A stretch of 64,000 bases of DNA from Lamellibrachia satsuma (taxonomy: Eukaryota > Annelida > Polychaeta > Sabellida > Siboglinidae). The DNA is taken from contig BSQZ01000099.1 in NCBI GenBank assembly GCA_033239005.1, positions 999,501 through 1,063,500 on the forward strand, read 5' to 3'. A program made the translations under genes and the position numbers. Shown here piece after piece: positions 1-64,000 of this stretch; positions within the stretch are counted from its first letter, which is position 1; each line of letters opens with the position of its first letter. The notes below the pieces were generated by a model that saw nothing but the letters and a program-made list of their open reading frames with translations, was not told the origin of the DNA and did no database searches.

Positions 1-6
1 CTATGC

Positions 7-1131
7 TTGACACACAATCGCCATCCTCAGCGTCACCCCATAGGACAAATGCCTTTTGGTTCATACCACATGGAGTTCGTCGCCGCCGACCTCATTGGCC
101 CGTTTACCGAGTCTCATAATGGCAACAAATACATTCTCACCATAATCGATTTCTGTACCGGTTGGGCCGTGGCCATGCCGATTCCCACAAAATCTAACCA
201 AGCAGTTTGGGACGCGTTTTCAAACGGGTTTATCTGCCGTCATGGCGTTTGCCGTGTTCTTTTGACAGACCATGGAGCTGAGTCTACAGCTTTAGCTTTC
301 GAACGCTACCTAAGCCAGATAGGTATTGAACATCGCACATGTCCACTCCTGCACATCCTCAATCTAATGGTAAAATCGAAAGATTCAACAGGACTCTAAA
401 ACAGATGATCCAGAAGGCTGTAAACAATCAACCCTCCCGATGGGAAGAGGTGTTAAATGATGTTATATTGGCATATCGTGCGTCCGTTTCGACGACTACT
501 GGTTACACTCCGCATTTTTAATGACAGGCAGACATATACGAATGCCTACGCAGAAAGCATTACGCGCTTCCAATGAAACGAATTTGGGAATCGGTTGGAC
601 ACGCTAGCTACAGCGTTAAAGATAGCTCGTTCTATGACAGAAGACAGTCGTAAACATAACAGAGACAGATTAGCTCAGAAAGCTAAGGCACACGATATTT
701 CGCCTGGAGATTCAGTAATGATTAAATCCGAAGAACGTTTAACATTAACTGCCAGGTGGAATCCTAGGTGGACCGTCACACGAGTCCGAGACCCTGTTGT
801 TTATGTCCACAATCAGCAGACGGGAAAGTCAAAAGTTCTCAATGCGGAGAAAGTCAGAATAGAAGACCCGAATCAAAACTGGGACACATGCAATCCTCGA
901 CCCGTACGTAAACAAGCCCGGCCGGCCCAACCACGCCGTACGAGGTCAGACACACCCCATGACGCTGATCCCGTTGATCCCAACGGGTCGTCTAATTACC
1001 ATCTGGGACAAAGTGGCCACACTACACAACGCGGTACAGCACCAGGCATCCCCATCTGGATGACCCAGATAGTCGCGACCAGCCGTCTCGTTATCGTCTG
1101 GGCCACAACGAGGACAGGAGCCATTCTCTGA
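7..1131 (+). pseudogene. gypsy integrase, frameshifted
   Basis: Retroviral-type integrase core and C-terminal region in three reading frames (7-399, 339-521, 595-1131). The DDE residues are visible: first Asp in VAADLIGPF, second in LLTDHGAES, Glu in NGKIERFNRTL. The first two lie in one frame; the Glu lies in the next after a frameshift near 340-390. A second break falls near 520-595. The last segment holds the SH3-like C-terminal region (SPGDSVMIK) and a basic Pro/Arg-rich tail. The zinc-binding N-terminus is outside the window. It cannot make a functional integrase. Confidence 0.8.
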
Positions 1132-1621
1132 GACAATCACGTGTGACAACACACACAACGCCACGTAAACATGGGACCCGCATGCTAAGGAAGTTTTCCT
1201 GGCGCGGACAGCTGGCTGCAGAGACCAGTCTGATGATGGACTCGAGGCGGACCTTGAAATTAAACACCTCAGAAAACGGAAGAGCGAGGCGCCCACAGAG
1301 TTCTTGCAGAAACGCGCTAGGCAAGAATGCATTGCTTTAGTCATGGCCTTTACACAATAATCACACACACGTATACATATATTCAGAAACAAACCTTATA
1401 CTGCTCCACTGGTTGAACACACATAAGTTTGCCCTAAAATCAGACATGAGTAGAAAAACAAATACTTATACTAATGACTGAACCGATTAGGGCGCATACC
1501 TGTCATTCAGTAACAAGACACCGACACACGCGTCAACCTACCCTGTGACACTATACCACCACCCCGATGCTCCGACTGAACGTTCGCGACGTAACACGCA
1601 GACTTACGCGGGTGAATCGTA

Positions 1622-1900
1622 ATGGTCTTATATTGTACTCGGTGGATCGGACACAAAGCGATTTGTAGCAAATTGGCAAGCTATGGGCGAAGTAAAAACA
1701 TAAAATTAGATAAATTGTCCGATGATTTAGTGGGTAACACCATTATATGGGGTACCTACCCAGGCCATGTATCCTGGACTGTTGCAATAATTTGTATATT
1801 ATGTCTCGTTGCCGTGGTTGTCTACGTGGTAATACTGTTGTACAAGAAACAGAAAATTACGGCGCCTACCTTGTGTATGAAACGGTCAATTCGTTCATAA
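1622..1900 (+). CDS. ORF with one membrane segment, possible env-like remnant
   Basis: A 92-aa ORF with one strong hydrophobic segment (about residues 52-74, Val/Ile/Leu-rich) followed by a short basic tail. Its place between integrase and 3' LTR is where some gypsy elements carry an envelope-like gene, and a single C-terminal anchor fits the end of such a protein. Everything upstream (1140-1620) is interrupted by stops. I recognise no family; the env reading is inference from position and topology only. Confidence 0.3.
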   Translation: MVLYCTRWIGHKAICSKLASYGRSKNIKLDKLSDDLVGNTIIWGTYPGHVSWTVAIICILCLVAVVVYVVILLYKKQKITAPTLCMKRSIRS

Positions 1901-2576
1901 ATTAGCGTGGAAAGTCCCGCTACAGTTTCGCATGTGACACAAACAGGCGACGCCACTGCAACCGTCAGTCTACCTGACGCGTGGCGATCAGCCCCAGTTG
2001 ATGAGAAATGAACAGGTTGAGCACGTGCTCAAATTCGCTAATTGTAAGCATTTATTTTTCTTAAAAGACGAAGTGCTGTGCTTTGGCACACTCGTTGCGC
2101 AATTTTCTCTCAAAAATAGGTGGTCACAGTAGTAATTATATACATTTTTCTTTGTGTAGTTTGTTCAGCATCCTTTTTACGGTTGCTAGGTTTGGCTAGG
2201 TCGTATGACATACCTATTCATGTTTTATCTTTACGCCCAGGCCAACGCCTGATGGAACAGCATCTTTACGATGACTGAGTGAAGCGTATTATGTATTATG
2301 TAGAGAGTTGGAAATGCATTTAACTATACTTTTGATTTTTGTAAGTACCGATGGTTTCTTCAGTACCGATTATATCCACGGATAGTTTAGAAATTGCGGA
2401 CACAATTGCACAACTGATAGGATGCAAAGGTCACTCTACCACGATACGGTAGACCAAATCGAAATGAGCAGTGTTCAACTGTATTGACAGCTAACCCTCC
2501 CTTATCAGTATTTCGTGTGTGTGTTAAAAACAAACTATCCGGACGTTTGTTTTTAACAAAAATGGGTTGGGAGGAA

Positions 2577-3182
2577 TGTAAGGTTTGGTCAGCCTAAAAT
2601 TGTAAGAACAGAGATAGTGGTCATTGCAGATATATTTAATCAATAATTTGACGTTAGCATAAAGAAAACCCAGGTTGGTACAACTTATGTAAGGCAAGCT
2701 AGTTTCTGGCCAGTTTGCAGCTTTGCTTATTGTTTAGTATACACAGTAGGCAGGGGTAGAGTCGCCCCGACTGTAATAATAACTGGACTGTCAAACGGGA
2801 GAAATGTTTACCCGATTTAGAATGCAGGCCATAAGAAACTGGTGTAGTTGGCAACAGACCGTCCCCAAGGACACAAGAAGGTCTCCCAGTCCTGGGGGTT
2901 CAGAAGGTGACCCGATACCTTGCATACGACGGTCATTTCCAGCATGTACGGGGATGACGGTTGTATATGGACATCGGCCAATAACGGCTTTCTCGATTTC
3001 CTAAAATGGTTAACCGCACCTCCACTGAGGCGGGGTTCTTCTGAAAGCTCTGGTATAAATAGGCCAGAAATAGAGTCATGAAACAACGGGTGCGCGCAAT
3101 CTAAATTACCACGCACCTCGTTAAATTTGGACTCAAAATTATCGGCAAGGATGGGCCACGCCGGCCCATACCTACCTTACCA
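2577..3182 (+). repeat. probable gypsy 3' LTR
   Basis: The segment begins TGTAAGGT directly after a purine-rich tract (gggttgggaggaa), the usual polypurine-tract/LTR boundary. It ends in an inverted match (ACCTTACCA). A TATA-box-like tataaata near 3053 would fit an LTR promoter. No second LTR of this sequence is in the window, so the boundaries are inferred. Confidence 0.5.
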
Positions 3183-3421
3183 TTAGAAAAATAAATTTAT
3201 TGAAGACTTAAATGTTAAATGGGAGACACAAGAACAGTGGTAGAGAGACCAGTCTATGTTGTACGATCTACCCTTCTGCGTTACTAAAATCTTGCGAACC
3301 TGGAAGATGCGTTCACGGCTTATTATACCGATCTGATCGTCTGCGGTATTATCAGTAAGCAGCTAGACGATCTGGCGAGCGACAAAGACAATTACTACAC
3401 AACTGTGAGTATTCTCAACGA

Positions 3422-3847
3422 ATGCACGCGTCCTTAAGAGAATCGAGAATCTTACAAGATGACGAGGAAGAGAATGATAAATCCGATGTTATAATCATCA
3501 ACAGCAGCGACGACAGCAGCAGCAGCAGCAGCGACGGTGAGGACATGTCGACGACGATGCGTCAAATAGATAGGATAGTAGATCGTGGTGATTCTATGAT
3601 TAACGAACAGAGGTTTAATGTAGCTGTAGAGAGTGCTGCTGTCCAGTACGCGTGCGATGAGGTGAGTCGTGTAATGAATTTAGACTCAGACGATGATTAC
3701 ATACCCTCATCCGACACGATCATGCATATCTTGCGGTGGTTAAGTATAGAAGTGATCACAACGTGTGGGACCATACAGTGGCGAGAACGCGTGAAAGACA
3801 AGGTGAGAGATGTGATAATTGAACGATATATGCAACGCATAAACTAA
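3422..3847 (+). CDS. accessory protein X (SIM-bearing), copy in host element H
   Basis: 141 aa. The N-terminus is acidic and Ser-rich, with a SUMO-interaction-like core VIIINSSDD (residues about 23-31) followed by a Ser/Asp run. The C-terminal 95 residues match the X proteins of P1 and P2: DRxxDRxxxM, YACDEVxRxxNL, a Tyr-x-Pro-Ser turn and an LRWLSIEV helix. Unlike P1 and P2, the GT(A/G)AGT donor after the SIM exon is absent, so only the unspliced form can be made here. Function unknown. Confidence 0.6.
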   Translation: MHASLRESRILQDDEEENDKSDVIIINSSDDSSSSSSDGEDMSTTMRQIDRIVDRGDSMINEQRFNVAVESAAVQYACDEVSRVMNLDSDDDYIPSSDTIMHILRWLSIEVITTCGTIQWRERVKDKVRDVIIERYMQRIN

Positions 3848-3863
3848 TCTTTTTTTGTTTAAG

Positions 3864-4304
3864 AAGGCGTACAAGAGACAGGCGTCACTAATCTTTTTGT
3901 TCAAGAAAACTCGCAAGAGACAGGCTTCGAGCGGCGACAACATCGAATGGATGATGTCGGTCAAACAACACAAATCGTCAGGGGTGTCACCGGCGTCGAC
4001 GGATTTACCCTCTTACACGGAGGGTTGTCCGTTGTCCTGGCCGGAAGATGACGTCAGTTTCAAGTCGCCAGACGATAAAGATGTTGTCGACAGCCCCAAG
4101 TCGCCAGACGTACGCATGTCGTCGGAGGAATGTAACATCGTCATTGAAGATGCTATGGTTCAGAAGATCATAAGCGAGTGTCAAAGTAGTCGTCTCTCGA
4201 TCGAAACGATAACTCGCAACGTTTGTCAGGACATTGCCACTACAGTCATGTCGTTGGAGTGGCAAAAAGATCTTCGACGTGACATTCAACGCATTTGTTG
4301 CTAA
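3864..4304 (+). CDS. accessory exon Y-like, copy in host element H
   Basis: Open frame with no nearby ATG. It is preceded by a pyrimidine-rich tract ending in AAG, so it looks like a spliced exon beginning KAYKRQ, the segment conserved in the other Y exons. The middle is acidic and Ser/Pro-rich. The C-terminus (EDAMVQKII, then ITRNVCQDIATTVMSLEWQ) matches the ends of the P1 and P2 Y exons. Since X here has no matching donor, expression is doubtful. Confidence 0.5.
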   Translation, partial: KAYKRQASLIFLFKKTRKRQASSGDNIEWMMSVKQHKSSGVSPASTDLPSYTEGCPLSWPEDDVSFKSPDDKDVVDSPKSPDVRMSSEECNIVIEDAMVQKIISECQSSRLSIETITRNVCQDIATTVMSLEWQKDLRRDIQRICC

Positions 4305-5828
<1,524 letters not shown>

Positions 5829-5829
5829 T

Positions 5830-6085
5830 TCCTTCAGCGCAGAGGGCGCCATATCTTGGCAGGACCGTTTCATGTACGACTACGGGATGAAGGAGTCCGT
5901 TCGATGTGGCCACATTACGGTCCTTCCTAGATAGAGTGGCGCCCTCTGCGCTGAAGGAACTGGCAGTCCGTTCGATGTCGCCACCGTACGGTCCTGCATA
6001 GATAGAGTGGCGCCCTCTGTGCTGAAGGAACTCGCAGTCCGTTCGATGTCGCCACCGTACGGTCCTGCATAGACAGAGTGGCGCC
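5830..6085. repeat. 71-bp tandem repeat, about 3.5 units
   Basis: Units contain cagtccgttcgatgtcgcca, a segment around ccgtacggtcctgcatag, and agagtggcgccctctg; the first unit is more diverged. The array follows the terminus at 5828 and precedes the polymerase start of host element H. No coding signal. Confidence 0.8.
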
Positions 6086-6164
6086 TGATTATTCGCAGTC
6101 GTATATTGGTACCCTTTGTATATCAAATATTGAACGGTCCTTCGAATAATGAACGGTCCTGATT

Positions 6165-6167
<3 letters not shown>

Positions 6168-6248
<81 letters not shown>

Positions 6249-6251
6249 ATA
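6168..6251. repeat. (TA)n microsatellite
   Basis: About 84 bases, broken once by a ttt, lying 40 bases before the polymerase start codon of host element H. P1 also has TA arrays upstream of its polymerase gene. Confidence 0.95.
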
Positions 6252-6288
6252 CTATAGCGAGTCAATGTTTGTCATTGTACACAGCAAC

Positions 6289-6298
6289 ATGAAACGTC
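6289..6298 (+). pseudogene. severed start of host-element DNA polymerase gene
   Basis: The ATG at 6289-6291 and the next codons match the first codons of the polymerase genes at 14425 and 39777 (minus strand). The coding frame stops at the P1 insertion and resumes after the right target duplication at 20385. The insertion therefore separates the start codon from the rest of the gene by 14 kb. Confidence 0.85.
6293..6298. repeat. P1 target-site duplication, left (AACGTC)
   Basis: Six bases directly before the AGTAGT terminus of P1, repeated exactly at 20380-20385. Six-base duplications are the known signature of Polinton/Maverick integration. Confidence 0.93.
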
Positions 6299-6637
6299 AG
6301 TAGTGTAGGGGAAGTTTTGGGACCTCAAATTTTGTGGTGGTGGCTACGCATGACTGATTTTGGCTAATAGCGCCCCCTAGCGGCCTGTTCAGGCATGAGT
6401 GGCGTGAGGGGGAGTAGAGGGGCCCCGCCCCGCCCCGCCCCGCGGGGCGCGTGAGGAGAGGAAGATTAATAATTGAGATGAAAGAAGATTGTTAATGAAG
6501 AGGGTAATTAATAACTGAGATCAAAGGACCGAACGAGGAGACGAGAAAGACGGGACGGAGTGACCAGTCCGAGTGGCGAGCTAATGCTAATTGGACGTTG
6601 TAACGACAGGAGTTAACTGTAAGCCGAAGCGTTTATC
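6299..6637. repeat. P1 left terminal inverted repeat
   Basis: Pairs with 20045-20379 in inverse orientation with few mismatches. Starts AGTAGTGTAGGGG, includes the block gcgccccctagcggcctgtt, a CCCCG-rich stretch, and ends at the gtttatc before 6638. A few indels distinguish the arms, so the copy is not brand new. Confidence 0.93.
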
Positions 6638-6725
6638 AGATTAATAATTGGGATGAAAGAAGATTGTTAATGAAGAGGGTAATTAATAACTGAGATCAAA
6701 GGACCTAACGAGGAGACGAGAAAGG
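6638..6725. repeat. partial tandem duplication of the left arm
   Basis: Repeats the block at about 6463-6550 (attaataattg-gatgaaagaagattg and onward to gaggagacgagaaag) directly after the TIR. The right arm has one copy only. The rest of 6299-6848 contains no gene. Confidence 0.85.
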
Positions 6726-6761
6726 AACGAGACACGGTATCGTACGAGTGCACACGTATAT

Positions 6762-6767
6762 TTTATT
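6762..6767 (-). terminator. AATAAA polyadenylation signal, P1 late genes
   Basis: Minus-strand AATAAA about 80 bases beyond the protease stop. The same signal in a conserved context (cacacgtat) occurs after the protease genes of P2 and P3. Confidence 0.6.
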
Positions 6768-6848
6768 GAACAAGCAGCAGCAGCAGGATGGCGATACAAT
6801 ATGGGTAGCGTGTAATATAAGTACGACTACCGGAGGCTCGTCGGTCGA

Positions 6849-7328
6849 TTACGACGAGCGATAATACAGTCTACCTTGTCGCATCAGTTTAAGCCAATCA
6901 AACACGCGGCGATCGTTATCAACTAGATCGGTGCCGAATACGTTGATAAAAGTTCTCATCGGAAAGCCGTTACAACGAAGCAATAGAAAAGCTACGCAAT
7001 ACTGTCCGCAAACGTTAGACAGAGAGCTCTGAAGTCTCTTGCTATTATGAGTCCACTCGGAACAATGTTCGTTCATGAAGGTGCGGAAGGCAGCGTGACG
7101 AGGCGGCAGACCGTACGAGCAGAAATACTCGCCGCGTCCGTCGGCAGCCAGGTACAGCGCGATCCAGTGTTCGCCCGGTTCGTCGCCGTCGTCGGTGTTG
7201 CACACGAAGGCGGCAGGTAGAACGCCGTCTATCGTCGCGGACAGCCCGTCTTTGGGTACGACACCGCGAAATATCGATCTGGTGGTCGGGTCCGCCTGCA
7301 GTAGTCGGGCGATCTGCAGGGTGTCCAT
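6849..7328 (-). CDS. adenain-like cysteine protease (P1)
   Basis: 159 aa, the size of Polinton/adenovirus maturation proteases (Ulp1/C5-type fold), which process capsid precursors. His54 lies in GEHWIALYL and Cys107 in SNVCGQYC; Gln100 lies seven residues before the Cys, the adenain spacing. The acidic triad member expected between His and Cys (the F-E/D-x-Y/F-G motif) is replaced by Cys70 in YFCSYG, and the same holds in P2 and P3. Intact ORF. It starts two bases after the capsid frame ends and is the last gene before the left arm. Confidence 0.88.
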   Translation of the reverse strand: MDTLQIARLLQADPTTRSIFRGVVPKDGLSATIDGVLPAAFVCNTDDGDEPGEHWIALYLAADGRGEYFCSYGLPPRHAAFRTFMNEHCSEWTHNSKRLQSSLSNVCGQYCVAFLLLRCNGFPMRTFINVFGTDLVDNDRRVFDWLKLMRQGRLYYRSS

Positions 7329-7329
7329 C

Positions 7330-8646
7330 TCAGAAGTCGCAGATGACGTTGCGGCTCTTGTCGATTTCCAGCACGGACTCGAATTCGGCGTAGGCGATGA
7401 CGTTCACGGTGGTCCGCAGCGCCTCGCGGAAATGAAGTTATATGCGGAGGTTGCCCTTTTGTACGAGATGGAAGCAGGGACCGTCGCACTGGTCGGGGGT
7501 CAGGTCGAAACAGAAGAAGGTGTAACCGTCTCGGTAGTCGCTGCGAGTCAGACCGTTGCCCTCGTCCTGCCAGATCTTACCGGTCGAGGTGAACATGCTC
7601 ATGTAGCTCCTGACGAAGAGGTCGGCTGCGAAGTTGGGCTGGAAGGATTTGGCGGGTATCTGTCGTCCGTCAACGTACACGGCGTGGAAGCTTATGGCGT
7701 TGTTCTTGGCGTGAAACGGATTCTTGTCGTACGCACCGTTGTAGGCGTCGTTATCGACGCAGCACAGCACCAGACGTTTCGGCAGAGTGCCGAGGAACAG
7801 GTTCTCGTGCGTGTGCGACCGAGCGCCCGCGGGAATGGAGTACACCTTGCAGTCGACGGACCGCATCGGATACTTGACCGTGGTCTTCTCGAGAGTCTTG
7901 ATGTGTGCCATCTGCACGGCGGGATTGAGGGTGGCCTTCTTGGCAAACAAGGTGGCATTGACGATGTCGATCTTGTAATCGGGGTGGACTCCACCAGCCA
8001 TGAGCGCAAACGCAGCCTTATTACGCACAAGTCGGATCTTGACGTCGACGCCGTTGATCAGGAATTTATCTTGCAGAAGCAGGTCCACGTGTAGACGACC
8101 CATCATGTCGACCACTCGACTCCATACCACGTGCTCTCGTCGAGCCACGAACCCTGCGTTAGCCGTGGGGCCGTCGACTAACTCGACGGCATCCATGTGA
8201 GCGGCCGTGTCCTTGTACCACAGCTGACCCGTCAGCTGCGTGTCTTTGGCATCGGCACCGTAACTCAGCAGCGTCTCGATGTAGCCACGATACGCGTACG
8301 TGTTGGTCGAACGGGTCACGAGCGTGTCGTTCAGGGAGACGTCGACCTGACCGAACAGCGAATGCAGCAAGTTATTCACCGGTCCCACGGGGTCGGCCAA
8401 GTCGAGATCGTCCCCGTTGGCTCGCGTCACCTTCACCTGCACGTGTAACATCGTGTTGGCGAGATCCAGGTAATCGTCTCCCGATCCGGGGATCAGGAAT
8501 TCTATCGGTCCTCCAGAGTCCAGAGAGGCCATGGGTTGATGTTCGACCACGTGACTGTCGACGATGCTGTTCTGAGTGGGAGGTACGGTAAAGAGATCCA
8601 GCTCGGACTTGACCCCTTCGCACAACTGCTTATGTACGAACGCCAT
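7330..8646 (-). pseudogene. major capsid protein, double-jelly-roll type (P1), premature stop
   Basis: 438-residue frame matching P3's intact 438-aa protein and the invertebrate proteins annotated F54H12.2-like, which are taken as the Polinton/adintovirus hexon. Start chosen at MAFVHKQ (8646), conserved with P3, not the upstream Met at 8673. Features: PIEFxIPGSGDDYxDL near the N-terminus, NNxLHSLFxxxDxSLN, and the C-terminal GYTFFCFDLTPDQCDGP. An in-frame TAA at 7438-7440 removes the last 36 residues. The start overlaps the preceding core-like gene by 17 bases. Confidence 0.8.
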
Positions 8647-9055
8647 CTTTTTCGTCGAATATGTCGGCCTCACGTTTCTTGAGCGTCTGTTTCGCGCGCC
8701 GTCTCTTCGCCGTAGTGACTCCTGTCTGCGCGGACGCTCGTTTTATACGTTTGGTAGGTCGCACGCCAGGGGTCGCAAGGGTACGCAGCATGCTCCTACC
8801 AGAATCCGTGATGCGTCGTTTGGCTGCCGTTTTTATGTTCTGACCAGATAAGACGTCGTCAGCTATACGAATGCCGGTCTTCAAGACTCCCTTGCCCAAC
8901 GCCACGGCACCTCTCTTGATGAGTGGCATGGCGCTGCGCAGCAGACCGCCGAACAGACTGCCCAGTCCGTGACCTCGCTGGTATTGTGCACCTGCGAAGT
9001 AGGGCAGCGCACCACCCGCCTGACGCGCGTAATAGTCGTTGTAGTTCATCGTCAT
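8630..9055 (-). CDS. basic virion core-like protein (P1)
   Basis: 141 aa. N-terminus MTMNYNDYYARQ, then a Gly-rich membrane-active-looking segment (GHGLGSLFGGLLRS, residues about 27-40), PLIKRGAVALGKG, and a strongly basic C-terminus with KRxKR and KRRRAK clusters. Adintovirus-like elements carry comparable proteins likened to adenovirus core protein X; I infer a DNA-condensing or membrane-active virion role. The start overlaps the penton stop (TAATG). This is the only full-length copy; P2 and P3 are frameshifted. Confidence 0.65.
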   Translation of the reverse strand: MTMNYNDYYARQAGGALPYFAGAQYQRGHGLGSLFGGLLRSAMPLIKRGAVALGKGVLKTGIRIADDVLSGQNIKTAAKRRITDSGRSMLRTLATPGVRPTKRIKRASAQTGVTTAKRRRAKQTLKKREADIFDEKDGVRT

Positions 9056-9954
9056 TAGAACAGTGCGGTCCTACGCCGTCGAAAATGAAGCGTCACCGTC
9101 ACTCTACCGTACTCGAATGGCACGCGCCGCCCGGTGTCGTCTCTTATATCCACCTCTATGGTCCCGAACTCCTTGCGCAACAGAGGCACGTAGTGAACGT
9201 TAGTGAAACGATCGGACACCGTGGCACCGTGACCTCCGCGAACCGGGAGGCATCGCAACAACGGCACGAGACTGTCGCCGACGATGCGAGACTCCACGAC
9301 GTCCGTGTAGACGTAGATGGTGTCGAACCCTTGATGCATGTTCACCACGGTATTGACCTCTTGACGGTAAGAGTACGGGCTATCGGTAGTCTTTGCCTTT
9401 TCGGGTGGCCGAGTAACGGTGGCCGACGGCTTGAGACCTAGCTCCGGGGGTTGCTCTCCTACTCGCGGGTGGGTGTACACGCGCGTATCCCTATCGCTCG
9501 CTGGACTGGCGATAAGCGACGGGTGGAATCCCAAAATGGTACCCATTGCACTCTGGTACGGCATGGTGAAGTCGGTGCTCGGTGACATGTGCAACGTCAT
9601 CTTCTGAGTGATGGAACTGTAGCTCAGTTTAGCCCGCGTCTTATCCGTCCACATGCGTTTCAGCGCCTTGTTGACGTGGTCCAACAATACCTCAGGACTG
9701 CGGTAATAGCCAGCAGCAATCTTCGTACTCGGGGTAAGACCCACAGGATCGCGCTCGTTGAGGTAGAACCAGGTGTCGCCTTCTCGAACGTTGTACCACG
9801 TATGTGGATACTGGAACTCTACCAGCCCGCACTCCCATTCGCCAGACAGCCATATGCGTTGTGGCAAGTCCGTGATGTAATGGGCCAAGGTGTTATCGGG
9901 GTGCACCTTCATGGAAGCGTTGCTAGGTAGCGTAAGATATAAATCAGTCGCCAT
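9055..9954 (-). CDS. penton-like minor capsid protein, single jelly roll (P1)
   Basis: 299 aa, intact. The N-terminal motif LPSNASMKVHPDNTLAHY, WECGLVEFQYPHTWYNV, the mid segment YVYTDVVESRIVGDS and the C-terminal FEYGRVTVTLHFRRRR are conserved in P2 and P3 and are typical of the Polinton minor capsid (penton base-like) protein. By family it would form the vertices of an icosahedral capsid. A Pro/Thr-rich linker (about residues 160-185) varies between copies. Confidence 0.8.
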   Translation of the reverse strand: MATDLYLTLPSNASMKVHPDNTLAHYITDLPQRIWLSGEWECGLVEFQYPHTWYNVREGDTWFYLNERDPVGLTPSTKIAAGYYRSPEVLLDHVNKALKRMWTDKTRAKLSYSSITQKMTLHMSPSTDFTMPYQSAMGTILGFHPSLIASPASDRDTRVYTHPRVGEQPPELGLKPSATVTRPPEKAKTTDSPYSYRQEVNTVVNMHQGFDTIYVYTDVVESRIVGDSLVPLLRCLPVRGGHGATVSDRFTNVHYVPLLRKEFGTIEVDIRDDTGRRVPFEYGRVTVTLHFRRRRTALF

Positions 9955-9960
9955 TGCGTC

Positions 9961-10263
9961 TCAACGTGGGATCAGCATGTAACCCAACGAGCTGCTCAGC
10001 AGCGCCGTCCACAGATTAGAATTCGTGTGACCTGTCGTCAGGTTGTAGATGCTGATCAGGATGATCGTGTACAAGACGACGACCTGACACAGAAACACAA
10101 TCTCCTCTTTGGGACACGCGGTACCGAACAGGTGCCAGGGAGTGCTGTCTTGCTCGCTCGATGCACCGTCGGTACGATCCTCCTCCGCCTCCTGTGTTTC
10201 CGGCGCCTCCTCGTCTACGATGGTGGTGGTGCTGACGGTCTGTGGTGTCGTGGCGTGTGTCAT
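9961..10263 (-). CDS. Polinton membrane protein (P1)
   Basis: 100 aa with start taken at MTHATTP (10263), aligned with the P2 and P3 starts; the longer ORF to 10368 overlaps integrase. An acidic, Thr-rich N-terminal half, the motif TPWHLFG, then two hydrophobic segments (FLCQVVVLYTIILISIY and LWTALLSSSLGYML). The ATG overlaps the integrase stop (ATGA). This gene is always next to the penton gene in these elements; role unknown, probably a virion membrane or assembly factor. Confidence 0.65.
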   Translation of the reverse strand: MTHATTPQTVSTTTIVDEEAPETQEAEEDRTDGASSEQDSTPWHLFGTACPKEEIVFLCQVVVLYTIILISIYNLTTGHTNSNLWTALLSSSLGYMLIPR

Positions 10264-11366
10264 TTCTCGAATGAAGTGTCGCCATACGCGTTGCTGGTCT
10301 TTATAGTGGAGTGGACGAGTGCCCCGGCGTCGATCCAGCTGTTGTGTGTGGAGGGATAGCCGAACCATTTCACCAAAGCCTCCTTGCGTCCGTCCTTCGT
10401 AAGGCGTTGCAGTACCTCTTCGAAGCGGTACACCTTATCGACGGGTACCGACACCTTCTGCAGCTCCGGTTCGTAGAAGGTGCCGTCCAGCACTTCGCCG
10501 AGATCGTCCCGCATGCGGTACACGGGTGGAGCGGATGGATGAACCTCGAGCACCGTGAAGATCTCTTCGCTCCAGTTCGGCTCGTAGCCCTTTTCGAACT
10601 TGCCTTTGTACTTGCTGATGCGCACGCGATCCGCCACGTGCAACTTGGGCACTCCCTTACCGTCGTGGCCGTACAGGAGTTGCCACATCTTTTCTTGATT
10701 TTTGTGATTCACCTGTGACGGTGCCATGCCGATGCTGTCGTGGGGGGTGTTGTTATACGATCGTATCATGTCCGGAAGGACGTCGACGTAACGCCACGTC
10801 TGGTATTCCGTGAAGTATCGGCGCATGCGCGTCATCAACGTTTTGTTGAATCGTTCCACGACGCTCGCCTTCGTCTCCGCGTTGTGCGTGGAGAAGTGAC
10901 GGATGCCGTAACGACGCAATAGAGCCTGAACTGATTTGTTCAGAAATTCTGTGCCTTGATCCGTCTGCAGCGTATGTGGCCAAACGTCGACGAACGTGGT
11001 TTGCAGCGCCGCAGTCAATGACGCCGCGGACTTGTTCTTCATGGGAACACACCGGGCCACTTTCGAGAAGACGTCGATCGTCGTGAGGAGAAAGGTCATA
11101 CCTTCGTTGTGGCGTTTAAACTTCGTCAAGTCTACGAGATCGGCCTGCCACTGTTGATGCATACCACCCACGATGACGCATCGTCTCTTGAAATGGCGTC
11201 TCGCTGGTTTGTGTAAGGTGTAGGCGTCCTGTTCCGACAACCATTGTTCGACGATTTTCCGCGGCATGCGCGTGACGCGGCGCAAGGCGCCAACCCCTCC
11301 ATAACTGCCTACCCTCCGTGGATCGAAGTAGACCGTCCTCATGGGTTGTTCTCTCCTCCGTACCAT
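10260..11366 (-). CDS. retroviral-type integrase with chromodomain (P1)
   Basis: 368 aa from the conserved start at 11366 (VYFDPRRVGSYGG follows); the ORF extension to 11510 belongs to the next gene's region. DDE core: Asp in QWQADLVDL, Asp in LQTDQGTEF, Glu in VVERFNKTL. The C-terminus holds a chromodomain-like segment (YRFEEVLQRL, then EALVKWFGYPSTHNSW). It should catalyse insertion with 6-bp duplications. Intact here although the element is deleted elsewhere, so P1 might be integrated by its own enzyme. Confidence 0.9.
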   Translation of the reverse strand: MVRRREQPMRTVYFDPRRVGSYGGVGALRRVTRMPRKIVEQWLSEQDAYTLHKPARRHFKRRCVIVGGMHQQWQADLVDLTKFKRHNEGMTFLLTTIDVFSKVARCVPMKNKSAASLTAALQTTFVDVWPHTLQTDQGTEFLNKSVQALLRRYGIRHFSTHNAETKASVVERFNKTLMTRMRRYFTEYQTWRYVDVLPDMIRSYNNTPHDSIGMAPSQVNHKNQEKMWQLLYGHDGKGVPKLHVADRVRISKYKGKFEKGYEPNWSEEIFTVLEVHPSAPPVYRMRDDLGEVLDGTFYEPELQKVSVPVDKVYRFEEVLQRLTKDGRKEALVKWFGYPSTHNSWIDAGALVHSTIKTSNAYGDTSFEK

Positions 11367-11368
11367 AA

Positions 11369-11527
11369 TTAAAAGAGGAGGTCGGACGCGTTGACGGGGT
11401 CGGTGACCTTGAGTCCGGGGCACAGATGCTGACGAATGACGAGGAGAGCGCCGACGTATAGTAGGACGCACGCTATCGCAGTAACAACGCAAGCGGTAGA
11501 GCAACAACATTCTAGTAGCGAAACCAT
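11369..11527 (-). CDS. tiny membrane protein A (52 aa, P1)
   Basis: Starts MVSLLECCCSTACVV; one hydrophobic helix (VVTAIACVLLYVGALLVI) and a polar tail ending SDLLF. The stop lies two bases before the integrase start. Homologues of 51 and 53 aa sit in the same place in P2 and P3 with conserved RQ, the tail and the LLF end, which argues that it is a real gene. Function unknown; a viroporin-like role is only a guess. Confidence 0.6.
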   Translation of the reverse strand: MVSLLECCCSTACVVTAIACVLLYVGALLVIRQHLCPGLKVTDPVNASDLLF

Positions 11528-11673
11528 AGTCTGAACAACGTCTGTTGCATGAGACTTTGGGCTATGCCGTGAGCGATCAAGTAAAGTCCACTAACGAATA
11601 TCGCAGCGACGATGGAACGGTACGTGTCCTGTGGATCCGTTGACATGACGAACACTGTGTCACGGACACGCAT
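11512..11673 (-). CDS. tiny membrane protein B (53 aa, P1)
   Basis: Starts MRVRDTVFVMSTDPQDTYRS, then one hydrophobic segment (IVAAIFVSGLYLIAHGIA) and MQQTLFRLW near the end. It overlaps the start of membrane protein A by 16 bases. P2 and P3 have two tandem, diverged copies. Function unknown. Confidence 0.55.
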   Translation of the reverse strand: MRVRDTVFVMSTDPQDTYRSIVAAIFVSGLYLIAHGIAQSLMQQTLFRLWFRY

Positions 11674-11682
11674 CGCGCCACC

Positions 11683-12474
11683 TTATATGTCGTCCCAACC
11701 GGCCAATGACGACAAAGCCTTGCGTTTTTCAGGGGGTGGGGTGGGCATGGAATGTTCCATTCGACGACGATGCTGACGAGTGAGGGGTGTCCAACTTAAC
11801 GATCTTCGTGCACTACCGACAGCACGAGGAGTAGCGGAAGTCGATCGGCGAGGGGGAGTGACCGTCGTCGCCTGTCGTATGTAGGCTTTCCTGGCAGCGT
11901 TACCGACCAACTCCATGGACAGGTTGATGGTGCGGAGTTGTCGTGCGAATGGCTGCCACCCCGTCGGATCGGACTTTCTCTTACGCAACAGATCGTTGAC
12001 GAGATCCACCACGTTACTTCCGACCACCGGCTCGCCCTCGTGTATAAGTTCACCGCGAGCGGTCCACGCGACATTTCTCTTCAGATGTTCCATCAAACGT
12101 CGGGCTTTGGCGTGCATGGTCTTGGGAACGGTGTCCAAGACGGTGGCCTCTATTCCGCTACCGGGAACGCGTACTGCATCCTCCGACTCCGACCCCGGCT
12201 CCGCCCTCGACCCCGTCACCGACTCGTTCACCGTGAGCACGCGTACCGGTTCCTTGGCCTGTTTGTCGACCAAGACGTTGTACCGCTGCAACACCTGATT
12301 ATACAGTGTCACCTTGGTCCCGTCGTCTAGGTCCGTTCTGTCGAGGATGGTCTTCATATCGGCATCGAGGGCTTGCACCTTCTTACCTACGGTGTCGGTT
12401 GGGGGAGGTGGGGGTGAACGAAGCGTGTCCAACAGTCGAGGGTCTACCAAGGCCATCTTGCGTGCGTGTTCCAT
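11683..12474 (-). CDS. conserved Polinton protein, 263 aa (P1)
   Basis: Start at MEHARKMALVDPRLLD (12474), matching P2 and P3; the ORF extension to 12531 is junction sequence. Pro-rich turn, then a helical segment (VQALDADMKTILDRTDLDD, LYNQVLQRYNVLVD), a central VPKTMHAKARRLMEHLK and a C-terminal basic region (ATPRAVGSARRSLSW). Found in many invertebrate Polintons without known function; position among virion genes suggests a structural or assembly role. Confidence 0.65.
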   Translation of the reverse strand: MEHARKMALVDPRLLDTLRSPPPPPTDTVGKKVQALDADMKTILDRTDLDDGTKVTLYNQVLQRYNVLVDKQAKEPVRVLTVNESVTGSRAEPGSESEDAVRVPGSGIEATVLDTVPKTMHAKARRLMEHLKRNVAWTARGELIHEGEPVVGSNVVDLVNDLLRKRKSDPTGWQPFARQLRTINLSMELVGNAARKAYIRQATTVTPPRRSTSATPRAVGSARRSLSWTPLTRQHRRRMEHSMPTPPPEKRKALSSLAGWDDI

Positions 12475-12553
12475 GTATCTACTCGTCGGCCGCTCCTTTC
12501 GGAACAGGGATAGAAAGACCGAACTGACCACCGTTGTTGTGCGTTCGCACGTT
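12475..12553. other. deletion junction in P1
   Basis: Left of here P1 matches P2 up to about 34256; right of here it matches P2 from about 38135. About 3.9 kb (small basic gene, ATPase, polymerase core) is missing. About 65 bases at the junction match neither side clearly, as filler DNA or a diverged end of the small basic gene. Confidence 0.8.
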
Positions 12554-14425
12554 GGAAGCCACGCTGACGCTCAGCGGGACGTGACGTGCAACCCAGTGAA
12601 CCTGGTCACTGTCCGACGGAAGTTGTTCGGTGTCGAACCAACACTCGAAGTCAAAGGTGGCTCGGTACGGATAGTAACGCAACGCTTCGGCCACTCGGAT
12701 GTTCTCGTCGTCCAGCCGTTCGAACACCGATGGAGTCGAATGATACACGCCGCCGGGATAGACTCGACGCACACCTCCCGTACACGTGCTCTCGTGTCTA
12801 CGCAACGTCCATGCATCTTTCCACAACGCGTCACCGCACTTCCGACATCTATACGAGTGACAGTATTTGCGTACATCCTGGATGAAGGAAAAATGCGTCT
12901 CGTGAAGATTGAGGTAGAGTGTGTCAGGGTACTTACATATCGATCGACGGATGAGTTCGGCAGTTGTCGATCCATCCTCTTGATCCTCTCCATCCGGTTT
13001 TACGAGACTGTATACGCACACGTTCGTTTGGAACGTGGCCTCTACACGATAGAGGTCATCCATCGTGACCCCGGCAAATTCTTCCATGGGTACTCCGTTT
13101 TGGTTGTATGCCTCGTACAGCATCTTCACCGCTGGTTCCAATCGACGTATGTCACATCCTCGATGCAAGGGCCATACATCGGAACAGACACAGGTTATCG
13201 TTGTACCTCTTGGAATGGATGGGTTCCTTTTCCAGACCGATGACGGCTTTGTTCCTCTTGATGTACACTGGCAGGGCGATCATTCCTACGCATCCTATGG
13301 GATGATCGATGATGCGGTTGACGAAAAATGTGACATTGGTCACGAGTTCGCACACCCACGCAGAATCCGGTCTTTGATTGATGGCCCATTGCAGGATGTC
13401 GGTTTCTCGGATGCGTTCGAGAAAGTCATCAAAGTCCTTGCTGTTGGTGACGAGACTGGGCTCGTCCAGGTATCGTCCACAGCAGTTGCACGAGGAATGA
13501 TAGTACTTGTATCGACCCGTGTTCTTGTTCCTCAGAATGAACCCGTAACTGCGATTAACCTTGAAGGCCTTGGTCTGTTCCTGGAACATGCGCTTCAGAG
13601 GGGTCTCTAGGACGGTCGTGTCTAATGTTGTTAATCTGTAATCGTACCTACATTGGAGAGGTCCTCTCATTACACGTGTCCGTATCGTTCGCCAGTGCGC
13701 TCGAACGACATCTAGCAGTTCCGTGGACAGGGTGTCGTCGAAGGGGAGTCGATCAGGTGGATCTAGGGGGTTTTCGGGGGTAACGAGTGGATGGTGGGGT
13801 GTGGTGTCTTCTCTGTTTGATCTCTTCGGCCATTCTTGACGACGTCGGTACACGTTGTTCCTGCGTGTCTGGTCAGGGCGTCGCGTCTATTGTAATTCTT
13901 TCCGCATTTCGCACAAGTGTAGACTGCGGTCTTTTTTGCACTACTGCTACTGCTACTGAGGAGTCGATCAGGTGGATCTAGGGGGTCTTCATGGGTAACG
14001 AGTGGATGGTGGGGTGTGGTGTCTTCTCTGTTTGATCTCTTCGGTCTTGGTGGCTTCTTGACGACGACGACGACGCCGCCGGTACACGTTGTTCGTGCGT
14101 GTCTGGTCAGGGTGTCGCGTCTACTGAAATTCTTTCCGCATTTCGCACAAGTGTAGACTGCGGTCTTTTTTGTACTACTGCTACTGCTAAGACGACATAC
14201 GGATATCACATGATGCTGCAGGTCGTCCCATCTCCCAAACGTTGCATCGCATTTACACGTATATTTCGTTCTCTTGGCGTGGTCACTAGGTGGCACCACT
14301 GCTGGTACCGTTACCGCATTCGAGTGTTCGTTAACTGCCGGTGTGGAATGGCTCGCTAGGTGCTGTTGTAGCTCTGCATACGTATCGAATGTCACTCCGC
14401 AGTGACGACATAGATGACGTTTCAT
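12479..14425 (-). pseudogene. DNA polymerase B, N-terminal part only (P1)
   Basis: Keeps the zinc-finger and OTU-like N-terminal half through the first exonuclease motif (FDFECWFDTE), then ends at the deletion junction. All palm motifs are gone. Frames 13763-14425, 13152-13853 and 12479-13168 are joined by frameshifts near 13840 and 13165. The third zinc finger plus its Pro/His-rich linker is tandemly duplicated (about 13750-13965 and 13970-14190). The OTU-like Cys motif DNLCLFR is present near 13180. It cannot polymerise DNA. Confidence 0.85.
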
Positions 14426-14650
14426 GATGCTGTACGCGTCTACAACTGACAGACCGCAGCTCTTAGTACATATATATAGTGCGTGTGGCGGTGGTGGTGG
14501 TGGTGTAGTAACTAAGGTGTGTTCCTATGCTAATGGCTACTGTGTCCACTATCGATGGCTACGGGTTCTCTTTCAACTAGGTAACACCACTGACAACACG
14601 TATCAATCATTGCATGACTTTTTTTTATTACATATACTTTGGTATGTCAT

Positions 14651-14658
<8 letters not shown>

Positions 14659-14738
<80 letters not shown>
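14659..14738. repeat. (TA)n microsatellite
   Basis: About 80 bases of TA between polymerase and accessory exons of P1. Confidence 0.97.
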
Positions 14739-14745
<7 letters not shown>

Positions 14746-14939
14746 CACGGATAGACTTATATAAACACTGTGCTGACATGATGGTTTGTGGGATTGTTAC
14801 ATCCTCGCCAGTGACCCTAGCTTACATCGACACGCCAGTGGTTAGTTTATTGATGATTAACTTGTGGGCTGTTATACCGCGACAGAGGTTACGTACAATG
14901 ACGATGATGAGGTATTATGATGATGAGGTATTATATATA

Positions 14940-14940
<1 letters not shown>

Positions 14941-15015
<75 letters not shown>
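14941..15015. repeat. (TA)n microsatellite
   Basis: About 75 bases of TA, in the same relative place as the array at 40261-40358 in P2. Confidence 0.97.
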
Positions 15016-15017
<2 letters not shown>

Positions 15018-15150
15018 CAATGACTCTGTCATACAATAAGACTAAATTAAATATCTATGTCATACAATAAGAGAGTACATAACATAACATTCTACAGCTA
15101 ACAAATAAATTACTGTGATTTATAATGCTTTCCGTTGTAAACGGTGAATA

Positions 15151-15264
15151 TTAATAAGCGTGTGATTCGACCATAAAATCAATAATGATGTTGACTAATC
15201 GTCGCAGTTCGCGTCTCCGCATTGCTGCCGGTGCTACGGGTGCTTCATCATACCCTTCCTCGTC
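15151..15264 (-). CDS. alternative terminal exon b of the X/Y locus (P1)
   Basis: Acceptor TTATGTAG at 15265-15272, then 37 phase-0 codons beginning DEEGYDEAPVAPAAMRRREL and ending in a stop at 15151. No ATG start makes sense, so it must be a spliced exon. It is a paralogue of exon a next door and of three exons in P2; shared features are DEAPV, an Arg-rich stretch and a hydrophobic helix (INIIIDFM-like). Too short for automatic ORF calling. Confidence 0.55.
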   Translation of the reverse strand, partial: DEEGYDEAPVAPAAMRRRELRRLVNIIIDFMVESHAY

Positions 15265-15278
15265 CTACATAACAATAA

Positions 15279-15380
15279 CTACTGTTCATCGTGTGTCGTA
15301 ATCATGTACTCTAGTATTATCTCCACTAATTCTCGACCTGCACGCCTACGCGCTTCTGTCGGTAGCACAGGCGCTTCATC
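15279..15380 (-). CDS. alternative terminal exon a of the X/Y locus (P1)
   Basis: Preceded by a strong pyrimidine tract and acceptor (TTTGCTTTAG). Encodes 33 residues from DEAPVLPTEARRRAGREL to a stop at 15279, phase 0. Its counterpart in P2 at 40684-40788 ends in the same HDEQ-stop. Conservation of acceptor, frame and stop between two diverged elements supports a real exon. Confidence 0.6.
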   Translation of the reverse strand, partial: DEAPVLPTEARRRAGRELVEIILEYMITTHDEQ

Positions 15381-15527
15381 CTAAAGCAAACAAAATAAAA
15401 GATACTAAGTTACATTACTCATACTACTGTTCCTCTACAGTGGGTATAATGTTCAAATACTACTACTAATGTTCAACAACTACTATCTACTAATGTTCCA
15501 CTACTAATGTTCCACCACCAATTACGG

Positions 15528-16241
15528 TTAACGTCGCAGGATCATGCGTGCCTGTGAATTCATAACTTCCCGCCATTCTGACGACTGCATGGTTGCAATT
15601 GTCGCATCACATACGCGTTCTGTTATAACGTCTACGGATTGCGACGATCGACGCCATTGGTTCACGATCATATTGGCCATGACCTCTTCTAGCACTATAT
15701 GACACACCTTGTCATTCATCTGGTCCTCCTCCGCATCCTCCGTATCCTCGTCGTCGTCCTGTGTCGACGACTCCGCCTGTTTGGCGCATTGATCCAGCTT
15801 CTCGTCCTTTGTCGACGGCTCGGCTTGCTTGGTGCATTGATCGGGTATGTGCACGACACCCCCGTCTGGCTTCAGCACCACCGTCTCGTCTGGAAATACG
15901 TACAGGGTTGGGGGTGTCGTCACCTCTTTCTCAATTGTCGGCAGTGGCGACGCCGGACTAAACTCGAAGCTGGCGTCTTCAGCCTCGGCTTCTTTCGCAT
16001 CGTCTTCTTCTTCATCATCTTCTTCATCATCAGAATCATAGAGAGGCCCCCACGGCATTTCCTGCATTTGTGGTATCGAATCCCAGTCGTCATGGGTTGA
16101 TGTGGATGTTGGTGGTGTTGTTGTCGCTTCCCCTCGTCGTCTCTTCGCCTCCTTCTCCTCCGACTCCTTCTCCTCCGCGTCCGCCTCGTACATCGCCGAT
16201 ACCTGACGTTTGTACGCCCTCTGCAGTTGCGTCAGACCATT
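15528..16241 (-). CDS. exon Y of the X/Y locus (P1)
   Basis: Starts after acceptor CAATAG at 16242; phase 0, 237 residues plus stop. Begins NGLTQLQRAYKRQVSAMY, then a very acidic Glu/Lys tract, a repeated QCAKQAE(P/S)ST segment, and a C-terminal helical region (VLEEVMANMIVNQW, VDVITERVCDATIATM). The internal ATG at 16193 gives the shorter ORF, but P2's exon has no ATG there, so splicing from the X first exon (donor at 16669) is the better model: 55 + 237 = 292 aa. Function unknown; acidic tracts suit a regulator. Confidence 0.65.
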   Translation of the reverse strand, partial: NGLTQLQRAYKRQVSAMYEADAEEKESEEKEAKRRRGEATTTPPTSTSTHDDWDSIPQMQEMPWGPLYDSDDEEDDEEEDDAKEAEAEDASFEFSPASPLPTIEKEVTTPPTLYVFPDETVVLKPDGGVVHIPDQCTKQAEPSTKDEKLDQCAKQAESSTQDDDEDTEDAEEDQMNDKVCHIVLEEVMANMIVNQWRRSSQSVDVITERVCDATIATMQSSEWREVMNSQARMILRR

Positions 16242-16281
16242 CTATTGAACAGAACTACTAATTACATTGCTAGTATGATCA

Positions 16282-16283
<2 letters not shown>

Positions 16284-16345
<62 letters not shown>
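16284..16345. repeat. (TA)n microsatellite in the X/Y intron
   Basis: About 62 bases of TA between the end of X and the Y acceptor, so inside the predicted 427-bp intron. Confidence 0.95.
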
Positions 16346-16348
<3 letters not shown>

Positions 16349-16362
16349 GCACATAGTTCTCA

Positions 16363-16833
16363 TTACTCGTCCGTAGCATCCTGTATATCTGTGCATCGTT
16401 CTGCTAGAGTCTTTTTAACCAACTCTGCCACATCGTGGCGCCACGTCATGTTGGTACACCTTGAGGTGACCTCTATAGATAGCCACCGCAAGACGTGCAT
16501 GACCAAGCTGGACGATGGTACGTAATGCTCCTTGTCGTCCTTTAAATTAAGTATGCGGTTCACCTCGTCACAGGCATACTGGACGCTGGCGACCTCTAGT
16601 GCTTTAAAAAAGTTATTTTCGATCGCCATGGCTTCGGATCGATCACGTATCCTATCTAGACCACTCACCATAGCCTCCATGTCGTCGCTACTACTACTAC
16701 TACTACTACTTATATATATGACGTCACTATTCTCCCTTTCGTCATCTGTTATCATGATGAGGGATGGCGGTGAACAACTTTCCACCGAGGAGGAAAATAG
16801 TATTTCGGAACTATTATTACGTAACCATTCCAT
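16363..16833 (-). CDS. accessory protein X, SIM-bearing (P1)
   Basis: 156 aa unspliced. The first 55 codons form the shared exon: MEWLRNNSSEILF, then two SUMO-interaction-like cores followed by acid/Ser (LIMITDDE, residues 25-32; VIYISSSS, 38-45). A strong donor (ATG|GTGAGT, intron from 16668) at codon 55 allows phase-0 joining to Y. Read-through gives the helical X domain (YACDEVNRIL, VMHVLRWLSIEV). Neighbours RPA-like (upstream) and Y (downstream). The SIM reading is inferred from motif shape and its repetition in all X copies. Confidence 0.65.
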   Translation of the reverse strand: MEWLRNNSSEILFSSSVESCSPPSLIMITDDERENSDVIYISSSSSSSSDDMEAMVSGLDRIRDRSEAMAIENNFFKALEVASVQYACDEVNRILNLKDDKEHYVPSSSLVMHVLRWLSIEVTSRCTNMTWRHDVAELVKKTLAERCTDIQDATDE

Positions 16834-16926
16834 TACCTTCTCTCTTCCGTTCCTGACGCTGACGACGTCACTGCTTGTAGCAGAGGCAGCGGCGACGTCG
16901 GCATCATCATCCTGTCAACAACAGAG

Positions 16927-17396
16927 TTACACGGCCATTACTTCCAGGTCTGACACTGTGTAATTGACATACTGTCCCGCTACGCGCTTCCTAACGGTCG
17001 CCATGACACGAGCCCCCCGCAACATATAAAGTGCCTCGTACCGCTCGGTGTCTGACGTCATGTTCATGTAAGCGTTAGCCGTAAATCCCAACACACTAAC
17101 TGCCTTTTCGTTAAACAACGTTGCCCACACTTCACTCCCAATGGCATCCTGTAGGAGGATACGCAGACAGAATCGATAGGTTGGAACCCGCTGCTATCGA
17201 TGAATCGGACACGCGTAGCCATTCTTTTCGGGAACCACACGTTTGGCACACTGTCCGCATGATGGATATACAATATGTTTCTCTTGCGTGGTACATTGTA
17301 CTATAGTTAACGGACGTGTAAATCTATAATTTCCGTTACTTACTCAAGACGTGTAATCGTCATCTCATCGGCGTTGTACTGCTGTGCTGCTGCCAT
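16927..17396 (-). pseudogene. RPA70 DBD-C-like ssDNA-binding protein (P1), broken
   Basis: Homologous to the intact gene at 42519-42992. Zinc-ribbon residues CGQC and CPIH are visible, but a TAG at 17194-17196 replaces the Trp after CPIHR and the frame is lost near 17343, after the first 18 codons. The last open part (16927-17130) keeps WATLF and the LGFTAN segment. The sequence at the early break (GAGTAAGTAA) also resembles a splice donor, so an intron is possible there, but the internal stop remains. Confidence 0.7.
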
Positions 17397-17467
17397 TCTT
17401 TCATTAATGCTGGTGCTGGTGCTAGGCGATCGGAAAGCGAGTGTGTGTCTGGTTAACTGCCAGCCAC

Positions 17468-17475
17468 TTTATATA
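17468..17475 (-). promoter_or_regulatory. TATA box of the RPA-like gene (P1)
   Basis: Minus-strand TATATAAA about 75 bases upstream of the start at 17396; the same box stands upstream of the P2 gene (43079-43086). Confidence 0.55.
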
Positions 17476-17535
17476 GGCCTGCTACTGCCTGTGGCGCGCA
17501 ATCTTATCGTGCCCCTTGGTCGCGCGCGTGATGCG

Positions 17536-18090
17536 CTATTGTGCGCCGGGTGTGTGCCAGTGCGGTGTACTTTGTCCGTCGGTCTTGTGATCGACTCGAG
17601 TTACGTCTGGCGTTAGTTTCACTGTGGGGGGATTATCATGTCTTCGTATGAACACGCGTACTTTCATAAGTATCTGTCCTAACATGTTCTGACCAGCTTG
17701 ACCACTGTAAGTCAGTGCACTCCAGTAGCCTTCCCGACTCTTTACCCATTCCTTCAATTCAGCTTTTCCTGTAGCTAACAGTCGTTTACGTAGGGTCGGG
17801 TCGCGAAATTTAACAGCCACTAACGCATACATTATAGAACATCTTTGTGTGTTCCAGTCAGCGCGTAAATGCGCTTTCTCTCGAATGCTCTTGCTTAGGT
17901 ATTTCGCCTGTGGACCCGTGTGAGTGGATAGCATTTTTTCAGCTGTGTGTATATCCCCATGATGCATGCATTTACGCCATTGGTACGCGCTTTCCACAGT
18001 ATTAAATTCTCTATTCCACACATGTATCGTGCACGCATAGAAATTGGACAGGTAATTCTTGCCGCCTTGGAACTGTACAGGACGGTTCAT
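17536..18090 (-). CDS. NADAR-domain protein (P1)
   Basis: 184 aa, YbiA/NADAR superfamily (former DUF1768). Family motifs in order: YLSNFYA (residues 14-20), TVESAYQWRK with the conserved Glu, RADW, MYALVAVKF, RDPTLRKRLLATG, WVKSREGYW, and GQNMLGQILMKVR near 150. NADAR enzymes hydrolyse N-glycosidic bonds in ADP-ribose-linked substrates; some remove ADP-ribose from guanine. Here it may reverse host ADP-ribosylation of nucleic acid or protein. The C-terminal 30 residues have no match in P2. Intact. Confidence 0.85.
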   Translation of the reverse strand: MNRPVQFQGGKNYLSNFYACTIHVWNREFNTVESAYQWRKCMHHGDIHTAEKMLSTHTGPQAKYLSKSIREKAHLRADWNTQRCSIMYALVAVKFRDPTLRKRLLATGKAELKEWVKSREGYWSALTYSGQAGQNMLGQILMKVRVFIRRHDNPPTVKLTPDVTRVDHKTDGQSTPHWHTPGAQ

Positions 18091-18369
18091 ACTGCCTTTA
18101 TGCCGTTAAAATGTACATTCACTGTATTAAATACACGCCGTTCTAGAGCTGTCTCAGTACTCATAACCCCCATTTTTTCCTTGCGTGATGGATGCCTGGT
18201 GTCGGTTAGTTGACAGCTGCAGGCCGCTTATCTTATTTTCTGATTACTGTGCTATTGTTCTGAGGGTTACGTCAGCTGTCTGGTTTATTTCTACCATGCT
18301 ATATAAACGAGCTGGGATCTTCGTGTCGTCATCTCAACCGCGCCGTTATTGCCTTCATACTCGAACATC
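18091..18369. promoter_or_regulatory. divergent NADAR/Z promoter (P1)
   Basis: 279 bases between two outward-facing genes. On the plus side TATATAAA at 18300-18307 lies about 63 bases before the Z start; on the minus side a TATTTAATA-like box near 18127-18136 faces NADAR. The block around ttttccttgcgtgatggatg and gtcggttagytgacag recurs at 43755-43800 and 49985-50030, so the element is conserved. Confidence 0.6.
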
Positions 18370-18462
18370 ATGCCTGCCGAAGTCGTAGCTCTGTTTAGCG
18401 ATCTCTTGGTCGTTATACAAGCCGTCGGGACGGCCATGTTTGAACTACTAGATCGTGCGTAA

Positions 18463-18530
<68 letters not shown>

Positions 18531-18748
18531 TTATTTATTCATTTATTTATTTATTATTCTTTACATAGCTCTACATAGCTCTACATTTTTAATAAATGTT
18601 CACTTTACATACTGTTCTATCGTTCCCTGTATACATGTCTCGCTAAATGTTCGTCGAGTCCAAGTTCCATATGCAGCGGCTTGCCTGACGATAACACCTA
18701 CCAGTTGATCGGTTTCATATTACATATATCTCTCGTTGCTTGGTTACG

Positions 18749-18842
<94 letters not shown>

Positions 18843-19356
18843 TGACTACATTATGTATATTCTCACTCTGGTTTTGTCGTTTACTTGCAGCATGCATAGA
18901 GCTTACTGGCCGCTCGTCATGGCGGAAATGCAACAGATGACCATAGACCAACGGATCACGGCTACCGGTCAGTTTCGCGACAAACTCTACACCGACGGTC
19001 TGTTACCGTACTTCATGCGGCACGCCAGTCTTTGGCGTCATGTTGTCGCTGAAGTCCAGCGCCTCAAATTTGGCTATCGCCACCATGACATTCCACCAGA
19101 ATGCTGGGATGATAAGTGCCCCTCTGCTACAGATTTCCTCATTCATAGGAGGCGCTGGTCGGCCGTCATGGCCGACCTACAACACTACCCGAGAACACCG
19201 TCAGGTCGATCGCCATTACCGCGTCGCCGTCGATCGCCGTTACTGCGTCGACGTCGACGCACGCTCGCACCGTTGCCGCTGGACAACCTAGGACGACGCA
19301 CGACACGTCCTCTCGGTCGCCGCAAACTTTTGGTTCTGTTCAATAATGTCGGATGA
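18370..19356 (+). CDS. gene Z, two exons (P1)
   Basis: Exon 1 18370-18458 (donor GTAAGT), exon 2 18891-19356 (acceptor TTACTTGCAG), phase 2, 184 aa. The intron holds two TA arrays. Exon 1 encodes a short hydrophobic helix. Exon 2 carries repeats of W-x-x-V-(M/V)-x-x-(L/M): [27 protein letters not shown], then an Arg-rich tail of RRRRSPLL type. The same intron position and phase occur in P2 and P4. No known family; the basic tail could bind nucleic acid. Confidence 0.65.
18464..18526. repeat. (TA)n microsatellite in Z intron
   Basis: About 62 bases of TA starting six bases after the Z splice donor, followed by ATTT repeats. Confidence 0.95.
18752..18841. repeat. (TA)n microsatellite in Z intron
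   Basis: About 90 bases of TA ending 50 bases before the Z acceptor. P2's intron has only a short TA run here. Confidence 0.95.
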
Positions 19357-19505
19357 ACTGGTACCCATGCTGAACTTCTATACTTATATATCACATTTTA
19401 ATTTTTAACTTCTTTAATATGTAACTGTACTTCTTTTCATATATATTAAATTTTGCTTCATGTTATATTCCCGTCTTGTATTGCGTTCTTGTTACAAATG
19501 CACAT

Positions 19506-19658
19506 AGTCAATTTTCACCCTGCTACAATTTTTTTACTGAACGGTCCGATTTCCATATTCCAACGGATAAATTGCACCCATGCATGTCGGCTAAATATTA
19601 CATATAACATACTACCATTATATTTAACGGTTTTCATTTTATTACGTCTTATGTCCAC

Positions 19659-19715
<57 letters not shown>

Positions 19716-19916
19716 TGGCTATAACAGACCTCAATGCGTGTGTGCATATTTTACACATAGTCAATTTTCACCCTGCTACATTTTATTTACTGAACGGTCC
19801 GATTTCCATATTCCAACGGATAAATTGCACCCATGCATGTCGACTAAATATTACATCTAACATACTACCATTATATTTAACGGTTTTCATTTTATTACGT
19901 CTTATGTCCACTACAA
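19506..19916. repeat. direct repeat (about 160 bp, two copies) around a TA array
   Basis: Copies at about 19506-19662 and 19756-19914 share caattttcaccctgctaca, the block actgaacggtccgatttcc and gcacccatgcatgtcg, with few differences. A 50-base TA array (19663-19713) and a short unique piece separate them. P2 has one full copy near 45090-45245. No gene between Z and the right TIR. Confidence 0.85.
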
Positions 19917-20044
19917 CAAGCCTCAGTCCTACATCAATAGCGTACTTTGCAACAGTGTTGCCGTTTTTTTCACTGATTAGCTCGACTCCGTTGCTACATT
20001 GTTCCGATTAGCATTCTTTGATCTCGCACTATGGCTCACAGCTG

Positions 20045-20379
20045 GATAAACGCTTCGGCTTACAGTTAACTCCTGTCGTTACGACGTCCAATTAGCATTA
20101 GCTCGCCACTCGGACTGGTCACTCCGTCCCGTCTTTCTCGTCTCCTCGTTAGGTCCTTTGATCTCAGTTATTAATTACCCTCTTCATTAACAATCTTCTT
20201 TCATCTCAATTATTAATCTTCCTCTCCTCACGCGCCCCGCGGAGCGGGGCGGGGCCCCTCTACTCCCCCCTCACGTCACTCATGCGTGAACAGGCCGCTA
20301 GGGGGCGCTATTAACCAAAATCGGTCATGCGTAGCCACCACCACAAAATTTGAGGTCCCAAAACCTCCCACATACTACT
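20045..20379. repeat. P1 right terminal inverted repeat
   Basis: Inverse of 6299-6637; outer end reads ccacatactact. Includes the CCCCGC-rich stretch and the block with aggccgctagggggcgc. Confidence 0.93.
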
Positions 20380-20385
20380 AACGTC
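20380..20385. repeat. P1 target-site duplication, right (AACGTC)
   Basis: Exact repeat of 6293-6298, directly after the right TIR. Confidence 0.93.
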
Positions 20386-23300
20386 ATCTATGTCGCCATT
20401 GTGGTCTCGCAGTCGATACGTATGCAGAGCTAAAACGTCACGTAGAGAGTCATTCGATACCGTCTGAGAATTCTTATTCGATAGCACCACCTAGCAACCT
20501 AGAGAATCATTCGACACCGCCTGAGCATTCTTATTCGATAGCACCACCTAGCAACCTAGAGAATCATTCGACACGGTCTGAGCGTTCTTATTCGATAGTA
20601 CCACCTAGCGACCTCGCAAATAAAAAGAAATACTCGTGTAAATGCAATGAGACGTTCGTAAGATGGAACGATCTACAGCGTCACGTAAGAACAACATTTC
20701 GTCTTACCACCACCACCACATACACGTGTACGAAATGTAGACTGAATTTCAAGAGATACGACAATCTACAGCGTCACGTAAAAACAACATGTTGTCTTAA
20801 AAAAAGACCATCACATACACGTGTACGAAATGCGGAAAGAATTGCAAGACACACATCAACCTGATCAGACACGACCTGTTCAAACACGAACCACCACCAC
20901 CACCGTCACTACCTCCACCACCGAAGAGATCAAACGCAGATCACCCGCTAGTTACCGACGAAGATCCCGTCGACCCACCTGCTCGACTTCCCTTTGCCGA
21001 TAACCTGTCGTTCGAGCGCACTGGCAAACCACGCGTGACGAGAGGACCTCTCCAGTGCAGGTACGATTACAGATTAACCACGCTAGACACGACCGTTCTA
21101 GAGATGCCTTTGAAGAAAATGTACCAGGAACAGACCAATGCCTTCAAGATTAACCTCAGTTACGGATTCGTACTGATGAACAAGAACACGGGACGATACA
21201 AGTACTATCACTCCTCGTGTAATTGCTGTGGACGATACCTGGACGAAACCAGTCTCGTCACCAACAGCGAGGATTTTGACGACTTTCTCGAACGCATCCG
21301 CGAAACCGACGTCTTGCAGTGGGCCATCAATCAAAGACCGGATTCTGCGTGTCTGTGCGAACTCGTGACCAATGTCACATTTTTCGTCAACCGAATCGTC
21401 GATCATTCGATAGGATGTGTAAACATGATCCCTCTTCCAGTCTACATCAAGAAGAACAAAGCCGTCGTCGGTCTGGACAAAGACTACAAACATTTCAAAA
21501 GGTACACTGATAACCTGTGTCTCTTCCGGTGTCTGGCCCTGCATCGTGGATGTGACATACGCCAATTGGAACCAGCAGTGAAGACGCTGTACGAGGCTTA
21601 CAACCAAGACGGTGTACCCATGGAACAATTTGCTGGGGTCACGATGAAAGACCTCTATCGAATGTGTGTGTGTGTACAGTCTCGTCAAACCGGATGAGGA
21701 GGACGAACGACCGATCGCCGAACTCATCCGTCGATCGATCTGTAAATATCCTACCACGCTCTACCTCAACCTTCACGAGACACATTTCTCCTTCATCCAG
21801 GATGCGCGCATGTATTGTCACTCGTACAGATGTCGGAAATGCAACGCGTTGCGGACACACGCATGGAAGTTACGTCAGCACGAGAGCACGTGTACGGGAG
21901 GCGTGCGTCGAATCTTTCCTGGTGGCGTGTACCATTCGACTCCGACGATATTCGAACGACTGGACGACGAGAACATCCGAGTGAACGAATCGTTGCGGTA
22001 CTACCCGTACCGAGCCACTTTTGATTTCGAGTATTGGTTCGACACCGGACAACTTCCGTCTGACAGCGACAGGGTTCACTGGATTGCACGTCACGTTCCA
22101 CTGAGCGTCAGCGTGGCGTCAAACGTACCAGGACACGAACGAGTGAAATGTCTCGTCACGAACGGAGACACCAACAAGTTGGTGATCGACATGATGGCCA
22201 TTCTGATATCGATGAGTGACGCCGCGTACGACAGCATCAAAGACTCGTACGAGAGCGTGTTGGATCAACTCGCAGAAGCAATGATGCGTTGGGACGAACA
22301 AGAGGAGACTGCATGGTCAGCAGTCAACGATAAGAAGAAATCTCGACGTACAAAAAATCCATACAAAAAGCTGATGGGACAACTGTATGGATGGATGCGT
22401 CAGTTACCCGTCGTCGGGTTTAATTCGGGTCATTACGATCTCAATGCCATCAAACAGTTCCTCGTACCTTACTTTCTGTCCACTGCAAAGGAAGAGAGGA
22501 AGCGAGAGGAAGAAGAAGAAAAGAACGAGGGTGTCGGCTCGTTTTTCGTCGTCAAGAGCAACAACACTTTCATGTGTCTTTCGACGGATCAGCGTAAATT
22601 CCTAGACATGACCAACTACATAGCCCCTGGGTTCAGTTACGACAAGTATCTGAAAGCGTACGGATGCGAGATGACGAAAGGTCATTTCCCGTACGAGTAC
22701 ATGGATCGACTGGAGAAGCTCGACGATACCGCTCTTCCGCCGAAAGAGGCCTTCGTCAGTCGTCTGAAGAACGAAGTTACTTCCGACGAGGATTACGCCA
22801 GTTGTCAGGAGGCCTGGCGCGACAACGACATGACGACGTTGCGATATTTTCTCGTCTGGTACAACAACAGGGACGTGGTTCCCTTTCTGCAGGCCATCGA
22901 CAGACAGTTTGACTTCTATCAACAGCGAGGGATAGACATGCTCAAGCAAGGCACCAGCGTACCTGGTCTGACCCTGTTGTACTTGTTCAACGACCTTCCG
23001 GAGAAGACCTACTTTACCATCTTCAACGAGAAGAACAACGATCTGCACGACCTCGTCAAAGATAACATTTCCGGTGGTCCGTCGATTATATTCCACCGCT
23101 ATCACGAGAAAGGGATCACCACGCTACGTCTGAACGAGTACGGAAAGGTTGCCCGTCCGTGTCGATCGATCGTCGGATACGACGCGTACGCGCTGTATCT
23201 GTGGTCGCTCATGCAAGACATGCCTATGGGAAGGTACACGCGACGGCGGGTTGAGGACTTCCGTCCCGAATCGGCGCAGCTGTACGGACAGATGGCTGCG

Positions 23301-23400
23301 GAATGGCTGACGTGGGAATCCGAACGCACGGGACTTTCCATACGACATCAGATCAACGGACAAGAGAAACGGATAGGCAAGCATTGGGTGGATGGATGGG
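20386..23400 (+). mobile_element. host Polinton H, right part (polymerase gene)
   Basis: Continuation of the element into which P1 inserted. The sequence resumes in the polymerase zinc-finger region and follows it until about 23398, where identity to P2 stops abruptly and unrelated arm-like sequence begins. The remaining polymerase, ATPase and capsid genes of H are absent. Confidence 0.8.
20440..20612 (+). repeat. 57-bp in-frame repeat, three copies, in polymerase linker
   Basis: Three 57-base units (19 codons) with cattcgacaccgcctgagc and attcgatagcaccacctagc, between zinc fingers 1 and 2. P1 and P2 have a single equivalent segment. The length is a multiple of three, so the expansion kept the frame. 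Confidence 0.85.
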
Positions 23401-23604
23401 GTCACCGCTGATAAGGGCTGCGATTGGTATGCAGGCCGAGTAGGCAACTGCTAGCGGTCTAGCGATAATAAAACACCAGTCAACCGACTGCTGGTCTGGT
23501 TCATAGTACGTCTCTCGTTGCTTGGTAACTCTTGTTCTATTAATATACACGAAATGATCGACTTCCATGTGTCTCACTCCGGTTTTCATTTCATTTTATT
23601 TCAG

Positions 23605-23905
23605 CTTTCATCGTCAACGATGGATCCACGTGATGTCCGAACTCTTATCCACCACGTCATGCGTGGACAATGATGACGATGATGACTACGACAGCCCCAC
23701 GATCACAGAGGATTGGACTGCTAAATGCAACCAACGCGCAGCATTACTCGACCATAGACGGGTGTGGTCCAAGGTGATGGACCAACTCGTACAGGACAAC
23801 AAAAAAGCCCGTCGTCGACCATGCACTTTGACGGAAAGGCGCGGACGGTCACTGTCACGATTGGTGGTGCACCACGCCAGTTGCCTGCTGTCACAGTTCG
23901 ATTAA
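23605..23905 (+). pseudogene. gene Z, second exon only
   Basis: After an acceptor (TTTATTTCAG) one base completes a phase-2 codon, then about 99 codons. Two W-x-x-V-M-x-x-L repeats (RWIHVMSEL, VWSKVMDQL), an Asp run between them and a basic tail. Exon 1 would lie left of 23400 and is missing, so this copy is headless. Confidence 0.6.
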
Positions 23906-24032
23906 TGTCATCGCACAAAGAACGATGAACAATATGTTAAAATAAAATACCCATATTTCTTTGCTTTCGTATGATTTCATATATCGTTATTTTTAAATAA
24001 TAAATTTTGCTTATGGTTTTATTTAATAAGGT

Positions 24033-24554
24033 GTGTTGTTGGTTTCTCACTACGCTAACAAAAGAAATAGCAGCAGCGATCATATACAGATGACGGTAAG
24101 TCGAATAGATAAAATATGGGATCGTACGGATGCCATGTTGAACCAACAGACATTCGATGTAGCGGTAGACGAGGCCTGCATTCGTTATACGTACGCCGAG
24201 GTGCTTCGTATGTTGAGTCTGTCGGACAATGACTATTACGTACCGTCGACCTGGTTGGTCAACCACGCTCTACGTTGGGTTGTCACAACCTTTATCGCGA
24301 GATTCGAGAAACGTCAATGGCGTCTCCATATGGTAGTGAAGGTCAGAAACACCATCGTAAGTATGGTAGTGAAGGTCAGAAACACCATCGTAAGTCAATA
24401 CAAAGATACGTGCTCTGTTAGTAGTAGTAGTAGTACTAGTGACGGTGGTGACGAGGCGCCCATGGTGCCGGCAGATGTTCGTGATCGAGCGCGTCGACAA
24501 TTAGCGGCGACAAGAACGGAAAACACCAATCAATGCAACGACGTGCCCTACTAG
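24033..24554 (+). CDS. accessory protein X-like
   Basis: Matches X from MTVSRIDKIWDR onward (YTYAEVLRML, YYVPSTWLVNHALRW). A strong donor follows ATGACG (GTAAGT, intron from 24096), as in P1 and P2. A 33-base tandem duplication near 24330-24395 repeats MVVKVRNTIVS. The C-terminus runs directly into a Ser run and a DEAPMVPADVRDRARRQL module, homologous to the separate terminal exons of P1 and P2. The first part of the ORF lacks the SIM exon. Confidence 0.5.
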   Translation: MLLVSHYANKRNSSSDHIQMTVSRIDKIWDRTDAMLNQQTFDVAVDEACIRYTYAEVLRMLSLSDNDYYVPSTWLVNHALRWVVTTFIARFEKRQWRLHMVVKVRNTIVSMVVKVRNTIVSQYKDTCSVSSSSSTSDGGDEAPMVPADVRDRARRQLAATRTENTNQCNDVPY

Positions 24555-24617
24555 TAGTGATTAAACAGGTGTTACTGACAGTGATTAAGCAGGCGTGTCT
24601 TTTGTTCTTGTCTATAG

Positions 24618-24899
24618 ATAAATAGCGGCCTCGACCAACTCAAAACGGCATACGAGGAGACGACGATGAAGGCACCGCCACCCCGCTCGCACACGCCACC
24701 ACCACCACCCCGCTCGCAGACGCCACTGCAGCCACCCAACTCGCAGACGCCGCCGCCGTCTCGCTCGCAGACGCCACCACTACAGAGATTATGTACTTAC
24801 GAAAGATGCAGCAGCAGGCTTAATGCAACCCCGAGTTCGACGTGGACGATCAGCAGATCGGAGCATAGCGCAATGTCAGATATCATGGTGATGCTATAA
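24618..24899 (+). CDS. exon Y-like, Pro-rich
   Basis: Begins after acceptor TCTATAG (24611-24617), phase 0: INSGLDQLKTAYEE, the conserved Y opening. The rest is Pro/Ser/Gln/Thr repeats (PPRSHTPPPPPRSQTP) and a short tail to 24899. The conserved helical C-terminus is lost. Distance and phase to the X donor at 24096 match the P1/P2 arrangement. Confidence 0.5.
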   Translation: MNSGLDQLKTAYEETTMKAPPPRSHTPPPPPRSQTPLQPPNSQTPPPSRSQTPPLQRLCTYERCSSRLNATPSSTWTISRSEHSAMSDIMVML

Positions 24900-24960
24900 G
24901 CAACAACAGCGACGACAGCAACAAAATGACGGTAAGTGTATGCAGAAATGTCTAGTCTGA
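24896..24960 (+). pseudogene. remnant of an X first exon with donor
   Basis: ISNNSDDSNKMT-like coding followed by GTAAGTG at about 24933, the same donor context (ATGACG|GTAAGT) as the X copy at 24090. Nothing of X follows. It marks a second X/Y unit in tandem. Confidence 0.4.
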
Positions 24961-25014
24961 GCAGTCTTACATAGCAAACGTTAAACAAAGCAGACAGTTG
25001 ACGTAAGCTACTAT

Positions 25015-25125
25015 AACACAATAACAAATTTGTCAAAGCCAGAAAGTAATGCGAAAGGAAACGCCAGATAGCCGCTAGGACACAATAACAAATTTGTCAA
25101 AGTCAGAGTAATGCGAAAACAAAAT
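25015..25125. repeat. imperfect direct repeat, about 60 bp
   Basis: acacaataacaaatttgtca followed by an agtaatgcgaaa block occurs twice (about 25017 and 25081). Between 24960 and 25343 I see no gene; a TATA-like attaaata near 25300 precedes the next ORF. Confidence 0.75.
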
Positions 25126-25343
25126 TCCAGAAACTCGACGTAGAGCTGACGTAAACCACTAGAACAATAAGCAATCCCTCACAACGAAAAACAGATACGA
25201 TTAGCCTGTCAGCTAACCGAAGCTGAAACCCAAATCCCATTTATCACGCGTAAAAAACCAAGTCACTGGGTCGTAGGCGAACGTTGCATAATATCACCGG
25301 TATTAAATAGAGCGCATGTAATTTTGAACAACATAAAGTCAGA

Positions 25344-25853
25344 ATGAATCGTCCTATATACTTCAGATGCGAAAACAGTTTCCTATCTAACTTCTACGTG
25401 TGTATGATACATGCATGGGGTCATGCTTTTAACACCGTTGAAGCTGCGTACATGTACAGGAAATTCATAAGTAAAATAGATAAAATATGGGATCGTACGA
25501 ATTCCATGTTGGACCAACAGACATTCGATGTAGAGGTAGACGAGGCCTGCGTTCGTTATACGTGCACCGAGGTGGTTCGTATGTTGGCTGTATCAGACGA
25601 TGAGTATTACGTGCCATCGTCCTGTTTTGTCTACCACACCCTACGTTGTGTTATTGCAGTCTTTACGGCGAGATTCGAGAAACTACAATGGCGAATCGAT
25701 ATGATAGAGAAGGTTAGAAATGCCATCGATAGTCAATACAAAGATACGTGCCCTGCTAGTAGTAGTAGTAGTGATGGTTATGACAAGGCACCTATGCCGC
25801 CGGCAGACGTTCGTGATAGTAGTGATGAAATACGTTTTACTGACAGTGACTAA
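25344..25853 (+). CDS. in-frame NADAR N-terminus / X fusion
   Basis: 169 aa. Residues 1-41 are the NADAR start (MNRPIYF, FLSNFYVCMIHAW, NTVEAAYMYRKF). From residue 42 it becomes X (ISKIDKIWDRTNSM to WRIDMIEKVRNAIDSQYKD), then a Ser run and a DKAPMPPADVRD module. The rest of NADAR resumes at 26922, so an X/Y cassette sits inside the NADAR gene. Whether the chimera is expressed is unknown; it keeps no complete NADAR active site. Confidence 0.55.
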   Translation: MNRPIYFRCENSFLSNFYVCMIHAWGHAFNTVEAAYMYRKFISKIDKIWDRTNSMLDQQTFDVEVDEACVRYTCTEVVRMLAVSDDEYYVPSSCFVYHTLRCVIAVFTARFEKLQWRIDMIEKVRNAIDSQYKDTCPASSSSSDGYDKAPMPPADVRDSSDEIRFTDSD

Positions 25854-25881
25854 GCAGGTGTGTCTTTTTTCCTGTGTACAG

Positions 25882-26508
25882 ATAAGCAACGGTTTGCATC
25901 AATTGAGGAAGGCGTACGAGGAGGATGATGATGACAAAAAGACTGTGACTGCGATGCCAAGAAAACGCATAACGCCACCATTGGCAGACAATTACCTGCG
26001 GTGGTACTTGATCAACAAAAGACAGCTGGTATCGCAGTCGCTGTCATCCGAAACATCGCCACCGCAGCAATAGCTGTCGTCAGCACCACAGACGTCAGCG
26101 GTGACGTCAGTCATGTCACCGGCAACACCACCGCAGCAGCTGTCGTCACCACCGTCACCACCACCATCGCAGCTGTCCCCAGCACCGCAGACGTCAGCAG
26201 TGACGTCACCACCGTCGTCACCGCAGCCATCATCATCATTGGCGATGTTCAGTCCGGTGTCACCACCGTTGTCACCGCAGCCATCATCATCAGCGCTGTT
26301 CAATCCGGTGTCAACTTCGTACAATCAACATGAGTCGTCGTCGTCATCTTCACCCGTACTACTACCATGTCACCCGATACCACTGCTGATGATCGAACAA
26401 TCCAGAATGATGTTAGAAGCCATAAGCAACATAGTCATGCATACAACCATAAACACACCTCTAACAGTAGCTCAAGCCACGCACGCTATGTGCACTTCGA
26501 CACTGTAA
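25882..26508 (+). pseudogene. exon Y-like, Pro/Ser-rich, one stop
   Basis: Acceptor CCTGTGTACAG then phase-0 ISNGLHQLRKAYEEDDDD. An in-frame TAG at 26071-26073 interrupts; the same frame continues through SPPSPPPSQLSPAPQTSAV-type repeats to a C-terminus (LMIEQSRMMLEAISNIVMHT) matching Y in P1 and P2, ending at 26508. One base change separates it from an open exon. Confidence 0.5.
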
Positions 26509-26921
26509 GAGGACCTACGGTCATGCATCATACATGACAAAGCATCCTTCAACAGATGGCTACTGTGAACACACACACACACGCACACGCACACGCACAC
26601 GCACACACCTTTATAAGTATTTCATCATATATATTAGTTGTGTTACGTTGTAATGTAGTCTATATATCACATGTCATATCTAACCATAACCGTTATTAGT
26701 ATTTAATCATAGATATTAGTTGAGGTATCTATCTTGTATTTGTAATGTATCCTACATATCACATGTCATATGTAACCTTTATTAGTATTTGATCATATAT
26801 TAGTTGATGTATGTATCTTTGTATTACTTTGTATTGTATCTGATTTCGTATTCTATCAATACAATATATATTATATATACTTTGCGTCTTTTATGGCGAT
26901 ACTGTGACTGCGAAAAGGATG
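26509..26921. other. AT-rich stretch with (AC)n; no gene
   Basis: Includes a CA/GCACAC microsatellite at about 26570-26608 and three loose repeats of a tagttg-atgtatc-tttgta type between 26630 and 26830. Confidence 0.7.
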
Positions 26922-27244
26922 CTAGCCACACGAACCGGAATACAGGCAAGACCATCCGAGAGAAGAAGCATTTACGTGCACAACGAAACAAACAGAGACG
27001 AGCTGTAATGATCGCGTTAGTTGCGATTAAACTTCACGACACGACACTCCGCAAACGATTGTTAAACAAACATCCATCGTCGTTAAAGGAATGCGTGAGA
27101 AGCAGGGAAGGATTCTGGAGCATGCTCAACTACACTGGACAGACTGGGCAGAACGTATTGGGTGCGATACTCGTGAATTGTCGTGAGTTCATTCGAAAAA
27201 ACCAGGCGATAGGAATGTGCACAGCAACAACGCCCAGACGATAG
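26922..27244 (+). pseudogene. NADAR C-terminal part
   Basis: From about TIREKKHLRAQRNKQRR through MIALVAIKLHDTTLRKRLL and REGFWSMLNYTGQTGQNVLG to CREFIRKN, colinear with residues 65-150 of the P1 and P2 proteins. Its N-terminal part is 1.4 kb upstream at 25344-25466. Conserved Asp/Trp of the RADW motif are replaced. Confidence 0.7.
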
Positions 27245-27354
27245 GAATGTGCGTCGATAGCGCAACGAGTGCCAACGCACACAGCTGGCGAGATAAGGAA
27301 AGGCGCGCGACAAGATCGCCCAGCTATATAAGGGAGCCACCGCTCTAAAGGACG

Positions 27355-27428
27355 GCGCACACGAGAGCTATCTGCTGAGCCAACAGCCACGCGTGGCTGT
27401 TGGCTCAGCTGATAGCTCTCGTGTGCGC
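27355..27428. repeat. 74-bp near-perfect palindrome
   Basis: Two 37-base arms meeting at CCACGCGTGG with no loop and a single mismatch (T27373 against T27410). Outer ends gcgcacacgagagctatc and gatagctctcgtgtgcgc. A TATA box (agctatataagg, about 27322-27333) lies 25 bases upstream. Could be a cruciform-forming replication or regulatory element, or a transposon end. Confidence 0.9.
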
Positions 27429-27603
27429 TGCGTTTACCGTGAGCAATGCGCCACACGAGGCGGTGAGCAAAATATCTATCGTGTTTAATATTTTTCGCCT
27501 CGCGAGTCCAAAGTCTCGCCGTCTGCGGGACGCGTAAGCTACGTGCTGAGCTGCAAAAATCAACTGGCTAATGAAAATCCGTAGAGTTTACGTCATTTCA
27601 GAA

Positions 27604-27769
27604 ATGGCGACTACCAGCGAAATTGTGAAAGACGTCCTTTTGGAGGATAAACTTGTCCAGATGTGGCCGGATTACCCATGCCTTTACGATGTTCGTTCGG
27701 CGGCATTCAAAAACAGAAATGTACGACAGCTGGCAATGGAGGAAATTGCCGGCAAGCTGGAGCAAAACG
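27604..27769 (+). CDS. MADF-domain protein, exon 1 (Harbinger accessory gene)
   Basis: From ATG 27604 to donor G|GTACGT at 27770, phase 1. Residues read MATTSEIVKDVLLEDKLVQM, then YPCLYDVRSAAFKNRNVRQ and AMEEIAGKLEQN: the first two helices of a MADF (Myb/SANT-like) DNA-binding domain. PIF/Harbinger transposons encode such a partner protein that helps the transposase bind its ends. The third helix is in exon 2 at 46032; the intron now contains all of P2. An upstream in-frame ATG at 27571 is possible. Confidence 0.8.
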
Positions 27770-27929
27770 GTACGTACTACGTAGCCGTATGGCCTATTTG
27801 GAAGTTTCTCAAGTATGATGATGCCTATTGTTGGGCACTAATGCTGGTGCTACCATCCAGATATACTGTCATGTACATGTTCAGGTTCCGCTGATTAAAG
27901 GTTATTTTCACTAAGATTTAAGTGTCGGT

Positions 27930-27935
27930 CACGTC
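27930..27935. repeat. P2 target-site duplication, left (CACGTC)
   Basis: Directly before the AGTAGTATAC terminus; repeated exactly at 45785-45790. Confidence 0.95.
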
Positions 27936-28144
27936 AGTAGTATACGGAGGCATCTCAGACCTCCTTATCGCCGCAATCTAAGATCAAAGGAAGATCAAGG
28001 AAAGGCCCCTAATATCGCCCAGCCGCTGAAGAGTGCGCGCAGCCAATGAGAGAGCAGTAGAGCGCCCCCTGGCGAGCGTAGGTGAGCGTAGTGCATGATG
28101 GGTAACGTAAGCGCCCCCTAGGGACTGGAGGAGGAACTAATATT
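27936..28144. repeat. P2 left terminal inverted repeat
   Basis: Inverse of 45576-45784, nearly identical through agtagtatacggaggcatct to the ggaggaggaac block. Contains two gcgccccctrg motifs. From 28145 to 28476 there is no gene; a partial repeat of the gcgcccccta-gactggaggaggaac block follows. Confidence 0.93.
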
Positions 28145-28266
28145 GGCCTAGTTACCGGAGCGCCCCCCTAGCGACTGGAGGAGGAACGAACATGGACCCA
28201 GTTACGTTTACCGGAGGGTCGTTAACCTAATAAGGAGACGAACACGATCGTACGGTGCACACGTAT

Positions 28267-28272
28267 TTTATT
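28267..28272 (-). terminator. AATAAA polyadenylation signal, P2 late genes
   Basis: Minus-strand AATAAA about 205 bases beyond the protease stop, in the same context as in P1 and P3. Confidence 0.6.
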
Positions 28273-28476
28273 GAATACAACAAAGCGGCAGCAGTACAAA
28301 CGAGGCGATCGTGTGTGATTGGATACAACGAGCTGGGTATGATGAATATGAAGACGATGACGAGGCGACTTGCGAATGGTGACCATCGCGCCAGAGGTCG
28401 CGAACTTAGGGGTGTCTCCACCGCGCCAGAGGTTCGAGGGCGAGCTTACGGGTGGAGCGACCACCGCGCCAGAGGC

Positions 28477-28956
28477 TCAGTATGATACGTGATAGTACGG
28501 TATACCCTTTTTCAGCAGCTTAATCCAATCGAACACGCGACAATCGTTAGCGACCAGATCGGTGCGGAAAGCATTGACGAAAGTGCTCATGGGAGCGCCG
28601 TTACAACGAAACATGATATAAGTGACGCAATATTGTCCGCAAACGTTAGACAGAGGACTCTGAAGCGTCTTGCTGTTATGAGTCCACTCGGAACAGTGTT
28701 TGTTCAAGAAGGTGCGGAACGCCGCGTGACGAGGCGGCAGACCGTACGAACAGAAGTATTCGCCGCGCCCGTCGGAGGACAGGTACAGCGCTATCCAATG
28801 TTCGCCCGGTTCGTCGCCGTCGTCGGTGTTGCACACGAAGGCGATCGGCAAAGCGTCAATTGTTGCAGGCAGTCCATCTCGGGGTACGACGCCGCCAAAG
28901 ACGGACCGGGTCTTCGGATCCATCGCCAGTAGACGGGCGATCTGCAGGGTGTCCAT
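28477..28956 (-). CDS. adenain-like cysteine protease (P2)
   Basis: 159 aa, intact. His in GEHWIALYL, Cys in SNVCGQYC with Gln seven residues before; the usual acid is Cys in YFCSYG, as in P1 and P3. Nearly identical to P3. Starts one base after the capsid stop. Confidence 0.88.
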   Translation of the reverse strand: MDTLQIARLLAMDPKTRSVFGGVVPRDGLPATIDALPIAFVCNTDDGDEPGEHWIALYLSSDGRGEYFCSYGLPPRHAAFRTFLNKHCSEWTHNSKTLQSPLSNVCGQYCVTYIMFRCNGAPMSTFVNAFRTDLVANDCRVFDWIKLLKKGIPYYHVSY

Positions 28957-28957
28957 C

Positions 28958-30272
28958 TCAGTAGTCGTGGATGACGTTGCGGTTCTTGTCGATCTCCAGC
29001 ACGGACTCGAATTCGACGTAGGCGACGACGTTCACGGTGGCCCGAAGCGCTTCGCGGAAATGGAATTCTAAGCGCAGGTTGCCCTTTTGTATCAGATGAA
29101 AGCAGGGACCGTCGCACTGGTCGGGGGTAAGGTCGAAACAGAAGAAGGTGTAGCCGTGTCGATATTCGTCGCGAGTCAGACCGTTCCCCTCGTCCTGCCA
29201 TAGCTTGCCGGTCGAGGTGAACATGCTCGCGTAGCTCCTGGCGAAGAGGTTTTCTGCGAAGTTGGGCTGGAAGGGTTTGGCGGGTATCTGACGACCGTCC
29301 ACGTACACGGAGACGAAGCTGATGGCGTTGTTCTTGGCGTGAAAGGGGTTTGTGGCGTACGTGCCGTTGTAGGCGTCGTTGTCGATGCAGCACAGTACGA
29401 GACGTTTCGGCAGGGAGCCGAGGAACAGGTTCTCGTGCGTGTGCGACAGAGCGCCCGCGGGAATGGAGTACACCTTGCATTCGACGGGTCGTAACGGATA
29501 CTTGACCGTGGCCCGCTCGAGAGCCATGATGTGAGCCTTCTGCACGGTCGGAGTGATGGTAGCCTTCTTGACGAACAAGGACGCGTTGACGATGATTATC
29601 TTGTACTCGTTCTGTCCACCGGCTATCAGCGCAAACTCGGGCGTGCTGCGCACCAGGCGTAACTTGACGTCGACACCGTTGATCAGGAATTTATCCTGCA
29701 GAAACATATCCACGTGGAGACGACCCATCATGTCGACCACGCGACTGCCGGCTATGTAGTCTCGTCGAGTCACGAACCCGGGGTTAGGATCGGGTCCAGC
29801 GGCCAGCTCGGCGGCGTGCATGCGACTAGCCTTGTCCTTGTACCACAGCTGATTCGTCAGCTGCGTCGACTTGGCATCGAATCCGTAACTCAGCAGCGTC
29901 TCTATGTATGAACGATACGGGTACGAGTTGGAGGACGAAGAGGTCACGAGCGTGCCGTTCATGGAGAGGTCGACGTGGCTGAACAGCGAATGCAAGAAGT
30001 TGTTCACCGGTCCCACGGGCTCGCCCGCATCGATAGGGTTACCGTTGGCGCGCGTCACCTTCACCTGCAGGTGGAGCATCGTGTTGGCGAGATCTATGTA
30101 GTCGTCACCCGATCCGGGGATGAAGAATTCTATCGGGCCTCCAGAGTCCAGAGAGGCCATGGGTTGATGTTCCACCACGTGACTGTCGGCGATGCAGTTC
30201 TGAGTGGGGGTACGGTAAAGAGATCCAGCTCGGTCTTGACCCCTCGAACGACTGTCTATGCACGAACGCCAT
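28958..30272 (-). pseudogene. major capsid protein (P2), frameshifted N-terminus
   Basis: Open from the Met at 30178 (406 aa); the conserved start is at 30272. Between them two single-base losses relative to P3 (G run near 30205, C run near 30241) break the first 30 codons. The rest is colinear with P3 and includes the C-terminal residues that P1 has lost. Internal initiation at 30178 would remove the N-terminal arm only. Homopolymer context makes assembly error a real alternative. Confidence 0.75.
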
Positions 30273-30656
30273 CGTTGTCGTCGAATATGTCGGCCGTGCG
30301 TTTCTTGGACGTCCGTTTCTTGCGACGTCTCGTTACTGCAGTGCCGAACGTCCTTGCACCCGCTCCTCTTATACGTTTACCAGGGGTCGCGGAATACTGC
30401 TCAGCACGGCATCGGTGACGCGTCGTTTGGCAGCCGTTTTTATGTTCTGGCCCGATAAGACGTCGCCAGCTATGCGAACGCCGGTCTTCAACGCTCCCCT
30501 GCCCAACGCCACGGCACCTCTCTTGATGAGCGGCATGGCGCTGCGCAACAGACCGCCGAACAGACTGCCCAGTCCGTGACCTCGCTGGTATTGCGCACCG
30601 GCGAAGTAGGGCAGCGCACCGCCAGCCTGACGCGCGTAATAATCGTTGTAATTCAT
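30256..30656 (-). pseudogene. virion core-like protein (P2), frameshifted
   Basis: Starts MNYNDYYARQAGGALPYFAG, overlapping the penton stop (TGATG). One G is missing in a run near 30383 relative to P3, so the basic C-terminus is read out of frame and the ORF ends at 95 aa (30369). Confidence 0.65.
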
Positions 30657-31486
30657 CAGAACAGTCCGGTCTTGCGTCGACGAAAATGAAGCGTCACCGA
30701 CACTCTACCGTATTCGAATGGCACGCGTCGACCCATGTCGTTCCTTATATCCACCTCGATCGAGCTGAAGCTCGAGCACATCAGGGGTACGTAGTGCACG
30801 GTAGTGAAACTAGCGGACACCCTGTCACCGTGACGTCCGCTAATCGGAAGGGTACGCAACAGAGGCGCGAGAGTGTCACCCACTATACGAGACTCCAAGA
30901 CGTCCGTGTAGACGTAGAGGGTGTCGAACCCCTGCGTCAGGTTCACCACATCGGGAGCCTCGATGTGGAAGGGGTACGCCGAGTCGGGATGTTGGGAGTC
31001 GTTGGGGAGGACGGGAGATGACGTAACCGCCTTCGGCTCGCTGGCTACGGGTTCACGGAATCCCAACAGGGACGCGGTCGCGCTGTGGTGCGGTATGGTG
31101 AACAGGGTGTTCTCTGTCATGTGTAACGTCATTTTCTGAGTGACGGAACTATAGCTCATGTGAGCCTTTGTCTCCTCCGTCTGCATACTGTACAGTCCCT
31201 TGTTGACGTGATACATCAATTGTAACGGATCGTCGTAATACCCGCACGGCAACTTCGAACTTCGGGACGAGTCCGTAGCATCGAGCGTGTTGAGGAAGAA
31301 CCAGACATCGTTCTCCGTGACGTTGTACCAAGTGTGCGGATACTGGATCTCAGCCAACCCACACTCCCACTCGCCGGTAAGATCGATGCGTTGAGGCAAG
31401 GCTGTGACGTAATGGGTCAAGGTGTTGCCGGGGTGCATCTTCATGGAAGCGTTGCTAGGCAGCGTCATGTAGAAATCAGTCGCCAT
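30656..31486 (-). CDS. penton-like minor capsid protein (P2)
   Basis: 276 aa, intact. WECGLAEIQYPHTWYNV, YVYTDVLESRIVGDT and a FEYGRVSVTLHFRRR end. Shorter than P1's by a reduced central linker. Start overlaps the membrane-protein stop by 11 bases. Confidence 0.8.
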   Translation of the reverse strand: MATDFYMTLPSNASMKMHPGNTLTHYVTALPQRIDLTGEWECGLAEIQYPHTWYNVTENDVWFFLNTLDATDSSRSSKLPCGYYDDPLQLMYHVNKGLYSMQTEETKAHMSYSSVTQKMTLHMTENTLFTIPHHSATASLLGFREPVASEPKAVTSSPVLPNDSQHPDSAYPFHIEAPDVVNLTQGFDTLYVYTDVLESRIVGDTLAPLLRTLPISGRHGDRVSASFTTVHYVPLMCSSFSSIEVDIRNDMGRRVPFEYGRVSVTLHFRRRKTGLF

Positions 31487-31796
31487 GACGTCTCAACGTG
31501 GGATTGGGCAGTAGGTAACCCAAAGAACTACTCAAAAGAGCCGTCCACAGATTAGAATCGACGTGACCTTTCGTCAGGTTGTAAATGCTGATCAGAATGA
31601 CCGTGTACAAGACGACGACCTGACACAGAAACACGACCTCCTCTTTGGGGGACTCGGTACCGAACAGATGCCAGGGAGTGCTGTCTGGCTCGTTCGGTGC
31701 AGCGTCAGTACAGTCCTCGTGTTCGTTCGCCTCTTTCTCCTCGTCTATGATGGTGGTGGTGCGGGTCGGTGGTGGTGGTGTCGCGTCGTGTGGCAT
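31476..31796 (-). CDS. Polinton membrane protein (P2)
   Basis: 106 aa: Pro/Thr-rich start, acidic linker, TPWHLFG, two hydrophobic segments (FLCQVVVLYTVILISIY; LWTALLSSSLGYLL), end NPTLRRHGD which P1 lacks. Confidence 0.65.
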   Translation of the reverse strand: MPHDATPPPPTRTTTIIDEEKEANEHEDCTDAAPNEPDSTPWHLFGTESPKEEVVFLCQVVVLYTVILISIYNLTKGHVDSNLWTALLSSSLGYLLPNPTLRRHGD

Positions 31797-31826
31797 TGCT
31801 CGAATGCAGTGTCGGCATGTGCGAGG

Positions 31827-32894
31827 CTAGTCTTTATAGTTGACGAGTCCCTTGGCATCGATCCAGCTGTTGAAGTGGGAGGAATGGCCGAACCATTTCA
31901 CCAGAGCTTCCTTTCGTCTACCGACCGTACGGCGTTTCAGTACCGCTTCAACACGGTACACCTTATCAAAGGGTACCGTCACCTTCTGCAGCTCCAGTTC
32001 GTAGAAGGTACCCTCCAGCACTTCGCCGAGATCGTCCCGCAGCCGATACACGGGTGGATCGGAGGGGTGAACCTCGTGTATCGTGAACAACTCTTCGCTC
32101 CAGTTCGTCTCGTAGCCCTTTTCGAACGTGCGTTTGTACTTGCTGACACGCACGCGATCCGACACTTGCAACTTGGGCACGCCCTTACCATCGTGACCGT
32201 ACAGACGTTGCCACACCTGTTCCTGGTTCTGTGCATTCACCTGTGACGGAGCCATACCGATCATGCGGTGGCGGGCATTGTTATACGATCGCATCAGGTC
32301 CGGAAGAATGTCGATGTACCGCCACGTCTGGTGTTTCGTGAAGTAGCGCCACATGCGCCTCTTCAACGTTCCGTTGAACCGTTCCACGACGGCTGCCTTC
32401 ATCTCCGCGTTGTGCGTGTAGAAGTAATGTATGTCGTAACGCTTCAATAGCGCCTGAACGGATTTGTTCCGGAATTCTGTGCCTTTATCCGTCTGCAAGG
32501 TCTGGGGGCGAACGTCGACGAACGTGGATTGCAGCGCCGCCACCAACGACGCCGCGGACTTGTTCTTCATGGGAACACACCAGGCCACTTTCGAGAAGAC
32601 GTCGATCATCGTGAGGAGAAAGGCCATGCCGTTGTTGAAGCGTTTGACCTTCGACATGTCCACGAGATCGGCCTGCCACTGCTGATGCATACCACCCACG
32701 ACGACTTGTCGTCTCTTGAAATGACGTCTCGCTGGTTTGTGTAAGGTGTAGGTGTCCTGTGCCGACAACCATGCCTTGACGGTCTTCTCTGGCAGGCGCG
32801 TGACGCGTCGCAAGCCAGCGACGCCGCCATAACTGCCTACCTTCGTGGGATCGAAGTAGACCCCACTCAAGGTGCGGTCTCCCCTCTGTGCCAT
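31827..32894 (-). CDS. integrase with chromodomain (P2)
   Basis: 355 aa from the start at 32894, which overlaps the stop of the upstream tiny gene (TGATG). Asp in QWQADLVDM, Asp in LQTDKGTEF, Glu in VVERFNGTL; chromodomain-like YRVEAVLKRR and EALVKWFGHSSHFNSW. Intact; the longer ORF to 33353 reads through two upstream small genes in the wrong frame. Confidence 0.9.
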   Translation of the reverse strand: MAQRGDRTLSGVYFDPTKVGSYGGVAGLRRVTRLPEKTVKAWLSAQDTYTLHKPARRHFKRRQVVVGGMHQQWQADLVDMSKVKRFNNGMAFLLTMIDVFSKVAWCVPMKNKSAASLVAALQSTFVDVRPQTLQTDKGTEFRNKSVQALLKRYDIHYFYTHNAEMKAAVVERFNGTLKRRMWRYFTKHQTWRYIDILPDLMRSYNNARHRMIGMAPSQVNAQNQEQVWQRLYGHDGKGVPKLQVSDRVRVSKYKRTFEKGYETNWSEELFTIHEVHPSDPPVYRLRDDLGEVLEGTFYELELQKVTVPFDKVYRVEAVLKRRTVGRRKEALVKWFGHSSHFNSWIDAKGLVNYKD

Positions 32895-33049
32895 CAAAAG
32901 AGGAGGACCGATGCGTTGACGGGGGCGGTGACGTTGACTCCGGAGTACGACTGCTGACGAATGACGAGGAGCACGCCGACGTATACTAGGACACACACTA
33001 TGGCACCCACAACGCAAGCGGTGGAACAACGGTCTAGTAGCGTAACCAT
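32894..33049 (-). CDS. tiny membrane protein A (51 aa, P2)
   Basis: MVTLLDRCSTACVVGAIVCV start, one hydrophobic helix, RQQ, and an NASVLLF end. Homologous to P1 11369-11527 and P3 60716-60877. Confidence 0.6.
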   Translation of the reverse strand: MVTLLDRCSTACVVGAIVCVLVYVGVLLVIRQQSYSGVNVTAPVNASVLLF

Positions 33050-33168
33050 AGTCTGAATAACACCTGTTGTATAAGAACGCCGGCTGCAACGTCTCCCAGC
33101 AAGGTGAGTCCTTCGAACAATAGCGCAGCGACGAGGGAATGGTACGCGTCCTGTGGATCGACGAGCAT
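33034..33168 (-). CDS. tiny membrane protein B2 (44 aa, P2)
   Basis: MLVDPQDAYHSLVAALLFEG start and QQVLFRLWLRY end. A diverged tandem copy of gene B; the original upstream start codon is ACG. Overlaps protein A by 16 bases, the overlap seen in P1. Confidence 0.5.
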   Translation of the reverse strand: MLVDPQDAYHSLVAALLFEGLTLLGDVAAGVLIQQVLFRLWLRY

Positions 33169-33204
33169 GACGAACACTGTGCTACGGACACGCGTCGTAC
33201 CACC

Positions 33205-33453
33205 TTATACGGTGTTCCGTCCAGCCAATGACGACGAAGTCTTGCGTGATGCGGGGGGAGGGTGGGTGGGTGGACGAGGAATGGTCCGTTCGTCGAGCGA
33301 GGGGGGTTCGAATAACGCCTGTTGCATATAACTCTGGAGTATACCGTGAGCAATCATGTAAAGTCCACTGATAAATATCGCACCGACGATGGAGCGGTAC
33401 ACGTCGTCCTGTGGATCGGGCGACATGACGAACACTGCGCTCCGGACACGCAT
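33205..33453 (-). CDS. tiny membrane protein B1 with duplicated tail (82 aa, P2)
   Basis: Starts MRVRSAVFVMSPDPQDDVYR, hydrophobic IVGAIFISGLYMIAHGI. After MQQALFE it runs into PRPPTHPPPASRKTSSSLAG, a copy of the C-terminus of the upstream 261-aa protein. This shows a tandem duplication of about 265 bp that carried the end of one gene and all of the next. Confidence 0.55.
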   Translation of the reverse strand: MRVRSAVFVMSPDPQDDVYRSIVGAIFISGLYMIAHGILQSYMQQALFEPPSLDERTIPRPPTHPPPASRKTSSSLAGRNTV

Positions 33454-33462
33454 CGTACCATC

Positions 33463-34248
33463 CTATAGGTTGTCCCAACCAGCCAATGACGACAACGCCT
33501 TGCGTGATTCGGGGGGTGGGGTGGGCATGGTATGTTCCATTCGACGGCTCTGACGGGCGAGGGGTGACCAACTTAGCGATCGTCGTGCACTACCCGATGC
33601 AGCACGCGGAGTAGTAAGTGACCGGCGAGAGGGAGTGACCGTCGGCTCCGGACGTATGTAGGCTCTCCTGGAGACGTTACCGACCAACGTCATGGGTAGG
33701 TTGATGGCACGGAGTTGTCGGGCGAATGGCTGCCAACCCGTCGGAGCGGTCTTACTCTTACTCTTACGCAACAGATCATTAACGAGATCCACCACGTTAC
33801 TTCCGACAACCGGCACGCCCTCGTGTATCAGTTCGCCGCGAGCGGTCCACGCGACGTCTCTCTTGAGATGCTCCATCAAACGGCTGGCCTTGGCCTTCAT
33901 GGTCTTGGGAACGGTGGCCAAGACGGTGGCCTCCAGTCCGCTAATAGGGGCTCGTGCTGTACCCTCCGACCCCGACTCCGACGTCACCTCCGGCTCGTTC
34001 ACCGTGACCACGCGTAGCGGTTCCTTGACGCGTTTATCGACCAAGGCGTTGTACCGCTGCAACACCTGATTATACAGGGTCACCTTGGTCCCGTCGTCTA
34101 GGTCCGTTCTATCTAGGATGGTCTTCATCTCGTCATCGAGGGCTTGCACCTTCTTGCCTAAGGTGTCGGTTGCGGGTGGGGGTGGGGGTGACCGCAGCGT
34201 GTCCAACAGTCGCGGGTCCACCAAGGCCATCCTGCGTGCGTGCTCCAT
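33463..34248 (-). CDS. conserved Polinton protein, 261 aa (P2)
   Basis: Start MEHARRMALVDPRLLD. VQALDDEMKTILDRTDLDD, a LYNQVLQRYN helix, VPKTMKAKASRLMEHLK and the basic C-terminus as in P1. Intact; the next gene upstream ends 4 bases before its start. Confidence 0.65.
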   Translation of the reverse strand: MEHARRMALVDPRLLDTLRSPPPPPATDTLGKKVQALDDEMKTILDRTDLDDGTKVTLYNQVLQRYNALVDKRVKEPLRVVTVNEPEVTSESGSEGTARAPISGLEATVLATVPKTMKAKASRLMEHLKRDVAWTARGELIHEGVPVVGSNVVDLVNDLLRKSKSKTAPTGWQPFARQLRAINLPMTLVGNVSRRAYIRPEPTVTPSRRSLTTPRAASGSARRSLSWSPLARQSRRMEHTMPTPPPESRKALSSLAGWDNL

Positions 34249-34252
34249 GTAT

Positions 34253-34624
34253 CTACCCCCCTGAGGTCAGCGCCTGTCGGAGCAAGGGTAGCAAGACCGT
34301 ACTTGCCAACGGTGCTAGGAAGGCCGATAGGAAACCGCCGCTCTGTCCCTCGCCAACCTGCGGCTGTAGCAAGATGCGTCTTCTTCGGGCAGCGAGCGTT
34401 CGTTTATTAGCCAACTCGCGTAACTTCGTCTTGTATTTATTCAATCGTCGCCTCTGTATGGCGCTCAATGGAATGTTCTTTGTGAGTATGTTGTAGGCAC
34501 ACTCGGCCAGTGCACACAGCAGATCGGCGTCGGCGTTGGCGATGATGGCCTTTTTAATTTTGTTGTTCTTGACTCTGGCCAGGGCCTGTATGCACACGAT
34601 GTGTCTCTTCACCAGGGCAGACAT
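34253..34624 (-). CDS. small basic protein with hydrophobic C-terminus (P2)
   Basis: 123 aa from the Met at 34624 (MSALVKRHIVCIQALARV); the ORF to 34693 would overlap the ATPase end. Cys/Ala helical part (LLCALAECAYNIL), basic middle (RRRLNKYKTKLREL, ARRRRIL), then a Gly-Gly and hydrophobic tail (FLSAFLAPLASTVLLPLL). A common Polinton gene next to the ATPase; role unknown, possibly membrane- or DNA-binding virion protein. Lost in P1. Confidence 0.6.
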   Translation of the reverse strand: MSALVKRHIVCIQALARVKNNKIKKAIIANADADLLCALAECAYNILTKNIPLSAIQRRRLNKYKTKLRELANKRTLAARRRRILLQPQVGEGQSGGFLSAFLAPLASTVLLPLLRQALTSGG

Positions 34625-34661
34625 GATGCGAATGAAGAGACTATCCACACACGCGGTCGTT

Positions 34662-35318
34662 TTATACCTTCGGCAGGTACACGTACTGAACACGGTCGTC
34701 TGGAAATATGGCCGTGCGCAGACGCATGTCCTCGGGCGTGTCCTGTTTGAGATCGATCAATAGATAACCGTACGGTACCGCCGTGGCGTCTTTAAACGCC
34801 TCTTGCACGAACTTGCCGCGTCCCGGATACATCTGCCGCGCCAAGGTCGCCATCTGCGATGCGTCACGTGGATTCTTGAACACCACCATGTACTGGGAAT
34901 TCAGACTGATGGTGCGACTCTCTTTGTTTTTAGGGAACAGGTTCTGTACGAGATACAGCACGGACGTGTTCCTGTGGTGACTTTTTTTAGTGAACAGGGT
35001 CGTGACCCGTTCGTCCGTTTCCGCCATGAGATCGTCTATGACGATGAGGTTCCTCGTTGTCGGAACGAACATGGCCGCCGTCGGTAACCCTTCCTCGAAT
35101 CGCACGTGACCCAAGTCCGTCGTTGCGTAAGCCTCTTGCCATTCTCCGTAACACCACGTTATTTGTTCGGGTGGCGGATCGATCATCGCAGCGGCGTGAC
35201 GCAACATACGCGTCACGAAAGTACTCTTGCCGCATCCCGTCGGTCCGGCGACGATGCACGTGAAGGGGTGTTTCCATCGGGCATCCATGATTGCGTATGA
35301 AACGAGTGCAGCGTGCAT
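34662..35318 (-). CDS. A32/FtsK-type genome-packaging ATPase (P2)
   Basis: 218 aa. Walker A GPTGCGKST (about residues 25-33), Walker B LIVIDDL (about 94-100), then YLVQNLFPKN as the sensor region. This is the Polinton packaging ATPase that pumps DNA into the capsid. Start could be the second Met (MDARWKHPFTC), the usual family start. Intact; ends shortly before the small basic gene and begins just after the polymerase stop. Confidence 0.9.
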   Translation of the reverse strand: MHAALVSYAIMDARWKHPFTCIVAGPTGCGKSTFVTRMLRHAAAMIDPPPEQITWCYGEWQEAYATTDLGHVRFEEGLPTAAMFVPTTRNLIVIDDLMAETDERVTTLFTKKSHHRNTSVLYLVQNLFPKNKESRTISLNSQYMVVFKNPRDASQMATLARQMYPGRGKFVQEAFKDATAVPYGYLLIDLKQDTPEDMRLRTAIFPDDRVQYVYLPKV

Positions 35319-35326
35319 CGCCTTTT

Positions 35327-38300
35327 CTATACGTCCACCGGACCCGTGGTCACCCCGTCCTCGTGCACCACGCGTTTGGGGTAAAAGTACGTGAGTGCAT
35401 CCCTTTCCTGCACGTACGTCATCACGCTAGAATTATGCACCCGGAAACCACGGTTCGTTCCACCTCCGCTCCGACGGTTGGTGAGCACCTCCAGGAACGC
35501 GTCCTTGTCGATTGTGTTGTGCCGTTTGTTCAGTCCTTTGGTGCTGTACTTGTCGGTCGCTCCGAAACAATAGTACGTCTTGCTACACAAGCCCACGAAC
35601 CCGGCACCGGACCACTCGACCTTGAACAGACCCGGTGTCCTCTTGTCGAACGCTCTTCGCGCCTTACAGCACGCATCGTCTCCGACCCACGGTCGATTGG
35701 CGAGACGACAGCGCACGTAGTCGTTCCGATGGTCGTCGCAACATTCCGACGGGAGCCATTCGGAACGATGTCGGAAATAATGTTCCCGTAGTTCCGGGGT
35801 CACGAGGTCGTCGACGGACTCGCCGGCCAAGGACAAATAGGCGGAATCTGTATCCATCTCGCAGTACTCGAACAGAGGGCGCTCCACGTATCTGACGATG
35901 AAGTCGTAATAGAACTGCAACATGCGCATCTTGGCGTATTGCAGAACGAAGAATCCCACGTGTACGGGTAGGGTGTACTTGACGACTTTCTTGTTCAACT
36001 CTATCTCGTACGCGTCGTCGACGACGAGATCGAGTTGTCGGAACCGTTTATCGTTGACCAGGAGCGATGCCGCCTTCTCCGTGCAGTAGCTGACGTCACG
36101 ATGTCGGTCAACGTTGGTGATGGTCTTTCCGTAGCCCGAGTTCCCCAGCAACTTCATGGTGTCCGCGATGATGGTCTTGTCTCGGTGAACGTCGCCCTCG
36201 CGTCGGGCCTTGGACACTGAATCGCCGAACCGCCGGAAACACGGAATAGGATCGTATTCGACGACCTGGTACACGTGCAGCACCTCGAGACCGTGGTCCA
36301 GATACCATCGCAGCAGTGGCGTTGCGAGCAGTATCTTATCGCCGCAATAACTACCCACGAGCATGCGACGCGGTGTCTTCATGATGTCGTGTTCTTCGGC
36401 GTATCGACGCATGAACGGACCGAGATCCTCGCGCATCATACTGACGTTCTTGAACACGGGCTGCATCTCGGCAAAGTGCGCGCGCAATTCTTCCGGTACG
36501 CGTATGTCGCTCTCGATCATGCCGAACACGGTTCCCGCACGCACTCCGTTCAGGATCTGTTGCGACGTCATGGTCCAGCGCACGTGTCGACGTCGAGGAA
36601 ATGCAGCATCCAGACACTCACGTACGGCCGGGGTTCGTCTCATCTCTTTCCACTCGCATTCCCACAGCTCGACGACTGTGACAAAGTGACGTAGATAGGC
36701 GGTGGTCTTTCGGGTCTCGGCGAGCAGTTCCGCCATTGGTTTCCCGTTGACGGCGTTCACCTCGTCACGGTTGCACGCACAACCGTGAAAGTAGCACCCT
36801 TGGAACTGATAAGCCGTCTTCGTCTCGCTACACCATCCGTCCACCCGATGTTTGCCTATTCTCTTCTCTCGTCCGTTGATCTGATGTCGTATGGGACGTC
36901 CCGTGCGTTCGGATTCCCACGTCAACCATTCCCCAGCCATCTGTCCGTACAGCTGCGCCGATTCGGGGCGGAAGTCCTTCTCTGCTCGTCGTCGCGTGTA
37001 CCATCCCATAGGCATGTCTTGCATGAGCGACCACAGGTACAGCGCGTTCGCATCGTATCCGACGATCGCTCGGCACGGACGAGCCGCCTCTCCGTACTCG
37101 TTCTGACGTAGCGTGGTGACACCTTTCTCGTGATAGCGATGAAAAATGACGGCCCGCCTACGATGTTCTCTTTGACGAGGTTGTGCAGGTCTTTATTCTT
37201 CTCGTTGAAGACGGTAAAGTAGGTCTTCTCTGGAAGGTCGTTGAACAGGTACAGCAGGGTCAGACCAGGTACGCTGATGCCTTGCTTGAACATGTCTATT
37301 CCCCGTTGTCGATAGAACGCGAACTGTTTGTCGATGGCCTGCAGAAAGGGAACCACGTCCCTGTTGTTGTACCAGACGAGAAAGTCGCGCAACGTCGTCA
37401 TGCCATTGACGCGCCAGGCCTCCTGACAACTGGCGTAATCCTCGTCTGAAATACCTTCGTTCTTCAGTCGACTGAAGAAGGCCTCTTTCGGTGGAAGAGC
37501 GGTGTCGTCGAGTCTCTCCAGCCGGTCCATGTACTCGTACGGGAAATGACCTTTCGTCACCTCGCATCCGTACGCTTTCAGATACTTGTCGTAGCTGAAC
37601 CCGGGGGCTATGTAGTTGGTCATGTCGAGGAATTTCAGTTGATCCGTCGAAAGACACATGAAAGTGTTGTTGCGTTTGATGACGAACATTGCCCCGACGC
37701 CATCGTCCTCGGATTTCTTGTTGCTCTCTTGCTCCCTCTTGTCCTCGTCCTCGGTCTCGTCTTGTTCCACGGTCTTTGACGTCGTCAGGAAGTACGGTAT
37801 GAGGAACTGTTTGATGGCATTGAGATCATACTTCCCCGAATTGAACCCGATGACAGGTAACTGACGCATCCATCCATACAGTTGTCCCATCAGCGTTTTG
37901 TACGGATTGGTTGCCGGTCGAGCGTCCTTGTCGGTGGCTGTTCGTGCAGCCTCCTCCCGTGCGTCCCATTTCGACATCTCTTCGGCGAGTTGGTCCAACA
38001 CATGATCGTATGAGCCTTTGATCTTGTCGTACGCGGCCTCACTCATCGATTGTAGGATAGTCATCATGGCGCTCACCAACTTGTTGGTGTCTCCGTCCGT
38101 GACGATGCATGTCACCTGTTCGTGACCGGGTACGTTGGATGCCACGCTGACGCTCAGCGGGACGTGACGCGCAACCCAGTGAACCTGGGCACTGTCAGAC
38201 GGAAGGTGTTCGGTGTCGAACCAACACTCGAAGTCGAAGGTGGCTCGGTACGGATAGTACTGCAACGCTTCGGCCACTCGGATGTTCTCGTCGGCCAGGC

Positions 38301-39777
38301 GTTCGAACACCGATGGAATCGAATGGTACACGCCACCAGGATAGACTCGGCGCACACCCCCCGTACACGTGCTCTCGTGGTTGCGTAGACGCCATGCGTA
38401 TTTCCACAACGAGTCACCGCACTTCCGACATCTGTACGAGTGACAGTACATGCGTATATCCTGGATGAGGGAAAAATGCGTCCCGTGAAGATTGAGGTAG
38501 AGCGTGTCAGGGTACTTACATACCGAGCGACGAACGAGTTCTGCAGTTGACTTTCCATCCTCTCCATCCGGTGGTACTAGACTGTACACGCACACATTCG
38601 TTTGGAACGTGGTCTCTACACGATAGAGGTCGTCCATCGTGACCCCGGCAAAAGCTGTCATGGGTACGTCGTCTTGGGCGTAAGTATCGTACAGCGTCTT
38701 CACAGCTGGTTCCAATCGACGCTTGTCACATCCTCGATGCAGGGCCAGACATCGGAAGAGACACAGGTTGTCACTGTATCTGTTGGCATGGATGGGTTCC
38801 TTTTCCAATCCGATGACGGCTCTGTTCTTCTTGATGTAGGCTGGAAGGTCGGTCATTCCTACACATCCTATCGGGTGTTCGATGATGCGATTGACGTAAA
38901 ATGAGACATTGGTCACGAGTTCGCACACCCACGCCGAATCCGGTCTTTGATTGATGGCCCATTGCAGGACGTCGCGTTCTCGGATGCGTTCGAGGAACTC
39001 ATCAAAGTCCTTGCTGTTGGTGATGAGACTGGGCTCGTCCAGGTAGCGTCCACAGCAGTTGCACGAGGGATGGTAGTACTTGTATTGACCCGTGTTCTTG
39101 TTCCTCAGAATGAACCCGTAACTGAGGTTAATCTTGAAAGCGTTGGTCTGTTCCTGGAACACGTTCCTCAACGGCGTCTCTAGAACGGTCGTGTCCAGAG
39201 TCGTTAACCTGTACTCGTACCTGGACTGCAGAGGACCTCTCGCTACACGTGTCCGTATGCTCGACCAGTGCGCTCGTACGACATCTAGCAGTTCCGTCGA
39301 CAGGTTGTCGGCGAAGGGGAGTCGAGCAGGTGGGTCTATGGGGTCTGCATCGGTAACGAGTGGATGGTGGGGTGTGGTGGGTTCCCTGATTGGTCTCTTT
39401 GGAGATGGTGGCTTCGTGACGTCGACGGTACACGCTTTTCGTGCGTGTTTGGTCAGGTCATTGCGTCTAGTGAACGTCTGTCCACATTTCGCACATGTGT
39501 ACACTGTGGTCTGTTTTCTATTACTGCTACTGCTACTGCTAAGACGACATACGGACCTCACGTGTTGTTGCAGATCATCCCATATCTCAAACGTCGCATC
39601 ACATTTACACGAATATTTCGTTCGCTTTGCCTGATCGCTAGATGGCACCTCTATTGGTTGCGCCACCGAATACGTGTGTTCGCTCACTGCCGGTGTCGCA
39701 TGACTCACTAGGTGGCGTTTTAGCGCTGCGTACGTGTCGAGCACCAGCCCGCAGTGCCGACATTGGTGTCGTTTCAT
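35327..39777 (-). pseudogene. DNA polymerase B with zinc fingers and OTU-like segment (P2), one frameshift
   Basis: About 1,480 codons. N-terminus: three C2H2-type fingers (residues 6-23, 56-77, 94-116), an OTU-like segment with DNLCLFRC (Cys339) and HGTHFSLI (His434), another CxxC finger (about 450-471), then exonuclease motifs FDFECWF (514-520), GFNSGKYDLN (644-653) and WYNNRDVVPF (802-811). After a one-base loss near 37145 the frame continues at 37024 with FQGCYFHGC, MKLLGNSGYGKTITN and a DTDSAYL catalytic motif. Protein-primed-type family B, the Polinton replicase. The break may be decay or assembly error in a T run. Confidence 0.85.
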
Positions 39778-39823
39778 GCTGCTCTACGTGTCTACAACTG
39801 AGAGAGAGTGGTCCTTAGTACAG

Positions 39824-39831
39824 CTATATAG
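39824..39831 (-). promoter_or_regulatory. TATA-like box of the polymerase gene (P2)
   Basis: CTATATAG about 47 bases upstream of the polymerase ATG; P1 has a similar box at about 14468-14479. Confidence 0.45.
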
Positions 39832-40530
<699 letters not shown>

Positions 40531-40665
40531 CTAATTAAATGCCGGCGTTTCTACCATGAAATCAATAATTATTTGTAATAGACTATGTAGTGCACGTGTC
40601 CTCTCGTCTCGTGCTAGTACGGGTGTCTCCTCATTCACCTCCTTCACCTCCTCCTTCACCTCCTC
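40531..40665 (-). CDS. alternative terminal exon b of the X/Y locus (P2)
   Basis: Acceptor TTTATGTAG at 40666-40674, then 44 phase-0 codons: an EEVKEEVKEVNEE acidic run, TPVLARDERTRAL, a IIIDFMVET helix and a stop at 40531. The IIIDFMVE end matches P1 exon b. Confidence 0.55.
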   Translation of the reverse strand, partial: EEVKEEVKEVNEETPVLARDERTRALHSLLQIIIDFMVETPAFN

Positions 40666-40683
40666 CTACATAAAGAAATACAC

Positions 40684-40788
40684 CTATTGTTCATCGTGCG
40701 TCGATATGATATATTCTATTAGTAGCGTTATTAATTGACGACTTGCACGCCTACGCGCTTCAATCGGTCGCACAGGTACGTCATCATC
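40684..40788 (-). CDS. alternative terminal exon a of the X/Y locus (P2)
   Basis: Acceptor TTGTTCTGTAG, then DDDVPVRPIEARRRASRQL and a helix ending HDEQ-stop at 40684; 34 codons, phase 0. Counterpart of P1 exon a (same end). Confidence 0.6.
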   Translation of the reverse strand, partial: DDDVPVRPIEARRRASRQLITLLIEYIISTHDEQ

Positions 40789-40865
40789 CTACAGAACAAA
40801 TTAAAATATATACTAACATTTCACTCCATATTACTTAATACTACCTACTACCTCGGTTATGTTTA

Positions 40866-40970
40866 CTAATAATAATATTCTGTTGACGACATCATATAAG
40901 GACCGTTCAATACTCCAGTTCGCTTCCGAATGCTGGCTGCGAGTACGGGTGCCTCGTCGTAAACTTCAAT
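40866..40970 (-). CDS. alternative terminal exon c of the X/Y locus (P2)
   Basis: Acceptor TTGTTATGTAG, then IEVYDEAPVLAASIRKRTG and on to a stop at 40866; 34 codons, phase 0. Keeps DEAPVL but loses the final helix. No counterpart in P1, so the array differs in number. Confidence 0.5.
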   Translation of the reverse strand: MEVYDEAPVLAASIRKRTGVLNGPYMMSSTEYYY

Positions 40971-41088
40971 CTACATAACAATAATAATAATATTAATAAT
41001 AATAATACTACTAATGTTCATATACCGTGGTTATAATGTTACTCCTAATTAACTACCGTGGTTATACTAACCACCTCCTGAATACTGT

Positions 41089-41913
41089 TCACAACCTACG
41101 GTTGTCGACACGGATGTTACTACGAGCATACGCCACCATTACTGCTTGAAACGCTGCCGACAGTATCGTAGCTGCCAGTGTTTGGCAAACGTCCTCGGTC
41201 ACTTCCTCTACCGTGGATGGGCCGGATGCCCACCACTGATTCGTTATTATTTGTACAATGCTTTTCTCCATCGTTCGGAAACGCACCTTGCGCTCTTGGG
41301 TGGCCGCGGACTCGTCCTCATCGGTGTCTTCGTCCTCGACGGTCGACGGCTTCGGATGAGTGATAGTGTGTTGATCTGGTATGTGGATGTGTCCGCCGTC
41401 TGGTGTCACAACGACGGTTTCGTCCGGGAACACATAGAGTCTCGGTGGTGATGCTGATGATGATGCCCTCTCAACTTGCGTGCTTGCTATCAGTGGTGGC
41501 GACGCGGGACTGAACTCGAAGTCCTTGTCGTCATCGTCTTTCTCGGGTGCTGGGGATGAGGCGATGGCTTCTTCATCCACGTCATCATAGTAATGAGGGG
41601 GGGTCTTGATGATCCAAGGATCTTCGACATCCTCCTCCTCATTCTCAGTGTCCGATAGATTTTCCACAGGACCCCACGGTAACTGCTGCGTCGCAGCCAC
41701 CAACACCCCCCCTCTGGTGTTGTCATCTGTCGCCTCATCATCCGACTCAGTCTCCGACGAGGATCCCCACGGTATTTCCTGTGTCTCTGGATATTCATCT
41801 ACCGGGCCTGTCTTCTGCCGTTTCCCCGATGGCGTCACCTCGTCCTCGTCATCTGCATCATAAAGATCGTCCAACTGGCGCTTGTATGCTGTCTCCAGCT
41901 GCGTTAGACCCGT
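41089..41913 (-). CDS. exon Y of the X/Y locus (P2)
   Basis: Follows acceptor TTCAACAG; 274 residues, phase 0, with no ATG near its start (the ORF caller had to use a TTG). Opens TGLTQLETAYKRQLDDLYD, then three acidic segments each with a Q-(E/L)-(I/L)-PWG core (ETQEIPWGSS; TQQLPWGPV), LYVFPDETVV, and the C-terminal MEKSIVQIITNQWW and VEEVTEDVCQTLAATIL helices. Spliced to the X first exon (42418-42260) it would give 327 aa. The P1 Y has the same PWG and LYVFPDETVV motifs. Confidence 0.65.
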   Translation of the reverse strand, partial: TGLTQLETAYKRQLDDLYDADDEDEVTPSGKRQKTGPVDEYPETQEIPWGSSSETESDDEATDDNTRGGVLVAATQQLPWGPVENLSDTENEEEDVEDPWIIKTPPHYYDDVDEEAIASSPAPEKDDDDKDFEFSPASPPLIASTQVERASSSASPPRLYVFPDETVVVTPDGGHIHIPDQHTITHPKPSTVEDEDTDEDESAATQERKVRFRTMEKSIVQIITNQWWASGPSTVEEVTEDVCQTLAATILSAAFQAVMVAYARSNIRVDNRRL

Positions 41914-42418
41914 CTGTTGAATAGAAAGAATCGGTTACATTCGACATATTTTCATCCACGTCGCCCTGTATATCGTTGTATTGGGCGTACATACTCTTTC
42001 TAACCAAATCTGTCACTTGCTGACGCCATTTCATGTTCCCACACGTTGCGATGACATCTATCGATAGCCACCGCAACACGTGCATGACCATGCTGACCGA
42101 TGGTACGTAACGTTCCGTATCATCATCATCATTTAAATTCATTATGCGTTGCACCTCGTCACAGGCAAATTGCACGCTGGCGACCTCTAGTGCCTTATAG
42201 AAGGTTTGTTCGTTCGTCATGGCTTCGGCTCGATCACGTAGCCTATCTAAACCACTCACCGTAGCCTCCATATCATCGCTACTGCTTATGGATATGACGT
42301 CACGCTGTGACGCACTATCGTCCGAGTCATCTGATATTGAAATTAATGGTGGCGGTGAACAGCTGTCCGCAGAGGAGGTGAATAGTATCTCCGAGCTATT
42401 AGCATGTAACCATTCCAT
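41858..42418 (-). CDS. accessory protein X, SIM-bearing (P2)
   Basis: 186 aa unspliced. First 53 codons are the shared exon: MEWLHANSSEILF, LISISDDSDDS (25-35) and VISISSSDD (41-49), ending at ACG|GTGAGT (intron 42259-41914, 346 bp). Read-through encodes the X helical domain (FACDEVQRIMNL, VMHVLRWLSIDV). The last 20 residues of the read-through form come from the Y exon in another frame, so the authentic X end is uncertain. Confidence 0.65.
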   Translation of the reverse strand: MEWLHANSSEILFTSSADSCSPPPLISISDDSDDSASQRDVISISSSDDMEATVSGLDRLRDRAEAMTNEQTFYKALEVASVQFACDEVQRIMNLNDDDDTERYVPSVSMVMHVLRWLSIDVIATCGNMKWRQQVTDLVRKSMYAQYNDIQGDVDENMSNVTDSFYSTDGSNAAGDSIQAPVGRSL

Positions 42419-42518
42419 TACCTTAGAGCGTGCATCACTGTCGATGACGTCACTGCTTCCGGTCGCAGTAGCCTGTCTGTCACTGCTTCCGGTCGCAGTA
42501 GCCTGTCAACAGATGGAT

Positions 42519-42992
42519 TCACACTGTGACTATTTCCATGTCTGACACCGTGTAATTTACATACTGTCCCGCCTCGCGTTTCCTAACGGTCACCATGACT
42601 TGGGCCCCCCGCAACATGTCCAGTGCTGCATACCGTTCGGCGTCTCCTTTCATGCTCATGTATTCGTTAGCAGTGAATCCCAACACCTGGACAGCCTTGG
42701 CATTAAATAGGGTTGCCCACACTTCACTACCGATGGCGTCTTGTAGGAGGATACGCATAGCGAACTGATACACTACACCACGCTGCCATCGATGAACCGG
42801 ACACACATACCCGTTGTTTTCGGGACTCACACGTTTGTTACACTGCTGACATGATGGATAAACTATATATTTGTCTTGAACAGCACATTGTACTATGGTT
42901 AACGGCCGTCTAAATATATAAGTCCCGTTACCTACCTGTCTCTCGAGTTGGCTGACTGTCATCATCATCATATCGGCGTCTTGGGCGGCCAT
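42519..42992 (-). CDS. RPA70 DBD-C-like ssDNA-binding protein (P2)
   Basis: 157 aa, intact. After a Met-rich start, an OB-fold with a zinc ribbon: CQQC (about residues 49-52) and CPVH (about 66-69), then VYQFAMRILLQDAIGSEVWATLF and AVQVLGFTANEYM. This matches the C-terminal DNA-binding domain of replication protein A (Rep_fac-A_C). It likely binds single-stranded DNA during element replication. A GTAGGT after CAG in codons 19-20 could act as a splice donor. Copy in P1 is broken. Confidence 0.75.
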   Translation of the reverse strand: MAAQDADMMMMTVSQLERQVGNGTYIFRRPLTIVQCAVQDKYIVYPSCQQCNKRVSPENNGYVCPVHRWQRGVVYQFAMRILLQDAIGSEVWATLFNAKAVQVLGFTANEYMSMKGDAERYAALDMLRGAQVMVTVRKREAGQYVNYTVSDMEIVTV

Positions 42993-43078
42993 TTCTCTCT
43001 CTGCGTGCTGCTGCTAGTGGTCTTGAAGTCGTCTGTAAATCGAAGTGTGGTTGTGTGTCTCGTTCACTCTGCGCCGGG

Positions 43079-43086
43079 TTTATATA
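43079..43086 (-). promoter_or_regulatory. TATA box of the RPA-like gene (P2)
   Basis: Minus-strand TATATAAA about 90 bases upstream of 42992. Confidence 0.55.
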
Positions 43087-43207
43087 CACCTCCAACTGCC
43101 TATGGCGCGATTTCTTATCACAACCCTTGGTCGTGCGCGCGTGATGCTGGATGTCTGGCATCTATATCTCGCTGTACTCTGTTCACCGGTCTTGTGACCG
43201 GCTCGCA

Positions 43208-43672
43208 TTACGTCTGCTGATGCAATCGAATGAACTCGCGTACTCGCTCGAGTATATGTCCTAGCATGTTCTGACCGGCTTGACCGCTGTATGTTAGCGC
43301 CCCCCAGTATCCTTCACGACTCTTGACCCATTCCTGCAACTGGGAATACCCAGTGTCTAGGAGTCGTTTACGTAGGGTTGGGTCGCGATATTTAACAGCA
43401 ACTAACGCATACATTAGTGAATGTCGTTGTTCGTTCCACGATGCGCGTAACTGTTCTTTTTCTCGTATGCTCTTGCTGAGGTGTTTCGCCTGTAGACCAG
43501 TGCGCGTGGACAGCATTTTTTCTGCGGTTTGCAGGTCACCGTGATGCATGCATTTCCGCCATTGGTAAGCGCTTTCGACACTCGTAAATTCTTTATTCCA
43601 CACACGTATCCTGCACACGTAGAAGTTTGACAGGAAATGGCGACCGCCTCTGAAGCGTATATCACGGTTCAT
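43208..43672 (-). CDS. NADAR-domain protein (P2)
   Basis: 154 aa, typical NADAR length. FLSNFYVCRI, SVESAYQWRK, MYALVAVKYRDPTLRKRLL, EGYWGALTYSGQAGQNMLG and VREF near the end. Intact. The Asp of RADW is Ser here (RASW). Faces gene Z across a divergent promoter. Confidence 0.87.
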   Translation of the reverse strand: MNRDIRFRGGRHFLSNFYVCRIRVWNKEFTSVESAYQWRKCMHHGDLQTAEKMLSTRTGLQAKHLSKSIREKEQLRASWNEQRHSLMYALVAVKYRDPTLRKRLLDTGYSQLQEWVKSREGYWGALTYSGQAGQNMLGHILERVREFIRLHQQT

Positions 43673-43944
43673 GGTGACTTTATAACGTTAAATTGTACAG
43701 TTACTGTCTTAAATACACGCCGTTCTAGCGCTCTCGAGTACTAGTCACCCCCACTTTTTCCTTGCGTGATGGATGCCCGGTGTCGGTAGGCTGACAGTTG
43801 CCGGCCGCTTATCTGTTTTCTCATTAGTGTCGTATTGTTCCTCGGGTTGCGTCAGCTGTCTGGTTTATTTCTAACATGGTATATATAGACGCTGCGTTCG
43901 TCGTGTCGTCATTACAACCGCCATTGCCTTCGATACCGTTCATC
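43673..43944. promoter_or_regulatory. divergent NADAR/Z promoter (P2)
   Basis: 272 bases. TATATATA at 43880-43887 for Z, TATTTAAGAC-like on the minus side for NADAR, and the conserved cgtgatggatgcccggtgtc block. About the same length and layout as P1 18091-18369. Confidence 0.6.
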
Positions 43945-44873
43945 ATGCCTCCTGTCGTTATGGTGCTCGACTTTGCAGAGTTTTTGACTCTTCTCAGTGT
44001 TATGGGAGATGCGTTGCTCCCACTAATGCGTCGTGTGTGAGTATTTCTTTTATTTCTTTATTTATTTATTTATTTATGTATTACTATTATACTTTCATAG
44101 CTCTACATAACTGTACATAGATAATAACTCTTTTCACTGTACATACTGTTCTATCGTTCCTGTGTTACATGTCTCGCCGTGTGTTCGTCGGGTCCAAGTT
44201 CCATATGTAGCGGCTTGCCAGCCGATCGGTTTCGTATTACCTCGTTGCTTGGTTACGTCTGTTATATATATAGATGTCTATGCATGTTCTCACTCTGGTT
44301 GTGTCCTTTACTTACAGAATCCCTCGCTTTCACTGGGCATGCGTAATGACACAGTTGCTCGTCACGACAGTCCACCGCCGGGCCTGTCAGGCGACAGAGC
44401 TATTTCGAGACGAGTTGTACGACGCCGGTCTCCTGACGGCATTCGCCGACTTTGCAAGCCGTTGGCGTCATGTCATGTCGGACATTGAATTCTATTACGG
44501 ACCTGGATATCGTACTTCTACAGTCCCTGAGGTGTGGGACGTCGACGACGACGAAGACGCCGACGACGACGACGACGACGACGATGATATCGCCGCCGCC
44601 GTCGCCTCCGACACTCACGAGGACTCGGACGATTTCCGTCTCGCATTCAGGGCTCACATGTTACAGTGGGAGTGCGTCATGCACCAACTCCTGCTGTTAC
44701 ATGCCCCGTCACCCCTCCCTATTTTCCGTCGCCTTCACAGAGGTCCCATCCATCATCCATCACTCTGCCATCGACGACGCTCCGTCTCCCTCCGTATTGC
44801 ATTGGCCCGCAAGTTGACTGCGCGTTCAGTTCGCCGCTCACTCTTGCCGGCTTTCAACTGTCAGCCCGAATGA
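43945..44873 (+). CDS. gene Z, two exons (P2)
   Basis: Exon 1 43945-44036 (donor GTGAGT), exon 2 44318-44873 (acceptor TTACTTACAG), phase 2, 215 aa. Three W-x-x-V-M-x-x-(L/I) repeats: HWACVMTQL, RWRHVMSDI, QWECVMHQL, with a long Asp run before the third and a basic C-terminus. Exon 1 is a hydrophobic helix. No recognised family. Confidence 0.65.
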
Positions 44874-44897
44874 ACACTTCTACAAACGTTCATTTTT

Positions 44898-44903
44898 AAT
44901 AAA
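44898..44903 (+). terminator. AATAAA polyadenylation signal of gene Z (P2)
   Basis: 25 bases beyond the Z stop. 44904-45575 has no gene; it holds duplicated short blocks (attcccgtcttgtattgc; ccattttcgtcctgctacat) and a segment (about 45360-45475) like the inner part of the P1 TIR. Confidence 0.6.
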
Positions 44904-45575
44904 CTTTACTACCGTCATTGATTCATGTATTACAGTTTGCATATTCCCGTCTTGTATTGCATTGTTTCATGTATTAAAGTTTGCATCATCTTATATTCCC
45001 GTCTTGTATTGCGTTTTGTTGGCATATTATATTTTCCACATAGTCCATTTTCGTCCTGCTACATTTTATTTAATGCCATATTATATATAATAGTCCATTT
45101 TCGTCCTGCTACATTTTATTTAACCAACGGTCCGATTTCCGTCGTCCAGCGGTTATTTTATAGCCATGCATGTCGGCTAATTAATAACCATTACATATTC
45201 CCCTTATGTTTATCGGTTTTACTTTTATTACGTCTTTTGTTCACTCCATATAACCCGCTATAACACACATCAATAGCCGTCTCTGCCACATTGTTGCTGT
45301 TTATCGCCGCTTAGCTCGGCTCCCTTGCTACATTGTACCGATTAGCGTCCTTTGATCTCGCGCTACGGCTCACAGCTGGATAAACGCCTCGGCTTACACT
45401 TAACTCCAGTCGTTCGGATGTCCAGTTGACATTAGCTAACCACTCGGACTGGTCACTCCGTCGGGTCAAGGTTCAGGTCACACGGTCACGTGTCTACGTG
45501 GGTAGGTGGGTGGGTGGTGGGTGTATTACGTGTATTTTCTTTTTTTCCTATGTCCATCATCGATGACTACTGGTC

Positions 45576-45784
45576 AATATTCGTTCCTCCTCCAGTCCCT
45601 AGGGGGCGCTTACGTTACCCATCATGCACTACGCTCACCTACGCTCGCCAGGGGGCGCTCTACTGCTCTCTCATTGGCTGCGCGCACTCTTCAGCGGCTG
45701 GGCGATATTAGGGGCCTTTCCTTGATCTTCCTTTGATCTTAGATTGCGGCGATAAGGAGGTCTGAGATGCCTCCGTATACTACT
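45576..45784. repeat. P2 right terminal inverted repeat
   Basis: Inverse of 27936-28144, ending gcctccgtatactact. Confidence 0.93.
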
Positions 45785-45790
45785 CACGTC
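45785..45790. repeat. P2 target-site duplication, right (CACGTC)
   Basis: Exact repeat of 27930-27935. Confidence 0.95.
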
Positions 45791-46031
45791 TTTCTGCATA
45801 CATTCACTGACATGGTGGCACTGTCGTCATTTAGATACATAAGTGTCTATTGCGCCAGTTTTGGTCATGTTGCAAGATACTAGTCAAACATGCAATTTAC
45901 GTAGAAAAATTATAAGTTATACACAAAAAAGTATAATATAAACACATTTAACTTTAGCATAAGCTTGTAATAAATTAAAAAATCGTGCTGCTGCGTTGAT
46001 CAATTAAAATATTGATTGCTCTTTTTTTCAG

Positions 46032-46212
46032 TGGACTCGGTGAAGAATAAATTGAGACTCTTGAGAAATAGTTTCACGAAAGCAAGAAAAGCACCGAGAA
46101 GTGGCAGTGCGAGAAAAAAACCCGAACAGAAGGACAACTTGGTTGCTGGAGAATTTACAATTTCTGGCCCCTTATGTAGCAGGAAGACCAAGCATTTCCA
46201 ACTTGGACTCGG
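46032..46212 (+). CDS. MADF-domain protein, exon 2
   Basis: Acceptor TTTTTTTCAG, donor CGGTAAGT at 46213. Begins VDSVKNKLRLLRNSFTKARK, the last MADF helix, then a basic linker (KAPRSGSARKKPEQ). Its phase matches exon 1 at 27769, which shows that the two halves were one gene before P2 inserted. A downstream exon is expected but not found. Confidence 0.75.
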
Positions 46213-46417
46213 TAAGTATTTTATTCAATAACTCATTTACCATTTTGTTGTAAACAATATTTTTACAAGATCAGTTAACATTTTCTAACTGCTTCATCAC
46301 AATATTAGTTCACAAGATCAAAAGACCAGTTCACTCTAATCATAAGATCAGTTAAAAATCTCTAAGTGCATGATCAAAAGATCAGCTCCCATTGATCCCA
46401 AGATCAGTTCAAATTTT

Positions 46418-47124
46418 CTAATGCGTGACCATGTACTCTTGCCATGGAACAGATCCATAATCTGATGTAAAGTAATCAGTGAGCTCGTTTCGTTGCATTT
46501 TGGCCTTTCCTGTTGCATTTCTTTCTGTGCATGCTGGCAGGCCTGTCAGTGCTGGGTCATTTCTCCAAACTCCAGCAGTGTTACATCGATCTATGTCTTC
46601 AACATCATTAACACTCATGTAGGTGTGGTTGTTGTTTTCAACCATGAAATTATGCAGACAACAAGCAACCAAGATTACTTTCACAACCTTCTGATTGTCA
46701 AGATTTATGGTTGTCAAAAATATTCGGAACCTGTTAGCCATTATACCGAAGGCATTTTCAACAACACGCCTTGATCTGGACAAACGATAGTTGAAGATTC
46801 TCTTGGACTTGTCTAAATTCCTCTGTGGATAAGGTTTCATGATTCTTTCGGACAGAGGAAATGCATCATCTCCTACTATGTGGTACTGTATTTTGTTTGG
46901 AATGCCCTCTATGGTTTCAGCAGATGGCAAGTTAAGAGTGTTTTTTTCTAAGGCTACTTTCAGTGATGACTCGGCGAACACACCAGCATCCCCGGCACGG
47001 CCAGGTGCCCCAACATCCACATAAACAAATTTGTAGTTTGCGTCAACAAGGGCAAGAAGTAGCACACTAAAGAAATGCTTATAATTGAAGAACTCTGATC
47101 CACTGTTGACTGGTTGTTGTATTG
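46418..47124 (-). CDS. Harbinger DDE transposase (HARBI1-like), last exon
   Basis: DDE nuclease core: Asp in YKFVYVDVGAPGRAGD, Asp in VGDDAFPLSERIM, Glu in RRVVENAFGIM, then CCLHNFMVE. The exon starts after acceptor ATGTAG at 47125 (IQQPVNSGSEFFNYKH). The N-terminal helix-turn-helix part should lie in upstream exons beyond 47125 and I cannot place it. It catalyses cut-and-paste transposition with the MADF partner. Confidence 0.85.
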
Positions 47125-48448
47125 CTACATGGAGGAACAAGGTGCGTAAAAAGCAAAAATGCAAAGCAACACTGTATATTTATAGCAAAAACTTGGTGAC
47201 AGTTTTGTTACTAATAAAAAGTATACTTCATAAAACTGACACAAGGCCTGTGAATGAGTTTGAGACCCAGTGAGATTGAGAGACTATGTTGTCACAACAA
47301 TGAATCAACAATATAATGTAACTATGACAGCTGTCAAAAACCAAGGTGTCACCATGATAGTGATTTGGTCAGTGTGAATATGATTCGGCACAAAGTATAC
47401 ACAACATGTACAAGTATCAATATATATATATATATATATATGGTAGACTGACAGTAAATGCCTGCACTTTGCCTGATTGTGTGAAGAATCCAGTTGTAAA
47501 GTCGTTGCCTTCACGCGGTTAATACAGATATAATAATTTTGTTATTCAGAAAATCCAGGATGTTTATGTAGACTTGTAGCCTAGCATTGGGGGCAGAAGT
47601 TCAAATGTGAGTAATGGGTATTTCTTAGGAACCAAGCTACAGGCGTGGGTCGAAAGTTGATGGTCTTCCCGAGCCTAGAAGTTTATTAATGACTTGTCAA
47701 CCGGTTCCTCAAGATCTCACCCTATCCTAACCCATAAGCGGGCAGGGGAAAGGAGGGGGGGGGAGTTTGGCAAGGTGTAGGACAGCCACCCACCACGTAA
47801 ACATATAGTAATTATGCGAAAATGCAAATGGATTTTCTTCAGGGAGGTTGTGTGGCGTCAGCCTGTTCACGCACGCATGAGACGGTTTTGGATGATTTTA
47901 GCAGAATCGGGAGATGTTCACGCATGCGTACTTTGGTACTAGAAACTTCTGGGAAAGCTATTGACTTGCTTTAAAAGGTGACAGATTTGCACACTCGGGG
48001 AGCGCGGCAGACTATTTCCCCGAAACACGACGTGTATGCTCCATGAGGGAAGCTACGAAAATGCTCCCAACTTTCAGACCTTCAAAATTGTCCGCATAGA
48101 CAAGCCAAGCTGGTTTGCACTAGTGTTACATTTGATTTCTAAATTACAAACTTTCAAATTTCAACTAAAGATGTTACCGATTATACTGATACAGTGTACT
48201 GATGCAACGGGATGGTGATTTTATGTGATTGTGAAATGTACGTTAAGTGTACGTGACTGACTCGAATAAATCTCTAATCGAGACGATACCTGGACAACTG
48301 GTGTTACAACAGATTTCATACTAGACGTGAATGAATCTGGCGAGCTAATAGCGAACTTTGTGAAAATCGGGGGTCGAACTTTACAACTGGCGAGCCTGTG
48401 CCAGGATTTATTCAACAACACAGCAAATTGACTTTCGAACATTTCAAC
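47125..48448. other. no gene recognised; short TA array
   Basis: Holds a 22-base TA run (47420-47441) and a G-run near 47753. The part just before gag (about 47900-48440) may contain the 5' LTR or leader of gypsy B (a tttaaaagg box near 47971), but it does not resemble the LTR at 2577-3182 and I cannot define it. Confidence 0.5.
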
Positions 48449-48916
48449 ATGGACAACCAACAATTCCAGAACTATACGATCGGGTTAGCCCAACAACAAC
48501 AGAAGAGACGGGCAATCCATGCGACGTGAGAACAAATCCGTGACTTGATTCGTCAAATGCAGACGTGCGACGGCGCCACTACGGCTGCCGTAAGAATCTG
48601 GATTCGAGAAGTGACACTGGCTTTCAACCAAGTAGGTGCACCCAATATAATCGAAATTGCCTCTAAAACGGTCGCCGGTCCGTTGATATTTGAACTTGAA
48701 AGATTCATCAAGGGTGTAATCGTCGCCAATCAAGTGGCCCGCAATGCCATTCCATGGGCAGATGTATGCGATCATCTAGCTGCCAAATTTCTGAACATTA
48801 ATGAGAGTGCCGCATTGAGAGACGATTTGGAACGACTCCGCCAGTCGGCCTATGAACCAACGGCCCAGTACGCAAGATGTTTCCGGGACAGGAAGAACCG
48901 ATGGATGTTGGCATGA
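48449..48916 (+). pseudogene. gypsy gag (capsid) with a nonsense codon
   Basis: ATG at 48449; TGA after 26 codons (MDNQQFQNYTIGLAQQQQ precedes), then the same frame continues through IWIREVTLAF, PWADVCDHLAAKFLN and DDLERLRQSAYEPTAQYARC, a typical gypsy capsid segment, to a TGA near 48914. Confidence 0.7.
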
Positions 48917-49124
48917 TGAAAGAGTGCCCCTCAAATAATGCTGCCATTGGCGACAATGGTTAATTCGTTGTCAGCGACAGTGGCGAAACTGGCAACGAAG
49001 GTGGCCAAGACAGGTCAACAGTCAACCAGAACCGTGAGCTCCGAAAGCTCTGAGAGACGCCACCAGGCCCCGATGCATGAGAACGCGTGAAGCAGTCTGC
49101 AGCGAGATGACCGATCACGCTCCC

Positions 49125-49200
49125 GACAGGTGGAATGTTTCAACTGCGGACAAATTGGTCATTATGCACGCCATTGTAGACAGCCGCCCTCCAAGCAGAG
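49125..49200 (+). pseudogene. gag CCHC zinc knuckle
   Basis: CFNCGQIGHYARHC, a canonical C-x2-C-x4-H-x4-C nucleocapsid knuckle, followed by a basic Pro/Arg stretch. Separated from capsid by stops. Confidence 0.85.
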
Positions 49201-49218
49201 ACAACGACCGGGAAACGA

Positions 49219-49632
49219 GTGCACGTCTTAGAAGTTAGAGGTCAGGTAAGCAGGCGCCCGACAGTACATTTAGTAAAATCGGGTATTAAACCGACCGGGT
49301 TGGTCGATACGGGCGCTAGTTGCTCGCTTCTAAGACGTTACATTTTAGACACGATTGTTAAGCGAACTCATCGTGTGCACTATTTAGAAGACAGTGCGCT
49401 ATACTTTGATGGTGTATCTTTGAAGGTGTGTTGAAAAACGCAGATAGCTGTGGAGGGAGTAGCGTCTCTTATTCAGGTAGTGGTTTGTGTGGATTTACCG
49501 CATCAAATGATTCTAGGAAATGCTTCCTTCAGACAAGGAAGAGGTATAATTTATTTGGCAAAGAATGAAGTACGTGGTTTAATCAGAAATGGCCACTCAG
49601 ACAGCATGGTAAACAGGGTTACTCAAGTATAG
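49219..49632 (+). pseudogene. gypsy aspartic protease
   Basis: LVDTGASCSLL is the active-site Asp motif; DLPHQMILGNASFRQGRG is the second conserved part of retropepsins. A TGA near 49432 splits the two halves. Confidence 0.8.
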
Positions 49633-49659
49633 GCCCCATTGCGCCAGAAACTGATAATG

Positions 49660-49903
49660 TTTTTTTCCATTCTGCGCGTAAATGCACCTTCTCTCGAATG
49701 CTCTTGCTGAGGTATTTCGCCTGTAGACCCGTGCGTGTGGATTGCATTTTTTCCGCTGTAGGCATATCACCATGATGCATGCATTTACGCCACTGGTACG
49801 CGCTTTCAACAGTGTTAAATTCTCCATTCCACACATGTATCCTGCACACGTAGAAATTGTACAGATAACTGCTACCGCCTCTGAAGTCTATAGGACGATT
49901 CAT
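49660..49903 (-). pseudogene. NADAR N-terminal fragment (P4)
   Basis: MNRPIDFRGGSSYLYNFYVC start, NTVESAYQWRK, then KYLSKSIREKVHLRAEW; cut near 49660 at the gypsy junction, so the second half of the domain is absent. The ORF to 49619 runs into gypsy sequence. Confidence 0.75.
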
Positions 49904-50051
49904 ACTGAATTTATGACGCTAACATGTACATTTACTGTATTAAATACACGCCGTTCTAGCGCTGTCGAGTACTCATAACCCCCACTTTTTCCTTGCGTGA
50001 TGGATGTCCGGCGTCGGTTAGCTGACAGTTGCTGGCTGCTTAGCGATCACC

Positions 50052-50866
50052 ATGATAGCGATCGCTATGTCCGCCATTGGGCTAACGATACGATACATCG
50101 TAAAATACGTTGAAGATGTCGTCTTGATCTACAAAACACTCATGGGAGTGTACCGTTGCGAACAGCACCGACAGTAAGTTTGTGTTTCCTTGCTTACCGA
50201 GTGCTATGTGATAAACTCACTATTTTCTTCCTTACAGCGCTCCTTGCAATGACTAGCTAGTAATGTTGTTTCCTAACTCATATACTCACTATTTTCTTCC
50301 TTACAGTGCTGACGACTAGCTAGAAATGTTGTTTCCTTGCAAGTAATGTTGTTTCCTAACTCACTTTTTTCTTCTTTGCAGACTTCACTCCCTTAAATGG
50401 TTCAACATTCTAGATGGAAAAGCAACGCCGCAACCACCACCGCCTTCACGTCCGACAAAAATCATGATCTGGCCGTTCGTCATGCGTCAACTGCTCGATT
50501 CAACCGCCCCACCGTACGATTCAACCCCCCCCACCATCTCCCCAGCCGGAAAATTGGGAAGATGAGCTGCTGGACGTTCCGCCACTGTCATTTCCAATCA
50601 ATCCGCCATCGTTCGTACCGCCACCGTTCGTACCGCCACCGCCCCCCGCCGCCACCACTCCTCGCCCATTCAACCCTGCACCGTTCGTCTCACTTCGTCA
50701 CCACCGCCGCCCTCCACCGCCACCGCCTTCCGCCTCTGAAAATTATCTGCTCGACATACTGCCGCCGCCACCGCCGCCGCCACCATCGTCCGCTCGACCA
50801 TCAACCTTACCAAGACGCTCCAAACACAAAAACCGCCGACTGCGGTTTTTTCCTTATGATGCCTAG
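50052..50866 (+). pseudogene. gene Z, two exons, Pro-rich form (P4), frameshifted
   Basis: Exon 1 50052-50173 (donor GTAAGT), exon 2 from 50382 (acceptor CTTTGCAG), phase 2 as in P1 and P2. Has one WPFVMRQLL repeat. The Z frame is lost at an eight-C run (50525-50532); the next frame continues as PENWEDELLDVPPLSFP and Pro-rich repeats (SFVPPPFVPPPPP) to a basic end and stop at 50866. Confidence 0.55.
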
Positions 50867-51520
50867 ATTCATGCCGCCATCTTCAAAAAATGAACATTTA
50901 TTCAATGAACACTTCTGTACAATAACATGCCGCTTCGTTAATATCTATCTATAATGATCTGCCTGCTTCTACATTAATTTGTTTGATGTATCTGTATTGT
51001 ATTACATGTCACTTCGTTAATATCTATCTAAACATATTGTATTATTTTTACTGATGATCTGCCTGCTTCTACATTATGTATCTTTATTATAAAACGCCAC
51101 TTCGTTAATATTATAACATATTATATTATGCTACACGTATTAATTACTGCTTCGTTATGTAACTTTTCTATATTAATTTTTCCATATGATGCCTCGATTC
51201 ACGCTGCCATCTTCAAAAAATGAACATTTATTCAATGAACACTTCTTTATAATAACATGCCGCTTCGTTAATATCTATCTATGATGATCTGGCTGCTTCT
51301 ACATTAATTTGTTTGATGTTTCATTATGTATCTGTATTATTCTATATTATAACATATTGTATTACATGTCACTTCGTTAATATCTATCTAAAAATATTGT
51401 ATTATTATTACTGATGATCTGCCTGCTTCTACATTATGTATCCTTATTATAACACGCCGCTTCGTTATTATTATAACATATTGTATTATGCTACACGTAT
51501 TAATTATGTATCTTTTCTAT
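50867..51520. repeat. AT-rich duplication of about 300 bp
   Basis: Blocks at about 50865-51150 and 51187-51490 share the agattcatgccgccatcttc-type start, gaacatttattcaatgaaca, atgccgcttcgttaatatct and atgatctgcctgcttctaca. Downstream of gene Z in P4. The cttcgtta motif also recurs at 4415-4560. Confidence 0.8.
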
Positions 51521-52820
51521 ATTAAATTTTGTTTTTGCATCGTTAATACATATCTGTTGTGTACACTATCGTTCTCGGTAAATAACGCATTCCATTTGAC
51601 AAAAAATATACTTTTTTATTATACACGATCGTTCACACAAAGTCCAACCGCTTGCAACACGAATAAACTCCACCCGCAGTACGCCCGCTGTTTAAGTATC
51701 GAGTTACATCGGTCTACGCTATGATTTAACGCTAACGAGTTACAACTTAACGCAATCGATTCAGTCCGTATACATGTTATAGCCATTAACTATTGCACAA
51801 CGCTATTTAAAATCACACGTCTATTTCCACCAGTGTGCTACAGCTATTCGTAATAATTCACTGCCGGTTGCAACACACTAGCGTAGGGCAACATTTATAA
51901 TAGCCATATCAATCCACCAACCTTACGCCTGCCCCGCTGTTCCATTGAGAACGGCCACGACTCGAAACAACAGAATGCAGCTGTCTACTTAAAAAAACGA
52001 GTCCACTGTTTCGGTCTACGCCGTGATTTAACGCTAAACGCTATATATAGATTCCGCCACTGTCATAAAATATTGAGCAACGATTACACAACACTATTTA
52101 AAATCTCACACGCTCGTATTAACGATATCGATGCAGTCCGTGGTCTCCATATATTGTATTTCTAATATTGAACAACATTCCACCAACCTTCTACACGCCT
52201 ATTTCCCACAAAATTCCCTCCGTCAACGATGCAATCCGTGTGTCATTGCAACAGCTGTTCATAATAACCTACATCGGGCTGTCGTCTCACAGTCCGCTGA
52301 ATATCAAGTTACAACAACAGATTACCGCATCGCGTCGCACTAGGGCTAAATATAACAACTCAACTATAGGGTAGCGTGGGGTAGATTAGCCAAATATTGG
52401 GTAGCGTGGGGTAAAATAACCAAATATAGGGTAACGTAGGGTAAAATAACCAAATATAGGGTTAAATTAATGTTCCGATCTTTCTCTAGTCGTTAGGAGG
52501 CGCTGTTCATCGATATTAGATCACTCTACGTTCGCTAGGAGGCACTAATCATCGATATCGGTCGCTAGGAGGCGCTGTTCATCGATATTAGATCACGATA
52601 CGATCGGTAGGAGGCACTGTGACGTTCTCTGATTGGCTGAGCGATTCACGCGGCCTTCGGGATGCTCTCTGGTTGGTTGACGGACAATAATGGAGGATGA
52701 TCACGTGGCCTTCAGGACGCTCTCTGATTGGTTGACGGACAATAATGGCGGAGACGGACAATAATGGCGGACCATGGGCCTGTTTTATTGTATGGGTATG
52801 AAACCTCAACGCGTACTACT
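51521..52820. other. Polinton right arm and terminus; no gene
   Basis: 51521-52350 parallels 4610-5380. 52371-52470 has four short repeats of atagggtarcgtrgggtaaa type; 52490-52780 has repeated gctaggaggcgctgttcatc and ctctgattggttgacggaca blocks. Terminus at 52820. Confidence 0.6.
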
Positions 52821-54319
52821 TGCGTGAACTATAGAAAGCCAAATGCAGTGACAGAATCGGATTCCTATCTATTATCACTAATTCAGGACATATTTGATTT
52901 GGTTGGTGGAAGCGCTATCTATTCGACACTTCATCTCAAGGCCAGATATTATCAGATGTATGTTGCTGAGGAAGACATTCCTAAAACAGTGTTCACCTGC
53001 AGGACACTACGAGTTCAAAAAGGTCCCATTTGGGTTAAAAACAGCTGAATAAGGTCTTGGCGAATTTAACTGGTAAATGCGTCTTTGTGTACATCGACGA
53101 TATTTTGGTCTTTAACAAAAAATGAAGAGGAGCATGTAATGCACTTATAGCTTGTGTTTGACAGACTCAGAGAGGAGCATGTAAGGCACTTACAGCTTGT
53201 GTTCGACAGACTCAGAGAGGAGCATATAAGGCACTTACAACTTGTGTTTGACAGACTCAGAGAGGAGCATGTAAGGCACATACAGCTTGTGTTCGACAGA
53301 CTCAGGAGAGGAGCATGTAAGGCACTTACAGCTTGTGTCTGACAGACTCAGAGAGGAGCATGTAAGGCACTTACAGCTTGTGTTCGACAGACTCAGAGAG
53401 GAGCATGTAAGGCACTTACAGCTTGTGTTTGACAGACTCAGAGAGGAGCATGTAAGGCACTTACAGCTTGTGTTTGACAGACTCAGAGAGGAGCATGTAA
53501 GGCACTTACAGCTTGTGTTCGACAGATTCAGAGAGGAGCATGTAAGGCACTTACAACTTGTGTTCGACAGACTCAGAGATGAGCATGTAAGGCACTTACA
53601 GCTTGTGTTTGACAGACTCAGAGAGGAGCATGTAAGGCACTTACAACTTGTGTTTGACAGACACAGAGAGGAGCATGTAAGGCACTTACAACTTGTGTTC
53701 GACAGACACAGAGAGGAGCATGTAAGGCACTTACAGCTGGTGTTCGACAGACTCAGAGAGGAGCATGTAAGGCACTTACAACTTGTGTTTCACAGACTCA
53801 GAGAGGAGCATGTAAGGGACTTACAGCTTGTGTTCGACAGACTCAGGAGAGGAGCATGTAAGGCACTTACAACTTGTGTTCGACAGACTCAGAGAGGAGC
53901 ATGTAAGGCACTTACAGCTTGTCTTCGACAAACTCAGGAGAGGAGCATGTAAGGCACTTACAACTTGTGTTCGACAGACTCAGAGAGGAGCATGTAAGGC
54001 ACTTACAGCTTGTCTTCGACAAACTCAGGAGAGGAGCATGTAAGGCACTTACAACTTGTGTTCAACAGACTCAGGAGAGGCGGGGCTCCAATTGAAGCCC
54101 ACCAAATTCGCTTTTGGCCTACCAGAAGTAAAGATTCTGGGGTATATACTTAACGCGAATGGAATCCAGACAGATCCGGATAAAGTAGCAGCGATAGCTA
54201 ATTTGCAACCACCAACCACCGTCAAGGATGTCAGATCAATGTTAGGAATGTGCAATTATTATACGACCAGCCTACCAAATTATGCGAAAGTAGCTGAACC
54301 CTTGATTGAATTGACATAA
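52821..54319 (+). pseudogene. gypsy reverse transcriptase with internal minisatellite
   Basis: CVNYRKPNAVTESDSYLL, TVFTCRT and the YIDD active site (53090-53101) are visible. One extra A near 53120 shifts the frame. A 15-aa stretch after YIDD has been amplified 21 times (53130-54079). RT then resumes with LQLKPTKFAFGLPEVKILGY and connection residues to 54319. Non-functional. Confidence 0.85.
53130..54079 (+). repeat. 45-bp minisatellite, 21 copies, derived from RT coding sequence
   Basis: Units start at 53130, 53175, 53220, 53265, 53311, 53356 and so on to 54034; most are 45 bases, five are 46 (an extra G in ctcaggag). In frame a unit reads EHVRHLQLVFDRLRE. A single such unit is normal in gypsy RTs just after the YIDD palm. 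Third-position variants (ttc/ttt, cag/caa) mark sub-blocks. Confidence 0.95.
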
Positions 54320-54358
54320 AAACAGGTACGATTTACCTGGAACGATTAAAGGCAGGAC

Positions 54359-54820
54359 GTGTTTGACGAACTAAAACAATTACAAGTTTCATCACATGTG
54401 ATGGCACCGCCCGACATTCACAAACCCTATAAGTTATACACAGATACATGTGACTATGCAATAGCGGGGATTTTGGTACAAGATTCCGATGATACGGTGG
54501 AAAAAGTTATACAGTATGTCAGTCACCCTCTGTCGACCACACAGCGGAAGTGGGCGACAATTGAGAAAGTGGCTTATGCAGTCGTTTATTGCATTGATAA
54601 GCTCAAACCCTATTTGTATGGAGTGCAGTTTAACGTGTATACGGATCACAAAGCTTTGCTGAATTTATTCACAAAGTTGATGAATAATACGAAAATACAA
54701 AGATGGGGGTCATACTCGCAGAATTTGGGGCGAGCATATCCTACAGACCAGGAAAACGTCAACTCAGAGCTGATATGTTATCACATATTAAACATGACAC
54801 CAATAACACCATTGCCATAA
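54359..54820 (+). CDS. gypsy RNase H domain
   Basis: MAPPDIHKPYKLYTDTCDYA with the first Asp, ATIEKVAYAVVYCIDKLKPY with the Glu, VYTDHKALLNLF with the next Asp. Open frame separate from RT; the following segment is in another frame (54703-55350). Confidence 0.8.
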   Translation: MFDELKQLQVSSHVMAPPDIHKPYKLYTDTCDYAIAGILVQDSDDTVEKVIQYVSHPLSTTQRKWATIEKVAYAVVYCIDKLKPYLYGVQFNVYTDHKALLNLFTKLMNNTKIQRWGSYSQNLGRAYPTDQENVNSELICYHILNMTPITPLP

Positions 54821-55762
54821 TCGATACGGACAAACTGTTTGACCCTGACGCTCTCCCTGACGACGATGACGTGATCGACATACTGCCTTTAATCCACGAC
54901 GGGCTAAATCTCCAAACGGTAGCGAATGATCAACGGAAGGAATTTCCGGAACTGTGGCAGCGGGGTAAAGAGGAAGATGACGAAAATTATGACATTTTAA
55001 ATGGGGTACTGTACAGTGCGAAATCACGTAATTTAACGGCACCTCCCTATCCCCGATTAGTGTTACCAACAACCTACAGGGAAGCCGTTATCAACCGAGC
55101 CCATAGGGAATGTGGACATTTAGCACTATGGAAAACTATCAGACGCATTACGGAAGCATATGTATGGACTGGGTTATGTAGGGATGTTCGATTGCAATTA
55201 CGCCATTGCGCAGTCTGTATGACACACAATCGGCACTTTCAACGACACACGATGGGCGAGATGCCAATAGCGTCGTACCCGATTCAAATTGTAGCAGTTG
55301 ATTTGATAGGACCCCTTGTGGAATCTCCGCTTGGGAATAAGTACATTTAACTGCAGTTCACTATTGCACAGGATGGGCTGAAGCGTTTCCAATTCCTTCT
55401 AATGGGTTTATATCCCACCATGGCTGTCCCGAAGTTCTGATCAGTGACCTTGGGAGTGAGTTCACAGCATTGGAGTTTGAAAGGTATTTGGAACAGTTAG
55501 GCATCGAACACCGTACCACCACCCCCATCCACCTCCAGTCAAATGTGAAGATTGAAAGGTTCAACAGGACGATAAACGAGGTGATCCAGAAAGCGGTAAA
55601 AATTTACGCCCTGTTGGCCTATCGAACGAGTGTATCGACAACGACTGGATATACACCAAACTTTCTTATGACTGGTAGGAAACTACGAATACCCTTAGAA
55701 AAGACATTACATGTTTCCAACAAGCAAGCTTTTGGCAACCGACTGGACGATTTTGCGATGGC
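54703..55762 (+). pseudogene. gypsy integrase (B), frameshifted, cut by P3
   Basis: 54703-55350: end of RNase H region, HHCC finger (HRECGH ... HCAVC, about 55105-55220) and first Asp (VAVDLIGPL). 55361-55859 in another frame: second Asp (LISDLGSEF region) and Glu (NVKIERFNRTI). The frame enters P3 at 55763 after GNRLDDFAMA. Confidence 0.8.
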
Positions 55763-55960
55763 AGTAGTATACGGAGGTTTTTGGGACCCCTCTTATCGCC
55801 GCAATCTAGAGATCAAAGGAAGATCAAAGGAAAAGCCTCTAATATCGCCCAGCCGTTGAAGAGTGCGCGCAGCGAATGTAGAGCGCCCCCTGGCGGTCGT
55901 AGTGCATGGTGGGTAAGGGAAGCGCCCCCTAGGGACGGGAGGAGGAACGAATATTGACAT
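55763..55960. repeat. P3 left terminal inverted repeat (by similarity)
   Basis: Similar to P2's TIR through the agtgcgcgcagc block, two gcgccccct blocks and the ggaggaac end, with a tttttgggacccc variant near the tip that resembles P1. Partner outside the window. Confidence 0.8.
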
Positions 55961-56079
55961 AGTTACCGGATCGTCGCCTAGCGACTGGAGGAGGAACGAA
56001 CATGGACCTAGTTACGTTTACGGGAGGGTCGTTAACGTGGTGGTAAGGAGACGAACACGATCGTACGGTGCACACGTAT

Positions 56080-56085
56080 TTTATT
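56080..56085 (-). terminator. AATAAA polyadenylation signal, P3 late genes
   Basis: Minus-strand AATAAA about 200 bases beyond the protease stop. 55961-56285 otherwise holds a short imperfect repeat (acaacaaagcggcagcag twice) and no gene. Confidence 0.6.
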
Positions 56086-56285
56086 GAATACAACAAAGCG
56101 GCAGCAGTACAAACGAGGCGATCGCGCGTGATTGGATACAACAAAGCGGCAGCAGGGTGTGATGAATATGAAGGCGACTTGCGAATGGTGACCATCGCGC
56201 CAGAGGTCGCGAACTTAGGGGTGTCTCCACCGCGCCAGAGGTTCTAGGGCGAGCTTACGGGTGGAGCGACCACCGCGCCAGAGGC

Positions 56286-56765
56286 TCAGTACGATGTGCG
56301 ATAGTATGGTATACCCTTTTTCAGCAGCTTAATCCAATCGAACACGCGACAATCGTTAGCGACCAGATCGGTGCGGAAAGCATTGACGAAAGTGCTCATA
56401 GGAGCGCCGTTACAACGAAACAGTATATAAGTGACGCAATATTGTCCGCAAACGTTAGACAGAGGACTCTGAAGTCTCTTGCTATTATGAGTCCACTCGG
56501 AACAGTGTATGTTCAAGAAGTTGCGGAACGCCGCGTGACGAGGCGGCAGACCGTACGAACAGAAGTATTCGCCGCGCCCGTCGGAGGACAGGTACAGCGC
56601 TATCCAATGTTCGCCGGGTTCGTCGGCGTCGTCGGTGTTGCACACGAAGGCGATCGGCAGAGCGTCAATTGTTGCAGGCAGTCCGTCTTTGGGTACGACG
56701 CCGCCAAAGACGGACTTGGTGTTCGGATCCATCGCCAGTAGACGGGCGATCTGCAGGGTGTCCAT
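56286..56765 (-). CDS. adenain-like cysteine protease (P3)
   Basis: 159 aa, intact; GEHWIALYL, YFCSYG and SNVCGQYC as in P2, with few substitutions. Third copy lacking the acidic triad residue. Confidence 0.88.
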   Translation of the reverse strand: MDTLQIARLLAMDPNTKSVFGGVVPKDGLPATIDALPIAFVCNTDDADEPGEHWIALYLSSDGRGEYFCSYGLPPRHAAFRNFLNIHCSEWTHNSKRLQSPLSNVCGQYCVTYILFRCNGAPMSTFVNAFRTDLVANDCRVFDWIKLLKKGIPYYRTSY

Positions 56766-56766
56766 C

Positions 56767-58083
56767 TCAGTAGTCGTGGATGACGTTGCGGTTCTTGTCG
56801 ATCTCCAGCACGGACTCGAATTCGGCGTAGGCGACGACGTTCACGGTGGTCCGAAGCGCTTCGCGGAAATGGAATTCTAAGCGCAGGTTGCCCTTTTGTA
56901 TCAGATGAAAGCAGGGACCGTCGCACTGGTCGGGGGTAAGGTCGAAACAGAAGAAGGTGTATCCGTCTCGATAGTCGTCGCGAGTCAGACCGTTCCCCTC
57001 GTCCTGCCACAGCTTGCCGGTCGAGGTGAACATGCTCGCGTAGCTCCTGGCGAAGAGGTTTTCTGCGAAGTTGGGCTGGAAGGGTTTGGCGGGTATCTGA
57101 CGACCGTCCACGTACACGGAGACGAAGCTGATGGCGTTGTTCTTGGCGTGAAAGGGGTTTGTGGCGTACGTGCCGTTGTAGGCGTCGTTGTCGATGCAGC
57201 ACAGTACGAGAAGTTTCGGCAGGGAGCCGAGGAACAGGTTCTCGTGCGTGTGCGACAGAGCGCCCGTGGGAATGGAGTACACCTTGCATTCGACGGGTCG
57301 TAACGGATACTTGACCGTGGCCCGCTCGAGAGCCATGATGTGAGCCTTCTGCACGGCCGGAGCGATGGTAGCCTTCTTGACGAACAAGGACGCGTTGACG
57401 ATGATTATCTTGTACTCGTTCGCTCCACCGGCTATCAGCGCAAACTCGGGCGTGCTGCGCACCAGGCGTAACTTGAGGTCGACACCGTTGATCAGGAATT
57501 TATCCTGCAGAAACATATCCACGTGGAGACGACCCATCATGTCGACCACGCGACCGCCGGCTATGTAGTCTCGTCGAGTCACGAACCCGGGGTTAGGATC
57601 GGGTCCGGCGGCCAGCTCGGCGGCGTGCATGCGACTAGCCTTGTCCTTGTACCACAGCTGATTCGTCAGCTGCGTCGACTTGGCATCGAATCCGTAACTC
57701 ATCAGCGTCTCTATGTAGGAACGATACGGGTACGAGTTGGAGGACGAAGAGGTCACGAGCGTGTCGTTCATGGAGAGGTCGAGGTGGCTGAACAGCGAAT
57801 GCAAGAAGTTGTTCACCGGTCCCACGGGCTCGCCCGCATCGATAGGGTTACCGTCGGCGCGCGTCACCTTCACCTGCAGGTGGAGCATCGTGTTGGCGAG
57901 ATCTATGTAGTCGTCACCCGATCCGGGGATGAAGAATTCTATCGGGCCTCCAGAGTCCAGAGAGGCCATGGGTTGATGTTCCACCACGTGACTGTCGGCG
58001 ATGCAGTTCTGAGTGGGGGGTACGGTAAAGAGATCCAGCTCGGTCTTGACCCCCTCGCACGACTGTCTATGCACGAACGCCAT
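56767..58083 (-). CDS. major capsid protein, double-jelly-roll type (P3)
   Basis: 438 aa, the only uninterrupted capsid gene in the window and the reference for the start (MAFVHRQSCEGVKTELDLF). PIEFFIPGSGDDYIDL, LLVLCCIDNDAYNG, and the C-terminal FHFREALRTTVNVVAYAEFE. Length fits viral double-jelly-roll proteins. Confidence 0.8.
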   Translation of the reverse strand: MAFVHRQSCEGVKTELDLFTVPPTQNCIADSHVVEHQPMASLDSGGPIEFFIPGSGDDYIDLANTMLHLQVKVTRADGNPIDAGEPVGPVNNFLHSLFSHLDLSMNDTLVTSSSSNSYPYRSYIETLMSYGFDAKSTQLTNQLWYKDKASRMHAAELAAGPDPNPGFVTRRDYIAGGRVVDMMGRLHVDMFLQDKFLINGVDLKLRLVRSTPEFALIAGGANEYKIIIVNASLFVKKATIAPAVQKAHIMALERATVKYPLRPVECKVYSIPTGALSHTHENLFLGSLPKLLVLCCIDNDAYNGTYATNPFHAKNNAISFVSVYVDGRQIPAKPFQPNFAENLFARSYASMFTSTGKLWQDEGNGLTRDDYRDGYTFFCFDLTPDQCDGPCFHLIQKGNLRLEFHFREALRTTVNVVAYAEFESVLEIDKNRNVIHDY

Positions 58084-58467
58084 CGTTGTCGTCGAATATG
58101 TCGGCCGTGCGTTTCTTGGACGTCCGTTTCTTGCGACGTCTCGTTACTGCAGTGCCGACCGTCCTTGCACCCGCTCCTCTTATACGTTTACCAGGGGGTC
58201 GCGGAATACTGCTCAGCACGGCATCGGTGACGCGGCGTTTGGCAGCCGTTTTTATGTTCTGGCCCGATAAGACGTCGCCAGCTATGCGAACGCCGGTCTT
58301 CAACGCTCCCCTACCCAACGCCACGGCACCTCTCTTGATGAGTGGCATGGCGCTGCGCAACAGACCGCCGAACAGACTGCCCAGTCCGTGACCTCGCTGG
58401 TATTGCGCACCGGCGAAATAGGCAGCGCACCGCCAGCCTGACGCGCGTAATAATCGTTGTAATTCAT
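58067..58467 (-). pseudogene. virion core-like protein (P3), frameshifted
   Basis: One G is missing near 58423 relative to P2, so the first 15 residues and the rest (MRSAMPLIKRG to the basic KRIRGAGAR and RRRKKRTSKKR C-terminus, ORF 58067-58360) are in different frames. Confidence 0.65.
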
Positions 58468-59296
58468 CAGAACAGTCCGGTCTTGCGTCGACGAAAATGA
58501 AGCGTCACCGACACTCTACCGTATTCGAATGGCACGCGTCGACCCATGTCGTTCCTTATATCCACCTCGATCGAGCTGAAGCTCGAGCGCATCAGGGGCA
58601 CGTAGTGCACGTTAGTGAAACTAGCGGTCACCCTGTCACCGTGACGGCCGCTCATCGGAAGGGTACGCAACAGAGGCGCGAGAGTGTCACCCACTATACG
58701 AGACTCCACGACGTCCGTGTAGACGTAGTGGTGTCGAACCCCTGCGTCAGGTCCACCACATCGGGCGCCTCGATGTGGAAGGGGTACGCCGAGTCGGGAT
58801 GTTGGGAGTCGTCGGGGAGGACGGGATATGACGTAACCGCCTTCGGCTCGCTGGCTACTGGTTCACGGAATCCCAACAGGGACGCGGTCGCGCTGTGGTG
58901 CGGTATGGTGAACAGGGTGTTCTCTGTCATGTGTAACGTAATTTTCCGAGTGATGGAACTATAGCTCATGTGAGCCTTTGTCTTCTCCGTCTGCATACTG
59001 TACAGTCCCTTGTTGACGTGATACATCAATGATATCGGATCGTCGTAATACCCGCACGGCAACTTCGAACGGTGGGACGAGTCCGTAGCATCGAGCGTGT
59101 TGAGGAAGAACCAGACGTCGTTCTCCGTGACGTTGTACCAAGTGTGCGGATACTGGATCTCAGCCAACCCACACTCCCACTCGCCGGTAAGATCGATGCG
59201 TTGAGGCAAGGCCGTGACGTAATGGGTCAAGGTGTTGCCGGGGTGCATCTTCATGGAAGCGTTGCTAGGCAGCGTCATGTAGAAATCAGTCGCCAT
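58467..59296 (-). pseudogene. penton-like minor capsid protein (P3), frameshifted
   Basis: Frames 58694-59296 and 58467-58709 are separated by loss of one base near 58727 (gtagtggtg against gtagagggtg in P2), in the YVYTDV segment. Both halves otherwise match P2. Confidence 0.75.
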
Positions 59297-59621
59297 GACG
59301 TCTCAACGTGGGATTGGGCAGTAGGTAACCCAAAGAACTACTCAACAGAGCCGTCCACAGATTAGAATCGACGTGACCTTTCGTCAGGTTGTAAATGCTG
59401 ATCAGAATGACCGTGTACAAGACGACGACCTGACACAGAAACACGATCTCCTCTTTGGGGCACTCGGTACCGAACAGATGCCAGGGAGTGCTGTCTGGCT
59501 CGTTCGGTGCAGCGTCAGTACAGTCCTCGTGTTCGTTCACCTCGTTCTCCTCGTCTATGATGGTGGTGGTGGTGGTGGTGGTGGTGCAGGTCGGTTGTGG
59601 GGGTGTCGCGTCGTGTGTCAT
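59286..59621 (-). CDS. Polinton membrane protein (P3)
   Basis: 111 aa, intact; a Thr run in the N-terminus is longer than in P2 (CAC/ACC codon expansion near 59560-59590). Two hydrophobic segments and NPTLRRHGD end. Confidence 0.65.
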   Translation of the reverse strand: MTHDATPPQPTCTTTTTTTTIIDEENEVNEHEDCTDAAPNEPDSTPWHLFGTECPKEEIVFLCQVVVLYTVILISIYNLTKGHVDSNLWTALLSSSLGYLLPNPTLRRHGD

Positions 59622-59651
59622 TGCTCGAATGCAGTGGCGGCATGTGCGAGG

Positions 59652-60716
59652 CTAGTCTTTATAGTTGACGAGTCCCTTGGCATCGATCCAGCTGTTGAAG
59701 TGGGAGGAATGGCCGAACCATTTCACCAGAGCTTCCTTTCGTCTACCGACCGTACGGCGTTTCAGTACCGCTTCAACACGGTACACCTTATCAAAGGGTA
59801 CCGTCACCTTCTGCAGCTCCAGTTCGTAGAAGGTACCCTCCAGCACTTCGCCGAGATCGTCCCGCAGCCGATACACGGGTGGATCGGAGGGTGAACCTCG
59901 TGTATCGTGAACAACTCTTCGCTCCAGTTCGTCTCGTAGCCCTTTTCGAACGTGCGTTTGTACTTGCTGACACGCACGCGATCCGACACGTGCAACTTGG
60001 GCACGCCCTTACCATCGTGACCGTACAGACGTTGCCACACCTGTTCCTGGTTCTGTGCATTCACCTGTGACGGAGCCATACCGATCATGCGGTGGCGGGC
60101 ATTGTTATACGATCGCATCAGGTCCGGAAGGATGTCGATGAACCGCCACGTCTGGTGTTTCGTGAAGTAGCGCCACATGCGCTTCTTCAACGTTCCGTTG
60201 AACCGTTCCACGACGGCTGCCTTCGTCTCCGCGTTGTGCGTGTAGAAGTAATGTATGTCGTAACGCTTCAATAGCGCCTGAACGGATTTGTTCCGGAATT
60301 CTGTGCCTTTATCCGTCTGCAAGGTCTGGGGCGAACGTCGACGAACGTGGATTGCAGCGCCGCCACCAACGACGCCGCGGACTTGTTCTTCATGGGAACA
60401 CACCAGGCCACTTTCGAGAAGACGTCGATCATCGTGAGGAGAAAGGCCATGCCGTTGTTGAAGCGTTTGACCTTCGACATGTCCACGAGATCGGCCTGCC
60501 ACTGCTGAGGCATACCACCCACGATGACTTGTCGTCTCTGAAATGACGTCTCGCTGGTTTGTGTAAGGTGTAGGTGTCCTGTGCCGACAACCATGCCTTG
60601 ACGGTCTTCTCTGGCAGGCGCGCGACGCGTCGCAAGCCAGCGACGCCTCCATAACTGCCTACCTTCGTGGGATCGAAGTAGACCCCACTCAAGGTGCGGT
60701 CTCCCCTCTGTGCCAT
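59652..60716 (-). pseudogene. integrase (P3), three frameshifts
   Basis: Single-base losses relative to P2 near 59890 (G run), 60329 (G run) and 60537 (T). Total length is exactly three bases shorter than P2's gene. All DDE residues and the chromodomain-like end are present in their respective frames. Confidence 0.8.
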
Positions 60717-60877
60717 CAAAAGAGGAGGACCGATGCGTTGACGGGGGTGGTGGTGACGTTGACTCCGGAGTACGACTGCTGACGAATGACGAGGAGCACG
60801 CCGACGTGTACTAGGACACACACTATGGCACCCACAACGCAAGCGGTGGAACAACAACGGTCTAGTAGCGTAACCAT
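60716..60877 (-). CDS. tiny membrane protein A (53 aa, P3)
   Basis: Same start, helix and LLF end as in P1 and P2, with two extra residues; overlaps the integrase start (TGATG). Confidence 0.6.
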   Translation of the reverse strand: MVTLLDRCCSTACVVGAIVCVLVHVGVLLVIRQQSYSGVNVTTTPVNASVLLF

Positions 60878-60996
60878 AGTCTGAATAACACCTGTTGTAT
60901 AAGAACGCCGGCTGCAACGTCTCCCAGCAAGGTGAGTCCTTCGAACAATAGCGCAGCGACGAGGGAACGGTACGCGTCCTGTGGATCGACGAGCAT
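60862..60996 (-). CDS. tiny membrane protein B2 (44 aa, P3)
   Basis: MLVDPQDAYRSLVAALLFEG start, QQVLFRLW end. Same duplication as in P2, so it predates the P2/P3 split. Confidence 0.5.
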   Translation of the reverse strand: MLVDPQDAYRSLVAALLFEGLTLLGDVAAGVLIQQVLFRLWLRY

Positions 60997-61031
60997 GACG
61001 AACACTGAGCTAGGGACACGCGTCGTACCAC

Positions 61032-61280
61032 CTTATACGGTGTTCCGTCCAGCCAATGACGACGAAGTCTTGCGTGATGTGGGGGAGGGTGGGTGGGTGG
61101 ACGAGGAATGGTCCGTTCGTCGAGCGAGGGGGGTTCGAATAACGCCTGTTGCATATCACTCTGGAGTATACCGTGAGCAATCATGTAAAGTCCACTGATA
61201 AATATCGCACCGACGATGGAGCGGTACACGTCGTCCTGTGGATCGGGCGACATGACGAACACTGCGCTCCGGACACGCAT
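61032..61280 (-). pseudogene. tiny membrane protein B1 with duplicated tail (P3), frameshifted
   Basis: Starts MRVRSAVFVMSPDPQDDVYR as in P2; one base is lost in a G run near 61080, so the tail reads through the next genes. The 283-aa ORF that results is not a real fusion. Confidence 0.5.
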
Positions 61281-61289
61281 CGCACCATC

Positions 61290-62075
61290 CTATAGGTTGT
61301 CCCAACCAGCCACTGACGACACCGCCTTGCGTGATTCGGGGGGTGGGGTGGGCATGGTATGTTCCATTCGACGGCTCTGACGGACGAGGGGTGACCAACT
61401 TAGCGATCGTCGTGCACTACCCGATGCAGCACGCGGAGTAGCACGTGACCGACGAGAGGGAGTGACCGGCGGGTCCGGCCGTATGTAGGCTCTCCTGGAG
61501 ACGTTACCGACCAACGTCAAGGGTAGGTTGATGGCACGGAGTTGTCGGGCGAATGGCTGCCAACCCGTCGGCGCGGTCTTACTCTTGCTCTTACGCAACA
61601 GATCGTTAACGAGATCCACCACGTTACTTCCGCCAACCGGCACGCCCTCGTGTATCAGTTCGCCGCGATCGGTCCACGTGACGTCTCTCTTGAGATGCTC
61701 CATCAAACGGCTGGCTTTGGCCTTCATGGTCTTGGGAACGGTGGCCAAGACGGTGGCCTCCAGTCCGCTGATAGGGGCTGGTGCCGTACCCTCCGACCCC
61801 GACTCCGACGTCGCCTCCGACTCGTTCACCGTGACCACGCGTAGCGGTTCCTTGACGCGTTTATTGGCCAAGACGTTGTACCGCTGCAACACCTGATTAT
61901 ACAGGGTCACCTTGGTCCCGTCGTCTAGGTCCGTTCTATCTAGGATGGTCTTCATCTCGTCATCGAGGGCTTGCACCTTCCTGCCTATGGTGTCGGTTGC
62001 GGGTGGGGGTGGGGGTGACCGCAGCGCGTCCAACAGTCGCGGGTCCACCAAGGCCATCCTGCGTGCGTGCTCCAT
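61290..62075 (-). CDS. conserved Polinton protein, 261 aa (P3)
   Basis: Intact; MEHARRMALVDPRLLD start, same helices and basic end as P2 with scattered substitutions. Confidence 0.65.
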   Translation of the reverse strand: MEHARRMALVDPRLLDALRSPPPPPATDTIGRKVQALDDEMKTILDRTDLDDGTKVTLYNQVLQRYNVLANKRVKEPLRVVTVNESEATSESGSEGTAPAPISGLEATVLATVPKTMKAKASRLMEHLKRDVTWTDRGELIHEGVPVGGSNVVDLVNDLLRKSKSKTAPTGWQPFARQLRAINLPLTLVGNVSRRAYIRPDPPVTPSRRSRATPRAASGSARRSLSWSPLVRQSRRMEHTMPTPPPESRKAVSSVAGWDNL

Positions 62076-62447
62076 TTATCCACCTCGAGTCAGCGCCTGT
62101 CGGAGCAAGGGTAGCAAGACCGTACTTGCCAACGGTGCTAGGAAGGCCGATAGGAAACCGCCGCTCTGTCCCTCGCCAACCTGCGGCTGCAGCAAGATGC
62201 GTCTTCGTCTGGCAGCGACCGTTCGTTTATTAGCCAACTCGCGTAATTTCGTCTTGTATTTATTCAATCGTCGCCTCTGTATGGCGGACACTGGAATGTT
62301 CCTTGTCAGTATGGTGTAGGCACACTCGGCCAGTGCACACAGCAGATCGGCGTCGGCGTTGGCGATGATGGCCTTTTTAATTTTGTTGTTCTTGACTCTG
62401 GCCAGAGCCTGTATGCACACGATGTGTCTCTTCACCAGGGCAGACAT
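62076..62447 (-). CDS. small basic protein with hydrophobic C-terminus (P3)
   Basis: 123 aa from MSALVKRHIVCIQALARV; near-identical to P2 34253-34624. Stop directly abuts the next gene's start. Confidence 0.6.
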   Translation of the reverse strand: MSALVKRHIVCIQALARVKNNKIKKAIIANADADLLCALAECAYTILTRNIPVSAIQRRRLNKYKTKLRELANKRTVAARRRRILLQPQVGEGQSGGFLSAFLAPLASTVLLPLLRQALTRGG

Positions 62448-62484
62448 GATGCGAATGAAGAGACTATCCACACACGCGGTCGTT

Positions 62485-63140
62485 TTATACCTTCGGCAGG
62501 TACACGTACTGAACACGGTCGTCTGGAAATATGGCCGTGCGCAGACGCATGTCCTCGGGCGTGTCCTGTTTGAGATCGATCAATAGATAACCGTACGGTA
62601 CCGCCGTGGCGTCTTTAAACGCCTCTTGCACGAACTTGCCGCGTCCCGGATACATCTGCCGCGCCAAGGTCGCCATCTGCGATGCGTCGCGTGGATTCTT
62701 GAACACCACCATGTACTGGGAATTCAGACTGATGGTGCGACTCTCTTTGTTTTTAGGGAACAGGTTCTGTACGAGATACAGCACGGACGTGTTCCTGTGG
62801 TGACTTTTTTAGTGAACAGGGTCGTGACCCGTTCGTCCGTTTCCGCCATGAGATCGTCTATGACGATGAGGTTCCTCGTCGTCGGAACGAACATGTCCGC
62901 CGTCGGTAACCCTTCCTCGAATCGCACGTGACCCAGGCCCGTCGTTGCGTCAGCCTCTTGCCATTCTCCGTAACACCACGTTATCTGTTCGGGTGGCGGA
63001 TCGATCATCGCAGCGGCGTGACGCAACATACGCGTCACGAAAGTGCTCTTGCCGCATCCCGTCGGTCCGGCGACGATGCACGTGAAGGGGTGTTTCCATC
63101 GGGCATCCATGATCGCGTATGAAACGAGTGCAGCGTGCAT
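62485..63140 (-). pseudogene. packaging ATPase (P3), frameshifted
   Basis: Walker A GPTGCGKST and Walker B LIVIDDL in the first frame (62724-63140); a T run near 62805-62810 has six T against seven in P2, which shifts the rest (62485-62784). Confidence 0.85.
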
Positions 63141-63151
63141 CGCCTTTTCTA

Positions 63152-64000
63152 CTATACGTCCACCGGACCCGTGCTCACCCCGTCCTCGTGCACCACGCGT
63201 TTGGCGTAAAAGTAGGTGAGTGCATCCCGTACCTGCACGTACGTCATCACGCTAGAATTATGCACCCGGAAACCACGGTTCGATCCACCTCCGCTCCGAC
63301 GGTCGGTGAGCACCGCCAGGAACGCGTCCTTGTCGATCGTGTTGCACCTTTTGTTCAGTCCTTTGGTGCTGTACTTGTCGGTCGCTCCGAAACAATAGTA
63401 CGTCTTGCTGCACAACCCCACGAACCCGTCGCCGGACCACTCGACCTTGAACAGACCCGGTGTCCTCTTGTCGAACGCTCTTCGCGCCTTACAGCACGCA
63501 TCGTCTCCGACCCACGGTCGATTGGCGAGACGACAGCGCACGTACTCGTTCCGATGGTCGTCGCAACATTCCGACGGGAGCCATTCGGAGCGGTGCCGGA
63601 AGTAATGTTCTCGTAGTTCCGGGGTCACGAGGGCGTCGACGGACTCGTCGGCCAAGGCCAAATAGGCGGAATCTGTATCTGTCTCGCAGTACTGAAACAG
63701 AGGGCGCTCCACGTATCTGACGATGAAGTCGTAATAGAACTGCAACATGCGCATCTTGGCGTATTGCAGAACGAAGAATCCCACGTGTATGGGTAGGGTG
63801 TACTTGACGACTTTCTTGTTCAACTCTATCTCGTACGCGTCGTCGACGACCATATCGAGTTGTCGGAACCGTTTATCGTTGACCAGGAGCGATGCCGCCT
63901 TCTCCGTGCAGTAGCTGACGTCACGATGTCGGTCGACGTTGGTGATGGTCTTTCCGTAGCCCGAGTTCCCCAGCAACTTCATGGTGTCCGCGATGATGGC
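63152..64000 (-). CDS. DNA polymerase B, C-terminal part (P3), cut by window end
   Basis: Reads from upstream of MKLLGNSGYGKTITN (KxxNSxYG motif) through TDTDSAYLAL (catalytic motif C) to the stop at 63152. Open over its whole length in the window. Near-identical to P2. Confidence 0.85.
   Translation of the reverse strand, partial: AIIADTMKLLGNSGYGKTITNVDRHRDVSYCTEKAASLLVNDKRFRQLDMVVDDAYEIELNKKVVKYTLPIHVGFFVLQYAKMRMLQFYYDFIVRYVERPLFQYCETDTDSAYLALADESVDALVTPELREHYFRHRSEWLPSECCDDHRNEYVRCRLANRPWVGDDACCKARRAFDKRTPGLFKVEWSGDGFVGLCSKTYYCFGATDKYSTKGLNKRCNTIDKDAFLAVLTDRRSGGGSNRGFRVHNSSVMTYVQVRDALTYFYAKRVVHEDGVSTGPVDV

Follow-up and report, generated by a model that had tools for sequence, protein, structure and literature searches.

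A candidate alternatively spliced early-type locus with a shared SIM exon in two Polintons

Introduction

Adenovirus E1A and other early units of adenoviruses yield nuclear regulators by alternative splicing, and in polyomaviruses small t is made by reading past the large T donor. Polintons have virion genes in common with adenoviruses but follow a transposon lifestyle. In the polyomavirus early region, one precursor mRNA is alternatively spliced to several early proteins, as set out in the portion of PMC5656788 used here, and the sections consulted of PMC11071296 and PMC10812802 define the adintovirus 'oncoid' class by short linear motifs. The portion of PMC12721341 available to us reports no GT-AG sites from the intergenic regions of its elements. 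Among the matches listed in our literature search, no description of alternative splicing in a Polinton stood out. Going by that portion of PMC5656788, the splicing logic considered below is already known from polyomaviruses, and its probable occurrence in a Polinton would be the new aspect.

Here we analyze a locus carried by two Polintons, P1 and P2, in a 64,000-nt stretch of DNA (the window). An earlier note had likened it to the early regions of polyomaviruses and adenoviruses; the likeness holds for the logic, as the sequence contains a putative shared exon with a readable donor and in-frame alternative ends, but no sequence relation was found. As small t does, a segment called X2 would read through the donor of exon X. 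The locus differs from that of polyomaviruses in lying in a linear integrating element, in offering several successive choices and in having tandem tail exons. An IVa2-like packaging ATPase in the element is shared with adenoviruses, whereas X and Y have no E1A-type domain match and no LxCxE, a motif found in 0 of the 20 protein segments of the window. With the oncoids, as that class is described in the sections consulted, the products would share the status of accessory proteins of Polinton-type viruses; the comparison is with the class description only, and the products differ from it in lacking LxCxE and in having been recognised by exon structure and SIMs.

Results

Polinton elements of the window

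Both P1 and P2 are bounded by inverted repeats, and a third element is cut by the window end.

6299-20379, Polinton P1, inverted repeats, target duplication AACGTC on both sides
27936-45784, Polinton P2, inverted repeats, target duplication CACGTC
left end at 55763, third Polinton (P3), cut by the window end

Each of the two complete elements has terminal inverted repeats, a 6-bp target duplication and an integrase with chromodomain (rve E 9e-13 in P1 and 8.3e-13 in P2; chromo match of 25.0 bits in P1, where the cut-off is 25.1, and 25.8 bits in P2). The packaging ATPase of P2, with a P-loop present, matches Adeno_IVa2 (E 3.6e-5, 23.2 bits, cut-off 21). These features are those of Polintons/Mavericks. 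Matches below cut-off were DNA_pol_B_2 in P2 (E 0.0079, with no PDB match at E 0.01) and the adenovirus-type protease Peptidase_C5 (E 0.036); a capsid-candidate ORF gave a weak, unrelated PDB match (E 0.096). The elements differ from Polintons/Mavericks in carrying an RPA-like frame, a NADAR gene and two genes that would depend on splicing, the second of which is gene Z.

17536-18090 (P1) and 43208-43672 (P2), NADAR-domain gene, PF08719, E 9.3e-20 and 2.8e-18
25300-25451 and 26936-27197, pieces of the NADAR gene
18370-18458 plus 18891-19356, plus strand, gene Z of P1, phase-2 intron
43945-44036 plus 44318-44873, plus strand, gene Z of P2, phase-2 intron

Gene Z, divergent from the NADAR gene, requires an intron of the same phase (2) in P1 and P2. 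The dN/dS of the NADAR gene between P1 and P2 is 0.21. NADAR is named in phages, NCLDV and RNA viruses in PMC9503650, and the word Polinton is absent from the main text as available to us. Elsewhere the window holds a tandem array of roughly 45-bp units (53081-54028) and a DDE_Tnp_4 transposase frame (46418-47179, E 1.6e-30), which we take to be Harbinger-type.

Layout of the locus

The putative exons and signals are as follows, a slash marking a predicted exon end.

P1, all on the minus strand
17469..17475, TATATAA upstream of exon 1
17344..17396, exon 1, donor TGA/GTAAGT at 17343, out of phase with X
16912..17343, intron 1, RPA-C-like reading frame broken by an in-frame stop
16669..16911, X exon, acceptor TGTTGACAG, ATG at 16833, two SIM-like motifs, donor ATG/GTGAGT
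16363..16668, X2, the second half of X including its stop, translated only on read-through of the X donor
15708..16241, exon Y1, acidic, acceptor TTCAATAG, donor AAG/GTGTGT at 15707
15528..15707, Y2, the end of Y including its stop, translated only on read-through of the Y donor, hypervariable between copies
15279..15380, tail Ta with stop
15151..15264, tail Tb with stop
14846..14851, first AATAAA after the TATA box, with a second at 14629

P2, all on the minus strand
from 43086, TATATAA upstream of exon 1
42936..42992, exon 1, donor CAG/GTAGGT at 42935, phase 0
42519..42935, read-through of intron 1, RPA-C-like domain PF08646
42260..42502, X exon
41858..42259, X2, read-through with stop
41287..41913, exon Y1, acceptor TTCAACAG, donor AAG/GTGCGT at 41286
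41089..41286, Y2, read-through with stop
40866..40970, third tail, Tx
40684..40788, tail Ta
40531..40665, tail Tb
40008, single AATAAA

The coordinates proposed for P1 by the earlier note proved correct. Codons 1-55 of X (16833-16669) end in ATG/GTGAGT with a predicted intron from 16668, Y opens in phase 0 at 16241 after CAATAG, two short phase-0 exons open at 15380 and 15264 and end in stops (to 15279 and 15151), and the joins from the X donor to Y and to both tails are in phase 0. P2 has the same layout at homologous places; its third tail, and in P1 the phase-0 donor of Y at 15707, exon 1 (17396-17344) and the acceptor at 16911, had been absent from that description. Counted from its upstream acceptor, the X exon is 243 nt long in both elements, and Y up to its donor is 534 nt in P1 and 627 nt in P2, all multiples of three. 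The paralogy claimed for the tails was also borne out: in a comparison of the five tails and two tail-like modules of F4, a degenerate piece described below, 18 of the 21 pairs were reached by at most 5 of 1000 shuffles.

The predicted sites score highly with a working splice-site matrix. The X donor ranks first among GT sites in both elements; the predicted donors together rank 1, 2 and 7 of 168 in P1 and 1, 2 and 3 of 180 in P2, and the predicted acceptors 1, 3, 4 and 6 of 194 AG sites in P1 and 1, 2, 4, 5 and 6 of 200 in P2 (for Ta, Tb and Y, 1, 4 and 6 in P1 and 4, 1 and 2 in P2). By piecewise alignment with a 3-nt tolerance, the predicted sites of P1 were all retained in P2 (3/3 donors and 4/4 acceptors, vs 2/4 and 0/5 of other sites scoring at least 1); from P2 to P1 the figures were 3/3 and 4/5 vs 2/11 and 0/2.

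The TATA box lies 79 nt (P1) and 94 nt (P2) from the exon-1 ATG, and no AATAAA or ATTAAA occurs between it and the tails in either element, a layout in keeping with a single transcription unit. A further TATATAA is found at 16716, inside the X exon of P1; P2 is without it.

Copies across the host genome

The host genome (735 Mb, 279 contigs), which we take from these figures to be eukaryotic, was searched for further copies. DNA searches gave at least 134 matches with the P1 locus (40 of 290 candidates scored) and at least 88 with the P2 locus (40 of 311 scored), and a search with the X protein gave at least 150 matches of 62-100% identity (150 of 715 scored). Seventy-two further copies, picked by score and spread and not at random, were analyzed: 32 P1-type, 20 P2-type and 20 more divergent. 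An intact set of X1, Y1 and one or more tails occurs in 24/32 P1-type and 12/20 P2-type copies, and one with every tail in 20/32 and 11/20. Within families, predicted acceptors were retained more often than other acceptor sites (0.95 vs 0.63 and 0.98 vs 0.90), with little difference for donors (0.95 vs 0.86 and 0.93 vs 0.84).

The window itself contains degenerate copies in two pieces, F4 and E0.

24042..24899, plus strand, degenerate copy F4a, X donor ACG/GTAAGT (24096), Y acceptor 24618
25464..26073, plus strand, degenerate copy F4b, homologous X donor lost, Y acceptor 25882
3449..4304, plus strand, degenerate copy E0, homologous X donor lost, Y acceptors 3864 and 3906

All three thus keep the Y acceptor, and F4a alone keeps the X donor. 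In E0, the Y acceptor and exon start form a short tandem duplication (3846-3920). The X-Y block of F4b lies inside the NADAR reading frame (25464-26935), and the F4 copies have a tail-exon-like module (DEAPMVPADVR) directly after X in the same frame (24384-24549 and 25746-25860).

The X exon, its motifs and its donor

Two SIM-like motifs occur in the X exon of both P1 and P2 (shuffle means 0.08 and 0.07), in line with the SIM exon named in the earlier note; one is found in the X of E0 and one more in X2 of P1. Working patterns were used for the SIM and LxCxE searches. SIM-type motifs bind SUMO, and the products may act at SUMO-rich nuclear sites. An AlphaFold model of X is helical with a mean pLDDT of 56 (X2 is helical at low confidence), and Foldseek gave 0 matches to viral proteins at E up to 0.001; because of the low pLDDT and the lack of a match, no fold is claimed for X. 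Searches for relatives were likewise negative: for X and Y, Pfam gave no family at E 0.01 in P1 and one non-significant match (E 0.17) in P2, the best PDB match of X had E 0.35 with none for Y, X had no match in phage records, and IMG/VR held no relative when X, Y, the integrase or the capsid-candidate ORF was the query. A WRxxV motif had hinted that X2, Y2 and the Z protein might share an origin, but this was not supported by hhalign (probabilities 1.3%, 0.2% and 0.5%).

The exon upstream of X in the layout probably makes X an internal exon. The RPA-like frame of P2 matches PF08646 (E 1.4e-12) and an RPA1 chain (E 9.1e-5), with a dN/dS of 0.26 between P1 and P2. The X acceptor TGTTGACAG stands shortly past the stop of this frame and enters the X frame in phase 0; therefore the RPA-like frame would be the read-through form of intron 1. 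Exon 1 is open and in phase in 27/29 P1-type and 19/19 P2-type copies in which its ATG was found (32 and 20 read). Because conservation is weak over the stretch from the X acceptor to the X ATG (dN/dS 0.60 for 25 codons, P1 vs P2), the in-frame join of exon 1 to X is the weakest of the joins. Among P2-type copies this stretch has two states, of 74-77% or 96-98% identity.

At the X donor, 69 of the 70 copies that aligned there, counting P1 and P2, have GTRAGT (4 of 74 were not aligned). The donor codons are not constrained beyond the protein, ranking 49 of 106 among conserved X codons, so the pairing of X with Y rests on position, score and phase. The X donor scores best and is in frame, and on these grounds we infer that it is the partner of Y. 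Where the earlier note had looked to related Polintons for conservation of donor, acceptors and phase, the Y acceptor, the Y donor and the phase are conserved in most copies examined, but the X donor shows no conservation that its coding role does not explain. It had also named a contrary case, elements that lose the sites while X and Y have their own starts. This is touched in part by E0 and F4b, without the homologous X donor, and by one copy (L088) in which the X donor is lost and the first codon of Y is ATG; another (L082) has the same first codon and keeps the donor.

X might instead be an independent, unspliced gene, with Y and the tails spliced from exon 1 or an unseen first exon. In both P1 and P2 it starts with an ATG of its own and its frame stays open through the donor, exon 1 could join Y in frame in the same copies in which it is in phase, and the Y acceptor persists in E0 and F4b despite the missing homologous donor; the absence of extra conservation at the X donor codons also suits such an arrangement. 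Against this stand the top score of the X donor in both elements and its near-universal GTRAGT, and the X of E0 contains two other high-scoring donors, 3662 and 3803, which by their distance from 3449 fall in phase 0. We consider a separate X gene unlikely.

Exon Y lacks a start at its 5' end

Neither Y nor the tails have a start near their 5' ends. Upstream of the Y acceptor an in-frame stop is met after 0 codons in P1 and 7 codons in P2, with no ATG between. The earlier statement that Y in P2 has no ATG was not accurate as worded, for one is present, but the first Met is residue 215 of 274; in P1 it is residue 17. Y is conserved from the first codon of the exon onward (NGLTQLQRAYKRQ in P1, TGLTQLETAYKRQ in P2). 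Y1 is acidic (52 D+E vs 17 K+R in P1; 55 vs 14 in P2), with a dN of 0.48 and saturated dS between the elements, and Y2 has a dN/dS of 0.32.

The acceptor reads TTCAAYAG in 31/32 P1-type and 20/20 P2-type copies. Of the 20 more divergent copies, 18 contain a recognizable Y. All 18 have a phase-0 CAAYAG, either right at the aligned start or 3 nt ahead of it, and some thus carry one additional codon. From the acceptor, Y is open to a phase-0 AG/GTGYGY donor in 26/32 P1-type and 15/20 P2-type copies; with a looser donor pattern it is open in 12 of the 18 divergent copies, all 12 with AAG/GTGYGT.

Unspliced translation of Y is very improbable, whether through non-AUG initiation, a start at Met 17 (P1-type copies) or a ribosomal frameshift out of X. 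A Met stands at residue 17 in 30/31 P1-type copies, making a start inside Y1 conceivable there, ATG is the first Y codon in L082 and L088, and the X frame of P2 overlaps exon Y by 56 nt in a different frame. A start at residue 17 would omit the conserved stretch ahead of it, however, and none of the 20 P2-type copies has a Met in Y before residue 27, if it has one at all. In P1 the X stop is separated from Y by 121 nt and a Y-frame stop lies right at the acceptor, the tails would need a start too, and a polypyrimidine-AG precedes each piece.

Constraint on the tails

Between P1 and P2, Y and the tails are under purifying selection, with dN/dS of 0.47 for Ta and 0.33 for Tb (0.23 for X1 and 0.56 for X2). 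Lengths that are not a multiple of three occur in 0/60 P2-type tails vs 25/40 adjacent non-coding gaps, and in 5/62 P1-type tails vs 14/31 copies of the adjacent gap. Within families dN/dS is noisy, being 0.45 for Ta and 0.72 for Tb in P1-type copies; P2-type values (Tx 0.76, Ta 0.90, and Tb 4.38 on very few changes) show no constraint, and non-coding gaps treated likewise gave 0.75-2.11. Third-position excess within families did not separate coding from gap.

The predicted Y donor outlasts its surroundings

In copies that are otherwise near-identical, the region around the Y donor is hypervariable.

15849-15531 (P1) and 41499-41092 (P2), hypervariable block

The final part of Y1 (Y1c) and Y2 are both less than 80% identical to the window copy in 19/32 P1-type and 13/20 P2-type copies. 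There Y1c is 56-70% (P1-type) and 60-67% (P2-type) and Y2 43-79% and 55-61% identical, while X2 is 95-99% and 97-100% identical and Ta with Tb 86-100% and 94-99%, not counting P1-type copies L031 and L034, in which the tails are either missing or could not be aligned. For example, the identities of X2, Y1c, Y2, Ta and Tb are 100, 63, 58, 97 and 98% in L057 and 99, 66, 66, 100 and 99% in L014. This pattern looks like recombination rather than point mutation.

A GTGYGY donor is nevertheless present in 18/19 of these P1-type and 13/13 of these P2-type copies; AG precedes it in 17 of the 18 retained P1-type cases, and L034 has lost it. Between P1 and P2 the donor likewise stays while the flanking protein differs (NDK/VCHIVL vs QERK/VRFRTM). 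The distance from the donor to the Y stop is 57-70 codons where Y is open, against a Y1 length that ranges between 56 and 258 codons; for the 12 divergent copies whose Y is open, it is 34-72 codons. At 80%, the 41 copies in which Y is open yield 8 classes of Y2 protein. Taken as a bare string of letters, the donor 9-mer ranks 17 of 307 in conservation among P1-type copies and 146 of 396 among P2-type copies, where AAG/GTGCGT has changed to CAG/GTGTGT and three copies are misaligned. Persistence of the putative Y donor through a Y block of 43-79% identity is, as we read these alignments, the best evidence for the locus.

That the copies are degenerating remnants of genes once equipped with starts, with splice sites arising by chance, is hardly credible: many copies carry lesions, and in 6/32 P1-type and 5/20 P2-type copies the Y1 frame does not stay open as far as its donor, but start-less exons show selection and frame-preserving lengths, most copies of both types are intact in X1, Y1 and at least one tail, and the Y donor outlasts the divergence around it.

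Discussion

The copies are best fitted by a spliced locus with a shared SIM exon and terminal exons, as the earlier note had proposed, but two of its points need revision: the Y donor is a more natural partner for the tails than the X donor alone, and another exon probably precedes the X exon. Judged from the predicted sites and frames, the locus is likely a single transcription unit with repeated choices between retaining and splicing an intron. Several proteins would probably arise from one transcript, much as in small DNA tumour viruses, because the later coding pieces without a proper start keep in-frame splice signals in the copies examined.

The transcript would begin behind the TATA box, take in exon 1, the RPA-like frame, X and Y, then the tails, and finish downstream of them. 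Every exon would end at a phase-0 donor that is itself readable, there being three such donors. Where a donor is ignored, the ribosome would continue into a domain with its own stop, namely the RPA-like domain after exon 1, X2 after X and Y2 after Y1; where it is used, the frame would be handed to the next exon. The SIM-bearing X exon would then end in X2 or proceed into Y, and for Y the possible endings would be Y2 and any of the short paralogous tails, two or three in number.

A wider reading would make every intron of the early region a coding domain, with RPA-like, SIM-helix and SIM-Y proteins, the last with interchangeable tails, as products of one transcript, and would have recombination swap the hypervariable block around the Y donor among copies nearly identical elsewhere, with the splice signal as the fixed point in a host-facing protein that changes fast. 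We hold it tentatively, with slightly more doubt than confidence. Of the possible functions, the most likely for the single-transcript locus is that of a nuclear regulator that would bind SUMO-marked host proteins via the shared exon while swapping its C-terminal partner domain.

The many genomic copies make this proposal directly testable from host RNA-seq, and the locus illustrates a way to find start-less exons that ORF callers overlook. If the proposal is true, Polintons would use the alternatively spliced early-gene logic of small DNA tumour viruses.
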